From an uncultured Haliea sp. (GTDB taxonomy: Bacteria; Pseudomonadota; Gammaproteobacteria; Pseudomonadales; Halieaceae), in contig CAMYIZ010000073.1 of the NCBI GenBank assembly GCA_947258585.1, positions 1 to 57,817 of the forward strand: a stretch of 57,817 nucleotides of DNA, written 5' to 3'. The notes under the pieces are model-generated. The model saw only the letters and a program-made list of their open reading frames with translations. It was not told the DNA's origin and searched no databases. The position numbers and the translations under genes are program-made. Of the stretch, positions 1-57,817 are shown in pieces; within the stretch, counting starts at the first letter, position 1; every line of letters starts with the position of its first letter.

Positions 1-2
1 GC

Positions 3-269
3 CGCTCGCACCAAATCATTGTGTCTCCAGCAATCCGAACCAGCGATTACGCCAGCTTGCTGCGTCTGGTTGTCGCAGGCGGCGGCATTGGGCCGATCCC
101 GAGTCTGGTGGCAACGGCTTCCGTCGCTTCGGGCGTCCTGCTACCCGTGCTCCCGGAGTGGAGCATCTCCAAAGGCACGCTTTACGCCATCAGCTTGGCT
201 GGGCACGGGGCACCTGCCCGAGTCCGGGTCTTCAGGGATTTCGTGCGTACAGAGCTCGCGGGGCCATAG
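3..269 (+). CDS. LysR-family regulator, C-terminal fragment (cut by window edge)
   Basis: The reading frame is open from the first bases and ends at a TAG at 267-269. About 88 residues are visible. They look like the end of a LysR substrate-binding domain: a segment ending in GGGIGPIPSLVA, a hydrophobic strand, then a final helix ending in VRVFRDFVRTEL. The GTG at 21 is probably internal, because the same frame continues upstream with sensible residues (RSHQIIV). The gene runs rightward into sulfatase debris, so its regulatory target is not visible. The family call rests on the C-terminal pattern alone; the DNA-binding domain lies outside the window. Confidence 0.6.
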   Translation, partial: RSHQIIVSPAIRTSDYASLLRLVVAGGGIGPIPSLVATASVASGVLLPVLPEWSISKGTLYAISLAGHGAPARVRVFRDFVRTELAGP

Positions 270-344
270 AGTGATTACGATCAAAAAACCGGTCCAAAGT
301 CACCTTACCATCCCCAACACCAAGAAACCGTTCGACGCGAGGCG

Positions 345-530
345 AAAGGTCGCGGCCCCCGAGGGCGTCAACTTGTTGCCGCTACTCAAAGGTCGTAGGC
401 CCGAGGATCACTCTGAGGACCGATCTATTGTGCGCGAACTGTTCGGGGATCGTTCTGTACTTGGTGACGATTGGTCCCTGGTCTTAATCAATCCGCTGAA
501 GGGAGACGGTGCGAAGCCATGGCGAGGCAG
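345..530 (+). pseudogene. Arylsulfatase remnant (C-terminal fragment)
   Basis: One frame reads through about 60 residues typical of the end of arylsulfatases: GVNLLPLLKG, then ELFGDRSVLGDDWSLV, then a segment ending in GDGAKPW. Intact family members have a very similar block, ending in an ELFGNRA..GDWKLV strand near the C-terminus. No start codon, no catalytic CxPSR motif and no upstream sulfatase domain are present, and the frame carries on into unrelated sequence. It is read as a relic of a deleted sulfatase gene. The fragment is short, so the identification rests on motif recall. Confidence 0.5.
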
Positions 531-548
531 TGGAACCGCCGCGGCGAG

Positions 549-862
549 TCATTTAAGGTCAGAAGCGAGGATGAATGCCTCCAGAGTTTTATCAATGCCG
601 TAAATATGCCGCGTCAGCCATTCGCGCAAGAACATTGCGGTCATTTCGCGAACGGTGGAATCGCTGATGTTCGACGCATCTATCTCTGCAAGTGCGCCCG
701 GAATTTTTCATGCGCGCGAAAATGGGGCGCCCGCTCAGGAAAGGCGAGAGCCTCCAGCAGCTCAAAAAGACGTTGATGCTGTGTCTCCTGCCAGATCAGC
801 TGACTACTGCTCGGTCGGGCCACCGTGCCATTAACTGTCGCTGTACCCCGCGCAATGCTCAT
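549..862 (-). pseudogene. Bacteriohemerythrin, frameshifted and internally deleted
   Basis: The ATG (862-860) overlaps the CopD-like stop as ATGA, so the two were one transcript. The first part reads to ...HFRAHEKFRAHLQ and then stops. A frame change near 686-691 restores DASNISDSTVREMTAMFLREWLTRH and a HIYGID block, the usual end of hemerythrins, to a TGA at 549-551. Residues QHQRLFELL (helix A), HFRAHE (helix C) and WLTRHIYGID (helix D) fit the diiron family. The helix B segment with its HFxxEE ligands appears to be missing. Loss of helix B plus the frameshift suggests a non-functional gene; a sequencing error could explain the frameshift but not the deletion. Confidence 0.6.
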
Positions 863-1305
863 GCTAACAACCCCACACGGTAGCCAACACCAATGATTAC
901 AAATGCGACGGAGAACAAGGTGACGGCGACAATGTGCCAAGCGAGTGTGCCCAGGTTTTCTGCCGTGAGATGTGGAATGATACGAAGACGCGCGTGCGCA
1001 GCAAGTACCAGCGTACCCGCCAGCAGCCCCAGCTTGAGGACGATAGCGCGGGTCGCGGGGTTGTCCAGCTGGAGCCAGGTCGACGGCGGCGCAAGCGTCG
1101 TCGCCAGATATAGTCCGGAGGCCACCTGGATCAAGAGTGCGGGTATGCCGACGCGCTCGAATCTAATCTCGAAGGCCTCAACGGCCACGGTGGATCGCTC
1201 CTTGAGCGCACCTGGCAGAATCCCCAGAGCAAGCACCAGGTGCCCTCCTGTCCAGACAGTCGCGCCGAGAACATGAAGTATCAAAACCGTGGCATAGGCG
1301 CTCAT
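859..1305 (-). CDS. CopD-like integral membrane protein
   Basis: The 148-residue protein has about four hydrophobic segments (near residues 7-27, 52-72, 88-105 and 122-142). It starts with the pattern LHVLGATVWTGGHLVLA, which is characteristic of small CopD/DUF2269-type membrane proteins. Conserved His residues in the first and last helices (LHVL, GGHL, AWHIVAV) could bind heme or copper. Its 3' end overlaps the broken hemerythrin by 4 bp. An FNR/Dnr-like box lies about 215 bp upstream. In denitrifiers such proteins occur near nitrite and NO reduction genes. The exact ligand and function are unknown. Confidence 0.65.
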   Translation of the reverse strand: MSAYATVLILHVLGATVWTGGHLVLALGILPGALKERSTVAVEAFEIRFERVGIPALLIQVASGLYLATTLAPPSTWLQLDNPATRAIVLKLGLLAGTLVLAAHARLRIIPHLTAENLGTLAWHIVAVTLFSVAFVIIGVGYRVGLLA

Positions 1306-1520
1306 CCCAGGGCCCCATAGAACTTGGACTCCACTCTGCCACCGCGCATCAGTGGACGCCGCTGATTACGAGTATAAGTTGACGTTCTGAGGATTCCACC
1401 AAACGTACCTTCACGCGGAATTTTATGGCAGCGATTCATAGCGAGATTGTTGCACAGATCAATCATGTCGAACATCGCATCTCGCCCATCAGTGCAGTCG
1501 CCCTACTTCCAATGATTCAA

Positions 1521-1534
1521 CTGATGCAGATCAA
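1521..1534 (-). promoter_or_regulatory. FNR/Dnr-type box (CTGATGCAGATCAA)
   Basis: The site reads CTGAT-N4-ATCAA and differs by one base from the FNR/Anr/Dnr consensus TTGAT-N4-ATCAA. It lies 216 bp upstream of the leftward copD-like start. Control of copD-hemerythrin by low oxygen or NO is inferred; no -10 element at a fixed distance was established. Confidence 0.45.
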
Positions 1535-1703
1535 TTGCGTGTATGCAGATGCTTCAAAATGAATGCAATGAGGGTCGGTAAACTGATTTCCAGCCTGTTT
1601 ATCTCTAGACAAGAAAAGCAGATTTCCGTCACGCGGTTCCTACCTTCCCGCTGCTTTGCTGATCAGCCAGAATGCGCCTGGCTAGGAGAGGAGCGCCACA
1701 TTC

Positions 1704-1725
1704 GGCCGGCTTTTGAAAACCGGCC
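1704..1725 (-). terminator. Hairpin after nnrU (possible terminator)
   Basis: The arms GGCCGG and CCGGCC are separated by a TTTT/AAAA-rich centre that can also pair, with one mismatch. The hairpin lies 12 bp beyond the nnrU stop on the leftward strand. There is no clear U-run, so intrinsic termination is uncertain. Confidence 0.3.
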
Positions 1726-1736
1726 TACCACAAGTC

Positions 1737-2486
1737 TCAATTGAACGCTGCGAATACGCCCACTGGTAGCGCTGGCACACCGATCACCACGGGGTGAATC
1801 AGCAGGATTGCGGCATAAGCGATCAGGCCAAGCAGCAGGCGACCCCAGGGTACGCTGCCCCAAGCGGGCCGCCAGCGACCGGTCACCAAGGCCGCCCCCG
1901 GTACGAGCGAGGTGTTGACCGCCAGCGCTTGCCAATGAGCTGTACCGAGGGCGGCCTTGCGCCTGCCATCTACGAGGCGCATGCCGTAGATGGAAAAAGC
2001 GGCCAGCGGCAGGAACAGCAACAAGGTCGCCAGTTCGCCGTTCGGCACGACATGAGCACCGGCCCACAGCGCCAATGCGAGCAGCAGAGGGTGCCGACAG
2101 AAACCAGCGGGGCCCGGAGCCGAGGACAGGAAGCGTTCATTCCCTGCACCGCCGAAGCTCAACGGGTTGGGTGTTCCCGCCGCAGCTGCAATGAGGAGGC
2201 AGACAGGCAGCATGGTCACAACCGTAACCCAGGGCTGCCATGGCGCGTAGTACCAAAGCACGACGACCGGGGCAGCGAGCGTGGCTGCAATGAGCCACAC
2301 CAGCAAAATCAACGACAGCAGGCTGTACAGAGCAGTGAAGCTGCGCTCCCCTAGCCTTTGCACTAGCGCAGCACGGAACACCGGCCGAGCGAGCCAGCGA
2401 TGTGACAGCACGAACAACGTCAATGCGAGTACCGGCTGCCACCAGCCACCAAGGAGCTGCACATTTGAGTCGAGCGTGAATATCAT
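1737..2486 (-). CDS. nnrU: NnrU family membrane protein
   Basis: The 249-residue protein has six to seven hydrophobic segments and the NnrU family pattern near the N-terminus: SHRW, then LVQRLGER, then LYSLLSLILLVWLI. A central PLSFGGAGNERF is followed by GFCRHPLLLAL, a motif shared with NnrU and isoprenylcysteine methyltransferase-like membrane proteins (RHP). NnrU proteins occur with nitrite and NO reductases in denitrifiers and are needed for nitric oxide metabolism in some of them; the biochemical role is not settled. The gene is transcribed alone leftward, downstream of the HPP-CBS gene and separated from it by about 310 bp. Confidence 0.85.
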   Translation of the reverse strand: MIFTLDSNVQLLGGWWQPVLALTLFVLSHRWLARPVFRAALVQRLGERSFTALYSLLSLILLVWLIAATLAAPVVVLWYYAPWQPWVTVVTMLPVCLLIAAAAGTPNPLSFGGAGNERFLSSAPGPAGFCRHPLLLALALWAGAHVVPNGELATLLLFLPLAAFSIYGMRLVDGRRKAALGTAHWQALAVNTSLVPGAALVTGRWRPAWGSVPWGRLLLGLIAYAAILLIHPVVIGVPALPVGVFAAFN

Positions 2487-2796
2487 GCGTTGTTCAGCAT
2501 CCTTTTAATCGTGAGATTCGTCAGCTCTTCGCCAGACCGGATGAAGTGCTGGATGCCGGTCACAACAATTTTAAGGCAACTCTGATTAGCTCCAATCATG
2601 GCTCACAATAGGCACCACCACAATCGTGCACAGGACTGATGCCGCAGGACTCAATTTCTGAAGTCGGGTTCGATAAGTACACTCTCTCCTCCCCAATGCG
2701 GGCAATAGCAAGCGCCACCAGTACTACCTGCATGAAGGGGCCGCCACCCAGCGTGAGATGCTCGCTCTGGCGCCTGAACTGCTGCTACCTGCCCGA
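2487..2796. other. Intergenic region upstream of nnrU
   Basis: No gene is seen in these 310 bp. A short inverted repeat, TGATT-N6-AATCA, lies at 2583-2598, about 97 bp upstream of nnrU. It is reminiscent of FNR half-sites but has the wrong spacing, so it is recorded only as a candidate operator. Confidence 0.25.
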
Positions 2797-4005
2797 TTAA
2801 TCCGAAAATGCGGGGTCGTTGCGCGCGATATGCTCTGCGAGCACGGCCAGGAGATCCGACCGGGTGACTACACCCACCAGTCTTTCGTCAGCATTGATCG
2901 GCACCGCCTGTACACCGTGGTCCGCAAGCAGAGGGATGAGGGCACCCACGGGCGTTGTATCCTTAACGGAGATGACAGGCGTGGTCATGATGTCAGCGGC
3001 GCGTCCCCGCCAGCGCATCGTCGCGCGGGATGCACGGCCAAGGAGGGTAGCGGCACGGGTTTGCGGGGCGGCAATGGCTCGCTGTATGAAGTCGTTCTGG
3101 GAAATGATACCCGCAATCCTGGCGTTCTCGTCCACCACGGGCAGGGTTTTGAAATGGTGCTCGCGAAACAGCGCCGCGACCTGGGTAAGAGGTGTACCCA
3201 AACTCACAGTCACCAGGTCCCGTGACATGACGTCGGCGCAGGTGAGGTTGCCAACTTTCTTCGTCGCAAGGGTTTCCTCCGCCGCGGCCAACAATTCTGC
3301 AAGGTCTTCGAGGCCGATGTTGGTGGACTGCCGAAAGCGCTGCACCAGCTGTTGCAGCTCTTCTGGTTCAAGTCCCAGGCGGAGCAGCGGGTCAGGATCG
3401 GTGGTGCCGTGACGGCCCGGTTCCGGATAGTGCCCGAGTGGGTAATTGCGACCGGTGGCACGGTGGAACAGCATCGCCGCGACCACAAGCAGCAGCGTGT
3501 CCAGCAGGATCGGTGCCAACACGAAGCTATAGGCCAGCTCCACAACCGGGTCGCCGGCGAGCATGGTTGCCAGAGCGATGGCTCCGCCCGGCGGGTGCAT
3601 CGCGCGCAACAGAGACATGGCGACCATGGCGCCGGCTACTGCCACACCCGCGGCGATGGGACCGGAACCGCCCAACAAGAGGACTGTAACCGCTACGACA
3701 CCTGACACCGTATTGCCGACCACTGCCGACCAGGGTTGCGCCAACGGTGAATTTGGCAGGGCAAACAGGAGGAACGCGGTAGCCCCCAGCGGTGCAATGA
3801 GGAACAGCCCTCCGCCGCTGCCCGGCGTTCCGTCAGCCGCGAGCCAGGCCAGCATACTCCCGCAGAGGCAGAGTGCCAGTCCGGCACCGACAGCGGCGCG
3901 CAGCGCCTCTGCAGCAGGCGGCGCAGCCATCGCGGGGCCGACGGAGGCGAGCGCGTGCCCCAGGAATCGGCGGGCTTTCAGGACAACAGAAGTTAATTTT
4001 TGCAC
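2797..4005 (-). CDS. HPP family membrane protein with two CBS domains
   Basis: The 402-residue protein has an N-terminal HPP domain (about residues 30-185). This holds four or five membrane segments, including LIAPLGATAFLLFALP and the name-giving HPPGGA at 137-142. A linker follows, then two CBS repeats from about 255 to 395, recognisable by CADVMSRDLVTV...PVVDENARIAGIIS and ADIMTTPVISV...LVGVVTRSDLLAVL. HPP proteins in plants and cyanobacteria transport nitrite; CBS pairs usually sense adenine nucleotides. Position next to nnrU and upstream of nitrite-respiration genes makes a nitrite channel or transporter gated by energy status plausible, but that role is inferred. Confidence 0.85.
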   Translation of the reverse strand: MQKLTSVVLKARRFLGHALASVGPAMAAPPAAEALRAAVGAGLALCLCGSMLAWLAADGTPGSGGGLFLIAPLGATAFLLFALPNSPLAQPWSAVVGNTVSGVVAVTVLLLGGSGPIAAGVAVAGAMVAMSLLRAMHPPGGAIALATMLAGDPVVELAYSFVLAPILLDTLLLVVAAMLFHRATGRNYPLGHYPEPGRHGTTDPDPLLRLGLEPEELQQLVQRFRQSTNIGLEDLAELLAAAEETLATKKVGNLTCADVMSRDLVTVSLGTPLTQVAALFREHHFKTLPVVDENARIAGIISQNDFIQRAIAAPQTRAATLLGRASRATMRWRGRAADIMTTPVISVKDTTPVGALIPLLADHGVQAVPINADERLVGVVTRSDLLAVLAEHIARNDPAFSD

Positions 4006-4133
4006 ATTGGAAAGAAGGCAGCGACCTGCCGAGTCGGGAAAATAGGGGGGCGAAGCTTAATCGAATTTCTCGAGGGAATACAGCTTGGCACCAACTTTAC
4101 CCCGCACACCGAAGGCCACCCCCAACGAAATGC

Positions 4134-4170
4134 GAAAAAGACGAGGCCGGGCACCTGGCCCGGCCTCGTC
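4134..4170 (-). terminator. Strong intrinsic terminator
   Basis: A perfect 13-bp GC-rich stem (GACGAGGCCGGGC at 4140-4152 with its complement at 4158-4170) has a 5-base loop. On the leftward strand a run of five T follows immediately (4135-4139). It lies 7 bp beyond the stop of the small gene at 4177-4266 and marks that gene as a real transcription unit. Confidence 0.85.
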
Positions 4171-4176
4171 GGCACT

Positions 4177-4266
4177 TCAATCTCCGGATTTGCGCTTGTC
4201 ACGTTTCTCGCGCCGTTTTTCCTTCAGACTTTTCTGTGCATCCTTCCTGGGTTTCTCTTTGCTCAT
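4177..4266 (-). CDS. Small lysine/arginine-rich protein, 29 aa
   Basis: ATG at 4266-4264 opens a 29-codon frame to TGA at 4179-4177. The product is almost entirely charged, with many Lys, Arg and Glu residues (it starts MSKEKPRKDAQK and ends KRKSGD), and is probably a single basic helix. A GAGGA ribosome site lies about 9 bases before the start, and a perfect terminator follows directly, which argues strongly for translation. Similar tiny lysine-rich proteins of unknown function are common in gammaproteobacteria. A role in binding RNA or DNA is possible but nothing in the sequence proves it. Confidence 0.65.
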   Translation of the reverse strand: MSKEKPRKDAQKSLKEKRREKRDKRKSGD

Positions 4267-4353
4267 GGTTTTAGCTTCCTCGAGGGACTTTACGCCGGGC
4301 TGCCGCTGTCGTTCCGGACATCAGTGAAAAAGATAGGCGGCAGAGTAAATGCT

Positions 4354-4758
4354 TCATGGCGTCAGGCCCTCCCCGTTCACACCCGCGACCACCTCGTCAT
4401 CGGAGAGAATGTCGACGAGAAGAAAGCGGTACTCCCGACCAAGAAGTTCCGCACGGACGATATCTCCCACTTCGGCCCCGAGCAGGGCCGCTCCCAGCGG
4501 GGAAAATATCGAGATCAGGCCGCGATCTGGATCGGCCTTTTCGGCTGGTACGAGTGAAAACTGCGCCTGGCCTTGATAGGACAGGTCTTCAACCCGTACG
4601 GTACCACCCAACCTGGCCATCGCGCGGGCAACACCGGGCAGGCCTTCATTCTGTTGCATTTCCAATTGATCAAAGACTCTTGCCAGCTGGAAGGGCTGGC
4701 TGTATATCCGCAGACTGCTACACATGTTGCACAGCCGGGACAGGGAACTCGCTGTCAT
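4354..4758 (-). CDS. Rnk-like GreA/GreB C-terminal domain protein
   Basis: The 134-residue product ends in a GreA/GreB C-terminal (FKBP-like) fold: a VRVEDL strand, then ISIFSPLGAALLGAEVGDIV, the typical signature of Rnk/GreB-like proteins. The N-terminal half (MTASSLSRLCNMCS...) is a short helical region rather than the long Gre coiled coil, so it resembles Rnk, a regulator of nucleoside diphosphate kinase that binds RNA polymerase. The start at 4758 is preferred over the ATG at 4815 because GGGAG lies 8 bases upstream. It is a lone leftward gene between the small basic gene and the MOSC gene. A role in this island is not evident. Confidence 0.7.
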   Translation of the reverse strand: MTASSLSRLCNMCSSLRIYSQPFQLARVFDQLEMQQNEGLPGVARAMARLGGTVRVEDLSYQGQAQFSLVPAEKADPDRGLISIFSPLGAALLGAEVGDIVRAELLGREYRFLLVDILSDDEVVAGVNGEGLTP

Positions 4759-4815
4759 TTTCCAACTCCCACGCAGAACCATCTTCGACGCGTAAGCGCC
4801 AAGCATTACTTGCAA

Positions 4816-5176
4816 ACTTGAATCGGAGAGAGAACTGCCAGGTGCCCACAGGCACCTGGCCTAACAGAGAAAGGTGGGAGTCTTGCCGAGCAACAGACTA
4901 TACGTCGAGCAACGCATAGAGAAATATCCCTTAAAAAATAGCTTCAGACAGCCAGAAGCCAAGACCATAGCCCTTCTGGACAGGGAAAGCAAACCAATGG
5001 GTACTTTTAGGTATCTCCCCCTCAGCTTTCCGGTAGTTTTCCAAAACATCGTCTGCGATATCGGGGTTCAATCCGAACCGCATAGTTCATTTTGGGTTGC
5101 ACCTGGTGCCGCAGTAGCATTCCCCCGCCTGCTGCGGCATGCTGCCAGTAAGTTGCTGATGGTGAGGAAAGGCATC
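4816..5176. other. Intergenic region before the MOSC gene
   Basis: It holds a perfect hairpin at 4837-4860 (10-bp arms GCCAGGTGCC and GGCACCTGGC around CACA) and one possible leftward 50-codon frame. The hairpin has no clear T-run on either side. A rightward open frame reads through from 4874 into the MOSC gene, but its upstream part lacks family resemblance and a ribosome site. Confidence 0.4.
4931..5083 (-). CDS. Possible small ORF, 50 aa, unknown
   Basis: The frame starts with MRFGLNPDIADDVLENYRK and ends GLGFWLSEAIF. Its composition looks protein-like, with an acidic helix followed by aromatic residues. There is no ribosome-binding site before the ATG and no recognised family. It could be the 3' remnant of a longer gene. 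Low confidence. Confidence 0.2.
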   Translation of the reverse strand: MRFGLNPDIADDVLENYRKAEGEIPKSTHWFAFPVQKGYGLGFWLSEAIF

Positions 5177-6064
5177 ATGAGAATCGCAATTGTAACGGAG
5201 CTGTGGCGTTATCCGGTGAAAAGCTGTGGCGGTGAGAGCCTGAACAGCGCCATCATCGGCGCGGGCGGCGTCTGCGGAGACCGCCACTGGGCAGTGTATG
5301 ACCCCATCCCTCCAATCATCCGCAGTGCCAAGCAATGGCCGCGTCTGCTGGAGCTTCGTGCGCGATACCTGGCTCCCCCCTCTCTGGGAGATTACGGCGA
5401 TGCTGTTGCGCCGGTACGTTTGACAGCACCCGATGGTAGCTTTCATGAAAGCAGCGATTTGCGAGCTTGCGAAAATTGGCTGAGCCGCTGGCTGGACACC
5501 CCCGCCCAGCTGAAACCCAGAACGCCCCGCGCAGATAGCGCCCTTTACGCACTGCCGAGCGCACGCACCGAGCAGCAGATCGCCAAGGAGATCGGGCTCG
5601 ACGCCGGTGAAACCCTTCCAGACTTCGGTGCGTTTGACGAGGACGTGGCCGCGGCGCTTCAGTTCCATGCCACACCGCCGGGTTTTCTGTACGATGCCTT
5701 TCCAGTGCATATACTGACCACGGACTCACTACAGTTCCTCAGTGAAGCGTCAGGACTTGACGCGGACGTTCGTCGGTTTCGGCCCAATATCCTGCTGGAG
5801 ATGATTTCACCCAGCTGCGCGACAACCGAACAGGGGTGGGTCGGTGCGACGCTGAAAATCGGGAGAGTCGCTGTGCAAGTCGATTCGCCGACATCGCGCT
5901 GCTCAATGCCGGGCCATGCGCAGCCGGGCTTCGACCTGCGAGAGGAAAAGGGCCTCCCCAGGGCCATGGCGGAACATGTAGATCGCAATCTGGGCGTCAA
6001 CGTCAGGGTCATCGAGCCCGGCACTATGAAAGTCGGTGACCCGGTGCAATTGCTACAACCATAA
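5177..6064 (+). CDS. MOSC domain protein (MOSC N-terminal barrel plus MOSC)
   Basis: The 295-residue protein begins with an MOSC N-terminal beta-barrel: ELWRYPVKSCGGESL, then GDRHWAVYD. It ends in the MOSC domain with RFRPNILLEM, then VDSPTSRCSMPG (the conserved Cys of the family) and GVNVRVIEPGTMKVGDPV. MOSC proteins bind molybdenum-cofactor sulfur or act in reductive detoxification with a partner reductase (as in YiiM, YcbX and mARC). The start at 5177 has GAGGAAAGG just upstream. The frame extends further upstream but without family residues. A RidA gene follows 12 bp downstream, so they probably share a transcript. The substrate is unknown. Confidence 0.8.
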   Translation: MRIAIVTELWRYPVKSCGGESLNSAIIGAGGVCGDRHWAVYDPIPPIIRSAKQWPRLLELRARYLAPPSLGDYGDAVAPVRLTAPDGSFHESSDLRACENWLSRWLDTPAQLKPRTPRADSALYALPSARTEQQIAKEIGLDAGETLPDFGAFDEDVAAALQFHATPPGFLYDAFPVHILTTDSLQFLSEASGLDADVRRFRPNILLEMISPSCATTEQGWVGATLKIGRVAVQVDSPTSRCSMPGHAQPGFDLREEKGLPRAMAEHVDRNLGVNVRVIEPGTMKVGDPVQLLQP

Positions 6065-6076
6065 CAAGGGATTCCA

Positions 6077-6535
6077 ATGAGTATCGAACATATACAGCCC
6101 AGCGGACTTTTTCGGGTACAGGGCATGAGCCATGTTGTGGTGGCCACTGGCCGCACCGCCTACATCGCTGGCCAGGGCGCCTACGATGAGGAATTTCAGC
6201 TGGTTGGCCGAGGAGACCTGTTCACACAGGCCCTGCAAGCATTCAGCAATCTGTGTGTCGCCCTGCAGGCGGTCGGCGCCACACCGCAAAAGGTCGTCTC
6301 AAGCACAATCTACATTGTCGACCTGACCCCGGAAAAGACCGAAGTTCTTGTCCAGGCCATGAGCCAAGCACTCGATGGGGAGCCCTTCCCGCCGAACGCC
6401 TCCACCCTGGTGGGCGTTACCCAGCTGGCTTATCCGGAAATGTTGATCGAAATATCTGCAATTGCAGTGTTCGGAGCCCCTACAGAATCCGACCAGACAA
6501 CCAAATACGTTGCTACGCAAGGGGCAGGAGGCTAA
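6077..6535 (+). CDS. RidA/YjgF family protein
   Basis: The 152-residue protein carries the RidA pattern: SHVVVATGRTAYIAGQGAYDEEFQLVGRGDLFTQ near the N-terminus, then VVSSTIYIVDL in the middle and TLVGVTQLAYPEMLIEISAIAVF at the end. RidA proteins hydrolyse reactive enamine/imine intermediates or have chlorination-dependent chaperone activity. The Arg that binds the substrate carboxylate in true RidA (STRxxV...LARPEML) is replaced around LVGVTQLAYPEML, so this is a RidA-like subfamily member. It sits 12 bp after the MOSC gene and 2 bp before the DUF6306-type gene, so the three form an operon. Targets are unknown. Confidence 0.8.
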   Translation: MSIEHIQPSGLFRVQGMSHVVVATGRTAYIAGQGAYDEEFQLVGRGDLFTQALQAFSNLCVALQAVGATPQKVVSSTIYIVDLTPEKTEVLVQAMSQALDGEPFPPNASTLVGVTQLAYPEMLIEISAIAVFGAPTESDQTTKYVATQGAGG

Positions 6536-6537
6536 GC

Positions 6538-7065
6538 ATGACCAACTCGCCCCCGACCTCTAGCCCCTGCGGCTTGCTCGACACCGATCCCGCCTATCAC
6601 GGGTTTTTGACACTTGGGGAGATACAAGAGTTGCTCCTCAGATTGCTCCATGCAGAGCGCGCTGGCGCACGTGTCTGCACACTGTCTCTTGCTGACGCCG
6701 TAACCGAAGCACAGCGGCAGCTGCTTGTCGCCATTCATGACGATGAGGTGGCCTCATGTAAGCGGCTAATCCATGCCATGCGCAGCATCGGAGCCGCACC
6801 CGACCAAGAAGTCGGTGACTTTGTCGAAAAGTGCATGGAGATCCGCGACTTCACCGCCAGGCTGCAGTTTCTCAACCGCGGCCAGCGTTGGGTTGCGAGA
6901 AAAATCACCGAGGCACTTCCGAAGATTTCCCAGGAAGCAGTATTGATGCAGCTGACCCCCATGCTGCGGGACCACGAGCGCAACATCGCTGCACTGGACG
7001 CGGCGCTGGAAGCCGGTGGCAGCGCCAGCCCCGACGAGACCTCCGCGAGCAACAACGTCAGCTGA
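6538..7065 (+). CDS. Uncharacterised helical protein (DUF6306-like)
   Basis: The 175-residue product is mostly alpha-helical with no signal peptide. It contains LTLGEIQELLLRLLHAERAGARV, then AIHDDEVASCKRLIHAMRSIGAA, then LTPMLRDHERNIAALDAAL. The spaced Glu and His residues (HAERAGA, HDDE, LRDHERNI) resemble the metal ligands of ferritin-like four-helix bundles. I associate this pattern with DUF6306, from memory. ATG at 6538 lies 2 bp after the RidA stop. The last 8 bp overlap the end of norR on the other strand. Its place between a RidA gene and norR suggests a role in nitrosative stress, possibly as a diiron protein; this is inferred. Confidence 0.6.
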   Translation: MTNSPPTSSPCGLLDTDPAYHGFLTLGEIQELLLRLLHAERAGARVCTLSLADAVTEAQRQLLVAIHDDEVASCKRLIHAMRSIGAAPDQEVGDFVEKCMEIRDFTARLQFLNRGQRWVARKITEALPKISQEAVLMQLTPMLRDHERNIAALDAALEAGGSASPDETSASNNVS

Positions 7066-8599
7066 TATCCAGCCGCTGCAGCTGACGTACGAAATTGCCG
7101 CGGTCGATCCCAAAAGAGCGCGCAGTGGCCGCCTTGTTACCCTCAAAACGCTTCAGCCGGGCCAGGATCAGCCGGCGCTTGTAGTCGTCGACGGCCTCGT
7201 TCAACGGCACATCATTAGGAGGCTCAACAGGCGTGGCAGGGTGCAGAGTGGAACCGCTTGGCACCGCTTCCGCACAAAAATGCGACACATCCAGCTCGAT
7301 TACCTGAGTGGGGTCCTGCCCTTCGCTCAGGGCGCGAATCACCGCTCGGGAGAGTGTGTGCTCCAGTTCCCGCACGTTACCCGGCCAGGCGGAACCGCTC
7401 AGCCAGCGCTTGGCGACGTGCGTCAGGCGGACACCGCGCACCCCCATGCGGTGTTGGTCCCGCTCCAGGAAAAAACCTGCCAGGGGGAGGATATCCGCGG
7501 GACGATCCCGTAGCGGCGGTACCACCAGGGGATAGACACTCAGCCGATGATACAGGTCCGGGCGAAAGCGCCCTTCGGCGACTTCCTTTTTCAGATCCCG
7601 GTTGGTCGCGGCGATCAGGCGGACGTCCACCCGATGTTGCCGGTCACTGCCAACACGCTGGATTTCCCCATTCTGCAGAGCACGCAGGAGCTTGGATTGC
7701 ACGCCAATCGGCAGCTCTCCGACTTCGTCCAGGAACAGCGTACCTTCGTGAGCCAACTCGAACTTGCCGGTGCGATTCTCGGTTGCACCTGAGAACGCCC
7801 CTTTTACGTGACCGAACAGTTCACTTTCCGCCAGCGACTCTGGCAGTGCAGCGCAGTTGACATAGACCATCGGCTCATTGGCCCGGGCGGAGTGATGGTG
7901 TACGTAGTTGGCAATCAGCTCCTTGCCAACACCGGTCTCACCCATAATCAGTACGGTCAGGTCCGAGGCAGCCACAGTTTGTGTCTCATTAATCAGCTGA
8001 GTCATTTCCTGGCTCTCCGCGGTGATGTCCGTGGTAACTCCGTGCACGGATTGGCTGAGCAAGATCTTCTTGCGCCGCTCCAGTTGCTCCTCGAGGCGCT
8101 GAATCCAGCTCGCCGCTCTCACTGTCGCAGAAGCGACGCTGAGAAAGGCCTGAAAGACATCAAGATCGAAATGATCGAACGCATGTGGGTCGAGAGCATC
8201 CAGGGTAACCACACCCCAGGGGGTATCGTCGATATACAGGGCGGCACCCATGCAGTCGTGCACGTAGAGGTGGTCCTCAGCGTTGTCGATCAAACCGTCA
8301 TAGGGGTCGGGCAGTTGAGAGTCGGCGGCGAAACGAACCGGCTTGCGGCTATCGAGTAATTGGGCCAGACGCGGGTGGTTCTGGATAACAAAACGTCGCC
8401 CAAGCGCGTCCGGGCTTAGCCCCTGGGCTGCCCGTGGAATCAACTGCCCTCCTTCCCGCTCCAGAAGAGCGATGGCGTCGCAGGGAAAGTTGCGCCGAAC
8501 CACCTCAAGCAAACGCTGGAAACGAACCTCCCGAGGCATTGATTGTGACAGATCTGCCACAATTTCAGCCAGGTCGGTAAAAGCAGGGTGTGCTGTCAT
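7058..8599 (-). CDS. norR: NorR, nitric oxide-responsive sigma-54 activator
   Basis: The 513-residue protein has a GAF domain (about 1-170), an AAA+ sigma-54 interaction domain (190-425) and a C-terminal Fis-type HTH. Walker A is GETGVGKE at 220-227, the sigma-54 contact loop is GAFSGA at 267-272 (usual GAFTGA, Thr to Ser) and Walker B is FLDEVG at 289-294. GAF residues R77, D98, D101, C116 and D134 appear to align with the NO-sensing non-heme iron site of E. coli NorR (R75, D96, D99, C113, D131). The gene is divergent from nirK and shares a 158-bp region with NorR-type sites. The likely target is the nirK operon, since no norVW is visible. Confidence 0.93.
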   Translation of the reverse strand: MTAHPAFTDLAEIVADLSQSMPREVRFQRLLEVVRRNFPCDAIALLEREGGQLIPRAAQGLSPDALGRRFVIQNHPRLAQLLDSRKPVRFAADSQLPDPYDGLIDNAEDHLYVHDCMGAALYIDDTPWGVVTLDALDPHAFDHFDLDVFQAFLSVASATVRAASWIQRLEEQLERRKKILLSQSVHGVTTDITAESQEMTQLINETQTVAASDLTVLIMGETGVGKELIANYVHHHSARANEPMVYVNCAALPESLAESELFGHVKGAFSGATENRTGKFELAHEGTLFLDEVGELPIGVQSKLLRALQNGEIQRVGSDRQHRVDVRLIAATNRDLKKEVAEGRFRPDLYHRLSVYPLVVPPLRDRPADILPLAGFFLERDQHRMGVRGVRLTHVAKRWLSGSAWPGNVRELEHTLSRAVIRALSEGQDPTQVIELDVSHFCAEAVPSGSTLHPATPVEPPNDVPLNEAVDDYKRRLILARLKRFEGNKAATARSFGIDRGNFVRQLQRLDIS

Positions 8600-8611
8600 T
8601 ACGTCTCTACC

Positions 8612-8649
8612 GTGTTATTAACACACGTTTATTGTGGTGTCCGAATAAC
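8612..8649. promoter_or_regulatory. NorR-type enhancer sites (GT-N7-AC, three copies)
   Basis: The palindrome at 8612-8624 (GTGTTA-T-TAACAC) contains two overlapping GT-N7-AC units (8612-8622 and 8614-8624). A third unit lies at 8639-8649. NorR binds three such sites upstream of its sigma-54 promoters. They lie about 70-105 bp before the predicted nirK start site and just 13 bp upstream of the norR ATG, so autoregulation is also possible. Confidence 0.7.
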
Positions 8650-8690
8650 ATTGTATATCTCTATCCTGCTGAATATCAAAGATATTTTTA

Positions 8691-8707
8691 TTGGCACGAT
8701 TCTCGCT
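8691..8707 (+). promoter_or_regulatory. Sigma-54 promoter of the nirK operon
   Basis: TTGGCACG-N4-TCGCT matches the -24/-12 consensus TTGGCACG-N4-TTGCT with one mismatch. The invariant GG (8693-8694) and GC (8705-8706) have the required 10-base spacing. Transcription would start near 8718, about 40 bp before the nirK GTG. Together with the upstream NorR sites this forms a standard NorR-dependent promoter. Confidence 0.8.
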
Positions 8708-8757
8708 ACGGAATAACCGCCAAGCATCAATCAGAAGCGGCAACCAAGGAGATCACC

Positions 8758-9696
8758 GTGAAATCATTACTGACCAGCCTCACCCTCGCCACTGCAATCT
8801 GCACCTCCCCAACGCTGTTGGCGGAAACCATCAAGGTGGACATGACCGTCAAGGAAATAGACGTCGTGGTCGACAACGCCGGCACCAAGCAGGCGATGTG
8901 GACCTACAACGGGACGATCCCCGGCCCCCTGGTTCGGGTCAAACAGGGAGATGTAGTGGACTTCACCCTGCTTAACCACGCCGACAACGAGCAGAGTCAC
9001 TCCATGGACTTCCACGCCGCGCGGGCTGATGTACTCGATGAATTCGAGCCCATCAAGCCAGGCCAGACCAAGCAATTCACGTTCAAGGCGGAATACCCGG
9101 GTGTCTTTATCTACCACTGCGGCTCCGATTCCATGGCCGAGCACATTGCACGCGGCATGTACGGTGTAATCATCGTCGACCCTGCGGAAGGCTACAGCGA
9201 GAACTTCCCCAAGGCCGATCGCGAGTATGTGTTGGTGCAGGGTGACCTGTTCGCACCGGGTACCTCCGCCGATGACATGAAAATGGGCAATGGCTGGAAA
9301 GGCACACTGGTGAACGGCAGGCAGTTCCACTACGACCCGGTACACGATCCGAACGCCAGCCAGACCCTTGAGAGCAAGCCCGGCGAGCGTGTGCGCATCC
9401 ACTTCGTCAACGCCATGATCAACGAAGCCGCCGCCTTCCATCCGATCGCCGGGATTTGGGAGCAAGTCTGGGACAACGGCAACCCGAAAAACGTTGCCTG
9501 GGGTCTGCAGACGGTGGAAGTGCCGCCGGCCCACGGCCTGACTCTGGATATCGTCAGTCCGGCCGATAGGCCCACCAACAACGCCCTGGTCGATCACCGT
9601 ATGAAGCACGCCCTGAACGGCGCCATTTCGGTCCTGATGAACCATGCCGATGCCGATCCGAAAAAGGGTCGCGACGGTCAGCTGCTGTTACGTTGA
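8758..9696 (+). CDS. nirK: Copper-containing nitrite reductase, NO-forming
   Basis: The 312-residue periplasmic enzyme reduces nitrite to NO. A signal peptide covers about residues 1-22. Two cupredoxin domains follow. Type 1 copper ligands are H81, C121, H129 and M134; type 2 ligands are H86, H120 and H280; catalytic D84 and H228 are present (HSMDFH, YHCGSDSMAEHIARGM, AFHPI, VDHRM). The Cys-to-His loop is one residue shorter than in classic NirK and the protein is shorter than the usual 340-380, as I recall for ammonia-oxidiser-type NirK. The GTG start at 8758 has AAGGAG 5 bases upstream; the frame is open earlier but that part overlaps the sigma-54 promoter. It is the first gene of the operon. 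Confidence 0.88.
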   Translation: MKSLLTSLTLATAICTSPTLLAETIKVDMTVKEIDVVVDNAGTKQAMWTYNGTIPGPLVRVKQGDVVDFTLLNHADNEQSHSMDFHAARADVLDEFEPIKPGQTKQFTFKAEYPGVFIYHCGSDSMAEHIARGMYGVIIVDPAEGYSENFPKADREYVLVQGDLFAPGTSADDMKMGNGWKGTLVNGRQFHYDPVHDPNASQTLESKPGERVRIHFVNAMINEAAAFHPIAGIWEQVWDNGNPKNVAWGLQTVEVPPAHGLTLDIVSPADRPTNNALVDHRMKHALNGAISVLMNHADADPKKGRDGQLLLR

Positions 9697-9709
9697 GAGG
9701 AGGAGAAAG

Positions 9710-10408
9710 ATGCGACTAAAACTCCTCGCCGGATTGGTGCTGACGGCTGGGCTATTCCAGCCCTTCCCCGGCGCTCTGGCAGACACCGGACAGTGGCTCC
9801 AGTCCGAATGCGGCAGCTGCCACGCGCTTGAGCAGCCTGATTACCCCGCACTGGGGCATGCGGAGCGGCTCACTCGCAAAGGGCCGCCGCTCTACTACGC
9901 CGGCAACAAGTTCCACGCCGGCTGGCTGGAAAGCTGGCTCCAGGACCCGGTCCGCATCCGCCCCGCCGGGGTGTTCCCCCCGGGGGCGGTTGTACCCAGC
10001 GAAGAAGGTGACGTGATTGATCCCGCCAAGCTGGAGGAACATCCGGCACTGGACGCCAGCCAGGCGAAGATGGCTGCTGACTACCTGATGGAGCTGCGCC
10101 CCCACGACGAGCTGATTGCCGCCACTGCCTATACACCGGGCGCCATCGCGAGCCGCATGGGCGAGCTGAATTTCACCAAGTTCAACGGTTGCGATGCCTG
10201 CCACAGTGACGGCCCCGGTTATGGCGGCCTGTCCGGCCCCGAGCTGTATACCGCGTGGCAGCGGCTACAGCCCGGGTTCATTGCATCCTTCATCGCCGAC
10301 CCGGCTGCCTGGGACCCCCACACTTTAATGCCCAAGACGGGCCTGAACGACAGCGCCGTGGAGCGGCTCGCCAACTACCTGAAACTGATCGGGGAGCAAG
10401 CGCCATGA
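9710..10408 (+). CDS. Periplasmic diheme cytochrome c (NcgB-like)
   Basis: The 232-residue protein has a cleavable signal peptide (ending ALA at about 24) and two heme c motifs, CGSCH (34-38) and CDACH (161-165), one in each half. Met residues that could be axial ligands occur in the second half (LMPKTGLND). An AGGAGG site precedes the ATG at 9710, 13 bp after nirK. In the ncgABC-nirK operon of Nitrosomonas europaea a diheme cytochrome accompanies NirK, and this protein fits that role in size, heme count and location. It probably delivers electrons to NirK or the multicopper oxidase; that is inferred from context. Confidence 0.8.
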   Translation: MRLKLLAGLVLTAGLFQPFPGALADTGQWLQSECGSCHALEQPDYPALGHAERLTRKGPPLYYAGNKFHAGWLESWLQDPVRIRPAGVFPPGAVVPSEEGDVIDPAKLEEHPALDASQAKMAADYLMELRPHDELIAATAYTPGAIASRMGELNFTKFNGCDACHSDGPGYGGLSGPELYTAWQRLQPGFIASFIADPAAWDPHTLMPKTGLNDSAVERLANYLKLIGEQAP

Positions 10409-10764
10409 ACTATTCAGCAACTCTGCTGGCCAGCCTGTTGCTGGCGGGCAGCCTGCCCGCCCTGGCCGAGGACGTCCAGCATGGCGAAAACCTGTACACC
10501 ATCTACTGCACCCAGTGCCACGGCGTGACAGGTAACGGTGATGGCGTGAACGTTCCCGCCATGTCAGTGCAACCCCGCAACCATCGTGATCAGGGCGAGA
10601 TGTCGGCACGCACCGACGCCGAACTGTTCAAGGCCGTGAAAGAAGGCGGCAAGAGTATCAACAAGTCGGTGTTGATGCCGCCCTGGGGCGGCAATCTGAG
10701 CGATGACGACATCCATGCGCTGGTGCGCTATATGCGGCAGCTGTGCTGCCAATCCGGAGGTTGA
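10405..10764 (+). CDS. Small monoheme cytochrome c (NcgC-like)
   Basis: The 119-residue protein has a signal peptide ending PALAE near residue 22, one heme motif CTQCH (35-39) and a likely axial Met91 in VLMPPWGG. The fold is a class I cytochrome c (GENLYTIYCTQCHG...LVRYMRQL). The ATG overlaps the TGA of the diheme gene by 4 bp, so translation is coupled. The C-terminus carries an unusual CCQS. It would shuttle electrons in the periplasm between the respiratory chain and the copper enzymes of this operon. Pairing with the diheme cytochrome and multicopper oxidase matches the ncg gene set. Confidence 0.82.
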   Translation: MNYSATLLASLLLAGSLPALAEDVQHGENLYTIYCTQCHGVTGNGDGVNVPAMSVQPRNHRDQGEMSARTDAELFKAVKEGGKSINKSVLMPPWGGNLSDDDIHALVRYMRQLCCQSGG

Positions 10765-10770
10765 GAAACA

Positions 10771-11823
10771 ATGACCAGATACACACTCACATTACTATTG
10801 GCACTCCTGCTCGGGGCGACGAACAGCTTCGCCGAATCCCGCCAGTTCGACTTGACCATTGAGGAGGTGGAACTGGACGTCGCGCCAGGCTTCAGTGCCA
10901 AGGTCTGGGGCTTTAATGGCCAGGTACCGGGGCCGCTCATCCACGTGAAGGAGGGAGACGAACTGGAAGTTACTGTGCAGAACAACTCCACACTCAACCA
11001 CACCGTTCACTGGCACGGCGTCTACCAGACCAACACCTGGCCCCACGACGGCGTGCCAGATGTCACCCAACGTGGCATTGAGCCCGGCGACAGCTTTACC
11101 TACAAGTTCGTGGTCGACAAGCCCGGCACCCTTTGGTACCACTGCCACGTCAACGTGTCGGAACATGTCGGTCTGCGCGGCATGTGGGGGCCGTTGATCG
11201 TCGACCCCAAAGACCCCATTCCGGTGGAGAAGACCGTCACCAAGGACGCCATTCTCATGTTTTCTGGCTGGAACTCCGAGGTGGCTGACGAATACGGCAC
11301 CGGAGGCAAACCCGGGGAAGTCATCAATTACTTCTCGATCAACGGCAAGTCCTTCCCCATGACCCACCCATTGCAGGTGCAAGAAGGCGACGTGCTCCGC
11401 CTGCGCTTGATCGGCGCCAGCATTCCCACCTCCTTCCACACGCACGGCCACGACATGCTGGTCACTCACAAGGACGGCCTGCCCCTGAAAGCGCCCATTG
11501 AGGCTGACGTGGTCGCCTTGCAACCGGGTGAGCGCTACGACGTAATCATGAAGATGGACAACCCGGGCCTGTGGATGACTCACGATCACATAGAGCACCA
11601 CACCACCAACAATGGGAAGGACCACGGCGGCTCCATGCTGGTCATTGAGTACCAGGATGTGGAGCGTCCTGAGTGGTATATGTGGAAGGATCACGAGGTG
11701 GAACGGGACTTCTACATGATCGAGTCCATGGCCAAGCCGCATGGTCTCCACGACATTGAGGCCTTCAAGGGGCAAGACCCGGATGCCGGACGGCGCCCGA
11801 GACGGCCTGTGCATGGACATTGA
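10771..11823 (+). CDS. Two-domain multicopper oxidase (NcgA-like)
   Basis: The 350-residue secreted protein has a signal peptide of about 21 residues and two cupredoxin domains. Copper-binding motifs are HWHG (80-83), HCH (124-126), H132, M138, HTHG (223-226) and HDH (271-273). The type 1 site is in domain 1 (HCHVNVSEHVGLRGM). Its length fits two-domain laccase-like oxidases, including the blue copper oxidase NcgA of the Nitrosomonas nirK operon. The last about 15 residues (DAGRRPRRPVHGH) are basic and look unlike the family, and the end overlaps the possible earlier start of the TonB gene, so the 3' end may have been remodelled. Confidence 0.8.
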   Translation: MTRYTLTLLLALLLGATNSFAESRQFDLTIEEVELDVAPGFSAKVWGFNGQVPGPLIHVKEGDELEVTVQNNSTLNHTVHWHGVYQTNTWPHDGVPDVTQRGIEPGDSFTYKFVVDKPGTLWYHCHVNVSEHVGLRGMWGPLIVDPKDPIPVEKTVTKDAILMFSGWNSEVADEYGTGGKPGEVINYFSINGKSFPMTHPLQVQEGDVLRLRLIGASIPTSFHTHGHDMLVTHKDGLPLKAPIEADVVALQPGERYDVIMKMDNPGLWMTHDHIEHHTTNNGKDHGGSMLVIEYQDVERPEWYMWKDHEVERDFYMIESMAKPHGLHDIEAFKGQDPDAGRRPRRPVHGH

Positions 11824-11851
11824 ACCTCTTGCCGCACCCAGGGCGCAATTA

Positions 11852-13999
11852 ATGCCACGCTGCCTGCAAGCTTGCCTGTTGCTGACGCTCGCAACCCCGG
11901 TAACTGCGGTAAGCGCCTCGCTTCCGCCGGTGACTGCACGGCCCGCAGAATCGTCAGATTCCAGCTACCGCCCACGCCTTGAAGAAATCGTAGTGACAGC
12001 CACCCGCGAGGCCCGGAGTCGGCTGGAGTTACCGGAGTCGATCGGCGTGCTGGACCAAAGCACGATTGAACAGGTCGCGCCTGGCCACCCGGCAGAGCTC
12101 CTCAACCGGCTGGCCGGGGTTCACGTCAACAACCTGGGCGGCGAAGGCCACATGACCGCAATACGTCAGCCCCTCACCACCGGCGGGGTCTACCTCTTCC
12201 TTGAGGACGGCATACCCACGCGCCCCACCGGATTCTTCAACCACAACGGACTCTACGAAATTGACCTGGCCCAGGCCCAGCGTATCGAGGTAACCCGCGG
12301 GCCTGGCTCTGCGTTGTATGGCTCCGATGCCATCGGCGGTCTAATCAACAGCATTACCCGCTCCCCTGGCGACACTCGCGAGGTGACCGGCACGCTGGAA
12401 GCTGGCGAGGACAATCGCTACCGCGGCCTGCTCTCCCTGAGCGGCCCCCTCGGCCCGCGGGATAGCGCCGGGTTACAGTTGAACCTCGCGGACAATCAGA
12501 GCTTTCGCGAGGCCACGGACTATCGGCGGACCTCCCTGACTGCACGTTGGGATCGCGAGTGGTCGCCGACCCTGACCACCAAGATGGTACTGGCGGGATC
12601 ACGCATCGAGGAAAGCGGTGCCTCGCCATTGCAAGCCGAGGACTATCGGCAGCGCCCGACCAGCAACTACTTCCACGGCAATATCGGCTTTCGGGAGGTG
12701 GCTACCTGGCGCCTTTCCAGTGAACTGAACTGGGAGCCCAGCGAGCACCAATTATGGAGCCTGACCGGCTTCCTACGGGACAACAGCATGGACCTGATGC
12801 CTGCCTGGATGCTCTCTTACGATCCCAGCCAATACCGGGTGGCATTCCACACCGCCGGGCTGATGGCCCGCTATCGCCACCGGTTCAGCGAGTTCGATCT
12901 GGAATGGATCAGCGGCGTGGATGTGGACTTCACACCGTCCACCTACCGCGAACAGCGCCTGCTGTTGAATCGGCGCGGGCCGTTGATCCTGGACGCAAGA
13001 CCCAGCGGCAGAACCAATTACGACTACGCCGCGGACCAACTGTCGGTGTCCCCTTACACCCAACTCGAATGGCAGCCCCACCCGACACTGCGGCTCAGCG
13101 CGGGACTGCGTCACGATCGCTTTGCCATCGACTACAGGGACCGGCTGCCCAACGATGTCAATGAGATCGGCGTATTCGAGCCGATGCCGTTTCCCGCCCG
13201 GCACTACCGGCCTGACAGCCAGAAGGTCAGCTTCGAGCAATGGAGCCCCAAGCTGGGCCTGGTCTGGGACTTCAGCACCCAACACAACCTTTACTTCAGT
13301 CACCGCCATGCCTTTCGCGCCCCCACCGCTGGGCAGCTGTTTCGCAGTGGTGCCGTCGCCGACACCACCCACCTGCAGCCGGTCACAGCGGTCAGCAATG
13401 AACTGGGCCTGCGCGGACAGCTGGGTGCCCGTGTCGACTACGACCTGACCTTCTACCAGATGATTGTCGAGAACGACATTGTCAGCCTCATCGCCGACGA
13501 TACCCGCCAGACCGTGAACAGTGGAGAGACCCGGCACCAGGGCATTGAACTGACCGTACGCGCGCACCTTACGGATCAGTGGACGGCCACGCTCGCGTGG
13601 AGTCACAGCCAGCAGGAATACCGCGATTTCGTCGCAGTGTGTGGTGCCGACACGTGCAATTTCGCCAGCAACGACCTTCCCCGTGCACCCGAAGACGTAG
13701 GCAATGCCAGCCTGGCCTACAGTGCGTCCGACAACCACTGGCGTATCGAATTGGAATGGGAATATCTAGGCCGCTATTTCACCGACGAGACGAACAGCCA
13801 CCGCCACGCCAGCCACCAGTTGCTCAACCTGCGTGGCCAGCTGGAACTGACACCCCAGATCGAGCTGTACGCCCGACTGCAAAACCTTACTGATCGCCGC
13901 TACGCCACCTATGTCAGCAATCAGGTCGGCTCGCCAGACCTGGAATACCGACCTGGCCAACCGCGCAGCGCCACGCTAGGCGTGAGGTTCCGGTACTGA
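11852..13999 (+). CDS. TonB-dependent outer-membrane receptor (metal or metal-complex)
   Basis: The 715-residue protein has a signal peptide (MPRCLQACLLLTLATPVTA), a TonB box-like LEEIVVTATRE, a plug domain (VEVTRGPGSALYGSDAIGG-type block) and a beta-barrel ending in the typical aromatic SATLGVRFRY. An in-frame ATG at 11813 would add 13 residues and overlap the oxidase gene. The stop is 1 bp before the PepSY gene, so it is part of the nirK operon. TonB receptor plus PepSY pairs usually import iron-siderophore or other metal complexes; here copper supply for NirK and the oxidase is a plausible purpose. Nothing in the sequence names the ligand. Confidence 0.8.
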   Translation: MPRCLQACLLLTLATPVTAVSASLPPVTARPAESSDSSYRPRLEEIVVTATREARSRLELPESIGVLDQSTIEQVAPGHPAELLNRLAGVHVNNLGGEGHMTAIRQPLTTGGVYLFLEDGIPTRPTGFFNHNGLYEIDLAQAQRIEVTRGPGSALYGSDAIGGLINSITRSPGDTREVTGTLEAGEDNRYRGLLSLSGPLGPRDSAGLQLNLADNQSFREATDYRRTSLTARWDREWSPTLTTKMVLAGSRIEESGASPLQAEDYRQRPTSNYFHGNIGFREVATWRLSSELNWEPSEHQLWSLTGFLRDNSMDLMPAWMLSYDPSQYRVAFHTAGLMARYRHRFSEFDLEWISGVDVDFTPSTYREQRLLLNRRGPLILDARPSGRTNYDYAADQLSVSPYTQLEWQPHPTLRLSAGLRHDRFAIDYRDRLPNDVNEIGVFEPMPFPARHYRPDSQKVSFEQWSPKLGLVWDFSTQHNLYFSHRHAFRAPTAGQLFRSGAVADTTHLQPVTAVSNELGLRGQLGARVDYDLTFYQMIVENDIVSLIADDTRQTVNSGETRHQGIELTVRAHLTDQWTATLAWSHSQQEYRDFVAVCGADTCNFASNDLPRAPEDVGNASLAYSASDNHWRIELEWEYLGRYFTDETNSHRHASHQLLNLRGQLELTPQIELYARLQNLTDRRYATYVSNQVGSPDLEYRPGQPRSATLGVRFRY

Positions 14000-14000
14000 C

Positions 14001-15560
14001 ATGAACCGCACAAACCTGATTCACGCCGGCCGACGCTGGCACCGCCGACTGGGCTGGTTTGGAGCCCTGGCCCTGCTGGTTCTCGGTCTGTCCGGCCTCA
14101 CTCATCCATTGATGACCTGGTTCGGCCCCCAGCAGGCAGTCTTCTTCCCGCCCCAGGGCCACTTCCAGACCGGCGACCTGGAGGCAATGTCCCACGTCCT
14201 GGCACGCCAGGACATCGCCGAGGCGACACTCGTAAAGCTGCTACCGACTGCCGCGGGCAACCAGCTGCAGGTCACCGAAGCCGGCAACCCCGAGCGACGC
14301 TATTTCGATCTGGACTCCGGTACCGAACAGCAGGGCTTTGATCGCCGACAGGCCGAGTGGCTGGCCCGCCACTACACGGGTCTTGCGGCAACGGCGATCA
14401 GCGAGATTAGCCTACAGACGAATTTCGACAACGGCTACCCAGACGTCAATCGCTTGCTGCCAGTGTGGCGCGTAACCTTTGACACACCCGACCACCTCAC
14501 AGCCTACGTACACACCGAACTCAACGCCCTGGCCAGCCTGAGCAACAATTTCCGCACTACCCAGCAAGCGCTCTTTCGCAATTTGCACAGCTTTAGCTGG
14601 CTGGATGGCCTGGAACCCGTTCGAGTAGCCCTGCTGCTGGGTTTGTGCATGGCCCTGATCCTGATGAGCCTGGCGGGCGTGGTACTGGTCCTGGCTCTGC
14701 CCTCCCGCGTCATCCCCCAAACGCCCCGCCGCTGGCACCGCCGTCTGGCGCTGGGGCTATGGCTGCCGTTGCTGGCATTTTCCAGCAGCGGTCTCTATCA
14801 CCTGCTGCACCACGCCGGAGAGGCCCAGGATACAACCGCGGCTTACCCACCGGCCATCGATCTGCGTGACTGGCCCTTTGACCAGGGCACCCAAATGCTT
14901 TCGGGAATATTTGCCGACCTGGGCGATAAGCCCCTGAACAGTGTCACCCTGTTGCAGGGCCCCGGGGACCAGCTGTACTGGCGACTCGGTCAGCCCAGTG
15001 GAAAACCCGGGCAACACGTCGGTCACCACGGACGCTTTGACGGCACACCCACCGAGCAACCGGGTCGGCTGATAGCGGTGGGTTCGAAAGCGCCCTCTAA
15101 ACTGACCGATGAGGAGCTGGCGCGGCATTACGCCGCCGCTCACCTCAACCTGGACGCTGCGGCAATCAAGGCTACCCAGCTGGTGACCGCCTTCGGCCCC
15201 GACTACGATTTTCGCAACAAACGTCTGCCGGTCTGGCGGGTAGCGTATCAGGCAGACCAGGCCGGTACGGCGTTTATCGACCCCGCCAACGGCGCCCTGG
15301 TGGATCGGGCAGTACCGACCGATCGCTGGGAGGGCTACAGCTTCAGCCAATTGCACAAGTGGAACTTCCTCACCCCTCTGGTCGGCCGCCAGGCGAGAGA
15401 CCTGTTGATGGTGCTGGTGGTGCTGTGCCTGCTCTCCTTTGGGGGGCTGGGAGTGGCCATGCTGAAGCGCCAGAAACGGATTGGTAGTGGCACCTGGAAT
15501 CCTCCTGCCAAACAAACGACGCCAATCGTCTGCGAAACCTCGAGATCCTGTATTCACTGA
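14001..15560 (+). CDS. PepSY-associated membrane protein
   Basis: The 519-residue protein starts with GRRWHRRLGWFGALALLVLGLSGLTHPLM, the typical first helix of PepSY_TM proteins. It has a second hydrophobic pair near 210-235 and 245-270 (a second RRWHRRLALGLWLPLLAFSSSGLYHLLHH). After two PepSY-like periplasmic regions it ends with another helix near 480-500. His pairs in the helices suggest heme or metal binding. Family members act as inner-membrane ferric reductases or partners of TonB receptors. It follows the receptor by 1 bp. In this operon it may reduce or release imported metal, possibly copper; the metal is not known. Confidence 0.8.
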   Translation: MNRTNLIHAGRRWHRRLGWFGALALLVLGLSGLTHPLMTWFGPQQAVFFPPQGHFQTGDLEAMSHVLARQDIAEATLVKLLPTAAGNQLQVTEAGNPERRYFDLDSGTEQQGFDRRQAEWLARHYTGLAATAISEISLQTNFDNGYPDVNRLLPVWRVTFDTPDHLTAYVHTELNALASLSNNFRTTQQALFRNLHSFSWLDGLEPVRVALLLGLCMALILMSLAGVVLVLALPSRVIPQTPRRWHRRLALGLWLPLLAFSSSGLYHLLHHAGEAQDTTAAYPPAIDLRDWPFDQGTQMLSGIFADLGDKPLNSVTLLQGPGDQLYWRLGQPSGKPGQHVGHHGRFDGTPTEQPGRLIAVGSKAPSKLTDEELARHYAAAHLNLDAAAIKATQLVTAFGPDYDFRNKRLPVWRVAYQADQAGTAFIDPANGALVDRAVPTDRWEGYSFSQLHKWNFLTPLVGRQARDLLMVLVVLCLLSFGGLGVAMLKRQKRIGSGTWNPPAKQTTPIVCETSRSCIH

Positions 15561-15603
15561 CGATCTCGATGAGACACCACCATCACAAGGCTGTAGCAAA
15601 CAC

Positions 15604-16755
15604 ATGCGCCCATTAGCACAATTATTCGCTTATCCATTCCGCATATTTTTTGCTTCGGCAGCCGCGTGGGCAGTGCTCTCAGTATCGCTGTGGGCACTAC
15701 ACATGAATGGCGTGGTGTCTCTGCCTTTCGCCCATGCCTCGCTGACCTGGCACCGTCATGAAATGCTTTTCGGGTTTCTCAACCCTGCCATTGCCGGCTT
15801 CCTGCTGACTGCGGTCTGTGTATGGACAGGCACAGAGCGACTTCACGGCGCACCGCTGACGCTGTTGTGGCTGATTTGGCTGGGCGGCCGCGTCACCGCC
15901 ACCTTTGGAGGAGAGGGACTCGCGGGCTGGAGTATCGCGTTCGATCTTGCGTTTCTACCACTTGTTGCTCTCGACGCCGCTCGCCGCATAATCGGTGCCC
16001 GCCAGTGGCGACACCTGGTGTTGCTGCTTATTCTCTCTCTTCTCTGGCTGATGGAGATGGGGAGCCTGGTCGGGCAATCGCTCGCCTTTACCAATGGAGG
16101 TTTGGTTCTTGCCGGCGCCTTGATGCTTGTCGTTGGAGGACGTATCACACCCACCTTTTCGGCCTCCTGGCTGCGCACTCATGGGGGTAATGCGGAGAAG
16201 GTACGCTCCCTGCCTATTCTCGAGGGGGCCTTGTTGGTCAGCCTGCTTTTTCTTCTCGTCTCCACTCTGTTCGAGCATTACCTTATGGTGTCATTATTTG
16301 CCGTCGTTACGTCCGGACTGACACTGATCCGGCTCAGTCTGTGGCGGGGCTGGCTTGTCCGTGAGGAGCCGCTATTGTGGATACTACACCTGTCGCTGCT
16401 GTGGATTCCCATAGCCTTGCTGTTACTGGCGGGCCATCATGGCCTGGGATGGCCCGCGACTGGCTGGCAGCATGCTCTCGGCATCGGGGCCATGGGCGGG
16501 TTGATTCTCGGTGTCATGACCCGAGTCGCCCTGGGGCATACGGGGCGACCACTGCGACTATTGCCCGGCATGGTGACGGCCTACGGTCTGATACAAGTAG
16601 CCGTAGCGGCGCGACTGCTGACCGTCTTTGCAGTAATCCCCTGGCAGTGGGGGATTACTCTATCCAGCATCGCCTGGGTCGCCGCCTTCATTCTCTTTCT
16701 CTGGCGCTACCTGCCAGTGCTGTGGGGTCCCCGAGCCGACGGCAAGGCAGGCTAG
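15604..16755 (+). CDS. nnrS: NnrS family heme/copper membrane protein (first copy)
   Basis: The 383-residue protein has about twelve transmembrane helices. It matches NnrS in its start (LFAYPFRIFFASAAAWAVLSV), WHRHEMLFGF, VWTGTERLHGAP and GGRITPTFSASWL. Conserved His residues in WHRHEM bind heme or copper in the family. NnrS protects cells during NO stress, for example by preventing iron-dinitrosyl complexes. The ATG at 15604 is chosen because the NnrS pattern begins there; the frame is open upstream over the end of the PepSY gene. It closes the nirK operon. A second, divergent nnrS lies at 20582-21727. Confidence 0.88.
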   Translation: MRPLAQLFAYPFRIFFASAAAWAVLSVSLWALHMNGVVSLPFAHASLTWHRHEMLFGFLNPAIAGFLLTAVCVWTGTERLHGAPLTLLWLIWLGGRVTATFGGEGLAGWSIAFDLAFLPLVALDAARRIIGARQWRHLVLLLILSLLWLMEMGSLVGQSLAFTNGGLVLAGALMLVVGGRITPTFSASWLRTHGGNAEKVRSLPILEGALLVSLLFLLVSTLFEHYLMVSLFAVVTSGLTLIRLSLWRGWLVREEPLLWILHLSLLWIPIALLLLAGHHGLGWPATGWQHALGIGAMGGLILGVMTRVALGHTGRPLRLLPGMVTAYGLIQVAVAARLLTVFAVIPWQWGITLSSIAWVAAFILFLWRYLPVLWGPRADGKAG

Positions 16756-16757
16756 AT

Positions 16758-16888
16758 CCTGAATCGTTGGCTCGCTCCCGCTATCGACCACAGAACCAGA
16801 GGTCCTGCCATCGACAATGCAATCGACGCACCTGATACGCTACTCTCATTCCTGCGGTGTGTGCGATGCCCACCAGTTTGATAGTATC
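16758..16888. repeat. Diverged direct repeat, copy 1 (after nnrS)
   Basis: About 130 bp match 18380-18511 with clear similarity throughout, including the identical blocks CAGAACCAGAGGTCCTGCCAT and TACGCTACTCTCATTCCT. In copy 2 the left edge is the first codons of sdhB, so this copy contains a dead version of the sdhB start and its upstream region. It is read as the footprint of a duplication. Confidence 0.65.
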
Positions 16889-17020
16889 GACACCGCCAAC
16901 GCTTTTCTGGAGAATGGCTCTTAGTCGAGTACAAGCCATGATTCCGGTCAATGTGAGCAGCCACAATCAGCTTTGTAATGGAGCTGTGCGTCACCTACGA
17001 CACTTTCAAGGGCACTTCTC

Positions 17021-17560
17021 ATGCACGCACCTATGAAGCGATTGCGCCGGGACCACCGGAACCTGAACAGGCTCTTTGATATGCTTGAAGAGCAGGTGGC
17101 ACGCTACGACATGGATTCGACGATCGAACCTGACCTCCTGCTGATCCTGGATATCATTGCCTATCTGAACGACTATCCAAGAATCTATCATCATCCGCTG
17201 GAGGAAGAGGCAATCGCATTGATGGTTGAGCGGGATCTGGGCGACAAATCGGTCAACGATTTTATCCACGATCAGCATCAGAATCTGGAGCAGGCCACCG
17301 AACGTCTTTCGACTCTATTCAACATGATTGTCAATGATCAGCCTGTCCCCATAGAACAGACGCAGGAAGCTCTGGACAGCTACCTGGCAATGTCGCGCAA
17401 GCACTTGCAGACGGAGGAGGAAAGGCTGTTTCCCGTAATGGAGAAAGTACTCGGCGATGCCGAATGGGAGGTGGTGGTTTCGCGCCTACCCGAACGCCTG
17501 GATCCATTGTTGGCCGAAAGTCCCGATGATGCGTTTGTTGAGCTCAGGAGGAGAATGTAA
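17021..17560 (+). CDS. Hemerythrin HHE-domain protein
   Basis: The 179-residue cytoplasmic protein begins MKRLRRDHRNLNRLFDMLEEQ. It carries the ligand pattern of hemerythrin-like proteins: H in RRDHRNL, the block PRIYHHPLEEEAI, H in DQHQNLE, and H plus E in RKHLQTEEERLFP. It is the intact hemerythrin of the window, in contrast to the broken one at 549-862, and is of a different subfamily. Such proteins bind O2 or NO at a diiron centre or repair NO-damaged iron centres (YtfE-like). The gene is monocistronic and converges on sdhB with 61 bp between them. A role in NO stress fits the context. Confidence 0.8.
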   Translation: MHAPMKRLRRDHRNLNRLFDMLEEQVARYDMDSTIEPDLLLILDIIAYLNDYPRIYHHPLEEEAIALMVERDLGDKSVNDFIHDQHQNLEQATERLSTLFNMIVNDQPVPIEQTQEALDSYLAMSRKHLQTEEERLFPVMEKVLGDAEWEVVVSRLPERLDPLLAESPDDAFVELRRRM

Positions 17561-17621
17561 TTCGCATGGCTCTGAACACCTAGATCCGCAATCCCCCCTG
17601 TATTCAGGATGAAGTTGTGAG

Positions 17622-18389
17622 TCAGGTGCCTTCTCTAAGGAGGCGACGGCGAATACCGCTGATCGCCTGCATCGGATTGAGTCCTTTGGGGCAGACCTGG
17701 GCACAGTTCTCGATATCACGGCACCGAAAGACACTATAGTGATCATCCAGGGCCATCAGCCGCTCGGTTCCGGCGGTGTCCCGACTGTCCTCCAGAAAAC
17801 GCTGTGCTTGCAACAAGACCGCCGGGCCGAGGTACTTGTCTGGATTCCACCACCAGGACGGACAGCCGGAGGTGCAGCAACCACAGAGGATGCATTCGTA
17901 GAGCCCGTCGAGGCGGGCGCGCTCCTCGGGAGATTGAAGCCGCTCTGTCGCCGGTAGAGGCTCATCATTGATAAGCCAGGGTTTGATCTGACGATACTGA
18001 TCGAAGAAGTGCGTTTGATCCACGACAAGATCCCGTATTACCGGCATACCGGTCAGGGGTCGAATCACCAGCGATGCATCCGGTGCCTTCCTTACCGAGG
18101 CCACCCCACTGCCGTAATTACTTTTCTGCGCGACCCAGGTGCCCGCCAGTATATCCGACACCAGAGATACACAGGCCAGGGAATTCTGGCCATTGATATT
18201 CATACCATCGGAGCCGCAAACACCTTCGCGGCAAGAGCGGCGGTAGGTCAGGCTGGGATCGCGCTCCTTCAGGTGCTCCAGCACATCCAATACCATACGC
18301 TCCCGGAAACTGTCCTCCACCTGGAAGTTTTCCATCCGGGGCCCATTATCCGCCTCGGGGTTGTAACGGTAAATCTGTACCTGAATCAT
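17622..18389 (-). CDS. sdhB: Orphan succinate dehydrogenase iron-sulfur subunit
   Basis: The 255-residue protein has all three Fe-S cluster motifs of SdhB. The 2Fe-2S site has C53, C58, D61 and C73 (CREGVCGSDG, as in E. coli). The 4Fe-4S site is CILCGCCTSGC, and the 3Fe-4S/4Fe-4S C-terminal part is CRDIENCAQVCPKGLNP. No sdhA, sdhC or sdhD lies nearby. It is the last gene of a leftward set with the cupin and the unknown helical gene. A spare SdhB could replace a NO-damaged subunit or serve another oxidoreductase; both are guesses. A second copy of its start region exists at 16758-16888. Confidence 0.85.
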   Translation of the reverse strand: MIQVQIYRYNPEADNGPRMENFQVEDSFRERMVLDVLEHLKERDPSLTYRRSCREGVCGSDGMNINGQNSLACVSLVSDILAGTWVAQKSNYGSGVASVRKAPDASLVIRPLTGMPVIRDLVVDQTHFFDQYRQIKPWLINDEPLPATERLQSPEERARLDGLYECILCGCCTSGCPSWWWNPDKYLGPAVLLQAQRFLEDSRDTAGTERLMALDDHYSVFRCRDIENCAQVCPKGLNPMQAISGIRRRLLREGT

Positions 18390-18511
18390 TGGCCCGCTCC
18401 ATTATTGACCGCAGAACCAGAGGTCCTGCCATTGACAGTGCAAATGAGACACCCGCTACGCTACTCTCATTCCTTCCGTCTGCGCGGCGTCCACCCCTAT
18501 TAAAAAGTATC
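18380..18511. repeat. Diverged direct repeat, copy 2 (sdhB upstream region)
   Basis: This is the partner of 16758-16888. It covers the first three codons of sdhB and the whole gap up to the cupin stop. Any sdhB promoter must lie in it. Identity with copy 1 is high in the middle and fades at the right edge. Confidence 0.65.
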
Positions 18512-18875
18512 AGGGTGTGTGGCCGCTTACCGGGTCACCAGGATGCCTCGGGTGATAGATCGTGACCAGGACCGAAGCATTTTCAAGTGCCTTCAGGGCG
18601 TGAGGTTGTCCTCCATCCAGGTACAGCAGGTGGCCCGGAGCCAGTCGCTGGACCTTGTCCTGCCCGATACGGAAATCCACCAAGCCTTCCAAGCACTGTA
18701 CCGTGATCTCGCCGACCACGGCGTGATCACTGAACTCTTCCCCTTCGAGCAACACCACGCGGAACACTTGCAAGTGCTCTGAACGCAGCAGAGTTGTATT
18801 CTTGGAGTCGCGCAGGTCTTTACCCAGGGGGCGAACGTCTACTATCTCCCCAGGGGTCGCGTGGTGCAAGGCCAT
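18510..18875 (-). CDS. Small cupin protein
   Basis: The 121-residue single-domain protein follows the cupin pattern: LQVFRVVLLEGEEFSDHAVVGEITVQCLEGLVDFRIG, then LAPGHLLYLDGGQPHALKALENASVLVTI. Metal-ligand candidates are H in FSDHAV and H in QPHALKA; the first motif lacks the usual second His, so metal binding is uncertain. No signal peptide is present. It lies 12 bp after the unknown gene at 18888-19346 and 121 bp before sdhB, in the same direction. Cupins of this size occur in NO-stress and anaerobic regulons (sometimes as redox or heme sensors), but the role here is unknown. Confidence 0.75.
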   Translation of the reverse strand: MALHHATPGEIVDVRPLGKDLRDSKNTTLLRSEHLQVFRVVLLEGEEFSDHAVVGEITVQCLEGLVDFRIGQDKVQRLAPGHLLYLDGGQPHALKALENASVLVTIYHPRHPGDPVSGHTP

Positions 18876-18887
18876 AGTTTACTCCAA

Positions 18888-19346
18888 TCAGTACATTTCC
18901 AGTCGGCCGATATCACGCGCTTGAAGTCGCATCTCGGCGTCCTGATTCTTCATCAGTTCGTTAAACAGTTCTGTCTCGCTGGGAATCTGTGCCAGTTCCC
19001 CACGCATACGGTACATGTCCTTAAGCGTCTGATTGGCCGCCATGGCGTTCGCCAGAATGTCTCGCACATCGCGACAATCGACGCAATGTGGAATCCGGTC
19101 CAGCACACGAGGGTGCACAAAATCTGCGGTATCAATCAGCCAGATATCAAGCACTCCTGTCTTGTCATCTTCAAGGTACCTTTCAATGTTCTCCCGCATG
19201 CGCCGCTCTCGGTCGGCCAGAAAATCCAGCGCCATTTTCATACGCTCGTCGTCATGGTCATTACCCAATTGCGTATATCGGGCAGCCAGACTTGCATGGA
19301 AATCGCAAACCCATTGCAGCAACTCTTTTACCTGGCGAAAAGCCAT
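18888..19346 (-). CDS. Uncharacterised helical protein, NsrR-box associated
   Basis: The 152-residue protein starts MAFRQVKELLQWVCDFHASLAARY and is predicted to be almost all helix, with no signal peptide or membrane segment. Charged, heptad-like regions (RERRMRENIERYLEDDKTG, ELFNELMKNQDAEMRLQ) and a central HCVDCRDVRD with two close Cys are notable. Start 19346 is preferred; an upstream ATG at 19421 adds a Cys/Arg-rich stretch that crosses likely promoter DNA. I do not recognise a family. It is first in the leftward set with cupin and sdhB, 107 bp from an NsrR-type palindrome, so NO-induced expression is likely. Confidence 0.6.
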   Translation of the reverse strand: MAFRQVKELLQWVCDFHASLAARYTQLGNDHDDERMKMALDFLADRERRMRENIERYLEDDKTGVLDIWLIDTADFVHPRVLDRIPHCVDCRDVRDILANAMAANQTLKDMYRMRGELAQIPSETELFNELMKNQDAEMRLQARDIGRLEMY

Positions 19347-19453
19347 GAATAGTTTTTCTCCACATGAGAACGAATGCGCTTTGCATGAACGTACTCTTCT
19401 TTGCCGGAGGTCGCGAGCCATATTTTCACAAGGCTTTCAAAGCGCCCTGAGAT

Positions 19454-19474
19454 AGATGTATATTATATGCATCT
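19454..19474. promoter_or_regulatory. NsrR-type operator
   Basis: The 21-bp palindrome has arms AGATGTATAT and ATATGCATCT around a central T; 9 of 10 arm positions pair. The core ATGYAT-N5-ATGCAT is the NsrR consensus. It lies 107 bp from the leftward gene at 19346 and 180 bp from the rightward gene at 19655, so it could control both. The same core with the same spacing occurs at 21742-21764. Confidence 0.7.
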
Positions 19475-19654
19475 TAGGATGCCGTCCGCCACCCAAAGCA
19501 AAATCTGTGGAGCGCAGCCAGACCCGTCATCCACCATACCCGGCCGCATTGGCATTACGCTTGGCGACGAGGATGCAACCCGTGGACGGAACTATCGAAC
19601 TTCGAGGGCTTTTTCCAATGGGAAGGGCCGGCACCACGACAAAAGGAGTCCAAC

Positions 19655-19972
19655 ATGAAACCGGTATCTACACCTCTGCTTTCGATGTTAGTCGCGGGTC
19701 TGCTGAGTCTGCCCGTAAACGCGCTTGCCGAATCCGATCGTACCGACAGCTGGCTGCCTACACTGCAGACGGATACCCCCGAGCAGGGCTTTGAGCTGGC
19801 GGTGAAGCTTTCCCGCATGGGTGTGAAGACTACCCAGCCGGGTATCGACGTTCTCAAGAAGGGCCGTGAGCAGTATGCAAAGGATCCGGATGCGCTAATG
19901 GATGCGTCCGAGGTAATCGCAGTTCACTTCAGCACCATTGCGGCGGCCAATGACTACTGGAAAGACGAATAG
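19655..19972 (+). CDS. Small secreted protein of unknown function, 105 aa
   Basis: The protein has a clear signal peptide (ending NALAES near residue 26), leaving about 80 mature residues with no Cys and no heme motif. The mature part is helical and acidic (TPEQGFELAVKLSRMGVKTT, ALMDASEVIAVHFSTIAAANDYWKDE). A strong AAGGAG lies 7 bases before the ATG. No family is recognised. It is a single gene between the NsrR-type palindrome at 19454 and the cytochrome c'-like gene, and so is a candidate periplasmic NO-stress factor. Confidence 0.7.
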   Translation: MKPVSTPLLSMLVAGLLSLPVNALAESDRTDSWLPTLQTDTPEQGFELAVKLSRMGVKTTQPGIDVLKKGREQYAKDPDALMDASEVIAVHFSTIAAANDYWKDE

Positions 19973-20026
19973 GTCCCGACCGATACTGTCTGCAGGGATA
20001 GCCGGGGATCTACGTCCCAGCAGCCC

Positions 20027-20491
20027 TCACTGTGTATCGAGCCCGCCGAAACGCTCGTAGACGTAGTGGCTGTGGCAAGTAACACAGGCCTGCGTCAGTT
20101 GCCCGAATATCTTCAGCTGAGCCGCGGTGTCTTTCCTGCCCCCGCTATCGGATAGCTGGGCAGCCAGCGCGTGGAATCCCTGATCCAGCTGCAAAAACCC
20201 CTCGGGAACAGCGTTCTTCAGGGCCTTGCGCCCTTCCGGGGTGATGGATTGCTGCAGAATGAAGCTGTCATGGATCGCTTTGCCCTGTTTCTCTACGACA
20301 TCGTGATCTCCACGAACAATGGCGCCATGGATGCTTTTCATGGCCGCATCAATTTGTACCATCTCCCTCTGCAGCAACGAGCGAACCTCAGGAGGCAACT
20401 CAGCGGTGACGTCTTGAGCTGATGCAGATTGGGACAGAAAGGTGAGGCACAGAGTGCCGAGGGCAAAAAGTCGCTTGTTGGTGAAAATCAT
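20027..20491 (-). CDS. Cytochrome c'-like monoheme protein
   Basis: The 154-residue protein has a signal peptide (MIFTNKRLFALGTLCLTFLSQSASA) and a helical body with one heme c motif, CVTCH, close to the C-terminus (ACVTCHSHYVYERFGG). This late motif in a four-helix protein is typical of class II cytochromes c, of which cytochrome c' binds NO. The start at 20491 has GGAGA 9 bases upstream; the longer frame from 20566 is unlikely. It is the second gene of an operon with nnrS copy 2, whose promoter carries an NsrR-type box. Trapping of NO in the periplasm is the likely job. Confidence 0.75.
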   Translation of the reverse strand: MIFTNKRLFALGTLCLTFLSQSASAQDVTAELPPEVRSLLQREMVQIDAAMKSIHGAIVRGDHDVVEKQGKAIHDSFILQQSITPEGRKALKNAVPEGFLQLDQGFHALAAQLSDSGGRKDTAAQLKIFGQLTQACVTCHSHYVYERFGGLDTQ

Positions 20492-20581
20492 GAGCTGTCT
20501 CCATTTACCTTTGTGAATCTGGAGGGTTGTAACACGCCGGCGAGGCATTCCCATTGGGGGTTTCAAGTGAAAGTACGATTT

Positions 20582-21727
20582 TTAAACAGTAGGCGTTTTT
20601 TCAGGCCCGGTAGTCGCCATCATTCTGGACTCCGGCAGATCAAGCAGCAAATGCGCGGCTAGCCAGACAAGCGCAACCGACCAGCCCGCAGCTGCCATCC
20701 AGAGCGCTTCGACTCGAATGCCCGTAATGGTGTCTGCTGCCAGCCGTGACAAGGTGGCCGTCGTCATCAACAGCATTATGCCAAGCATCAACACGGCCGG
20801 AGGCCGACGCTTCCACTGCCGCTGGTAATGCTGGCGAGCCATGACCACGGAAGCGAGAGTGCCCAACCCGCCCACGGTCACCAGGTGCAGCACCGTCCGC
20901 TGTCCCGATCCCTGCAGCAGGGCCGCCCCGAACACGGCCGAGCCCAGAGCCACCCAGCCGTAGCCGACACCGGCGGCCCAGAGGTCAGGGCGGCGGCACT
21001 GCCAAAGCCGCCAGCGCATGAGGCGAATCGCGGCTACCAAGCCTGCCGCGAGCATCAGGGCGCCGGACACGGCCCGGGTGAGAGGAAACGGCAGCGTTGC
21101 AACTGCCGCACCAAGGAGCAGCAACAACAATGCCTCGAGTCGCGGTTGCACCCTGGCATCAAGCTGCAGGCCGCGTTCGCGAAAGGCTCCGGCGGCGGCC
21201 GGGGCAATCAGGCGTCCGCCCATGAACAACATCAACGTGGCAAACAGCACGGTGCCCAGCTCAGCCAGCGGCATCCGGCCACCCGCAAGCCAAAGCAGCG
21301 GCAGTACGATGATCGCGCCAAGCAGCGGCATGACGGCTTGGTTGCGCCACTTGCGGGCGTGTCGGAAGCGGGGAATGACCAATGCACCCAGTATCAGCGC
21401 AAAGAGCGGACTCAACAGCTGACCGTGCAGAGACGATGGAAGAGCCACAGCGGCGACGCGAGCCGCCACCCAGAGCCCCGCCAGTGCTAGGAGCCAGCGC
21501 CGGGATAAGGGCCCCAACAGATAACCGCCGACCAGAGCCAGGGCGAAGCCGAAGAACATCTCCCGACCATGGCCGGCGCCCACCAGGCCCACTGGCCAAC
21601 GGCCGCCGGTCATAGCCAAGGCTGAAAGTGTTCCAGCCAACGCGCCATATAACGCTGCCAGCGGAAAAAAGATGCGGCTCGCATCAGTGCGAGCCGGAAT
21701 CTGGCTCTCCTGCGGTGGTGTGCGCAT
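20582..21727 (-). CDS. nnrS: NnrS family membrane protein (second copy)
   Basis: The 381-residue protein has about twelve membrane segments and NnrS signatures: FPLAALYGALAGTLSALAM, GHGREMFFGFALALVGGYLLGPL and MLFMGGRLIAPAAAGAFRERG. The His in GHGREM corresponds to WHRHEM of the first copy. The two NnrS copies differ strongly, so this is not a recent duplication. The gene begins 15 bp from the NsrR-type box at 21742-21764 and is followed after 90 bp by the cytochrome c'-like gene. Function in NO resistance is inferred from the family. Confidence 0.85.
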   Translation of the reverse strand: MRTPPQESQIPARTDASRIFFPLAALYGALAGTLSALAMTGGRWPVGLVGAGHGREMFFGFALALVGGYLLGPLSRRWLLALAGLWVAARVAAVALPSSLHGQLLSPLFALILGALVIPRFRHARKWRNQAVMPLLGAIIVLPLLWLAGGRMPLAELGTVLFATLMLFMGGRLIAPAAAGAFRERGLQLDARVQPRLEALLLLLLGAAVATLPFPLTRAVSGALMLAAGLVAAIRLMRWRLWQCRRPDLWAAGVGYGWVALGSAVFGAALLQGSGQRTVLHLVTVGGLGTLASVVMARQHYQRQWKRRPPAVLMLGIMLLMTTATLSRLAADTITGIRVEALWMAAAGWSVALVWLAAHLLLDLPESRMMATTGPEKTPTV

Positions 21728-21741
21728 TAGCGGGCCATTAT

Positions 21742-21764
21742 AAGATGCATGCTGTATGCATGTT
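21742..21764. promoter_or_regulatory. NsrR-type operator of nnrS copy 2
   Basis: A 23-bp palindrome contains ATGCAT-N5-ATGCAT with flanks AAG and GTT. It lies 15 bp upstream of the nnrS ATG, where NsrR bound in the absence of NO would block transcription. Core and spacing match the box at 19454. Confidence 0.75.
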
Positions 21765-22123
21765 ATAGCCGCCCCGCTTCATTGCATAGTTGCATTTCTA
21801 GATTTCGGCCAGCAATTGGCTAGCGTTGCCAAGCGTCGGCAAAGTCCCATTAAGAGGCTCAGCGTCGGCACGCAGGCGATTGCCCTGCGGGGTATAAGCA
21901 CGCACGGGGAGACCGCGATAACGGAGAGTCTGTCACCGCCAAGCGGGTTTGGTGGTTATCCTGAAACGGCTGCGGTTGAACTCGACGTAATCTGAATGTG
22001 GATTAAAAGCTTGTGACAGACCCGGTCAGGACGGCCGAGGCAGTCGTCGAGGACCTCCGGAAGCATCGTGAATGCCGGACAGCAGTTTCAATAGCCCACC
22101 GCGAGTGGATGGCGGTGCACTAA
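21765..22123. other. Intergenic region between nnrS and parD
   Basis: No gene is supported; the open frame at 21756-21995 overlaps the operator and has no recognised family. A CTGTCACCGCCAA block followed by a GGGTTT/TGGT stretch (near 21931-21957) recurs at about 23058-23090 on the far side of the parDE module and the tRNA remnant. The paired blocks may mark the edges of an inserted segment. Confidence 0.4.
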
Positions 22124-22141
22124 TGGTGTAATATTGCACCA
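22124..22141. promoter_or_regulatory. Palindromic operator upstream of parDE
   Basis: TGGTGTAAT-ATTGCACCA is an 18-bp inverted repeat with one mismatched pair, 23 bp before the parD ATG. Toxin-antitoxin operons are typically autorepressed by the antitoxin at such sites. Confidence 0.6.
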
Positions 22142-22164
22142 TATTCATTCTTGGTGGAGGCACC

Positions 22165-22404
22165 ATGCCCAGACAAAGTATTTCATTTACACCGCCCAAT
22201 GAGGAGTGGCTCAAGGCTCGGGTCGAGAGTCAGGAATACACGAGCAAAAGCGATGTTGTGAATGATCTAATCCGCAAAGCTCGGGAGATTGAAGCGATAC
22301 GTGCGAAATTGGTTCGGGCAGAGCAAAGTGGTTTCACCGGTCTCGGACAGGCGGGAATTCTCGCGGAGGCCAAGGAAGAAGCTCGGCGTAATGGCATCTT
22401 ATAG
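22165..22404 (+). CDS. parD: ParD-like antitoxin
   Basis: The 79-residue protein has a ribbon-helix-helix N-terminus (RQSISFTPPNEEWLKARVESQEYTSKSDVVNDLIRKARE) typical of ParD/CopG antitoxins, and an acidic helical tail (GQAGILAEAKEEARRNGIL) that would wrap the toxin. It overlaps the parE start by 14 bp. The palindrome at 22124-22141 is its likely binding site. It neutralises ParE and represses the operon. Confidence 0.88.
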   Translation: MPRQSISFTPPNEEWLKARVESQEYTSKSDVVNDLIRKAREIEAIRAKLVRAEQSGFTGLGQAGILAEAKEEARRNGIL

Positions 22405-22678
22405 GCTGACAGAAGATGCGAAAGCAGATCTGATCCGCATCTACCAACGTGGACTTCGAGAGTTTGGAGAGGGTCAAGCCGACGATTACTATGAAGCTTT
22501 TTTTGATCGATTCGAGTTGCTGGCGGAGCGGCCGTTATCCTACCCAGCCGTCGATGACATCAGGGTTGGGTACCGGCGCAGTGTCTGCGGCTCTGACAGC
22601 ATCTACTATCAAGTCCGGGGAGAAACCGTCGAAATCATGGCGATTATCGGTCAGCAGGACCTTGAGGGCTGGCTTTAA
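22391..22678 (+). CDS. parE: ParE-like toxin (RelE/ParE superfamily)
   Basis: The 95-residue protein begins MASYRLTEDAKADLIRIYQRGLREFG and ends in IYYQVRGETVEIMAIIGQQDLEGWL, the standard ParE/RelE fold, with VGYRRSVCGSDSIYYQV as the central sheet. ParE toxins inhibit DNA gyrase; RelE-like ones cut mRNA, and sequence alone does not decide which. The ATG at 22391 lies inside the end of parD, giving translational coupling. The module sits immediately left of a truncated tRNA-Lys gene and probably arrived with, or stabilised, an integrated element. Confidence 0.85.
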   Translation: MASYRLTEDAKADLIRIYQRGLREFGEGQADDYYEAFFDRFELLAERPLSYPAVDDIRVGYRRSVCGSDSIYYQVRGETVEIMAIIGQQDLEGWL

Positions 22679-22833
22679 CTGAGAAGCGGACAATGCAACC
22701 ACTGGTCAAACCGCGGATTTGGCCATCATCCAATAGTTCGCCACTGCCGGACTTTTGCCGGGATCAGTCGTGCTTCGTTGTGCATATCAGTGCAACTTGC
22801 AACGGGCGTCACCGATAAAAGATATATAAAATC

Positions 22834-22903
22834 AATCAGTTGGAAATCGGTTGGTCGACTTTTAACCAATTGGTCGCTGGTTCGAATCCAGCACGGCCCA
22901 CCA
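22834..22903 (+). pseudogene. tRNA-Lys(TTT) 3' remnant (integration scar)
   Basis: From 22859 on, the sequence is an intact tRNA-Lys 3' half: anticodon loop CTTTTAA, CCAATTGGTCG, T-arm GCTGGTTCGAATCCAGC, acceptor ACGGCCC, discriminator A and encoded CCA (22901-22903). Upstream, only D-arm pieces (TCAGTTGG, CGGTTGG) survive, with an extra TCGA before the anticodon loop. The 5' acceptor strand, expected GGGCCGT, is replaced by AT-rich DNA. It is not a functional tRNA. Integrases commonly recombine within tRNA 3' ends and leave such copies. Confidence 0.75.
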
Positions 22904-22911
22904 TATCATCG

Positions 22912-22941
22912 AAAAATGCCACCCCAAAAGGGTGGCATTTT
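22912..22941. terminator. Bidirectional intrinsic terminator after tRNA remnant
   Basis: ATGCCACCC (22916-22924) and GGGTGGCAT (22930-22938) form a perfect 9-bp stem with loop CAAAA. An A-run precedes it and T bases follow, so it can act on both strands. It lies 8 bp after the tRNA CCA, as the terminator of the original tRNA gene would. Confidence 0.8.
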
Positions 22942-23407
22942 GCGTTTGTGGGGTGGGGTTCGTTTGGGGAGAACCACCGTTCGACAAAACGCGACAGCGT
23001 TTTGCACCGGGGTCGCGCACGACCGAGCGGCGCAGTCGCGAAGCCCCGCAGCCGCAGGGCTGTCACCGCCAAAAGGGGTTTTTGGTAGTCTTATCGGTGA
23101 TATTGGAGTAGGCACTGCGGATGTTTCCGTTGTTGTCACTATCCCGTTCTACTCTTTAGGTAACCCAAATTGAAGGTTGGCCCAATTCAAGGTTAGGAGA
23201 GACCACGGGTGTTGCTCCACACGGGTTTAGCCGGTTGCCGCGGTGATCGCAGAAAGGCCAGGAAAGCAATTTTAATCTATTTAAATATATAACATGAGAC
23301 TAAACTTCTATTAAATTAGATAGCTTTTGCTTTAGGGCAAAGTACGTGCTATCTATAAAAGTAGATTTTATTCTGGTTATTATTTGCTTAAATAGATTGG
23401 TGTTATT
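22942..23407. other. Intergenic region before hipB
   Basis: There is no gene in this stretch. The left part is GC-rich and holds the second CTGTCACCGCCAA block; the right part (from about 23270) is AT-rich and holds the hipB promoter region with a long inverted repeat. The sharp change of base composition suggests a junction between DNA of different origin. Confidence 0.45.
23317..23355. promoter_or_regulatory. Inverted repeat upstream of hipBA (candidate HipB operator)
   Basis: TAGATAGC (23317-23324) and GCTATCTA (23348-23355) are perfect inverted copies separated by 23 bases, 53-91 bp before the hipB GTG. HipB-type regulators bind palindromes upstream of their own operon; this is the best candidate here. 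Confidence 0.5.
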
Positions 23408-23737
23408 GTGGATCTACAAGCTGAAATTGGCAAGACGCTGAAACAGGCGCGGACAGCGAAGGCGTTGAGCCAGGCTGCGCTAGCAAAGCTGGCGGGCGTG
23501 CCGCAGAGCCATATCTCCAAGATCGAGAACATCGGTGTTGATCTGCGTCTATCCAGTCTGACAGAACTCGCGCGGGCTCTCGATCTGGAGCTCATGCTCG
23601 TGCCGAGGAAGGTTGTTCCCGCTGTGCGGTCGCTGACTCGTCAAGCGCAGCCTGCGCCGACCAGTCTGACGAAGCTTTCGAACGCGACTGAAGAGGGTCC
23701 GCGCCCCGCCTACAGCCTGGAGGAAGACGATGGCTGA
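23408..23737 (+). CDS. hipB: HipB-like antitoxin, XRE-family repressor
   Basis: The 109-residue protein has an XRE helix-turn-helix in its first 70 residues: EIGKTLKQARTAKALSQAALAKLAGVPQSHISKIE, then LTELARALDLELMLVPRK. This is the HipB form (LELMLVP strand). A Pro/Thr-rich tail follows and ends YSLEEDDG. The GTG start at 23408 is the only one that keeps the whole HTH. The end overlaps hipA by 8 bp. It binds the operon operator and neutralises HipA. Confidence 0.85.
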   Translation: MDLQAEIGKTLKQARTAKALSQAALAKLAGVPQSHISKIENIGVDLRLSSLTELARALDLELMLVPRKVVPAVRSLTRQAQPAPTSLTKLSNATEEGPRPAYSLEEDDG

Positions 23738-24962
23738 TGTCTCCGTCCTCGAGGTGTTGCTCTACGGTGAGACCATCGGAACGCTGACGCGCGTCGCGGG
23801 TGACCGGAATCTGTTTGCATTCAATGAGGCCTACATAGACAACGTGGATCGTCCAGTTCTTGGATTGGCCTTCAAAGACCAGTTCGGAGAGTTGATCACG
23901 GACCACCGGACAACGCAGACCCGACTCATGCCATTCTTCTCCAACTTGCTACCGGAGGGAAGGCTTCGGGACTATCTCGCGGAGCGCGCCGGTGTGAATC
24001 CAGAGCGGGAATTTTCCCTGCTCTGGGTACTTGGACGAGACCTGCCCGGTGCCGTCACCGTCCGTCCGGCAGATGGTGAGGCCTGGCCGCCCGATGCTGG
24101 CCGGGCACTTGATGACGAAGAGCGTGCCGCACGCGAGGCTCGCGCAATGCGATTCTCACTGGCCGGCGTGCAGCTAAAATTTTCCGCCGTGACTGACGCG
24201 ACCGGCGGTCTCACCATTCCCGCATCGGGGGCCGGTGGTTCATGGATCATCAAATTTCCGTCCGAAAAGTACAATGGTGTGCCCGAGAATGAATACTCGA
24301 TGATGACACTTGCACGCCTGGTCGGCATGAACGTGCCGGCCGTAGAGCTCATCAATACCGAATCTATCGCCGGTGTGCCCAACGAGTTGGCGTCACTGGA
24401 AGGCCAAGCACTGGCCATCGAGCGGTTCGACCGATTGAGCGACGGGACCGCCGTCCATATTGAGGATTTTGCGCAAATCTTCGGGATCTATCCGGCTGAT
24501 AAATACAAGAGAGCTAGCGCCGTGAATATTGCGCGGGTCATTGCAACGGAAAGCGACGATGACGACGTGCGGGAGTTCGTCCGGAGACTGACCTTCAATA
24601 CGCTGATCGGCAATGCGGACATGCATGTGAAGAATTGGTCCGTCTATTACCCGGACCGACAGACGGCTCGGCTCGCACCAGCCTATGATTTCGTGTCCAC
24701 GATCGCTTACCCCGGCCTCGATGATAAGCAAGCCGCGCTGAAATTCAGTCGCACCAAGCGCTTCGATGCGTTCGACGTGGATGAGCTTGAGCATCTTGCC
24801 GGCCGGGCAGGGCTCCCAGCCAAAATGGTCGTCGATACGGCGAAGGCGACAGTCGAGGCATTTCGGCAGGTCTGGGGCGCGGAGCACAAGCACCTACCAT
24901 TGCATCGTGATGTGATCGCTGCAATCAAACGGCAACTGGGCCGCGTGCCTCTGTCTTCATGA
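23730..24962 (+). CDS. hipA: HipA-like serine/threonine kinase toxin
   Basis: The 410-residue protein has the HipA N-terminal domain (VLLYGETIGTLTR...FSNLLPEGRLRDYLAERAG) and the kinase-like core: SLAGVQLKFSA (P-loop region), ALAIERFDR, then catalytic GNADMHVKNWS and the metal-binding APAYDFVST. All key residues are present (D in GNADMHVKN, D in AYDFV). HipA of E. coli phosphorylates glutamyl-tRNA synthetase and induces persistence; the target here may differ. With hipB and parDE this segment has two toxin-antitoxin modules within 3 kb flanking the tRNA-Lys scar. Confidence 0.88.
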   Translation: MADVSVLEVLLYGETIGTLTRVAGDRNLFAFNEAYIDNVDRPVLGLAFKDQFGELITDHRTTQTRLMPFFSNLLPEGRLRDYLAERAGVNPEREFSLLWVLGRDLPGAVTVRPADGEAWPPDAGRALDDEERAAREARAMRFSLAGVQLKFSAVTDATGGLTIPASGAGGSWIIKFPSEKYNGVPENEYSMMTLARLVGMNVPAVELINTESIAGVPNELASLEGQALAIERFDRLSDGTAVHIEDFAQIFGIYPADKYKRASAVNIARVIATESDDDDVREFVRRLTFNTLIGNADMHVKNWSVYYPDRQTARLAPAYDFVSTIAYPGLDDKQAALKFSRTKRFDAFDVDELEHLAGRAGLPAKMVVDTAKATVEAFRQVWGAEHKHLPLHRDVIAAIKRQLGRVPLSS

Positions 24963-25665
24963 TGACCCGAAGTGCTATTTTATGGCGTCTCGTTTGGTAA
25001 AAAATCCTGAATCGAAATATTTTAGTAGGGGTGGTTCACTTATGCATCGAGACCTCGGGCGTGAGGCAGAGAGTTACTTCGCGACGCTTTGCTCGCATGC
25101 AGGTACCAGCACCCTTGCCAGAACGGCGATGGCGTGCGCTGATTCATAGAGCTGTTGAAGGAGTCGGGTTGAGCGCCAGTCAAATAATATGATTTATCTA
25201 TGGCTATCTATAAATATAATCGCTTTTTATAAAGGTTTTTTGGCGCCTATAGTAGAAGTAACAGATCAAAATTTTAAACATACGCGCTTTCACTGCCGAC
25301 AGCTGTTCGCTCACATGGTCTATGCGTCCTCGCGCCCCGGGCGTGAGCGCTGGGAAATTTCACGTAGCGAGGGTTTCGCGGCGGCAGAAAATGTGGTGCT
25401 GTCGACCCGCAACGGTACCCATCTCGTCACTAAATCGGGTCTTCCTGCATCGCCGACAACAATGATGAGACGGATGGCAGAGAACGTGAGGCGGGGCTGA
25501 CCCTGCAAAAGGCTCAGTAATCCGGCTCGTGGATATGCTACCTGGTGGCGATTAACCCATGCACCTGTGGCGGATTGTTGGCGATGAGATCTGTCGCATT
25601 GTTCTTGTTCTCACCGAAGCAGTGGCCGATCAGTACAACGGCAGAGACTTACCGGAGGTTCAACC
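24963..25665. other. Gene-poor region with possible remnants
   Basis: No complete gene is supported in these 700 bp. A 35-codon frame at about 25042-25149 (MHRDLGREAESYFATLCSHAG) looks like the start of a DUF4365-type protein that has lost its remainder. The frame 25189-25500 contains a protein-like stretch (LFAHMVYASSRPGRERWEI, then FAAAENVVLSTRNGTH) without a recognised family. Both are read as debris between the hipBA module and the glutathione S-transferase gene. Confidence 0.35.
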
Positions 25666-26352
25666 ATGACGGACATTACGCTTTACGCCGCTCCGGGCTC
25701 CTGCTCGCGAGTAACGTGCATCGCACTTGAGGAAATCGGACTACCCTTCGAATACCGCCCTATCGTGTTTATGAACGGCGAGCATAAGGCCCCGGATTAC
25801 AAGAGGCTGAACCCCAAGGGAAAAGTCCCCTGCCTGGTGATCGATGGCGAGCCGCTGACCGAAAACGTCGCCATCCTCGGCTACCTGAACTCGCGGTTTC
25901 CTGATGCAGTTCTGCTCCCACCTGTAGCGAATGAAATGGAGCACATGCGACAGATTGCCGATCTTTGTTTTTGTGCCGCAACGCTGCACCCGATAGTCAC
26001 CCGTATTCGCATACCCCAGTTCTTCGCTGCGCCGGATGCGGCTCGGAGTGTATTTGACGCGGGCTGCGAAGCGATGCGTGAGTATTTTCAGCTTGTCGAA
26101 GATCGCCTTGCCCGCGACCTGTGGTGGTACGGCGACACCTGGAGTGCGATGGATGGCTATCTCAACTGGATTTTTTGGCGGGTGGAAGGCGCGAGTTTTC
26201 CCACCGCCGACTACCCTCGTTTCAGCGACCATGCGTTGCGTGTGGAACAGCGACCGGCAGTGCAGCGTGCGCTGGTACGGGAACAGGCAGCCCAGGCCGA
26301 GCTGGAATCAAAGGGGTGGGCATTCAAACCCCCGCCTCTGCCAGATGCCTAA
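25666..26352 (+). CDS. Glutathione S-transferase family protein
   Basis: The 228-residue protein has a thioredoxin-like N-terminal domain (ITLYAAPGSCSRVTCIALEEIGLPFEYRPI, NPKGKVPCLVIDGEPLTENVAILGYL) and a helical C-terminal domain. Ser/Cys in APGSCSR is at the catalytic position of beta-class and related GSTs, and ENVAILGYL matches the gamma-glutamyl-binding ESxAI motif with Asn in place of Ser. A GGAGG site lies before the ATG. It is monocistronic. The substrate is unknown; detoxification of electrophiles is the family role. Confidence 0.85.
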   Translation: MTDITLYAAPGSCSRVTCIALEEIGLPFEYRPIVFMNGEHKAPDYKRLNPKGKVPCLVIDGEPLTENVAILGYLNSRFPDAVLLPPVANEMEHMRQIADLCFCAATLHPIVTRIRIPQFFAAPDAARSVFDAGCEAMREYFQLVEDRLARDLWWYGDTWSAMDGYLNWIFWRVEGASFPTADYPRFSDHALRVEQRPAVQRALVREQAAQAELESKGWAFKPPPLPDA

Positions 26353-26439
26353 GCTGCGACTAAGGGTACATTGTCGTAGACGACGGTAACAAATCGGGGT
26401 GATGAAGCGGGTTCCGATAAAACCTGTACAAGGCATACA

Positions 26440-27240
26440 TTGGAGAGAAAACTGAGCGGTATCGTTTCTGATCAGCTGAATCCGAACAGAGCATCTACAA
26501 TGCAGGGCATCGTACTTATGCTTGCCGCTGTGTTGCCGCTGTGTTGCCGCTGTGTTGCCGGTAATGGCGGTGGTGTCTTTGGTCCTGGTGTTGCCTCTGC
26601 TGTTGGAGGAGTTCGCTGGTGTTGGAGGCAGTGAGTTTCTTGTCCCTATTGCTATTACGGCTCCCGCGCTTTGTGTGGCCATTTTTTCGCCGCTGGCCGG
26701 CTGGATGTCGGATAGACTCGGGCGCAAGAACCTGTTGCTCTTTGCGTTCATTGTCTACGCGGCGATAGGCGTGCTGCCCTATTTCCTCTCGTATATAAGA
26801 CATATTATTGCGTCAAGAATTCTACTGGGCGTGGATGAGGCGACCATCATGACGCTTGCTACCGCCCTGATTGGTGATTATTTCGATGGCGAGCGCCGCG
26901 AAAGGTGGGTCGCGATACAAGTGGGAGTTGCCAGCATTTCGGCTTGAGTCTCAGCGGAAGTCTCTACGTCAGTGTGGTCGGTGCTGTATGTGCAAGTCTG
27001 GGAGTAGGACTCATGTTGCCCACACTATTGGCTTGGGCTATGGGAATTTTGCCTACGGTTTATCGCGAACGTGGCACCGGGCTGTGGACAGACAGCTTCC
27101 TGACGCCACCCGCAAACTTTGGTAATAGTTGCGCCCCGGGCGCAATACCGGGCGGCCTAAAAAATAATCTACCTCTTTTGCAGCTGCGGTGTCTGCGATA
27201 GCTCGGCATATTGAGGACGGTGCCGATTGCTTGACCGGTC
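26440..27240 (+). pseudogene. MFS transporter pseudogene
   Basis: Frames in succession show MFS pieces: MQGIVLMLAAVLP, then in another frame AIFSPLAGWMSDRLGRKNLLLFAFIVYAA and ILLGVDEATIMTLATALIGDYFDGERRERW (N-terminal half), a stop at 26945, then LPTLLAWAMGILPTVYRERGTGLWT and a GGLKN end (C-terminal part). An in-frame 11-bp unit repeated three times (26524-26556) adds 22 bp and shifts the frame. The sequence between the halves is too short for twelve helices, so a deletion is likely as well. There is no plausible full product. Confidence 0.8.
26524..26560 (+). repeat. 11-bp tandem repeat inside the MFS pseudogene
   Basis: GCCGCTGTGTT is present three times in a row, followed by a partial GCCG. 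Removing two units restores a continuous MFS reading frame (MLAAVLPVMAVVSLVLVLP), which shows the expansion happened within the gene, probably by slippage. Confidence 0.85.
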
Positions 27241-27456
27241 TGTAGTGACATGGGTACAGGCTATGATGACGGGGTGGGGCTCGCCGAAGAGGACCTTGTA
27301 CCGCCGCAAGCACTATCGGAGACTCTCGCCGCCAACCTCAGGCCGCAGTCGTAGCAGCGAAACCGGGGAAATCCCCAGAAAAACCTTGCAACCTGTCTGG
27401 CAGAAGTGCATTACTCCTTAATCGAAAGCTCGCCGTACGTGATGGAGGACGCGGCC

Positions 27457-30345
27457 ATGACAACTCAATTCTCTTTACTGCGGCACTTGCTGGTGCCCAG
27501 CACCGCGGCACTGGTGTTCGCTACGCTTACTGCCAACGCGCAGCCCGATCCATTTCCCACCATTAATCTACCCGCTGCGGTCAATGGTTCTGCCGCCGTG
27601 AGAGCCCTGGGTAATACACTGCCCGCTGTCGCCAGGTCGTACGGCATGACGACGGCAGAATTTGCCCGCAACCTGCGGGAAGACCCCTCGCTCTGGATAG
27701 ACCGACAGGGCAGGGCGCTGTACATCGATACGGGTCTCGCGGAAACCGGTACGGACGCTACTGACACCTTGCAGACCGCTCCCTATCCCCTGTCTGAAAC
27801 CTTCAATCTGCAGAGCAAGCCCGATGCGCCCAGGGTGATCTATCTCGATTTCAATGGGCATGTGACCACAGGCACCGCCTGGAACAACAGCTACGGCGAG
27901 CCGATCGTTTCGCCCGCCTATGATACGGACGGCAACACGGAATTTTTCAGCGATGCGGAGTTGCGGGCCATTCAGGCAATGTGGCGACAGGTCTCGGAGG
28001 ACTATGCGCCGTTCGATGTGAACGTCACGACGCGCGACCCGGGCGATGCCGCCATTGCCCGCTCTGGCAGTGGGGACGCGTTCTTCGGCACCCGGGTCAT
28101 TATCACCCGTGACAATTTTGCGGCCTGTGGCTGTGGCGGTTTCGCCTACCTCGGTGCCTTCGATGATACCAACGAGTTATTGAAGCCGGCCTTTGTCTTC
28201 AATACCGGTGTGGTCGGCGCGGGTGAGGCCATTTCGCATGAGGTGGGGCACAACTTCAATCTGACCCACGACGGTGTCTCGGGTGGCGCCAGCTATTACA
28301 CGGGCCATGGCTCCGGCGCCACTGGCTGGGCGCCCATTATGGGTGTCGGTTACAGTAAATCTCTGGTGCAGTGGAGTGCGGGCGAGTACGCCGGTGCGAA
28401 CAATACGCAGGACGATCTTCAGCGGATACAGGTTTACGGTGGTCCGCTGCGTCCCGATGACTATCCTGACTCGGCGGCGTCTGCCGCCGGCCTTGCGCCG
28501 ACCAGTGACGGTGTCAGGGCCAGTTTCGAAGTCGCGGGCCTGATCGGCACGCGAGACGATGTCGATGTCTTCCAGCTGTTCGCAGGCACCGGCAGCTTCG
28601 AGTTGATCGCCACCCCCACACCCGTTGCCCCCAACCTCGATATCGAGCTCAGCCTGTTCGATGCCGGCGGGAACCTCGTGGCCCTGAGCAACCCGGAATC
28701 CGGCTTGTCCGCCTCGCTGTCCGGCTTTCTGTCCGCGGGTGAATACACGGTCCGTATCCAGGGTGTCGGCAAGGGCGATCCCGCAGGCACTGGTTACAGC
28801 GACTACGCGAGCCTTGGGCGCTACACGCTGAGCGGCGATGTGGCTGATGCCGGCGGCCTGGTGCCGCCCCAGGCCGTCGCGACGGCGCCTGACTTCGTCG
28901 GCGGCCCGGCGCCCCTCTATGTCGGGTTCGATGCATCGGCCTCAGTGGGCGCCGTTGCCTGGCATTGGGATTTTGGCGATGGTTTTGCGGCCGACGGTGA
29001 GCTTGTGAACCACAGCTATGATCGACCCGGCACCTATGCAGTGCAACTCACCGTGCTCAGCGTAGATGGCCTCAGCGATAACGATACCCTGTCATTGGAG
29101 GTCGATAATCTTCCACCCGTGGCACGCGCCACCTCGGACACGACTGCCGGCACGGCTCCGCTCATCGTGTCCTTCGATGGCAGTGGTTCCTATGATCCCG
29201 ACACCGGTGGCCAGGTCGTTGGCTACGCCTGGGATTTCGGTGATGGCTCGACAGCCACGGGTGCCCAGGTCCAGCATACCTACGCCACGGCCGGGAGTTT
29301 CAGTGCCGTTTTGAGCGTGGTCGATGATCTCGGCGGAGAGTCGACGGATGTGATCAATCTGGAGATTGCAGCGCCACCGTATATCGACCAGTTTGCCACC
29401 GCCGATCTGCCTGGTGCCGGCTCGATAGCCGGGGATTACCGCCTTACGACCACCATTGATGGCACGACACAGACAATTACTGAGCGTGAATCGGGCGGCA
29501 AGCCCGCATTGCGCCACAGCTATCTGGAGCACAGCTGGCAGTTTACTGTGGCGCCCGGGTCAGATGTCACGCTGTTTGTCGATGGTGCGGCAAGCGCTTC
29601 AACCGATGGCGACGTATTCGAGTGGTACGCCGCGTTCAACGGCGGCCCCGCAACCAGGCTGCCGATCGTGCTGAGCGGCGGCCCTGCCTCGCTTGCCGCG
29701 GCGCTGCCATCCACGGGTGGTGAGCTGCGGCTGACAGTGAAAGACACGGATCGCTCGGTGGGGCGGCGAGATCTGGACTGGGTCGCTATCGATGCGCTGC
29801 GCGTGCGCTCCGTCAGCGATGATGGTAGTGCGGGTACCGCGCCGGCGGCGCCTGCCCTGTTGGCGGCGGAGGCCCTGTCATCCACCGAAGTGGAACTGAC
29901 GTGGGAGGATCGTTCCGACGATGAATACGGATTCCGCATTCGACGCTCAACGGCGGGTGGCGCCTGGCAGTCCGCCGGCAATGTGGGGGCGGGTGAAACG
30001 GTGTTTGTCGACCGCGACCTGCTCCCGGATACCGGCTATGACTACGCAGTGGTGGCATTCAACGCGACTGGCGAGAGCGCGGAGGCGACTGCCAGCGTGA
30101 CAACCCTGGCGGCATCGTCTATCGAGTTGACGGCGAACGGCTACAAGGTCAAAGGTGAAAAGACGGTAGACCTGAACTGGCAGGGCCTGTCCTCCGGTAC
30201 CCTGCTTCGCAACGGCGTGCCGGTATTCTCCATCAATGGCGAAACCGGATACGTGGATTCGCTTGGCAAGGGTGGCGGCAGCTACAGCTATCAGGTCTGT
30301 GATGACAGTGGTGACTGCTCCAACGAGGTCACGATCGTTTTCTGA
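27457..30345 (+). CDS. Secreted zinc metalloprotease with PPC, two PKD and Fn3 domains
   Basis: The 962-residue protein has a signal peptide (ending TANAQ), a propeptide-like region and a metzincin-type catalytic domain with HEVGHNFNLTH (H261, E262, H265, H271) and a likely Met-turn in WAPIMGVGYS. A PPC-like beta domain follows (about residues 340-455). Then come two PKD domains (WHWDFGDG and YAWDFGDGS), a beta domain and a fibronectin type III domain (VELTWEDRSDDEYGFRIRR). The ATG at 27457 is chosen for GGAGGA 7 bases upstream and the signal peptide. It probably degrades external protein and may feed the peptide cluster downstream. It is transcribed alone; a hairpin follows. Confidence 0.85.
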   Translation: MTTQFSLLRHLLVPSTAALVFATLTANAQPDPFPTINLPAAVNGSAAVRALGNTLPAVARSYGMTTAEFARNLREDPSLWIDRQGRALYIDTGLAETGTDATDTLQTAPYPLSETFNLQSKPDAPRVIYLDFNGHVTTGTAWNNSYGEPIVSPAYDTDGNTEFFSDAELRAIQAMWRQVSEDYAPFDVNVTTRDPGDAAIARSGSGDAFFGTRVIITRDNFAACGCGGFAYLGAFDDTNELLKPAFVFNTGVVGAGEAISHEVGHNFNLTHDGVSGGASYYTGHGSGATGWAPIMGVGYSKSLVQWSAGEYAGANNTQDDLQRIQVYGGPLRPDDYPDSAASAAGLAPTSDGVRASFEVAGLIGTRDDVDVFQLFAGTGSFELIATPTPVAPNLDIELSLFDAGGNLVALSNPESGLSASLSGFLSAGEYTVRIQGVGKGDPAGTGYSDYASLGRYTLSGDVADAGGLVPPQAVATAPDFVGGPAPLYVGFDASASVGAVAWHWDFGDGFAADGELVNHSYDRPGTYAVQLTVLSVDGLSDNDTLSLEVDNLPPVARATSDTTAGTAPLIVSFDGSGSYDPDTGGQVVGYAWDFGDGSTATGAQVQHTYATAGSFSAVLSVVDDLGGESTDVINLEIAAPPYIDQFATADLPGAGSIAGDYRLTTTIDGTTQTITERESGGKPALRHSYLEHSWQFTVAPGSDVTLFVDGAASASTDGDVFEWYAAFNGGPATRLPIVLSGGPASLAAALPSTGGELRLTVKDTDRSVGRRDLDWVAIDALRVRSVSDDGSAGTAPAAPALLAAEALSSTEVELTWEDRSDDEYGFRIRRSTAGGAWQSAGNVGAGETVFVDRDLLPDTGYDYAVVAFNATGESAEATASVTTLAASSIELTANGYKVKGEKTVDLNWQGLSSGTLLRNGVPVFSINGETGYVDSLGKGGGSYSYQVCDDSGDCSNEVTIVF

Positions 30346-30360
30346 GGGAGTGAGAGGATC

Positions 30361-30395
30361 GGATCCGACAACGGTCATTGAGGGTTGTCGGATCC
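30361..30395. terminator. Long hairpin after the protease gene
   Basis: GGATCCGACAAC (30361-30372) and GTTGTCGGATCC (30384-30395) form a perfect 12-bp stem with an 11-base loop, 15 bp after the protease stop. There is no T-run, so it may be a Rho-type end or an RNA-stabilising element rather than an intrinsic terminator. Confidence 0.45.
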
Positions 30396-30465
30396 TCCAG
30401 AATGACGCTCATTCCCGCCAGGCATTAACCTGGGCCGGAACTTCGGCCCCGGGCAGTCAACCCGG

Positions 30466-31899
30466 CTAAGTGTCCGGGGTGCCCGACGGGCTGGCGTACT
30501 GGTCATTCAGCGACTGCACAAAGTCGTCGGCTTCCGCCAGTACCTTTTCCAGCTTGCGTCGCTGCAGTGGTCCCCAGCCGCGTGGCGAAGCGCTGGCCAG
30601 CGAGCTCCACCAGGCCTTGATGTTCCAGCCAAAAGCCCGTTCCGTTGCCTTGCGGTCCCGGTCCGGCGCCTCACTGCGCTGCAAGCTGCGCAGCACACTG
30701 CGGCCCGCCAGTTCACGCAGCTTGCTGTGCACAACCAGAACCAGCATCGCGGCGATCAGCAGTACGGCAAGCTGGAATTCAATGTCCAGCCGGGCGAACG
30801 GCATCAGGTAGAAGCCCTCCCAGTGGCCCCCCTGCCAACTCCACCACAACAGCAGCCCTGCCAGCAGCGTGAATACCGAGCCGCTGAGCCACAGGGTGCG
30901 GCGGCGCCAGCTGCGACGGGCAGCGGTCAGCCGGGGGACCAGTACATCGCGAATATGCTTGGCGGTTTTTTCCAGTACCCCAACCACCCGATAGGCGCGC
31001 TCCACCTCGACTAGACGGATGCGCGCTTCGATATCGTTCAGATCCTCGTCCCGCTTGCGCTCCAGGCGTTCCTTCACCTGTGGATCATCGACCTGGAGCG
31101 TCACATCGCGGGCATAAATGCGATAGAAGCGGCCCGCGGTCAGGCCCTGCTGGGCCAGGGCTCGCTGCCAGGCCGCGACCACTTCCTCCGGGTTGTCTTC
31201 CCGCGCGGTATTGTCGATCTGGTTCAGAATGTAGAGGAACTTGGTGGAGTCCGGACGCTGTACGGTATTGCCCACGAGGTGCTTGAGGGTGTCGGCCATC
31301 GCCCCCGGCTCTGGGTGGCGCGCATCGAAAAAAACCAGCACCAGGTCGGACAGGTCGATGATGTGGTCGGTAATCAGCAGGGTCGAGTTGCGCTGCATGT
31401 CGGCGTCGAAGCCGGGCGAGTCGATGAATATCTTGCCGCGCAGGGACTCCGCAGGCACGGTCTTCAGCTGCAGGTAGGAGTCCACACGGCGACCCTCGCC
31501 CGCGGCCACTGCGTCGATGTCGCGGCTGATCTGGTAGAACGGAAATCGCGGGTCGCTGTCCAGCGCCAGCCCCGGCAGTGAGGTCGAGTCAGCACCGGTG
31601 CCAAAGCAGATCACGGTAAACTTGTCGTCCACGGCCTGATTGCCGGTGCGCTGGAGCTCCTGGCCCACGTACTGGTTCATGAAGGTGGATTTGCCGGCGG
31701 AGTAGGTACCCAGTACCGAGATCACCGGCCACCAGGAGACCTGGGTGGCATAGGACTCATCGGGCTCCATCATGCCGAGCTTGCGGGCGATCCGGTCCAG
31801 TTTCTGGAAGCTCTTGACGCAGCCCGCGAGGACCGGGTTTTCCTGCTTGAGGTGTTGCTCCAGGCGCTTGATCCGCTCCTGCGTCACACTTTTTGCCAT
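30466..31899 (-). CDS. Dynamin-like GTPase with C-terminal membrane helices
   Basis: The 477-residue protein has a dynamin-type G domain: P-loop GTYSAGKST (64-72), G3 DSPGFD and G4-like NQID, with switch residues in DDKFTVICFG. Two hydrophobic segments near residues 345-365 and 385-405 (TLWLSGSVFTLLAGLLLWWSW, FQLAVLLIAAMLVLVV) anchor it in the membrane; coiled regions lie before and after. Start 31899 is used; the upstream frame lacks family features. Bacterial dynamin-like proteins remodel membranes or protect them under stress. No partner gene is adjacent, which is unusual because many bacterial dynamins come in pairs. Confidence 0.8.
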   Translation of the reverse strand: MAKSVTQERIKRLEQHLKQENPVLAGCVKSFQKLDRIARKLGMMEPDESYATQVSWWPVISVLGTYSAGKSTFMNQYVGQELQRTGNQAVDDKFTVICFGTGADSTSLPGLALDSDPRFPFYQISRDIDAVAAGEGRRVDSYLQLKTVPAESLRGKIFIDSPGFDADMQRNSTLLITDHIIDLSDLVLVFFDARHPEPGAMADTLKHLVGNTVQRPDSTKFLYILNQIDNTAREDNPEEVVAAWQRALAQQGLTAGRFYRIYARDVTLQVDDPQVKERLERKRDEDLNDIEARIRLVEVERAYRVVGVLEKTAKHIRDVLVPRLTAARRSWRRRTLWLSGSVFTLLAGLLLWWSWQGGHWEGFYLMPFARLDIEFQLAVLLIAAMLVLVVHSKLRELAGRSVLRSLQRSEAPDRDRKATERAFGWNIKAWWSSLASASPRGWGPLQRRKLEKVLAEADDFVQSLNDQYASPSGTPDT

Positions 31900-32141
31900 C
31901 GTGGCTCTCCGCAGTGAATACCCCTTCACTATAGAGGCGCACCCTTGCCAAGCGCAAACACCACCGGCCCGCATCCCATCCGTGCCTGCAGGGTCGGGCC
32001 CAACACCGCGGAGATACCAGCTATTTGTACTCTCCGGCTGCACCTTCGATGTCGCCGCCAGTTGGGGTGGTGCGGGCATGGAAAACCGGGATACAGTCCG
32101 AATATTAATAAACATAATTTAAATTCAAGGAGCTTCACCCC

Positions 32142-34487
32142 ATGCGCCACTATTCATCCCTGTCCCTGCTGGCCTCGTCCATTGCTCTCGTGATCAGCGC
32201 TGCCGCCACCGGGCAGGAAGTCCAGCGCAGCGCGGCGCTGGAGGAGATCATCGTTACGGCGCAAAAACGCGAGCAGAACTTGCAGAGCGTGCCTATCGCG
32301 GTGACTGCCCTCAACGCCCAGACCCTGAATATGTTCCGGGTCACCAATACGGAGGACCTGAGCAACCTGGCGCCGAACCTGAACGTCCAGAACCAGGGCC
32401 GGGGCACCGTTCCCCAGATCAATATTCGCGGTGTTTCCTCCGGCGTATCCGCCGCCGAAGTGGACCCCAAGATCGCCACCTACCTGGATGGCGTATATAT
32501 CGGGCGTACCATCGGCTCCATTTTTGACATGGCGGATATTGAGCGGGTGGAAGTGTTGCGTGGTCCCCAGGGCACGCTGTTCGGGCGCAACGCGACAGGC
32601 GGCGCCATCAGTATCACTACCGCGGCGCCAACCGGCGAATTTGGGCTTTCCCAGGACGTGTCCGTTGGCAACTTTAACGCCCAGCGCTTCCGTACCATCC
32701 TGAACCTGCCCTCGACAGGCCCTCTCAGTGTCAAGCTCAGCTACCTGTACGACAAGAACGATGGCTATTCCGATAACCTGATTGCCGGGCGCACGCTGGA
32801 CCTGCGCCTGCGCAACCCGGACATGGGCGTAGTGACTTACGCAGAGAATCTGGGCAGCAAGAACGTTGAAGCCTTCATGCTGGCGGCGAACCTTGATTTC
32901 GACGCAGTGTCCGTGGACTACCGCTTTGACTACACCGACAGCATCACCGTTGGTGCGCCGGTTCAGCAGTTGGGCATTATCGGCGCTACGGCGCCCCTGG
33001 TGGGCGGCATCAACCAGTTCCAGCCTCTCTATGGCGGTATTACCAACCTGAGCACCACGCCGCTGCGAGATGTCGCGGCCGCCACCAGTGCCGAGCCCCT
33101 GCTGATCCAGGGCCACAACATTACCCTGAACTGGGAGATCAATGACAAGCTGAGCCTGAAAAGCATCACCGCCTATCGGGAGATGAACCAGCGCCCCGCC
33201 ATCTATGACCTCGGCGCCACCGGTGGCTGGAAGTTCACCGCCGCCCAACTCGGCGCGCTGTTCCAGGGCGACGTCGGCGGTATCCTGGCCAATCCCCCGG
33301 GCCCCAACGACTACCTGTTCACCCTGCTTACCGCCCGGGCGCTGGAGCAGGAACAGTTCAGTGAGGAGCTGCAGCTGACCTGGGCGACGGACCGCTACAC
33401 GCTTGTTGGTGGCGTATTCTATTTCCAGGAGGAAGCCGAAGCGCGCAATGTACTGGGGGTCTTGCAGCCGGTTGCCAACGGTGTCGTGATACCGACGCCG
33501 TTTGATGCGGTGTTCGGCAGCGGGGTCAATTCAACCGATACCGACAACAGTTCCTGGGCGGTCTTCGCCGAGGGTACCCTGCACGCCACGGAGAAGCTGG
33601 ACGTTACGCTCGGCATACGTCGCACCGAAGACGACCGTGAGATCGATCTGGTCGATATCAGTGCGACCTCCGGCGGCGGCAATCTGGCGGAGGGGGTGTA
33701 CAAGCTCAGCTACGGCGAGACCAATTACAATGTAGTGCTCAGTTACAACTGGGCCGACGACGTGATGTCCTATGCGAAAGTCAGTACCGGGTTTGTCGCC
33801 GGCGGCATCCTCAATGGCATTTCCTATGAACCCGAGTCGATCACCAACTATGAGCTGGGGGTCAAGTCACAGTTCCTGGAAAATCGCCTGCGGCTGAATG
33901 CGGCGGCCTTCTTCATGGATTACGAAGACCTGCAGGTACAGCTCTTCGAGGACGGCAAGCAGAGCTTCGAGAATGCCGGCAAAGTGGAGATCACAGGCGT
34001 CGAGATCGAGATGGACGCCATTCTCGGCGCCGGTCTGACCCTGAGCACGACACTCGGCGCCTACGATTACGAGTACAAGGAGTACATTCGCAACGGCGTC
34101 AATGTTGCCGACGATGTGCGGCCGATCAGGGCACCGGATTTCAACGCCAGAATCTCCCTGCAATACGATTTTGGCCGGCAGCTGCTGGGCGGTGCGCCGT
34201 TCATGCGCCTGGACAGCCGTTACCTGGCGGATGGCGAGAACACCGCCTTTGCCAGCGGTTTCCCGGAAGCGGACCGTCTTTCCCAGCGCGATGCCTACTG
34301 GCTGTTGAACGCGCGTGCCGGACTGATGGAAATCCCCATGGGCACGGCCGTCAGCAGTGTGTCGTTCTGGGTCAAGAACCTGCTGGATGAAGACGATATC
34401 AATGTCTTTGGCAACGAAGTCATCAACATGACTGCCCAGTACAGTGTGCCGCGCAGCTATGGCATAGACTTCAATATCACCTTCTGA
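32142..34487 (+). CDS. TonB-dependent receptor of the peptide cluster (left flank)
   Basis: The 781-residue outer-membrane receptor has a signal peptide (ending ISAAATGQE), a TonB box region LEEIIVTAQKREQNLQSVPIAV, a plug with VEVLRGPQGTLFGRNATGGAI and a barrel ending in GIDFNITF. These signatures are typical of the large IVTAQKR receptor class of Sphingomonads and marine gammaproteobacteria. A terminator follows at 34524-34547 and a convergent AraC gene comes next. Location and class suggest uptake of the substrate of the hydrolase cluster, perhaps a peptide; the ligand is unknown. Confidence 0.88.
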   Translation: MRHYSSLSLLASSIALVISAAATGQEVQRSAALEEIIVTAQKREQNLQSVPIAVTALNAQTLNMFRVTNTEDLSNLAPNLNVQNQGRGTVPQINIRGVSSGVSAAEVDPKIATYLDGVYIGRTIGSIFDMADIERVEVLRGPQGTLFGRNATGGAISITTAAPTGEFGLSQDVSVGNFNAQRFRTILNLPSTGPLSVKLSYLYDKNDGYSDNLIAGRTLDLRLRNPDMGVVTYAENLGSKNVEAFMLAANLDFDAVSVDYRFDYTDSITVGAPVQQLGIIGATAPLVGGINQFQPLYGGITNLSTTPLRDVAAATSAEPLLIQGHNITLNWEINDKLSLKSITAYREMNQRPAIYDLGATGGWKFTAAQLGALFQGDVGGILANPPGPNDYLFTLLTARALEQEQFSEELQLTWATDRYTLVGGVFYFQEEAEARNVLGVLQPVANGVVIPTPFDAVFGSGVNSTDTDNSSWAVFAEGTLHATEKLDVTLGIRRTEDDREIDLVDISATSGGGNLAEGVYKLSYGETNYNVVLSYNWADDVMSYAKVSTGFVAGGILNGISYEPESITNYELGVKSQFLENRLRLNAAAFFMDYEDLQVQLFEDGKQSFENAGKVEITGVEIEMDAILGAGLTLSTTLGAYDYEYKEYIRNGVNVADDVRPIRAPDFNARISLQYDFGRQLLGGAPFMRLDSRYLADGENTAFASGFPEADRLSQRDAYWLLNARAGLMEIPMGTAVSSVSFWVKNLLDEDDINVFGNEVINMTAQYSVPRSYGIDFNITF

Positions 34488-34523
34488 TCGCAGTCCGGCG
34501 CACAGGATAAACGCGAACCCTAA

Positions 34524-34547
34524 AAAAGCCCCTCTGGAGGGGCTTTT
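34524..34547. terminator. Bidirectional terminator between receptor and araC gene
   Basis: AAAAGCCCCTC and GAGGGGCTTTT pair around a short loop, with A and T runs on the two outer sides. It separates two convergent genes and can act in both directions. Confidence 0.85.
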
Positions 34548-34555
34548 CAGGCGTT

Positions 34556-35557
34556 CTAGTGCGCCAGATCCTGGCTGGGTGCGCAGCCGTAAAACTGTTT
34601 GTAGGCGCGGCTGAAGCTGGACTGGTTCTGAAAGCCGACATCGAGGGCGACCTCCAGCACGGAGAGGCGGCCCTGTTGCAGCAGCGTCCGCGCGCGTTGC
34701 ATTCGCAGCTGCTGGCAGTACTCATAGACGCCACTGCCAAACAGGGCCTTGAAGCCCAGGGAAAGTTTATTCCGGTTCATGCCGATATGCCGGCTCATGT
34801 CGGCAAGGGACAGCGGTGAGGCGTAGCTGGTGGCGAGCTCGTCACGCACCCGGTGCAGCAGCCGGATATCATAGTCGCTCAGGCGCAGGCGCCGGGGGTC
34901 GGGTTCGTCCACGAGGGTCATGGCTTCGATGGCCAGGCACAGGAGTTCCAGCGACTTCACCTTGGCGAAGGTCTGCTGCAGCTTGCCTTCGTAGCGTGAC
35001 TGGGTCAGCTCACGTGCGGCGCTGAGCATGCCGGCGGTGAGGGGCTGGGTCCTGCTGAAATAGTGCGCCTGCTCACCGCGGAGCATCGCCTGAATGGTAT
35101 CGGGAAGCCGCTGCTCGTCCACGCCAAACTGGTCCAGAAGGAACTGTGGCCTGGCGACGATGTTCACGTAGCTGATGTTGCAATCTGCGGCATAGCACTT
35201 GGCCACACGGATGGCGTCGGTATTGGCACACATGCTGAACCGCGGGCCGGAAAACTGCATCTGGCCGTAGCCATCAACGACGGTGGTATGTTCCCCGTCC
35301 AGGGCGAACTGAAAGCCGACCCAGTCCTCGGCAATGCATCTGTCCCAGTAGGGCGTTTTCAGCTGGCCGCTGATAATCTGCACCAGGCACTGGTCGCTGA
35401 TCGGGATGTAGGTGACAAACCCCTGTGACTTTCCTCTCAGGAACAGTGATTCCAGGCTCTGGCGGGCATAGACGGGGGGCGTGGCCTCGATGATCTGGCT
35501 GTTGGAAGGCCATTCTCCCGGCGGTATGGAGACCGTTGGCGTATGGAATGCACTCAT
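34556..35557 (-). CDS. AraC/XylS-family transcriptional regulator
   Basis: The 333-residue protein has an AraC-binding-like N-terminal part and a C-terminal AraC DNA-binding domain with two HTH motifs: LSLADMSRHIGMNRNKLSLGFKALFG, then LSVLEVALDVGFQNQSSFSRAYKQFYG. The middle region resembles PchR-like and other non-sugar AraC members. The ATG at 35557 is preferred over 35602. It is divergent from the hydrolase gene at 35807 with about 250 bp of promoter DNA between them. It likely controls the rightward peptide cluster and perhaps the left receptor. The inducer is unknown. Confidence 0.85.
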   Translation of the reverse strand: MSAFHTPTVSIPPGEWPSNSQIIEATPPVYARQSLESLFLRGKSQGFVTYIPISDQCLVQIISGQLKTPYWDRCIAEDWVGFQFALDGEHTTVVDGYGQMQFSGPRFSMCANTDAIRVAKCYAADCNISYVNIVARPQFLLDQFGVDEQRLPDTIQAMLRGEQAHYFSRTQPLTAGMLSAARELTQSRYEGKLQQTFAKVKSLELLCLAIEAMTLVDEPDPRRLRLSDYDIRLLHRVRDELATSYASPLSLADMSRHIGMNRNKLSLGFKALFGSGVYEYCQQLRMQRARTLLQQGRLSVLEVALDVGFQNQSSFSRAYKQFYGCAPSQDLAH

Positions 35558-35806
35558 GGTTGCTACCATTCGTTGGCGTCGCACCGCTAAACTATTACGC
35601 AAAACCGCAGCAAAATCCAGTAAATGCCCCGGGGCGGGGCGCCGGATTTACCTCTGCGTGACAGTGTGCAACAAGATTGTGACGTCCGGCTAAATGTTTT
35701 GCGGACACGGATGACAAGCTGGGTCACTTTATCTCCTGCCACCAGAGAGGGAGCTCCTACCGATGCACAGGTATGCCATTGTCGCACCGCCCCGTGGGGG
35801 TTCGCG

Positions 35807-37096
35807 ATGAAACTGCGGCTGATGGTGTTGCTGCAAAAGCTGCTGCTGCCGCTGGTGCGTCTGGCGGTGCGCGTGGCGCCGGAGGCCTTCTTTCCGGTGC
35901 CCCGGTTTGCGCGCCCCTCGGGACGTTATCCGGTGGGGGTCCGAGATATCCAGTGTGGCGACAGCTCGCGCAGGCTGATGGCGCGAATCTGGTATCCCGC
36001 CGGGTCGGTTGCGGGCCTGGAGCGGCGCGCCTATTTCGCGACGAACGAATACCCGGTAATGGAAGCCGGCCTGATGCAGGCCCTGGGCTACAACCGGTCG
36101 ATGGTCAGGCGCCTTGCTGCCATTGAAACCTGGTCCCATGAGGGCGCGGCGCCGCTTGAGGCCGGCGAGGGCGAGCTGCCCGTAGTGCTTTTTTCCCACG
36201 GCTTCGGGTGCCTGGTGACGAGCAATACCCAGCTTTGCGAGGAACTGGCCAGCCACGGCTATCTGGTCGTATCCCTGGCGCACCCTGGCTCAACCGCGGC
36301 CTTGTGCTATCCCGATGGCAGTGGCGCGGTGCTGGCAGAGGACTGCCTGCGGACCATTGCCCGCCCGGGTTTGCTGGATCTCGCCATGGGCGTTCTGGGT
36401 GCGGGTAGCCCTGAGGAACGCAAGCGGGCGACCCTGGGCTGGTCCAGCGATGCCGGGATGAAGGCGTTGAGCGATACCTGGGTCAGCGACTCCCGGCGCT
36501 GCCTCGATGATCTCAGCGCCGGCGCCTGTGAGCCACCCTGCGAGGATCTCGTGGCGGTAGCCAATTTCAGCCGGGTTGGGGCCTGTGGCATGTCCTTCGG
36601 TGGCTCGGTCAGCGCCACCCTGGCGCAGGAGGATGGCCGCGTGGCGGCGGTGATAAACCTTGATGGGGGCCAGGTTGATACTGCGCTGGTGAACGCCCCA
36701 AGCCGGGTACCGCTGCTGATGTTGCACTCCAATGCCCTGCCGATGGCGGAACAGGGGGGGTTCAACGATTTTCACTACGAACCGCATCGTGTCGCCGGCC
36801 AGACGCCGGGGGTGGAGCGGGCGCTGGTGGATGGCTCGGCCCACATGGATTTCACCGATTCCACGGTGTTCCGGGGGCGCCTGTTGCGTTGGCTGTCGGG
36901 CCTCGGCACCATCTCGGGGGAGCGCATGGTAGCGCTCACTTCGGCTGCCTGCGTCGCCTTCCTCGACCGCCATCTTCGCGGGCGGGGCGCGGACCAGCAC
37001 GGGGGGGTCCTGCCGGGGCTGAGCCGGCAGTGGCAGGAAATCCGGATTCTGGACCTGTCGCGCGTGCGCAACGCGTCCCGGTCTCTGGGGGACTGA
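35807..37096 (+). CDS. Alpha/beta hydrolase, PAF-acetylhydrolase-like
   Basis: The 429-residue product resembles the platelet-activating factor acetylhydrolase group: GVRDIQCGDSSRRLMARIWYPA near the start, oxyanion region LPVVLFSHGFGCLV, nucleophile elbow GMSFGGS and a late His in GSAHMDFTD. The first about 30 residues are hydrophobic and could be a membrane anchor or signal. The ATG at 35807 is the first one before the hydrophobic start. The gene leads a rightward run with the MFS transporter, hydrolases and peptidases. It could hydrolyse an ester or amide of the substrate, or have a lipase-like role; this is inferred. Confidence 0.75.
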   Translation: MKLRLMVLLQKLLLPLVRLAVRVAPEAFFPVPRFARPSGRYPVGVRDIQCGDSSRRLMARIWYPAGSVAGLERRAYFATNEYPVMEAGLMQALGYNRSMVRRLAAIETWSHEGAAPLEAGEGELPVVLFSHGFGCLVTSNTQLCEELASHGYLVVSLAHPGSTAALCYPDGSGAVLAEDCLRTIARPGLLDLAMGVLGAGSPEERKRATLGWSSDAGMKALSDTWVSDSRRCLDDLSAGACEPPCEDLVAVANFSRVGACGMSFGGSVSATLAQEDGRVAAVINLDGGQVDTALVNAPSRVPLLMLHSNALPMAEQGGFNDFHYEPHRVAGQTPGVERALVDGSAHMDFTDSTVFRGRLLRWLSGLGTISGERMVALTSAACVAFLDRHLRGRGADQHGGVLPGLSRQWQEIRILDLSRVRNASRSLGD

Positions 37097-37195
37097 TGAG
37101 GTCCATTGTGCGGTATCCCGATCCGGAGGGCGTCGCAGGGAGCGCTCGGGCGAGATCCGGCAGAGTAGCGACGAGAAGCAAGGGAGCCCTGTACC

Positions 37196-38518
37196 ATGAG
37201 TGAATCCAGCGCAGCGATACAGTCTCTGCCTGTCGCACAGGGCCAGGCGGACGAGCAGGCGGGCAGGGCCTATTTGCGCTACGCGCTGACCCTGCTGGTC
37301 CTGGTGTCCGTTTTCAATGCGATCGACCGCTCGATCCTGGTGGCTTTGCTTGAGCCGATCAAGGACGAACTGCAGCTGAGTGACCTGCAGCTGGGTCTGA
37401 TTTCCGGGGTGGCTTTTTCAGTGTTTTACGCGACTCTCGGCATTCCCTTTGCGCGCTGGGCGGATCTCGGCAGTCGACCGAAGCTCTTGTCGTTCACGGT
37501 CGGCTTGTGGAGCCTGATGACCGCCCTGGCGGCCGGCGCGCAGAATTTCACCCACCTGTTCCTGACCCGGGTGGGCGTGGGTATCGGCGAAGCCGGCGGC
37601 AATCCGGCGGCATTGTCGCTGTTGAGCGAATTGTTCCGGATCCGCAAGGGCGGGGTGGCCACTGCGCTGTTCCTGGTGGGAGCCAGCATCGGTGGTGTGG
37701 TCGGTATGTGGGGCGGGGCGGCGCTCGCCTCCGTCTGGGGCTGGCGGATTGCGTTCCTGGTCATGGGCATACCGGGGATATTTCTCGCCGTGTTGATCAG
37801 GTTCACCTTGCGCGAGCCGCGCCAGCACTGCCGCCTGCCATCGTTCTCGGAGGCCTTTGGCAGGGACCTGCTCCGCACCGCCAAAACCCTGTTCGTACGC
37901 CCCAGTTTCTTTCACTGCATCGTCGGTTTCACCGTATTCGGCCTTTTTGGCCAGGGCAGCACACAGTGGAGCATCAGCTACCTCGTGCGGACCTTCGAGT
38001 TGCCACTGGACGAGATCGCGGGGATATTCAGCATCGCGGTCGGCGGTGCCACGATCATCGGCACCCTGCTGGGTGGCTACGTGGCAAACTTTATCGGCGC
38101 CCGCAACGCCCGCGGCTACCTGCTGTTTCCCTGCGCGATGATTCTGCTCAACGTACCGATCTACATTCTGGTGTACACCCTGAACTCGGTCTACATGGTG
38201 GTGGCGATGAGCGCCTTGTCAGGGCTGTTCCTCGGCCTGATGACGCCCTGCATCTTCGCGTGTATCTTCGGGATCTGCGGGGTAGAGCATCGCGCCATGG
38301 GGCTGGCTCTGCTGGGCATGTTTTCCGCACTGATCGGAGGGGGTGTCGGCCCTCTGTTGATCGGTGGTTTGAGTGACCTTATCTACCCGTTCTTCGAGCA
38401 GCACTCGCTGCGGATGGCACTGCTGATGAGTGTGGTGTTCCTGCCGCTATCCGTGCTGTTTTTCTTCCGCGCATCGCTGACCCTCGCGGCGGACTTCCAC
38501 GACCCGGCTGACCACTGA
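37196..38518 (+). CDS. MFS transporter, Spinster-like
   Basis: The 440-residue protein has twelve membrane helices and the Spinster pattern: VLVSVFNAIDRSILVALLEPIKDELQLSDLQLGLISGVAFSVFYATLGIPFARWAD, with FNAIDRS and GEAGGNPAALSLLSE. A start codon lies 6-10 bases after GGAGCC. The position between the hydrolase and the MlrB-like genes fits a permease, comparable to MlrD in microcystin clusters, though MlrD belongs to another transporter family. It probably carries an amphipathic organic molecule or peptide fragment; the direction of transport is unknown. Confidence 0.85.
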   Translation: MSESSAAIQSLPVAQGQADEQAGRAYLRYALTLLVLVSVFNAIDRSILVALLEPIKDELQLSDLQLGLISGVAFSVFYATLGIPFARWADLGSRPKLLSFTVGLWSLMTALAAGAQNFTHLFLTRVGVGIGEAGGNPAALSLLSELFRIRKGGVATALFLVGASIGGVVGMWGGAALASVWGWRIAFLVMGIPGIFLAVLIRFTLREPRQHCRLPSFSEAFGRDLLRTAKTLFVRPSFFHCIVGFTVFGLFGQGSTQWSISYLVRTFELPLDEIAGIFSIAVGGATIIGTLLGGYVANFIGARNARGYLLFPCAMILLNVPIYILVYTLNSVYMVVAMSALSGLFLGLMTPCIFACIFGICGVEHRAMGLALLGMFSALIGGGVGPLLIGGLSDLIYPFFEQHSLRMALLMSVVFLPLSVLFFFRASLTLAADFHDPADH

Positions 38519-38684
38519 CCGCGCTTGCAGGCGACCCATTGGTGTCCGACCCTTTGCCGCTGAACGGTAGCGCCCCGAACGAACCGCCCGTTACCGAGAG
38601 TGACTTGCCGCTAAAACTCCGTGACGATATGCAGCACCCGCACTGAACAGCTCTGCCATGCTTCTCCACATCGTCCGCTGAAGT

Positions 38685-40091
38685 GTGGCAAACATGGAAC
38701 AGACTCAGGCAAGTTATCTGCAGGCAACTCTCGATGAGCTACGACACAGGCACGGCGTTGTCGGTGCCTCCCTGGCCATTCTCCACGAGGGCGGGCTGGA
38801 GACAGCGGTCAGTGGCGTGCTCAATCGTGAAACCCTCGTCCCGGTTACCGCCGACTCGCTGTTTCAGGTCGGGTCGATCACCAAGGTTTTTACCGCGACC
38901 CTGGTCATGCAGCTGGTCGACGAGGGTCTCGTAGACCTGGACCAGACGGTGCAAACCTACCTTCCGCAACTGTGCACCTCGCAGGCAGCGGCATGCCGGC
39001 AGGTGACGGTCCGTCAGTTGCTGTGTCACACCAGCGGCCTGGAGGGTGATTTCTTCCCCGAGGATGACCCTTTCGGGCCGTCCATCGCCGGCTTTGTCGA
39101 GCGCTGCCGGCTATTGCCGCAGCTGCACCCCGTGGGAGAGCGTTTCTCCTACTGCAACAGCGGCTACACCATCGTTGGGCGGTTGCTCGAAGTGGTGACC
39201 GGGCGCCCCTGGGCTGGGCTGATGCGGGAGCGGATACTCGAGCCGCTGGGCCTGCAGCAAGTGCTGGTGGATCCGGCGGATGCCCTCCGCTTTCGCGTGG
39301 CCATGGGTCACCTGAAAGGAGAAGGCGAGGACGCTGCTCACTGTCTGGCCCCCAAGTGCTACCTGCCCCTGAGCCACGCGCCCGCGGGCACCGTACTGTC
39401 GATGTCGGCAACAGACCTTCTCGGTTTCGCGCGCGCCCATATGGACGGCTGTTCGGACCGGGCGGATACGCTGCTGTCGGCTGTCTCCCGGGATGCGATG
39501 CAACAGCCCCAAGTCGCCGTGCCGCGCCACTCTCCGCCTGCCATGACCCACTGGGGTCTGGGCTGGATCGTGGGCAGCTGCAACGGTGAAACCGTGGTCA
39601 GCCATTACGGCGGTACCTTGGGTCAATTCGGGTATCTGCGGTGTTTTCCCCGCCGGGGACTGGCGCTCGCTGTCCTGACCAATAGTGACAGCATGGGTAT
39701 GTACGAGGAACTCGAAGCCGAGCTCTTGTCCGGTATTGCCGGAATTACCCTGCCTCGCGACGCAAGTAGCGAGGAGTCCGCTGGACCTGCGGATCGCTTT
39801 GTCGGTTGTTACCAGAACATGGCGCAGCGGATCGAGGTTGTTGTCGGCGACGGCGGCCTGGTCGCTCGCCGCTCTGAGCTTGCGCAGCCGGATACTGTTG
39901 TTGCAAGCCGGTTGGCCCCGATCGACAGCGACTGCTTTGCCGCGCGTTGGCCGCGCAGCAGCACGCAGCAGACCATCGCCTTTCTCGACCAGGATTCGGC
40001 TGGACGGGCGCGCTATCTGTCTATCGGTTTTCGCCTGCTGCGGCGGGTGGCGAACGGGGACTCCCGCGCTGCCTCGCAGGGGGCCGGGTGA
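38685..40091 (+). CDS. Beta-lactamase-family serine hydrolase, MlrB-like (copy 1)
   Basis: The 468-residue protein belongs to the class C beta-lactamase/MlrB/esterase superfamily. The catalytic tetrad motifs are S64-I-T-K67 (VGSITKVFTATLV), Y156-C-N158 and a late HYGGTLG that replaces the KTG motif. It has a C-terminal domain of about 100 residues and no signal peptide. A shared block with copy 2, VTVRQLLCHTSGLEGDFFPED, shows that the two are close paralogs. The start may be GTG 38685 or ATG 38694. In mlr clusters the homologous enzyme opens a linearised cyclic peptide; here an amidase or peptidase role on a peptide substrate is inferred. Confidence 0.82.
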   Translation: MANMEQTQASYLQATLDELRHRHGVVGASLAILHEGGLETAVSGVLNRETLVPVTADSLFQVGSITKVFTATLVMQLVDEGLVDLDQTVQTYLPQLCTSQAAACRQVTVRQLLCHTSGLEGDFFPEDDPFGPSIAGFVERCRLLPQLHPVGERFSYCNSGYTIVGRLLEVVTGRPWAGLMRERILEPLGLQQVLVDPADALRFRVAMGHLKGEGEDAAHCLAPKCYLPLSHAPAGTVLSMSATDLLGFARAHMDGCSDRADTLLSAVSRDAMQQPQVAVPRHSPPAMTHWGLGWIVGSCNGETVVSHYGGTLGQFGYLRCFPRRGLALAVLTNSDSMGMYEELEAELLSGIAGITLPRDASSEESAGPADRFVGCYQNMAQRIEVVVGDGGLVARRSELAQPDTVVASRLAPIDSDCFAARWPRSSTQQTIAFLDQDSAGRARYLSIGFRLLRRVANGDSRAASQGAG

Positions 40092-40218
40092 CGCCCTTTG
40101 CACATCATCAATCCAGGGCCATGGAAGCAAGTCCCGCCATGAACGCCTGGAGCAGCGTGCGGGTGCGCGGTCGGCTGTGCCGTCGCTGTAGAAACCCCGG
40201 GTCAAGGATATTCAAGCC

Positions 40219-41697
40219 ATGCACATGTTCGCCGCGGCATTCAATACCGAAACCAATACCTTCTCGCCCTTCCCCACCGGTGAGCGTCATTTCAGGCTGT
40301 GTCACCGCGAGGACTTCCTCGCGGATCCCGCCCGAATTCATGGCCTGGGCTGCCTGACAACCTGGCAGCAGCTGTGTCTTGAACAGGGGCACCAGCTAAC
40401 GCTGAGCCTGAGCGCCTTCGCCGAGCCTTCCGGTCGCATTGTGCGCAGGGTCTATGAAAAGCTTCGCGATGAAATCCTCGCTGACCTGCGGTCGGCGGGG
40501 AATGTCGACGTGGTGTTGCTTGACCTGCACGGGGCCATGGCCGCGGAGGGTTACGACGACTGCGAGGGCGACCTGATCAGTCGCATCCGGCAATGCGTTG
40601 GCCCGGCAGTGGTGATCGCGGTGGAGCTGGATCTGCACTGCCATTTCAGCGCGGCGATGCTGGAGCACGCCGACCTGATGATCTGTTATAAGGAATATCC
40701 GCACATTGATATCAATGATCGGGCGGTGGAACTGTTTAATCTGGCAGTCAGGACCCGGGCGCGAGAGATACGTCCAACCATGGCCCTGTTCGATTGCAAA
40801 ATGATCGGGATGTACCCCACATCCGGTGGACCGATGCACGATTTTGTCCAGCGCATGGTCGATCATGAGGCCCAGGAAGGCGTACTGTCGGTGTCTCTCG
40901 GGCACGGCTTTCCCTGGGGAGATGTGGCGGATGCCGGCAGCCAGCTGCTGGTGGTAACAGACGACGCTGCGGAGCTGGCAGCAGAGCTGGCACGAGAACT
41001 GGGGCTGGCGTTCTTTGCCCTCAGGGGCACGGTGGAGTTTGCCTCCCTGCCGCTGGAAGAAGCGATGTCGAAAGCGCTGGCCAGCCCGCACAGACCGGTG
41101 GTAGTTGCGGACCAGGCTGATAATCCTGGTGGCGGCGCGCCGTCGGATTCCACCCATGCCTTGCGCTGGCTGCTGGCACACAAGGTGGCCCCCGCCGCGG
41201 TTGCCGTCCTCTACGATCCCGAAGTGGTGAAGCTCGCCATGACCGCGGGCGAAGGGGCGAGGCTCCGGGTGCGACTTGGGGGCAAGATGAGTGCGGAGTC
41301 CGGCGATCCCCTGGACCTGACCACTGTCGTCGTGGCGCTGGCCGGGAACCATCAGCATTGTTTCCCGCAGCGACAGGGAGAGGACTACGTGTTCTCCCTC
41401 GGTGATACGGCTGTGCTACGCTGCGAGGGCATCGACATTGTCGTCAGCAGTGAACGCGGGCAATGCTTCTCGCCCTGCATCCTGTCTGACTTCGGGCTCG
41501 ATCCGCTGCGCTACAAGGTGATCGTGCCGAAATCAACCCAGCACTTCCACGGCGCTTTCGCGCCTATCGCGGCTGAGATTATCTATATGGCCGCGCCCGG
41601 AGCGATCGCCCCGATCATGCAGCAGATTCCCTTTGTGCGGGTCGATACCGCGGACAAGTACCCGTGGAATGACTCGCCGCATGGGCCACTTGGCTGA
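40219..41697 (+). CDS. M81 family metallopeptidase, MlrC-like
   Basis: The 492-residue protein has the two MlrC domains. The N-terminal part shows AAAFNTETNTFSPFPT, VDVVLLDLHGAMAAEGYDDCEGDL and VELDLHCHFSAAM with the metal ligands H and D. The C-terminal part shows VVADQADNPGGGAPSDSTHALRWLL. These are the M81 signatures (a DLHGAM block and a D-NPGGG block). MlrC cleaves the linear tetrapeptide in microcystin degradation; other M81 enzymes act on unusual amide bonds. It sits between the two MlrB-like genes. The true substrate here is unknown; length is close to the family norm (about 490-510). Confidence 0.88.
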   Translation: MHMFAAAFNTETNTFSPFPTGERHFRLCHREDFLADPARIHGLGCLTTWQQLCLEQGHQLTLSLSAFAEPSGRIVRRVYEKLRDEILADLRSAGNVDVVLLDLHGAMAAEGYDDCEGDLISRIRQCVGPAVVIAVELDLHCHFSAAMLEHADLMICYKEYPHIDINDRAVELFNLAVRTRAREIRPTMALFDCKMIGMYPTSGGPMHDFVQRMVDHEAQEGVLSVSLGHGFPWGDVADAGSQLLVVTDDAAELAAELARELGLAFFALRGTVEFASLPLEEAMSKALASPHRPVVVADQADNPGGGAPSDSTHALRWLLAHKVAPAAVAVLYDPEVVKLAMTAGEGARLRVRLGGKMSAESGDPLDLTTVVVALAGNHQHCFPQRQGEDYVFSLGDTAVLRCEGIDIVVSSERGQCFSPCILSDFGLDPLRYKVIVPKSTQHFHGAFAPIAAEIIYMAAPGAIAPIMQQIPFVRVDTADKYPWNDSPHGPLG

Positions 41698-41744
41698 TAC
41701 CGAGGCAGGCTGAAATTCCGTTATCACATGGAGGTAACAAACCG

Positions 41745-43133
41745 GTGACATATCAGGACACACTGCAGAGCTGGTTCGATGCACGCAGGCGTGAGTACGG
41801 TGTGGTGGGCGCATCTCTGGCCCTGTTCTCCAAGGGGGAACTGGAGTCGACTGCCGCCGGTGTACTCAACCTGGACACTGGAGTGCCGGTGTCCACAGGC
41901 TCCCTGTTCCAGATCGGATCGATCAGCAAGGTATTTACTGCGACCCTGGTCATGCAGCTGGTGGATGAGGGACGCCTGGATCTCGACTGTCCGGTGCAGC
42001 GCTACCTGCCGGGATTCGCCATTGCCGATGCGGATGCATCGCGACTGATCACCGTGCGCCAGTTACTGTGTCACACCAGCGGCATGGAAGGAGACTTCTT
42101 CCCGGATGACCCGCGCTGGAGCGGGGCTGTATCGAGGTATGTGGAACAGTGCCGCCTGCTGCCCCAGCTGCATCCCGTCGGCGCGTACTTCTCCTACTGT
42201 AATAGCGGTTTTACCGTTGCCGGGCTACTGGTGGAACTTCTCACCGGGCAGCCGTGGCATGTAGCTGTGCGCGAGCGGATCTTCCGGCCGCTGGGCATGG
42301 CGGAGGCGGTCTGTGACCCGGCAGAGCTGCCGCGCTACAGCGCGGCCATCGGGCATGTTCCGCGGCAGGACGACGCTGCGCTCAGCATGGTTGCGGACCG
42401 GTGCTTTCTGCCGCCGGGCCTGGGTCCTGCCGGTGCGGTGCTGATGATGTCGGCGACGGACCTCATGCGCTTTGCCTGTTGCCATCTGTATGACGGCAAG
42501 GTGGCCCCTGGCGATTCGGTGCTGTCGGCGCGCTCGGTACAGGAGATGCGGCAAGCGCAGCTGCAACTACCGGCTCATTTTCCGCTGGGCGCCACGGCCT
42601 GGGGGCTCGGCTGGTATCTCGGGGAGACTGCGGGGCGGCGCATGTTCGGACACAATGGGGGAACGATCGGGCAGTTCGCCTACCTCCATGTATACCCGGA
42701 GCACGAGTTTGCCATCTGTCTGCTCAGCAATAGCCGCAGCGCTGCGTTTTTCTCCAGAATCGAGGAGGAACTGCTGTCGCAACGTCTGGATATCCAGCCC
42801 CACCCGGCGCCGGCCTGCGCGGTACAGCCCCGCGATTTTCCTCCCTACTGTGGCCGCTATCAGAACCTGGGAGGCACCCTGCAGATCAGCGACCGGCAGG
42901 GAACCCTGCACGCCGACTTCCACAGCGAGATCGGTGACCGCTTGGCGTCTCCCCTGCAAGCACTCGGGGATCACTGCTTTATCACCGGAGGCAGCGACCA
43001 GCAGCCCGGGCTAACACTGCACTTTCTCGGTCTGGATGGCGGAGAGGCAGCCTACGTACTGGCCGGGAGCCGACTGCTGCGACGGGTCGACGGCACGGGC
43101 GTGGCGAACAAAGAGGGAGTGCCGGACGCGTGA
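41745..43133 (+). CDS. Beta-lactamase-family serine hydrolase, MlrB-like (copy 2)
   Basis: The 462-residue protein is a close paralog of the one at 38685: S59-I-S-K62 (SLFQIGSISKVFTATLVMQLVDEG), Y151-C-N153 and GHNGGTIGQF as the third motif. The block LLCHTSGMEGDFFPDDP is nearly the same as in copy 1. The GTG at 41745 has GGAGG 9 bases upstream and keeps the full N-terminus. The gene ends with a GTGA overlap of 4 bp with the dipeptidase. Two paralogs of one enzyme in a single operon suggest different cleavage steps of one molecule. Confidence 0.82.
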   Translation: MTYQDTLQSWFDARRREYGVVGASLALFSKGELESTAAGVLNLDTGVPVSTGSLFQIGSISKVFTATLVMQLVDEGRLDLDCPVQRYLPGFAIADADASRLITVRQLLCHTSGMEGDFFPDDPRWSGAVSRYVEQCRLLPQLHPVGAYFSYCNSGFTVAGLLVELLTGQPWHVAVRERIFRPLGMAEAVCDPAELPRYSAAIGHVPRQDDAALSMVADRCFLPPGLGPAGAVLMMSATDLMRFACCHLYDGKVAPGDSVLSARSVQEMRQAQLQLPAHFPLGATAWGLGWYLGETAGRRMFGHNGGTIGQFAYLHVYPEHEFAICLLSNSRSAAFFSRIEEELLSQRLDIQPHPAPACAVQPRDFPPYCGRYQNLGGTLQISDRQGTLHADFHSEIGDRLASPLQALGDHCFITGGSDQQPGLTLHFLGLDGGEAAYVLAGSRLLRRVDGTGVANKEGVPDA

Positions 43134-44578
43134 CTGCAGAGACTCTGGATGATTTGCACGGGCCGCTGTGGGAGCACTTTCAGGCGCTCAGCCGAATTCC
43201 GAGGCCCTCCCGGCAGGAAGCCCGCGCCAGGGACTACGTGGCCGCGGTTGCCGATTCGAGAAACCTTCGCTGGGCGATAGATGAGATTGGCAACATTGTA
43301 GTCTACCTGCCTGCCACACCCGGGATGGAGAAGCGCGATACGGTGATCGTGCAGAATCACCTGGATATGGTGACTGTTCAGGCCCGCGACAAGGTTCACG
43401 ATTTTACTCGCGACCCGCTGCAGCTGAGGCTCGCGGACGGTTGGCTGCTTGCGGACCGGACCACACTGGGCGCCGACAACGGCATCGGCTGTGCGGCGGC
43501 GCTGGCCCTGATCTCGGCCAGTGACCTGGTGCACCCCGCACTGGAGCTTCTGTTCACTGTTGACGAGGAGACAGGTATGGGCGGCGCTCGTCATCTCGAT
43601 GCGGAGCTGCTGTGTGGAAAGCGCCTGCTCAATCTGGATACAGAGGACTGGGGGGAGCTGTATATCGGTTGTACCGGTGGTCGTGGCTGGTCCATGGAGT
43701 GCGAGTTTGGTTTGGACCTCGTGCCGGACGACCATGTGGGCGGCGAGTTGTCGCTGGTCGGGCTGGCGGGCGGACACTCGGGGCTGGACATCCACTTGCA
43801 GCGCGGCAATGCAATCCAGCTGCTGGCTGACTGGCTCAATCGAGCGGGCTTGCTCGGAGTCAGGCTGGCCCAACTCGACGCAGGAATTGCGCACAACGTG
43901 ATTCCCAGGGACGGCCGGGTCCGGTTTTCCTGCCCGGGGCGGGCGCTGCCCGCGCTGCGGGCGCTGAATGACCAATTACTGCAAGTGTGGCGAAGTTACC
44001 TGCCGGAGGCGGATGCCGCCCTGCAGTTGTCGATGGAATCCGTGCGAGTTGAGCGAGTTCTGCCGGAGGAGTCGCAGACGCTGTTGTGCAGGGCACTGCT
44101 CATGCTGCCGCATGGGGTAGAGCGCTATGCTACCGCCCAGGCAGGCACAATGGCTTCGCTTAGCAGTAACCTGGGTGTAGCGCGACTGGAAGACGGCGCG
44201 CTGTATATAGAGCTAAGCCTGCGCTATTTCCGTGACTCTGAGGCGGAGTCGCTGACAGCGAAGGTGTTGTCGGTGTCTGACAGCTGTGGCTTCTCGACAG
44301 CCAGAATCCTCAACTACCCCGGGTGGGTGCCGGATTCCGACAGCCAGCTTCTGCAGCGCGCCTGCGAGGTTTACCAGCGGCGTTTCGGGGAGCCGCCGCG
44401 AATCAAGCTGATCCACGCGGGCCTGGAATGCGGTGTTCTGAAGCACAGGCTGGGTGAGTTGGAGGTCATTTCCTTCGGTCCTACGATTCGCGATGCGCAC
44501 TCGCCCGGCGAGCGCCTTGAGGTGGCGACGGTCGCGCCTTTCTGGCAGTACCTTACGGATTTACTCGCCACTCTCTAA
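43130..44578 (+). CDS. M20C family aminoacyl-histidine dipeptidase (PepD-like)
   Basis: The 482-residue cytoplasmic protein fits PepD. Zinc-site residues are H77 and D79 (QNHLDMV), D116 (LGADNGIG), E146 and E147 (VDEETGMGGA), D170 (NLDTEDW) and a late H in LIHAGLECGVL. They align at nearly the same positions as in E. coli PepD (H80, D82, D119, E149, E150, D173, H461). The GTG overlaps the hydrolase stop by 4 bp, so translation is coupled. It would cleave dipeptides released by the other enzymes into free amino acids, the last step of a peptide degradation chain. Confidence 0.85.
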   Translation: MTAETLDDLHGPLWEHFQALSRIPRPSRQEARARDYVAAVADSRNLRWAIDEIGNIVVYLPATPGMEKRDTVIVQNHLDMVTVQARDKVHDFTRDPLQLRLADGWLLADRTTLGADNGIGCAAALALISASDLVHPALELLFTVDEETGMGGARHLDAELLCGKRLLNLDTEDWGELYIGCTGGRGWSMECEFGLDLVPDDHVGGELSLVGLAGGHSGLDIHLQRGNAIQLLADWLNRAGLLGVRLAQLDAGIAHNVIPRDGRVRFSCPGRALPALRALNDQLLQVWRSYLPEADAALQLSMESVRVERVLPEESQTLLCRALLMLPHGVERYATAQAGTMASLSSNLGVARLEDGALYIELSLRYFRDSEAESLTAKVLSVSDSCGFSTARILNYPGWVPDSDSQLLQRACEVYQRRFGEPPRIKLIHAGLECGVLKHRLGELEVISFGPTIRDAHSPGERLEVATVAPFWQYLTDLLATL

Positions 44579-44765
44579 CCAGCATTTGAATGCCTCGCAG
44601 GCGCGGACTGCGGGACAAGCTGGCACCTGAAACTGGACAGAAGAACGTGACGGTGTGCTACAAGCTTGTGACTTTTGGTAAATACCCTTACTGCCCGCAA
44701 TGCCAGACTCGGTGTCGACTGATACGTGAATAAACGTTATTTTCGAAACAGCGGGGACGGGTGAG

Positions 44766-47033
44766 ATGACTACACAAAAAATCTACGGGGCTGTCAGCAG
44801 CAGCAACAGGGACTTCGTACAATCGGCGATTGCCGCGGGTCTCGGCCTGGCAGTCCAGCTTGGTGCATGCACTGCCTGGGCGCAGGAACAAAGTGCGGCG
44901 GTGTTGGAGGAAGTGGTGGTCACGGCCAACAAGCGCAGCCAAAGCCTGCAGGATGTGGCGGCCAGTGTGTCGGCCCTGACCACAGGCAGCATCGAACGCC
45001 AGGGGCTGGATGACTTCGCCGGCGTAGCCCGCGTCCTGCCTGGCGTGACCCTGAACCAGCCGGTAAAAAACCGCGCCGTGTTCAATATCCGCGGTCTCTC
45101 CACCAACATTGGCGGCGGCAACACCCAGGACCCTGTGGCGGTCTACATCAACGACATGCCGGTAACGGATACTTTCGGCGCCTCGGTGCAGCCGGATCTG
45201 AGGCTTTATGATGTAGAGCGGGTCGAGGTCCTGCGCGGCCCGCAGGGTACGCTGTTCGGTTCGGGTTCCCTCGCTGGCACGGTGAGAATCATCACCAACA
45301 AGCCGGAGATGTCGGCGTTTGATGGATCCCTGCGCGCGGACCTGGCGAACACCGACGACGCCGGTCTTCGCCAGCGTTATGATGCCATGGTGAACATCCC
45401 GCTGGTGGACGACAGCCTGGCGTTGCGTGCGGTGGCCTATTATCGCGATGAGGCCGGCTGGGTGGATAACCTGGTGCTGGGAACCGATAACAGCACTGAG
45501 GACAAGGGCGGCAGGCTGTCCCTGCGTTGGCAGCCGGGCGATGCCTTCAGGCTGACCGGCGAAGTGCTGTACCAGGACAGCGATCCCGAGGATGGAGACA
45601 GCTGGGCTCCCGAATTGGGGAAATTCAACAAGTCTTCCACCCTTGCCGAAGGCCGACCCTCGACGATCACCAGCTACAACCTGACCCTGGAATACGTCAT
45701 TCCGGATTTCGCCGACCTGGTGTCGACAACGTCGTATCTGGAATCGGAGACCGCGGTCAGTATTGACTACGGGGATATCACCGGTCTCGGTTTTCCTCTG
45801 CACGCCCGCAACGCGCCCTGGGAAATCGACTTCCTGACCCAGGAATTGCGCCTCGTTTCCAACACCGATTCAGGCCTGGACTGGGTGCTCGGTGCCTTCT
45901 ACATTGAGCGTGAGTCGGTGGCAGACTTCAATTTCCAGCTGGTGGGGCTCGCCGACTTCTTTAACCCGATACTCGGCGCGGGCCTGCCGCCCAGCGATAA
46001 CTTCCTGGTGACGCGTACCACCACTCGCTCGGAAGAAATGGCAGTCTTTGCCGATATCAACTACCAGCTTACCGGGCAATGGTACCTGGGCGGTGGCGTG
46101 CGGGTTGCCGATACCGAGGTAAGCATCAATGAGCCGCGGCGGGAGGTGTTGAATTTTGCGACATTCCTGCCAGCGGTGATGTCCTTCAGCAATGAAGGCG
46201 AGGATTCGGGCATTGTCACCTGGCGAGGGTCCCTGTCTTACCAGCCTGCGGATTCCCTGCATTTCTACGCCAGTGTCAGCAAGGGTTACCGCATCGGCCA
46301 GACCAACCCGTTCGTCGGGCGCAGCCCGGTAGATCCCGAGGACCCGCTGGATATCCCCAACATTTACCAGCCCGATGAAACGCTCAACTACGAGCTGGGC
46401 GCCAAGACCCTGTTGTGGGACCAGCGCCTGCGCCTGAATGTCGCCGCCTACTACATTGAATGGGAGGATATCCAGGTCGACGCCATTCGCCTCTCTGACG
46501 TTGCCAACTACATCGCCAACGCGGGCGAGGCGATATCCCGCGGGGTTGAAGTGGAGATGCAGTTGACGCCGCTGGAGGGGCTGGTGTTCGACCTTTCCCT
46601 GGCGCTGCAGGACGCCGAGATCGACAGCATCAGCGCGGCGGACAGTCTCCGCTCCGGTGTGCTGGAGGGCGATATCCTGCCAGGCTCCATGGATTACACC
46701 CTGGCCGCTGCGGTGCAATATACCTGGCCTCTGGCCAGCGGCCGGCAGATGTATGCCAGGCTCGCAGCCCAGCTGGTCGACTCGTCCCCCAATGGCTTTT
46801 CCAACCAGGCGGGCAGCCTTGACGTCAACCCCTTCCTGGCGGAAAACGAGGCTTATGAAAATGTCGATGCCAGCATTGGTTTGGTAACGGATCAGTGGGA
46901 GCTGAGCCTTTACGGTGAAAACCTTACCAACAATGATGACTACATTCTCAACGGCGGAGCGAACTCGGGGGTGAATTATATCAACACCCTCCGTCCGCGA
47001 ACCCTGGGCATGCGGTTGCACTATTTCTTCTGA
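44766..47033 (+). CDS. TonB-dependent receptor of the peptide cluster (right flank)
   Basis: The 755-residue outer-membrane receptor has a signal peptide (ending CTAWAQE), TonB-box-like LEEVVVTANKRSQSLQDVAASV, a plug with VEVLRGPQGTLFGSGSLAGTV and a barrel ending TLGMRLHYFF. It belongs to the same class as the receptor at 32142 but is clearly diverged. It follows the dipeptidase by 187 bp in the same direction. It probably imports the substrate or fragments of it. Two receptors flanking one catabolic set suggest either two substrates or a substrate with variants. Confidence 0.88.
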   Translation: MTTQKIYGAVSSSNRDFVQSAIAAGLGLAVQLGACTAWAQEQSAAVLEEVVVTANKRSQSLQDVAASVSALTTGSIERQGLDDFAGVARVLPGVTLNQPVKNRAVFNIRGLSTNIGGGNTQDPVAVYINDMPVTDTFGASVQPDLRLYDVERVEVLRGPQGTLFGSGSLAGTVRIITNKPEMSAFDGSLRADLANTDDAGLRQRYDAMVNIPLVDDSLALRAVAYYRDEAGWVDNLVLGTDNSTEDKGGRLSLRWQPGDAFRLTGEVLYQDSDPEDGDSWAPELGKFNKSSTLAEGRPSTITSYNLTLEYVIPDFADLVSTTSYLESETAVSIDYGDITGLGFPLHARNAPWEIDFLTQELRLVSNTDSGLDWVLGAFYIERESVADFNFQLVGLADFFNPILGAGLPPSDNFLVTRTTTRSEEMAVFADINYQLTGQWYLGGGVRVADTEVSINEPRREVLNFATFLPAVMSFSNEGEDSGIVTWRGSLSYQPADSLHFYASVSKGYRIGQTNPFVGRSPVDPEDPLDIPNIYQPDETLNYELGAKTLLWDQRLRLNVAAYYIEWEDIQVDAIRLSDVANYIANAGEAISRGVEVEMQLTPLEGLVFDLSLALQDAEIDSISAADSLRSGVLEGDILPGSMDYTLAAAVQYTWPLASGRQMYARLAAQLVDSSPNGFSNQAGSLDVNPFLAENEAYENVDASIGLVTDQWELSLYGENLTNNDDYILNGGANSGVNYINTLRPRTLGMRLHYFF

Positions 47034-47153
47034 GCCCGCTGGGGGAACTATGTCGTCCGATGTGGGTTGGAGCAGGGTGGGAGGGGGCTGCGGTTTCGGT
47101 CTCGCCCCTGATTCTGCCCTGACCCGCCGGAGTTGCCGGGTATCACAGGGTCG

Positions 47154-47699
47154 CTAGCGGCGAGAGTCAACCGGGCCCGCCAGCGCCAGTTCCCGGCGGT
47201 CGCTGGTAAGCAGAAAACTCTGCTCGCCTGTCCCCCGGTTGACGGTGACCAGCGCCCTGTGGGTTGGGTCGTCGTCGAAGAACAGTTGGTAACCGAGGCG
47301 CAGCCTGTCCGTTTCCAGGGCAGGCGGGCAATCCACCTGCAGCACCACACGGAGGGCTGGAGAGCCCTCAAGCGTTGTCAGTGAAGTGGCGTTGTCGTTT
47401 GTGCTCAAGTCGCAGGCGCCCGTGCCATCCCGCAATGACAGGCTGGCGGTGACGAGATCCAGAATCCGCCGCTCTGACGCGGAGATCTCGCCCCAGGTCA
47501 GCTGTCCGTCGCGGTTGCTGTCGAGATCAACCAGGTGCAGCAGGTCCAGCAGTCCAAGGCTCAGCGTCAGCGTCCGCGGTACCGCCTCGACCAGGTCGAG
47601 CTGCAGGCGGCTGCTGCTCTGGCCGTGCGCATGTGTCGGCGGGGAAACGGTGCTCACGGCCAACGCTCCGGCAGCGAGAAACAGGGACAAGCGATTCAT
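47154..47699 (-). CDS. Secreted EF-hand protein (HupE-like periplasmic part without membrane domain)
   Basis: The 181-residue protein has a signal peptide (ending PTHAHGQ) and a beta-rich body. It contains one EF-hand-like calcium loop DLDSNRDGQLTWGE (DxDxNxDGxLxxxE). The arrangement, an N-terminal HAHG start, an EF-hand loop and strands, resembles the periplasmic part of HupE/UreJ-like proteins. These normally continue into a C-terminal domain of about six helices; here the frame stops after VDSRR. It is the last gene of the DUF4331 operon, 1 bp after the TPR gene. The role is unknown; calcium binding is likely. Confidence 0.65.
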   Translation of the reverse strand: MNRLSLFLAAGALAVSTVSPPTHAHGQSSSRLQLDLVEAVPRTLTLSLGLLDLLHLVDLDSNRDGQLTWGEISASERRILDLVTASLSLRDGTGACDLSTNDNATSLTTLEGSPALRVVLQVDCPPALETDRLRLGYQLFFDDDPTHRALVTVNRGTGEQSFLLTSDRRELALAGPVDSRR

Positions 47700-47700
47700 C

Positions 47701-48894
47701 TTACACATCTCCAGATTGCTGGTTATGGCGCCACTCGTAGACCGCGTTCGCAGCCTCGGGTCGACCGGAGGCCCTGGCGGCCTGAATGAACAGTGCTGCG
47801 TCCTCCGGGCCTTTCTGCTGACGCCAGTTTTTCTCGGCATAGGTGAGCGCCGCGTCCGGGTCGTTGGCAAGCAGCAGCGCGAACAGGGCCTGCTCGCGCC
47901 AGTGCAGGGCCGCTGTGCCCAGCTTTTCTGCCTCGACGAAGCCGGTACGCAGACGTTTGCCGAGCGCGTGGGCATCGGCTCGACCAAGTTCCCTGGCCGC
48001 AATGGCCCGGCGCAGCAGCAGTGCGTCTGCATCGGGCTCCTGAGCCCGCGCCAGCGCCGCGAGCGCGTCGCTCGGGCGTTGCTCCGCGAGCAGCAGGTCC
48101 GCATAGGACGCCTGCATCGCTACGGTGGCCCCGGGTATTGCCAGCGCGCGTTCATAGAGAGCCAGCGCCTCGGCTACCTTGCGGTCTGCGGCGGCGGCGT
48201 CTGCGGCAACCGTCAACATCCATTGCTGCAGCTGCGGCTGGCTCCTGCCCGGTTCGGCGTGCAGGGGCGCCAGCAGGGCGTAAGCCTTTCCTGCTTCGCC
48301 AAGACTCAACAGAATATCACCGGCGCAATGCAGGGCGAGCGAGGAGAACCCCGCAAGCGCAAGCCCGGCGCAGCGAGCCTTTGCCCGCGCAATGTCACCG
48401 GCGCGCCTCCAGGCATCTGCAGATAGCAGCATGCCTTCTGCCGAATCCCGATGCCGGGCCAATAACCGATCCAGATAGGCGCCCGCTTCCGCGAACCGGT
48501 GCTGCGTTTGCAGGATTCTCCCGCGCAGAAGCCAGACCTGCAGTGGTGGATCGGCGTCCTGTTGCCAGGGTGCGAGCGCTCCCTGCGCATAACCGATGTA
48601 GCGTGCGTCCCCGGTCACGGCGTAACGCTGCAGGGCCTCGCCGGCATATCGAACGGCGGCGTCGGCACTGCCCGGGTTGCGCTGCAGGTCCCGCCACAGT
48701 GCGGCAAGGTCCCCGGTACGCTCGCCGCCCGTTGGCAGTTGCAGGACGACAGTATCCGCGGCCGGGGCCGCGGAGGAGGCATGCGGATCGCCGTCCAGTG
48801 AGTGCGACACCGTTATTGATGCCGCCATCAGGGCCGCGACGCATGCGCCGCTTGTGCGGCGATTAAGGATTGGAAAAGAGCCCGGAGTAGGCAT
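47701..48894 (-). CDS. TPR-repeat protein of the DUF4331 operon
   Basis: The 397-residue protein has a hydrophobic start (SGACVAALMAASITVS) that could be a signal sequence. It then has many helical tetratricopeptide-like repeats (for example LQVWLLRGRILQTQHRFAEAGAYLDRLL and VAEALALYERALAIPGATVAMQASYADLLLAEQRPSDALAALARAQ). Such domains mediate protein binding. The start at 48894 has GAGGA 9 bases upstream and overlaps the lipoprotein coding end by 32 bp, so it is co-translated. It lies in the leftward operon DUF4331 - lipoprotein - TPR - EF-hand. It may act as a scaffold for the other proteins; this is inferred. Confidence 0.75.
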   Translation of the reverse strand: MPTPGSFPILNRRTSGACVAALMAASITVSHSLDGDPHASSAAPAADTVVLQLPTGGERTGDLAALWRDLQRNPGSADAAVRYAGEALQRYAVTGDARYIGYAQGALAPWQQDADPPLQVWLLRGRILQTQHRFAEAGAYLDRLLARHRDSAEGMLLSADAWRRAGDIARAKARCAGLALAGFSSLALHCAGDILLSLGEAGKAYALLAPLHAEPGRSQPQLQQWMLTVAADAAAADRKVAEALALYERALAIPGATVAMQASYADLLLAEQRPSDALAALARAQEPDADALLLRRAIAARELGRADAHALGKRLRTGFVEAEKLGTAALHWREQALFALLLANDPDAALTYAEKNWRQQKGPEDAALFIQAARASGRPEAANAVYEWRHNQQSGDV

Positions 48895-49150
48895 CGGGAT
48901 TGTCCTCATCTTTGAAATCGAACTCCTTGTCGTCCACCTGTTCCGGGTCGGTAGTATCGGCGGTCGCCGCAAACTGGTCCGTCACGAACCCCGTGAAATC
49001 GACCGCCGCCGGGGGCGCTGGCGGTGCCTCCGGCGGCGAAGGCGTTGCGACGGGTGGCGGCGCACTGGAGCCGCCATCGCTGCAGCCAAGCATCGCACCG
49101 CAGGCCGCGAGGGCCAGCAGCGCGATGCCGAGTCGTTTTATGTGCATCAT
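48863..49150 (-). CDS. Small lipoprotein
   Basis: The 95-residue protein has a lipoprotein signal (LALAACGAMLGC, lipobox Cys23). It continues with a Pro/Ala-rich linker (APPPVATPSPPEAPPAPP) and an acidic C-terminal part (DKEFDFKDEDNPDAYSGLF) with no known domain. The start at 49150 has GGAG 6 bases upstream; the upstream ATG at 49165 would overlap the DUF4331 gene. It follows the DUF4331 stop by 11 bp. It could anchor a complex to a membrane. No family is recognised. Confidence 0.7.
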   Translation of the reverse strand: MMHIKRLGIALLALAACGAMLGCSDGGSSAPPPVATPSPPEAPPAPPAAVDFTGFVTDQFAATADTTDPEQVDDKEFDFKDEDNPDAYSGLFSNP

Positions 49151-49161
49151 GTTGCTCCTGT

Positions 49162-50595
49162 TCAATTCGGTGAACCTGGCAGCGGCGTTACCAAGTAGGG
49201 AAACGTTGCGTCGAAGAACGAGTCATCGATGTAGGCGCCATCGGTGAGCGCCAGTTGACCGGCGGGTGCGTCATCGGCGTCGAGCAGAACGCCCATCATG
49301 ACGCGCAGGGCTATATCGACGACATCGTCGCCCGGACGACGGCCATTCGGGAAGCCTGCGTTGTCACCGGCGAGGACTCCGAGTGGTGCCTGGCTGCCCG
49401 CGGGAACTGCCGGTATCGCGGTGTTCAGTCGCAGCATTTCCGACGGGACCACGTTGGGTGGCTGGTTCAGGCCGTCCACGCCGGTGAGAAAGCCCGCGAC
49501 CAGGTCCGCGCGTGGAAATGCGGTTGGCGCTGTGGCGGCCGGGAACAGGAGTTCGATCAGTGCCGGCAGGGTAGGATTGGTGACGTACAGGGCAAACTGG
49601 GAGTCGTCGACCGGCTCGCTGTGGTTGAAGCGGTCCTTGTCCGGCAGCCCGACCACTACTTCATTGACCAGGGGTGCACCGAGGCGGGACACCTGGGTGA
49701 AGGCGCCGCCATTGATGGCGGGTCCGCGTGCGTTGGGCGAGGGATTGATCACCCGCGCCTGGCGCACGCTGGCAGTGGTCCAGCCACCGATGATGTCACT
49801 GCCCGATCCTACCAGGCAGTCGATGGGAACTTCGAGGGCCAATGTCGTAATGTTCTTGTCGGCGAGCGTATTGGCCTCGCCATCCGGTGGCCCCAGCGGG
49901 TCGGTATTGATAAGGTCGAATACCTCTCCCAGATTGACGACGAAACCTTCCCGGCGCTGGCCTACGAATAGACGGCCGAAGCTGCAGCCCGGAATGCTGA
50001 CATCGTAAATATGGTCGTTTGCGTAGCCGGCGTAATCCGCCAGGGTCTTGGTGCCGATATTGTCCACGGGCTTGACGAAACTCGAAGAGCCGTCCACTGA
50101 ATTGGTAAGCGGTTCGCGATTGTTACTGCGGCGGTCTCCGCGAACGACATCCACCGTATAGGATTCAACCACGTTGAGATTGCTGTCATCTGCCGCCGTA
50201 GGCCCGATGCCGCCGGCCTGCTTCAGCGGTATGGCCACGTTTTCGCCATCGATATCCAGGGTGACTCCCCGAACGTCGGTCGTGAAACGGAACTGGAAGG
50301 TGATGTCTTCCACCGCATCGGCATTGTTGTCTATGTGTATCTCGTACAGCGCCTCGTCGTCCATCTCGAAGTAGTTGGGGCCACCGTAGGCGTCCTGCAG
50401 AGGCACATAGTTTGCAATCAGCGTAACGAATCCGTCGCGACCGGCTTCGTAGCTGTTGAACATGTAAAAGTCAGTACCGTCGACTTTTGGCAGCTGGGTG
50501 ATAAAGGGTGCTTCTCTGTGGCTGGAGCCACTGGCGGCCAGGGGCAGCAGCGCCGCACACAGTGCCGCTGCAAGCCTTTTTCTTGGATAAGTCAT
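49162..50595 (-). CDS. DUF4331 domain protein
   Basis: The 477-residue secreted protein has a signal peptide (ending LAASG) followed directly by SSHREAP (24-30), the hallmark of DUF4331. It continues with KVDGTDFYMFNSYE and a beta-rich body (YEIHIDNNADAVEDITFQFRF, TLALEVPIDCLVG). The family is widespread, secreted and functionally undefined. It is the first gene of a four-gene leftward operon. An ECF sigma factor and anti-sigma factor are encoded divergently 170 bp away, an arrangement that I recall for DUF4331 genes and that suggests envelope-signal control. Confidence 0.88.
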   Translation of the reverse strand: MTYPRKRLAAALCAALLPLAASGSSHREAPFITQLPKVDGTDFYMFNSYEAGRDGFVTLIANYVPLQDAYGGPNYFEMDDEALYEIHIDNNADAVEDITFQFRFTTDVRGVTLDIDGENVAIPLKQAGGIGPTAADDSNLNVVESYTVDVVRGDRRSNNREPLTNSVDGSSSFVKPVDNIGTKTLADYAGYANDHIYDVSIPGCSFGRLFVGQRREGFVVNLGEVFDLINTDPLGPPDGEANTLADKNITTLALEVPIDCLVGSGSDIIGGWTTASVRQARVINPSPNARGPAINGGAFTQVSRLGAPLVNEVVVGLPDKDRFNHSEPVDDSQFALYVTNPTLPALIELLFPAATAPTAFPRADLVAGFLTGVDGLNQPPNVVPSEMLRLNTAIPAVPAGSQAPLGVLAGDNAGFPNGRRPGDDVVDIALRVMMGVLLDADDAPAGQLALTDGAYIDDSFFDATFPYLVTPLPGSPN

Positions 50596-50655
50596 TGATT
50601 AATCTCCTGTTTTCATTGGTGGGAACTGGCCGCTCCGTGGATTGCGGCACCCGTG

Positions 50656-50684
50656 GTACGCCCCGGCTACCCCGGAAGGTTGCA
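50656..50684 (-). promoter_or_regulatory. Candidate ECF-type promoter of the DUF4331 operon
   Basis: Leftward, TGCAACCTT (an AAC-type -35) is followed after 18 bases by CGTACC (a CGT-type -10), 61 bp before the DUF4331 ATG. AAC/CGT pairs with 16-18 base spacing are common for ECF factors. The match is by eye only. Confidence 0.3.
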
Positions 50685-50765
50685 CCTCCACGGATTTTTT
50701 TTCCGCTGCATCCATTTTTGCTGCTCGCGCGTATCAGTGGTCAACCCGGACCAAAGGCTTGATGA

Positions 50766-51350
50766 ATGGACGCTGTGGCGAGAGAGCACGTGGCAACGAA
50801 TGAAGCCGACCTTGATGAGCTGTTGCGGAAGAGCGGACGGGGGGACGCGCGGGCGTTTCGCCAACTCTACGACGCGGTCGCACCGCGGCTGATGGCCGTT
50901 GCGTTCCGCATGCTGAACGACCGCCAGCAGGCCGAGGACGTGGTGCAGGAAACGCTGATCGCGGCCTGGCGCTCCGGGGCCGAATACGATTCACGCCGCT
51001 CCCAGGCAGCGACCTGGTTGATCTCGATCACGCGCTACCGAGCGCTCGACCTGATCAGGAAACACGGCAGACAGCGGGACATACTGCACGACGGGCAACA
51101 GGACATTCGGCGCGTCCTGGGGCATGATGATCCGGAGCAGGAAGGGGAGCCATTGGCGCCGGAGGTGTCCGACCGCTTGCAGACCTGTTTTGGGGAAATC
51201 AGTCGCGATCAGGCGGGTTGCATTCAGCTGGCCTATACCGAGGGGCTGACCTTGCAGGAAATTGCGCTCAGGCTTGAGCGGCCAATTGGCACCATCAAGA
51301 GCTGGATACGACGTGGGCTGCAAAAACTGCGCGAGTGTGTAGAGCTATGA
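50766..51350 (+). CDS. ECF sigma factor (RpoE/SigK-like)
   Basis: The 194-residue protein has sigma region 2 (FRQLYDAVAPRLMAVAFRMLNDRQQAEDVVQETLIAAWRSGAEYDSRRSQAATWLISITRYRALDLIRKH) and region 4 (LTLQEIALRLERPIGTIKSWIRRGLQKLRECVE). Such factors are released from an anti-sigma factor on an envelope signal. The stop overlaps the anti-sigma start by 4 bp (ATGA). The gene is divergent from the DUF4331 operon, which is the best candidate target along with its own operon. Confidence 0.88.
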   Translation: MDAVAREHVATNEADLDELLRKSGRGDARAFRQLYDAVAPRLMAVAFRMLNDRQQAEDVVQETLIAAWRSGAEYDSRRSQAATWLISITRYRALDLIRKHGRQRDILHDGQQDIRRVLGHDDPEQEGEPLAPEVSDRLQTCFGEISRDQAGCIQLAYTEGLTLQEIALRLERPIGTIKSWIRRGLQKLRECVEL

Positions 51351-52078
51351 GGCTGGAAAGTGCAGAACTGGTCGAGCTGCTGGCGCAGCGCTACGTGGTG
51401 GGGACCCAGCGCGGCCACGCCCGGCGTCGCTTCGAAACACTCCTTGAGCAGCGCAGCGATGTTCGCAGGGCCGTCAGCCGGTGGGAGGAGCGCCTGACCC
51501 CGCTGGCCTGGAGCCTGGATCCCGTCGAGCCCTCCGACCTCCTCTGGCAGCGCATAGCCAGGGAGCTGGATCTTGGCCGACCGGCCTCACAGCGGCGGCG
51601 CGACTCGGGCGCCGGAGTGTGGCGCGGCGCTGCCGCAGCGTCCGCCCTGCTGGCAGTGTTCATGGCGGGCGGTTGGTGGATGGCGGAGCGCAGGCCGCCT
51701 GAAATCGTGCAGAACACCGTCATCGAACGTATACCGGAACAGGTTGCGGTCGCCCTGGTCGTCAGCGACGCGGGCGATCCGCTCTGGTTGACCCGGATTG
51801 GCAGGGACAGCGGAGAGCTGGCGGTGCGCGTGGTCGGCGATGTTGCGTCGCAGCCCGCAAACGATTACCAGCTGTGGGCCCTGACTGACGCCGGTGTACC
51901 TGTTTCACTCGGTTTGTTACCCCAGTCCGGCAGTGTGACCATTGCACTGGACAGTGCTGCGAAGGCAGCGCTGGAGCGCAGTTCGACACTGGCGGTGAGC
52001 CTGGAGCCCCCGGGCGGGTCGCCGCAACCCGTGCCCACGGGCCCGGTTCTGTTTACAGCTGCTTTGCTGGCCTCGTAG
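51347..52078 (+). CDS. Anti-sigma factor (RskA-like, one membrane segment)
   Basis: The 243-residue protein begins with an N-terminal anti-sigma domain (ELVELLAQRYVVGTQRGHARRRFETLLEQR), has one transmembrane helix near residues 95-113 (GAAAASALLAVFMAGGWWMAE) and a periplasmic RskA-type beta domain (GDVASQPANDYQLWALTDAGVPVSLGLLP). It holds the ECF factor inactive at the membrane. The Cys-based ZAS motif is absent, so the sensing mechanism is not redox zinc release. It is translationally coupled to the sigma factor. Confidence 0.85.
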   Translation: MRLESAELVELLAQRYVVGTQRGHARRRFETLLEQRSDVRRAVSRWEERLTPLAWSLDPVEPSDLLWQRIARELDLGRPASQRRRDSGAGVWRGAAAASALLAVFMAGGWWMAERRPPEIVQNTVIERIPEQVAVALVVSDAGDPLWLTRIGRDSGELAVRVVGDVASQPANDYQLWALTDAGVPVSLGLLPQSGSVTIALDSAAKAALERSSTLAVSLEPPGGSPQPVPTGPVLFTAALLAS

Positions 52079-52163
52079 CGACGCGCGTTTCCGGATTTGC
52101 CGCTCAGTGGCGTTCAGTGTGCTGTGTTATTGCGGCCCAGGCGCCGGTGATCCTGGCTGACTG

Positions 52164-53336
52164 TCACCAGCGCACTGGCAGTGCGACGGGTCCGCGCAAT
52201 ATCGCCCCCCGGGGCACTGCGGCCTCCGGGTCTCGCAGTGACAGCCCCGGAAGGCGCTCCAGAACGACATCCAGCGCCACCGCAAGCTGCCTGCGCGCCA
52301 GATGCATTCCCGGGCACAGGCGCGGTCCGGGACCAAAGCTGAGCAGCTTCCTGCTGCTGTCCCGGTGCATGTCGAACCGATCCGGTTGCGTGAACACGGT
52401 CGGGTCGCGGTTGGCAGCGGCTATCGCAAACAGGCAGAAGGTGGAGGCAGGGATGCGGGTGCCGTGGAACTCCACAGCTTCTGCGGCGGACAAGCGCGGC
52501 AGTACCGCCACGGGTGTTTCAAAGCGCAGCAGCTCTTCAATGGCATTGGCGCGCAATTGGGGCTGTGCGAGCACTGCCTGCCAGCGTTCCGGCTGTACCA
52601 GCAGCGTGTAGATCAGGTTGCCCAGCGCATCCGTGGTGGTCGATGCGCCGGCGCTGAACAGCAGGCGGATATGGGCGAGAATCTCGTCGTCGGCAAGCTG
52701 GCGGCCGTCAATTTCCGCCATCACCAGGCCGGAGAGGATGTCATCGCGGGGCTCCCGGCGGCGCTCCGCGAGGATGGGCAGCAGGTAGCGCGTGATCTGC
52801 TCCGCACAGTGGCGGGAACGGGCTGGGTCGCGGGGAAACTCCAGAAACCCCACCGCCCAGTCGCGGAACAGGTCCTCCCTGTCGCTGGGTATCCCCAGCA
52901 TGCGACTGATGACGGCGAAAGCGACGCGGTGGGTGAAGGCGCTGGCGAAGTCGGCGCTGCGCTGCTTGCCGAGACGATCAATGAGCTCGTGGGCAATTTG
53001 CGCCAACCCCTCCTGCTCCATGGCTTCCACGGCGCGGGACTGAAATGCGGGGGTGGCCAGGCGCCGGTACAAGCGGTGCTGCTCGCCCTCCATGGTCTGG
53101 AAAGTCACCCCCTGAACCGGTTCAATCGTGATCCGGTAGGCATCTGCAGGAGGGAAGCGTTCATTGTCGCGAAACGCCTCAGCCAATGCGCGATGGCTGC
53201 TTATAAGCACGGCGGGTCGACCGCCAAAGCGGGCCGGCATGACCGGGCCTTGAGCGCGCAGCAGCGCCAGGCTGCGGTGCAGCGCGGCACCGGCAAAGTC
53301 ATTGGTGGCGAAATCGTGCTGGTCGGGAACTGGCAC
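52164..53336 (-). CDS. Cytochrome P450
   Basis: The 390-residue soluble P450 has the oxygen-binding I-helix SAGASTTTD (acid-alcohol pair replaced by S-T), the ExxR motif in EELLRFE and the heme-binding FGPGPRLCPGMHLA with the ligand Cys. Length and lack of a membrane anchor fit bacterial class I P450s, which need a ferredoxin and reductase; neither is encoded nearby. The substrate is unknown. It is convergent with the anti-sigma gene and transcribed leftward alone. Confidence 0.9.
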   Translation of the reverse strand: MPVPDQHDFATNDFAGAALHRSLALLRAQGPVMPARFGGRPAVLISSHRALAEAFRDNERFPPADAYRITIEPVQGVTFQTMEGEQHRLYRRLATPAFQSRAVEAMEQEGLAQIAHELIDRLGKQRSADFASAFTHRVAFAVISRMLGIPSDREDLFRDWAVGFLEFPRDPARSRHCAEQITRYLLPILAERRREPRDDILSGLVMAEIDGRQLADDEILAHIRLLFSAGASTTTDALGNLIYTLLVQPERWQAVLAQPQLRANAIEELLRFETPVAVLPRLSAAEAVEFHGTRIPASTFCLFAIAAANRDPTVFTQPDRFDMHRDSSRKLLSFGPGPRLCPGMHLARRQLAVALDVVLERLPGLSLRDPEAAVPRGAILRGPVALPVRW

Positions 53337-53499
53337 TTGTTGCCTTCTCCACCCGGGAGGAAATCCTGGATGAGATTAGCAGAATTCCTCCCTGCCATGG
53401 AACCGGGCGCTTGACCGGGTGTCGATTTACTGGCCCCATGGCGCATGCCCCGGCACGGGGGGCGCGTAGAGGTTTTTTCAGGAGCGGTACAGCGTCGCC

Positions 53500-54249
53500 A
53501 TGGACATCAAGGTTATTACCTACAACATCCACAAGGGTTTCAGCGCGGGAAACCAGCGCTTCGTGCTTGGGCGCATTCGCGAGCTGCTGGAGGAAGAGCA
53601 CGCCGACGTGGTGTTCCTGCAGGAGATTCACGGCTCGACCCGGCGCTACCGGAAAAAGTTGGGGGATTTTCCCGATGTGCCCCATTTCGAATACCTCGCC
53701 GACCGCCTGTGGCCCCACTACGCCTATGGCAAGAACGCCATCTACCGCAAGGGTGATCACGGTAACGCCATCCTCAGCAAGTATCCCTTTCGCTTCTGGG
53801 AGAACATCGATATCTCCAATCACCGCCTCGCCAGCCGCAGTATCCTGCACGGTATTGTAGAACTGCCCGGGGGGCAGCCCCTGCACCTGCTCTGCGTGCA
53901 TATGGGGTTGTTCCAGGCCGAGCGCAGCCGCCAGCTGGATACACTGGTCGAACGCATCGAGAGTCATGTGCCCCACGATGAGCCGCTGTTGATCGCCGGG
54001 GACTTCAACGACTGGAAACTGCGCGCGTCACAGCATTTCGAGGATGATCTGGAGGTGCGCGAGCTGTTCAGCGAATTGACCGGCCGCCATGCCCGGACCT
54101 TCCCGGTGTGGTTGCCGGTCCTGCCGATGGACCGGATCTATGCCCGCGGGCTCAAGGCCCACGCCTGCGCCTGTCTCGCCAGCGGTCCCTGGCGCTCGCT
54201 GTCAGACCACGCCGCGCTCAGCGGGGTGTACGGCGTCCCGTCACGCTGA
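53500..54249 (+). CDS. Endonuclease/exonuclease/phosphatase family protein
   Basis: The 249-residue protein carries the EEP fold signatures: KVITYNIHKG (N-terminal Asn), VVFLQEIHG (metal-binding Glu), LLIAGDFNDW (catalytic Asp and Asn) and LSDHAALSGV (catalytic Asp-His). The family includes DNase I-like nucleases and phosphodiesterases. There is no signal peptide, so cytoplasmic action is likely. It is divergent from the P450 and stands alone. The substrate, nucleic acid or phospholipid, is not decided by sequence. Confidence 0.85.
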   Translation: MDIKVITYNIHKGFSAGNQRFVLGRIRELLEEEHADVVFLQEIHGSTRRYRKKLGDFPDVPHFEYLADRLWPHYAYGKNAIYRKGDHGNAILSKYPFRFWENIDISNHRLASRSILHGIVELPGGQPLHLLCVHMGLFQAERSRQLDTLVERIESHVPHDEPLLIAGDFNDWKLRASQHFEDDLEVRELFSELTGRHARTFPVWLPVLPMDRIYARGLKAHACACLASGPWRSLSDHAALSGVYGVPSR

Positions 54250-54355
54250 CAGTCGCCTGCCGGCCCGGAGCCGCTGGTAGCTACCATGGAGAGATTCGTC
54301 TGCTCCGCCCGAATCGGGGGTAGCCGGGCGCAAGGGTGAGACCAGCCCCGCGGGC

Positions 54356-55426
54356 TCAGCCTTCCCGGCAGCGCTGCAGGAACTCCGCCAGTACCCGATT
54401 GAACGCCTGGGGTTGTTCCATCTGCATGAAGTGGCCGGCGCCAGCGATCAGCTCTATCTGGATCAGGCCGGGCACCCGCAACGCCATCAGTGCCAGGGCA
54501 TCGTCGCCAATCATCTTCAGCACCGCGTCTTCAGCCCCGGCGACAAACAGCGTGGGCACCTCTACCCGGGCGTCCGCCCAGTGCAGGCCAATCTGCCAGT
54601 TGCGGTCCGCCACGCGGTAGCTGTTCAGGCCACCGATAAAGGCCAGTTCCTCCCCCGCCAGCAGATACTGCCGCGCCAGGTAATCAAAGTCGGCGTCACT
54701 CATCCACGACCAGGGCAGTGGCGGTGCCGGTGCCAGCACGTCCAGGTAGCCCGTGCCCGCGGCGGGATAGCGGTCCCAGCCGAGGAGGTTTCCCTTCCCA
54801 CTCAGCGCCCAGTAGAGGCGCTGGAGAAACTCCCGGGCCCGGGGACCGAGTTCGGCCTCGGCGGGGCCCAAGGACTGGAAGTAGTGCATGTGGAAGAAGT
54901 GGTGCTCGGCCAGGGCAGCGAAACAGGCGCTGGGTGCCAGATCCGGCCGCGCAAAAGGCCGCTGTGTTATATCGCCCGCGGCCGTTTGGCTGCCGGCACA
55001 GCCGCGTCCGGCGAGATCGAAATCGTAGGGACAACTGGTGGGCACGATGGCCACGCAGGCCTCGGGGTGTCGTACCGCCATATTCCATACCTGGGCGGTG
55101 CCGAAATCGTGACCGACGAATATGGCGCGGTCCTCGCCAAAATGGCGCAGTACCGCCAGCAGGTCACCGCAGTGGCGCGCGCTGTCATAGTCCGCCACTT
55201 CCACCGGGCGGTCCGACTGACCATAACCTCGCTGGTCGATCGCCACTGCCCTGAAACCGAGCTGGGCCACCATCGGTAACTGGTGGCGCCAGCTGTACCA
55301 GAGCCCCGGAAAACCGTGACAGAAAACCACCAGTGGCCCTTCACCGAGCGCCACGGCATGCAGGCGCAGGCCGTCGCTGTCTATCCAGTGATCCTCCAGC
55401 CGCGACCAGGGCAGTGACTCAGGCAC
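54356..55426 (-). CDS. Alpha/beta hydrolase, epoxide-hydrolase-like
   Basis: The 356-residue protein matches the epoxide hydrolase group: HGFPGLWYSWRHQ (oxyanion), DQRGYGQSDRP, the nucleophile elbow GHDFGTAQVW (Asp nucleophile, as in epoxide hydrolases) and a late GAGHFMQMEQP (catalytic His). A lid domain with Tyr residues lies between. The GTG at 55426 overlaps the small gene at 55419-55583 by 8 bp. It is leftward and follows the YeeE-type pair, so it may belong to one transcript. The substrate is unknown. Confidence 0.85.
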   Translation of the reverse strand: MPESLPWSRLEDHWIDSDGLRLHAVALGEGPLVVFCHGFPGLWYSWRHQLPMVAQLGFRAVAIDQRGYGQSDRPVEVADYDSARHCGDLLAVLRHFGEDRAIFVGHDFGTAQVWNMAVRHPEACVAIVPTSCPYDFDLAGRGCAGSQTAAGDITQRPFARPDLAPSACFAALAEHHFFHMHYFQSLGPAEAELGPRAREFLQRLYWALSGKGNLLGWDRYPAAGTGYLDVLAPAPPLPWSWMSDADFDYLARQYLLAGEELAFIGGLNSYRVADRNWQIGLHWADARVEVPTLFVAGAEDAVLKMIGDDALALMALRVPGLIQIELIAGAGHFMQMEQPQAFNRVLAEFLQRCREG

Positions 55427-55583
55427 CGGTGATCAGCCCCATCTCGTTCCAGAGTGGTGCGAACATGATCTTCAGCAGCTCCTCGTCGGCATAGACCCGC
55501 TCGCCGGTCAGCGCGGTCTCACCGTAGGTCAGGACGCCCAGAATGCGCAGACCGACGGGGAACAATTCGTAGACGGGGTCCAC
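55419..55583 (-). CDS. Possible small gene, 54 aa, unknown
   Basis: A GTG at 55583 opens a 54-codon frame (start VYELFPVGLRILGVLTYGE, end MFAPLWNEMGLITGA). It overlaps the hydrolase start by 8 bp, and its start lies 12 bp after the end of the YeeE-type gene, which is the tight packing expected in an operon. The frame is open further upstream, inside the YeeE-type gene. No ribosome site is clear and no family is recognised. It may be a small protein or the end of a longer, broken gene. Confidence 0.35.
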   Translation of the reverse strand: MDPVYELFPVGLRILGVLTYGETALTGERVYADEELLKIMFAPLWNEMGLITGA

Positions 55584-55594
55584 TTCCAGGGCGG

Positions 55595-55999
55595 TCAGGC
55601 TGACAGCCGGTTGCCGGCCCAGAGTCCCGCCACCAGGCCAATGACCACTATTGAGGCGGGCCAGAAACCCATCCCCAGGGCGGCTACCGCGGGACCCGGA
55701 CAGAAGCCAGTGACGCCCCAGCCGATGCCGAACAGGGCGCTGCCGACCAGCAGGGGCCGGTCAATGCGGCGCGGTGGACCGTCGTCGCCGGTGTCGGTGG
55801 CGCTGGCCCTGCGCAGGGACAGTCGCACGCCGATCCAGGACACCAGGATCGCGCTGACCATCACCAGCGCCAGGGATGGGTCCCAGGCGCCTGCTATGTC
55901 GAGGAAGCCGATTACCTTGGCGGGGTTGACCATGCCCGACAGGAGCAGGCCGGCGCCAAACAGCAGGCCGGCGATCAGTGACGAGAGTGTCGGGTTCAC
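55595..55999 (-). CDS. YeeE/YedE-family half-transporter, PmpB-like
   Basis: The 134-residue protein has four hydrophobic segments and the signature Cys in GVTGFCPGPAVAALG near residue 100. It is one half of a two-part YeeE/YedE (DUF6691-type) sulfur-compound transporter; the full-length E. coli homolog YeeE imports thiosulfate through such Cys residues. It overlaps the upstream half gene by 4 bp (ATGA). Pairs like this usually accompany persulfide or sulfide genes, but none is visible here. The transported compound is inferred. Confidence 0.85.
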   Translation of the reverse strand: MNPTLSSLIAGLLFGAGLLLSGMVNPAKVIGFLDIAGAWDPSLALVMVSAILVSWIGVRLSLRRASATDTGDDGPPRRIDRPLLVGSALFGIGWGVTGFCPGPAVAALGMGFWPASIVVIGLVAGLWAGNRLSA

Positions 56000-56454
56000 A
56001 GCGGCAATCCCCAGGTTTCACGCCAGACAAAGACCGTGGCGAAGCCCGCCAGCATGAAAGTCAGGACCGCGGCCAGGGAGCGCGGGGAAAACCGCGCCAG
56101 GCCGCAGACCCCGTGGCCGCTGGTGCAGCCGTTGGCCATGCGGGTTCCCAGCCCGACCAGGAAGCCCCCCGCCAGCAGCCGCAGGATATCCATCGGTTCC
56201 GCGACAGGTGCCGACGGCCGGAACGGGCCGGTGGCGGGCAGCAGTGGCAGTAACAACAGCGGAGCCAGAATCAGCCCGGCGACAAAGGCTACGCGCCAGT
56301 TCTGCAAGCCGGTGCGTTGCAGCAGACTGCCGAGTATGCCGCTGATCCCGGCGATCTGGCCGTTGGCCAGCAGCAGAATGCTGGCGGCCAGACCGATCAG
56401 CAGGCCTCCCGCGAGGGAGTACCAGGGGGTAAAAACGGACCAGGCAATGTCCAT
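55996..56454 (-). CDS. YeeE/YedE-family half-transporter, PmpA-like
   Basis: The 152-residue protein has four hydrophobic segments, an AGISGILGSLL segment and the conserved NGCTSGHGVCGLARFS motif, whose Cys carries sulfur atoms through the membrane in YeeE-like channels. It is the partner of the gene at 55595-55999, with which it overlaps by 4 bp. The ATG at 56454 keeps the usual start; the long frame upstream runs into unrelated DNA. It is first in the leftward group that ends with the epoxide-hydrolase-like gene. Confidence 0.85.
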   Translation of the reverse strand: MDIAWSVFTPWYSLAGGLLIGLAASILLLANGQIAGISGILGSLLQRTGLQNWRVAFVAGLILAPLLLLPLLPATGPFRPSAPVAEPMDILRLLAGGFLVGLGTRMANGCTSGHGVCGLARFSPRSLAAVLTFMLAGFATVFVWRETWGLPL

Positions 56455-56523
56455 AAGGTCACCTTGGTAGCAAAGGACGGACAGTATAGAAGGATTCAGG
56501 CGACAGGAAAGCAGTTGGGTGAG

Positions 56524-57812
56524 CTTCCCGACACATAGGTTCCACTTTATTCCGGGCACATAGGTTACACAATTGAGGTATTTGGAGGAGGACTCCAGAT
56601 GCCCTGGAAAGAGTGTAACTGTATGGACGAGCGCCTCAAATTTGTAGCCCGCCTGTTGGATGGCGAGAAAATGGCGGTCATGTGCCGGGAGTTCGGCATC
56701 TCCCGCAAGACTGGATATAAAATCTTCAATCGATTCAAGGATTGCGGGATTCGGGGTCTGGAGGATAAGGCCCGCAGCCCCTACCGGCACCCAAACAAGA
56801 CGCCCTTTCAGGTTGAAAAAGCCATCCTGAAAATTAAGCGGGAGCACAGGACATGGGGCGCGCCCAAAATCCGGGAGAAGCTGATCAAGGAGTTTCCGGT
56901 GATCAGGCCACCGGCTCCCAGCACCATTCATGCGATCCTTGATCGACATGGGTTGGTTACCCGCCGCAGGCGCAAACGCTACAAAGCCAAGGGTACAGAG
57001 CTCAGTGCAGCTCAAAGTCCAAATGCTCTGTGGTGTGCTGACTACAAGGGTGAGTTCCTGCTGGGCAACCGCAAGTACTGCTATCCACTGACAATCACTG
57101 ACCAACGCTCCCGGTATCTGCTGGCCTGTGAGGGCCTGGAGTCAACCAAAGCAGTGGGCGCTTTTCCCGTATTTGAGCGCGTTTTCCGGGAGTTCGGGTT
57201 GCCTGCGGCTATCCGGACCGATAATGGAGTGCCTTTCGCCTCGCCCCACGCCTTGTTCGGGTTGAGTCGACTATCCGTCTGGTGGCTGCGCCTGGGCATT
57301 GCGATAGAGCGGATAAAGCCGGGCAATCCCCAGCAGAACGGACGGCACGAGCGGATGCACCTGACCCTGAAGAAGGAGGCCACCAAGCCTGCCAGTTTCA
57401 ACTTCTTGCAGCAGCAGGGCCGGTTTGATGAGTTCATTGAGGGTTACAATAACGACCGGCCTCACCAGGCCCTTGGAGGGATGTATCCCGGCGAAGTATA
57501 TACACCCTCAGCCCGAGCTTACTTCCATCCAGAGGTCCCCGAATATCCGTTTCATGACCGCACCATCCTGGTCACCCAGTGCGGACGAATATGCATCGGG
57601 CGGCGCAAGGTAAATCTCAGTACTGTGTTTGCGGGCCAATACGTGGGTATTAGGGAGGTCGCCGACGAGATCTGGCTTGTCAGCTTTATGGATTATGACC
57701 TAGGATTCTTTGACCAGAACGAGAACAGGGTGGAGCCGGTAGGGGTTAACCCCTTCGCTCCAAAAGTGTTACCCATGTCCTCGGAATAAACTGTCACCTA
57801 TGTGGCCGGAAA
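56524..57812 (+). mobile_element. IS481-type insertion sequence
   Basis: One transposase gene is bounded by matching ends. The left end (from about 56524) reads CCGACACATAGGTTCC and then TTTATTCCGGGCACATAGGT. The right end, reverse-complemented, reads CCGGCCACATAGGTGACAG and then TTTATTCCGAGGACATGGGT. Each end thus carries the ACATAGGT unit twice in tandem, about 30 bases apart. The element appears complete but ends only a few bases from the window edge, so the target-site duplication cannot be checked. Confidence 0.8.
56599..57789 (+). CDS. IS481-family transposase
   Basis: The 396-residue protein has an N-terminal helix-turn-helix (FVARLLDGEKMAVMCREFGISRKTGYKIFNRFK) and a DDE integrase core: D in WCADYKGEF, D in IRTDNGVPF and E in NGRHERMHLTLKKE, then NNDRPHQALGGMYPGEVY. 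The C-terminal part (GQYVGIREVADEIWLVSF) is typical of IS481. All catalytic residues are present and there is no frameshift, so it may be active. An alternative start is the ATG at 56623 (MDERLKF). Confidence 0.92.
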   Translation: MPWKECNCMDERLKFVARLLDGEKMAVMCREFGISRKTGYKIFNRFKDCGIRGLEDKARSPYRHPNKTPFQVEKAILKIKREHRTWGAPKIREKLIKEFPVIRPPAPSTIHAILDRHGLVTRRRRKRYKAKGTELSAAQSPNALWCADYKGEFLLGNRKYCYPLTITDQRSRYLLACEGLESTKAVGAFPVFERVFREFGLPAAIRTDNGVPFASPHALFGLSRLSVWWLRLGIAIERIKPGNPQQNGRHERMHLTLKKEATKPASFNFLQQQGRFDEFIEGYNNDRPHQALGGMYPGEVYTPSARAYFHPEVPEYPFHDRTILVTQCGRICIGRRKVNLSTVFAGQYVGIREVADEIWLVSFMDYDLGFFDQNENRVEPVGVNPFAPKVLPMSSE

Positions 57813-57817
57813 GGACC

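Follow-up and report, generated by a model that had tools for sequence, protein, structure and literature searches.

The stretch of DNA analysed here (57,817 nucleotides from an uncultured Haliea sp.; hereafter, the window) contains a run of six co-directional genes on the forward strand. They encode, in this order, a PAF-AH II-like α/β hydrolase (35807..37096; PF03403, 79.6 bits, cut-off 20), whose frame is also open from a further start at 35624, an MFS_1 transporter (37196..38518; PF07690, 143.9 bits, cut-off 33.4), a serine hydrolase of the S12 family with a β-lactamase fold (S12a, 38685..40091; PF00144, 221.4 bits, cut-off 27), an M81 metallopeptidase of the MlrC family (40219..41697; PF07364, 270.5 bits, cut-off 22.8, and PF07171, 170.1 bits, cut-off 27.2; 291 bits to the solved structure 7ylq), a second S12 hydrolase (S12b, 41745..43133; PF00144, 239.0 bits, cut-off 27) and a PepD-type M20C dipeptidase (43130..44578; TIGR01893, 436.9 bits against the NCBIfam cut-off of 343.75, and PF01546, 41.6 bits, cut-off 24.6). 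Divergent from this run, on the reverse strand, lies the gene of an AraC-type regulator (34556..35602; PF12833, 79.2 bits, and PF00165, 46.6 bits). Each of these genes is a long open frame whose position agrees, exactly or closely, with that given in a preliminary description of this DNA, and the inventory proposed there (a hydrolase, an MFS transporter, two S12 enzymes, M81, M20C, AraC and two TonB-dependent receptors) is confirmed by family matches above the curated cut-offs (Pfam; TIGR01893). Receptors are indeed present on both sides, but the left one (32142..34487, forward strand; PF00593, 134 bits, and PF07715, 76 bits) forms a flanking unit of its own, with the oppositely oriented AraC gene lying between it and the run, while the right one (44766..47033, forward strand; PF00593, 113.9 bits, and PF07715, 66.4 bits) follows after a gap of 187 bp and is possibly the last gene of the run.

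The gaps between the six genes, from the PAF-AH-like hydrolase to the dipeptidase, are 99, 166, 127, 47 and -4 bp, and therefore an operon is plausible. A consensus scan of positions 31900-47200 for promoter-like sites (1 vs 2.9 expected) and terminator-like sites (16 vs 10.6 expected, sd 3.6) was uninformative. The GC3 of the six genes (0.73-0.81) is similar to that of their neighbours (0.71-0.79), hence base composition gives no sign of transfer. The window contains no complete ORF longer than 979 aa, and thus no megasynthase adjoins the locus.

S12a and S12b, whose doubling the preliminary description had already stressed, are 47% identical and, judging from their sequences, are duplicates of one another; both retain the SxxK, YxN and HxG motifs and the PF00144 domain. 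By sequence, the closest solved structure to either of them is IS11, and the top structures for S12a further include SurE, Ulm16 and an alkaline D-peptidase. IS11 is also the top Foldseek match, over the full length and with a TM-score of 0.82, of an AlphaFold model of S12b that was built from 9 sequences, has a mean pLDDT of 73.9 and includes a modelled C-terminal strand-rich domain, a candidate counterpart of the lipocalin-like domain of IS11, SurE and Pab87. The first 20 rows of that search comprise SurE, Pab87 (2qmi), Ulm16, the Lip3 DL-peptidase and the R61 DD-peptidase, as well as a D-stereospecific hydrolase, an alkaline D-peptidase, a D-aminopeptidase and a D-amino acid amidase; class C β-lactamases and an esterase match the model too, many of them from rank 21 on. 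The sequence searches of the S12 proteins agree with the fold search in placing enzymes acting on D-residues among the matches. The modelled S12b accordingly resembles D-stereospecific peptidases and SurE, although its top match is the esterase IS11. Against the D-aminopeptidase model NF009622 the two proteins score 53.4 and 49.0 bits, the cut-off being 443. In the corresponding papers, Pab87 is described as degrading peptides of D-amino acids (PMC2651629), PBP-type thioesterases as joining an N-terminal L-residue to a C-terminal D-residue (PMC11735501), and IS11 as a carboxylesterase with generally no apparent enantio-preference, whose preferred ester derives from an (R)-hydroxy acid (PMC9972953).

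With IS11 ranking first among solved structures in the sequence searches of both proteins and again in the fold search of the S12b model, one may read the locus as degrading an ester or lactone: the S12 proteins would be IS11-like esterases and the PAF-AH-like protein a further esterase, while the amide-linked parts of a depsipeptide or polyester would be cleared by M81 and M20C. The PAF-AH-like protein fits such a role, as it can be aligned with PAF-AH (5i8p) at the Ser, Asp and His positions (the second aligned stretch is weak, i-Evalue 0.014), and of its three relatives in the family two adjoin a TonB receptor and two lie near an S12 gene. Yet the same run holds two peptidase families, M81 and M20C, and many other structural neighbours of the S12 proteins act on D-residue peptides, which leaves ester or lactone degradation an unlikely reading, albeit one to be taken seriously.

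The M81 protein retains both Pfam domains and the zinc ligand positions E11, D138, H140 and H162. It scores, however, 313.6 bits against the MlrC model NF041767 (cut-off 999), keeps four of the nine MlrC substrate residues checked and differs in the other five, and groups apart from MlrC in the tree, where a quick method was used and MlrC sits on a long branch of unsure place. No MlrA-type protease (PF02517) was matched at E≤0.001 in the genome, whose listed completeness is 96%, whereas the same search does give matches in 11 of 14 controls. MlrD is described as carrying a PTR2 domain and MlrB as having a predicted signal peptide (PMC12474180); the only Pfam match of the MFS carrier in the window is PF07690, with no match to PTR2, and the S12 domains begin, by their coordinates, at residues 13 (S12a) and 8 (S12b), with no room for a signal peptide of the MlrB type. 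Among the 10 listed of 384 plasmid records there was no mlr cluster. The preliminary description had presented the locus as an mlr-like cluster without mlrA. The absence of mlrA holds genome-wide, but the claimed closeness to mlr does not, given the MlrC score, the tree and the missing signal peptide and PTR2 domain; the term 'MlrB-like' is justified at the level of the S12/β-lactamase superfamily only, the nearest solved structures being IS11, SurE and Ulm16 in a comparison that MlrB lay outside. The MlrC score, substrate residues, tree, carrier, signal peptide and lack of PF02517 matches in the genome together lead us to reject an mlr cluster that has merely lost mlrA. The locus might instead carry out late steps of microcystin or nodularin breakdown, on peptides that other bacteria have already made linear; this would be consistent with the families shared with MlrC and MlrB and with the conserved zinc ligands, but the MlrC score, the five altered substrate residues, the position of MlrC outside the window's clade and the lack of both an MlrA-type protease and a PTR2 carrier make it highly improbable. 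On the other hand, the broader proposal of a dedicated peptide-degradation locus without MlrA, with a substrate other than microcystin, is supported as probable.

No orthologue of the M81 gene was found in the same family, where, the window's own gene aside, matches in 140 genomes are at most 37% identical, and a class-level draw of 369 genomes yielded no further M81 at E≤1e-90. Relatives of S12b at E≤1e-50 were confined to the window's genome, one of the 140 (in some genomes the first 11 candidates were scored). The nearest M81 proteins are two copies in SAR92 clade bacterium H231 (L047/L037; 53 and 54% identity). Among the best 80 of the M81 loci listed, which lean towards the window's M81 and often lie on short contigs, nine have an S12-M81 pair, counted with an S12 profile of 9 sequences that include four of the paired loci, and with S12 copies <300 bp apart merged (L048, L091). 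The preliminary description had suggested a survey of neighbourhoods with M81 and doubled S12 hydrolases; two or three S12 genes near M81 do recur in four other loci (L048, L066, L091, L094), but S12 is not enriched in a phylum-wide sample, being near M81 in 3 of 60 loci vs 3 of 40 controls. The 60 stretches (from 40 genomes) were chosen from 116 places to spread genera, and the controls came from 20 of those genomes. The pairing is therefore a feature of part of the M81 family. One survey locus (L169) repeats the order M81, S12, MFS, S12. In the M81 tree the label 'S12 near' changes six times (five forced), a generous figure that counts two C76-type rows whose S12 gene is on the opposite strand at a distance of about 7.4 kb, and L068, whose S12 is likewise on the opposite strand. 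With these labels removed, four lineages remain (the window with SAR92, L048, a beta/gammaproteobacterial clade, and L070), or three if L048 joins the window and SAR92, as an open fork permits. No S12-M81 loci beyond the mlr papers appeared among the matches listed in the open-licence literature.

The same surveys bear on the possibility that the locus serves general use of L-peptides, or that unrelated hydrolases lie side by side. Peptide ABC importers, rather than S12 genes, accompany M81 in the survey (22 of 60 loci vs 2 of 40 controls), and seeds for PAF-AH, M20C and AraC matched in none of the best 80 M81 loci (tblastn, E≤1e-6; with single seeds for all markers, absences are weak). Against this stand the S12 duplicates flanking M81, the short gaps, a second M20C copy elsewhere in the genome (G000:C62, 54% identity to the window copy), and the recurrence of S12-M81 pairs outside this lineage, in part together with TonB receptors, so that we give this explanation very little credence.

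Several relatives in which S12 and M81 lie no more than 10 kb apart carry genes of D-amino-acid metabolism: DgcN-type genes in L047, L066 and L091 (426-463 bits, all below the cut-off of 480), DgcA in L091 (417.4 bits, cut-off 400) and a D-TA relative in L093 (29% identity). D-aminopeptidase was the best model for six of eight S12 proteins scanned in relatives (two each in L066 and L091, one each in L093 and L125; NF009622, 66-165 bits, under the cut-off of 443) and not for those of L094 and L048; the best solved structure for the L093 protein is likewise a D-aminopeptidase, 1ei5. Strict markers (DgcN, D-TA, M55) occur in 4 of 9 S12-bearing loci vs 1 of 71 others among the best 80 loci (p 0.0004, with related rows), and in 3 of 60 survey loci vs none of 40 controls (p 0.21). 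With DgcA included, the survey gives 3 of 9 loci whose M81 shares 36% identity or more with that of the window vs 0 of 51 (p 0.0025); at 38% the figures are 2 of 8 vs 1 of 52 (p 0.044) and, for S12, 1 of 8 vs 2 of 52, both cuts having been chosen after the data were seen. M81 as a mark of D-peptide use for its whole family is unsupported in the 60-locus survey. The window run itself contains no DgcN, D-TA or M55 gene, and the DgcN family has no match in the genome. Of seven plasmid records examined, one had no D-amino-acid gene and another was unannotated.

DgcN-type and DgcA genes belong to D-Glu catabolism, and their position beside M81 in relatives, together with the DD-peptidase-like folds of the S12 proteins, would suit a locus that scavenges peptidoglycan fragments (L-Ala-D-Glu-DAP-D-Ala peptides), a narrower form of D-residue peptide use. 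As none of ten proteins scanned gave a match to murein amidases, lytic enzymes or ligases, and the genome has no match to the DgcN family, we hold this narrower reading to be somewhat improbable.

We propose, with a probability of about 0.5, that the locus is an AraC-controlled uptake-and-hydrolysis operon for small peptides that are poorly handled by L-specific peptidases, most likely peptides containing D-residues. We infer that the genes would be transcribed together and act in the following order: a TonB receptor would bring the peptide across the outer membrane, an ester, lactone or acyl group may be taken off by the PAF-AH-like esterase, and the MFS carrier would deliver the product into the cytoplasm, where the two S12 hydrolases would cut at D-residues with differing side-chain preferences, M81 would cut the bond that they leave, and the extra M20C dipeptidase would finish the dipeptides. 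The observations behind this proposal are the enzyme families with their catalytic motifs, the S12 duplication, the second M20C copy, the D-residue enzymes among the S12b matches, the S12-M81 pairs that occur with D-amino-acid markers in some relatives, the gene order of L169, and a locus (G035, L148) in which a PAF-AH-like gene keeps company with an M19 dipeptidase, an S12 and a TonB receptor; the first rank of IS11, the NF009622 scores and the lack of such markers in the window run stand against it. In microcystin, MlrC cleaves between Adda and a Glu of D-configuration, and both this cut and the Ala-Leu cut of MlrB lie next to a D-residue; the step assigned to M81 would be comparable. Tentatively, one may go further and regard S12 plus M81 as a reusable two-enzyme module for D-residue peptides, possibly assembled on several occasions from differing S12 subgroups and importers, of which MlrB/MlrC would be one specialised case and the window a new, TonB-fed version with doubled S12.

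D-amino acids form part of the sea's hard-to-degrade organic matter (PMC12363236). If S12-M81 loci serve the uptake of D-residue peptides, they would mark it in genomes and suggest a role, open to testing, for some of the many M81 genes whose name comes from MlrC alone; the microcystin enzymes might then descend from such loci. To our knowledge, little is known about the uptake of whole D-residue peptides by bacteria. A combination of M81, S12 and an MFS carrier should, in any case, not be equated with microcystin degradation.

Compared with known systems, the locus shares with the mlr cluster (mlrC-mlrA-mlrD-mlrB) an M81 enzyme, S12 hydrolases and an MFS-superfamily carrier, but lacks an MlrA-type protease, has an M81 far below the MlrC cut-off and an MFS_1 in place of a PTR2 carrier, and differs in its doubled S12 genes without signal peptides, its co-directional layout, and the additional M20C, PAF-AH-like, AraC and TonB receptor genes. 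With the PBP-type S12 enzymes that carry a lipocalin domain (IS11, SurE, Ulm16, Pab87) it has in common the three active-site motifs and, in the S12b model, a fold that matches over the full length, but its S12 genes adjoin M81 and M20C, with no megasynthase-sized ORF nearby. The SAR92 H231 locus likewise has M81, one S12 (37% identity), a TonB receptor and an MFS-type carrier, the latter of the MFS_2 type, but differs in a DgcN-type gene, two SDRs and deacetylase-like and AMP-ligase genes, and has no match to the PAF-AH-like or M20C proteins. Finally, in the beta- and gammaproteobacterial loci (Paucibacter L066, Variovorax L093, Stenotrophobium L091, Mitsuaria L094 and Burkholderiales L125) S12, often in more than one copy, adjoins M81, with a TonB receptor in L066, L093 and L094 and an MFS-type carrier in L066, L091 and L093, as in the window; unlike it, they have other S12 subgroups, D-amino-acid markers or FAD oxidases, and an M81 belonging to another clade.

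The assembly to which the window belongs comprises 4.19 Mb in 77 contigs (the window being contig C73), and every gene named in the preliminary description, i.e. those for an AraC regulator, a PAF-AH-like hydrolase, an MFS carrier, two S12 hydrolases, an M81 metallopeptidase, an M20C peptidase and two TonB receptors, was confirmed with Pfam and NCBIfam. From the PAF-AH-like gene, which starts at 35807, through the second TonB receptor all genes are read in the + direction, in the order PAF-AH-like, MFS, S12a, M81, S12b, M20C and TonB receptor, and successive genes are separated by 99, 166, 127, 47, -4 and 187 bp. The AraC gene is divergent and 204 bp separate it from the PAF-AH-like start; the TonB receptors described as lying on either side are both present, but the first, beyond AraC, is a separate unit. 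A consensus scan found 1 promoter-like site against 2.9 expected and 16 terminator-like sites against 10.6 expected (sd 3.6). We read the run as a peptide uptake-and-hydrolysis operon, with a probability of about 0.8. Elsewhere in the window, an ORF at the contig end (56599-57789) resembles a transposase, as judged from its sequence, and positions 47701-52078 encode a protein that we take to be DUF4331-like, a TPR protein and two products resembling a sigma factor and its partner. In two compared genomes (G020 and G023) the four genes have relatives that are likewise grouped, in 20 kb stretches where the remaining window genes were unmatched.

The run had been likened to the mlr cluster of microcystin degradation, with mlrA missing. 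The absence holds, as a CAAX/Abi protease was unmatched in the assembly, while the same search was positive in 11 of 14 control genomes. The likeness itself is not supported: an mlr cluster is rejected on account of this missing protease, the M81 score, the substrate-site residues, the carrier type and the S12 N-termini. The window's M81 scores 313.6 bits against the MlrC model, far below its cut-off of 999, and 291 bits against the MlrC structure 7ylq. The zinc ligands named in excerpts of PMC9982164 and PMC4810221 (E39, D167, H169 and H191, the last printed once as H196 in PMC9982164) are conserved as E11, D138, H140 and H162. Among the nine substrate-site residues checked from such excerpts, N41, F96, D341 and S392 are conserved and five (W59, F67, E70, Q468 and S485) differ, the alignment being loose around 57-72 and R492 lying outside the aligned region. 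In a tree built by a quick method, MlrC falls on a long branch outside the clade of the window's M81. An excerpt of PMC12474180 describes MlrB as carrying a signal peptide, by prediction, and MlrD as containing a PTR2 domain; in the window residues 13 and 8 are the first of the two S12 domains, and MFS_1 is the sole Pfam match of the carrier. Microcystin is an unlikely substrate of the run.

S12a and S12b share 47% identity across 446 residues, and among the matches scored in 140 genomes of the family, taken to be Halieaceae, no further gene reached E 1e-50 to the pair. Their position on both sides of M81 suggests that they arose by a duplication within the locus or along with it. Their subgroup also includes S12 proteins of SAR92 H231 (37%) and of an Anaerolineae MAG (L048, 30-32%). 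The top solved structures found by sequence search were IS11, SurE, Ulm16 and alkaline D-peptidase. S12b was also modelled with AlphaFold (from 9 sequences; mean pLDDT 73.9, pTM 0.81), and the model matches IS11 over its full length with a TM of 0.82, followed by SurE, Pab87, Ulm16, the DL-peptidase Lip3, the DD-peptidase R61, D-stereospecific hydrolases, a D-aminopeptidase and a D-amino acid amidase; from rank 21 on, beta-lactamases of class C and an esterase of family VIII appear. In the portions of the literature covered, Pab87 degrades D-amino-acid peptides (PMC2651629) and SurE-type enzymes couple an N-terminal L-residue with a C-terminal D-residue (PMC11735501). Peptides with D-residues are the best-supported substrate class for the run, a reading that we hold with middling confidence. 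Two observations count against D-specificity of the S12s: IS11 is characterised, in an excerpt of PMC9972953, as a carboxylesterase with no apparent enantio-preference, and the window's S12s score 53.4 and 49.0 against the D-aminopeptidase model (cut-off 443).

The closest relatives of the window's M81 are two copies in SAR92 H231 (53 and 54%), joined to it at SH-aLRT 99 in the quick tree, where the trio sits within a 15-row clade (9 rows Chloroflexota). The SAR92 locus encodes a FecR protein, a TonB receptor, a DgcN-type protein (463.3 bits, under the cut-off of 480), an MFS_2 carrier, M81, S12, two SDRs, a deacetylase-like protein, an AMP-ligase and a second M81. Among the best 80 M81 loci, a set leaning towards the window's M81, S12 lies within 10 kb of M81 in nine, with six hits within 1 kb, two at 1-2.5 kb, three at 2.5-5 kb, none at 5-7.5 kb and one at 7.5-10 kb. 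Eleven of the 80 are presumably beta- or gammaproteobacterial, and six of these carry S12. Strict D-amino-acid markers (DgcN, D-TA, M55) occur in 4/9 S12-bearing loci vs 1/71 others, several rows being related; the DgcN matches (in L047 of SAR92, in L066 and in L091) reach 426-463 bits, all under cut-off, the DgcA of L091 exceeds its own (417.4 vs 400), and L093 has a match with 29% identity to a gene annotated as D-TA. D-aminopeptidase is the best NCBIfam model for 6 of 8 relatives' S12s scanned, none above cut-off. Six annotated plasmid M81 regions were examined: M55 occurs together with a D,D-dipeptide permease in two of them, D-TA with RidA in one, and an FAD-dependent oxidoreductase with TRAP genes in two; in the remaining one none of those markers lies near M81, only an unrelated-looking catabolic set.

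Several further arrangements were observed. In L169 (G1203:C10:35100-51100) an M81 (45%) is adjoined on the same strand by S12, MFS and S12 relatives, a further S12-M81-MFS run, and L178 (G934:C1:2255800-2271800) holds relatives of DgcN, DgcA, SDR, S12, S58, M81, TonB receptor and TRAP within 16 kb. In each of two Chloroflexota MAG loci (L049, L050) two M81 genes are neighbours yet distant, with 51% and 31-32% identity to the M81 of the window, and two alphaproteobacterial MAG loci have three consecutive ones (L108, ~7.0-11.5 kb; L120, ~0.9-5.5 kb). The window's genome has a second M81 (G000:C76, 27958-29415; L042:9958-11415), of a type present in 3/8 genus genomes (its own, G019 and G023). 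Its G019 relative (L044:335-10317) is accompanied by genes for S12, AMP-ligase, class III aminotransferase, thiolase, S58 peptidase, an ornithine cyclodeaminase-like protein and an aminotransferase, and looks like a locus of beta-peptide or beta-amino-acid catabolism.

A phylum-wide sample was used to see how far the pattern extends to M81 at large. In 60 of 116 M81 places from 397 phylum genomes, compared with 40 control stretches, S12 was not enriched (3/60 vs 3/40), TonB receptors occurred in 2/60 vs 2/40, and peptide ABC importers were enriched (22/60 vs 2/40, p 0.00015). DadA/FAD-type oxidases were found in 7/60 vs 0/40 (p 0.024), and DgcN, DgcA, D-TA or M55 in 3/60 vs 0/40 (p 0.21). When the places were divided by M81 identity to the window's, at cuts set post hoc, D-markers occurred in 3/9 vs 0/51 at >=36% (p 0.0025) and 2/8 vs 1/52 at 38% (p 0.044), and S12 in 2/9 vs 1/51 (p 0.056) and 1/8 vs 2/52 (p 0.35), respectively. 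On these counts the M81 family overall accompanies peptide uptake, and its link with S12 and D-amino acids is confined at most to a part of the family, the D-link being concentrated in M81s close to the window's.

The M20C gene is a second copy, 54% identical to the other one in the genome (G000:C62:44690-46108), and matches at E<=1e-30 occur in 45/140 family genomes, the window's included. PAF-AH-like relatives (35-36%) were found in three other genomes of the 140, two adjoining a TonB receptor and two near S12. In one of them, G035, TonB receptor, PAF-AH-like, GntR-like, M19 dipeptidase and S12 genes are grouped (L148:4368-12834), the dipeptidase and GntR-like genes lying between S12 and PAF-AH; the GntR-like match scores 21.7 bits, short of its cut-off of 27, and M81 was unmatched in this 18 kb stretch. 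Since the PAF-AH, M20C and AraC seeds matched in 0 of the best 80 M81 loci, the full gene combination was, among the loci compared, seen in the window only. The window locus is a fresh variation on known peptide-utilisation loci, not a different type of system.
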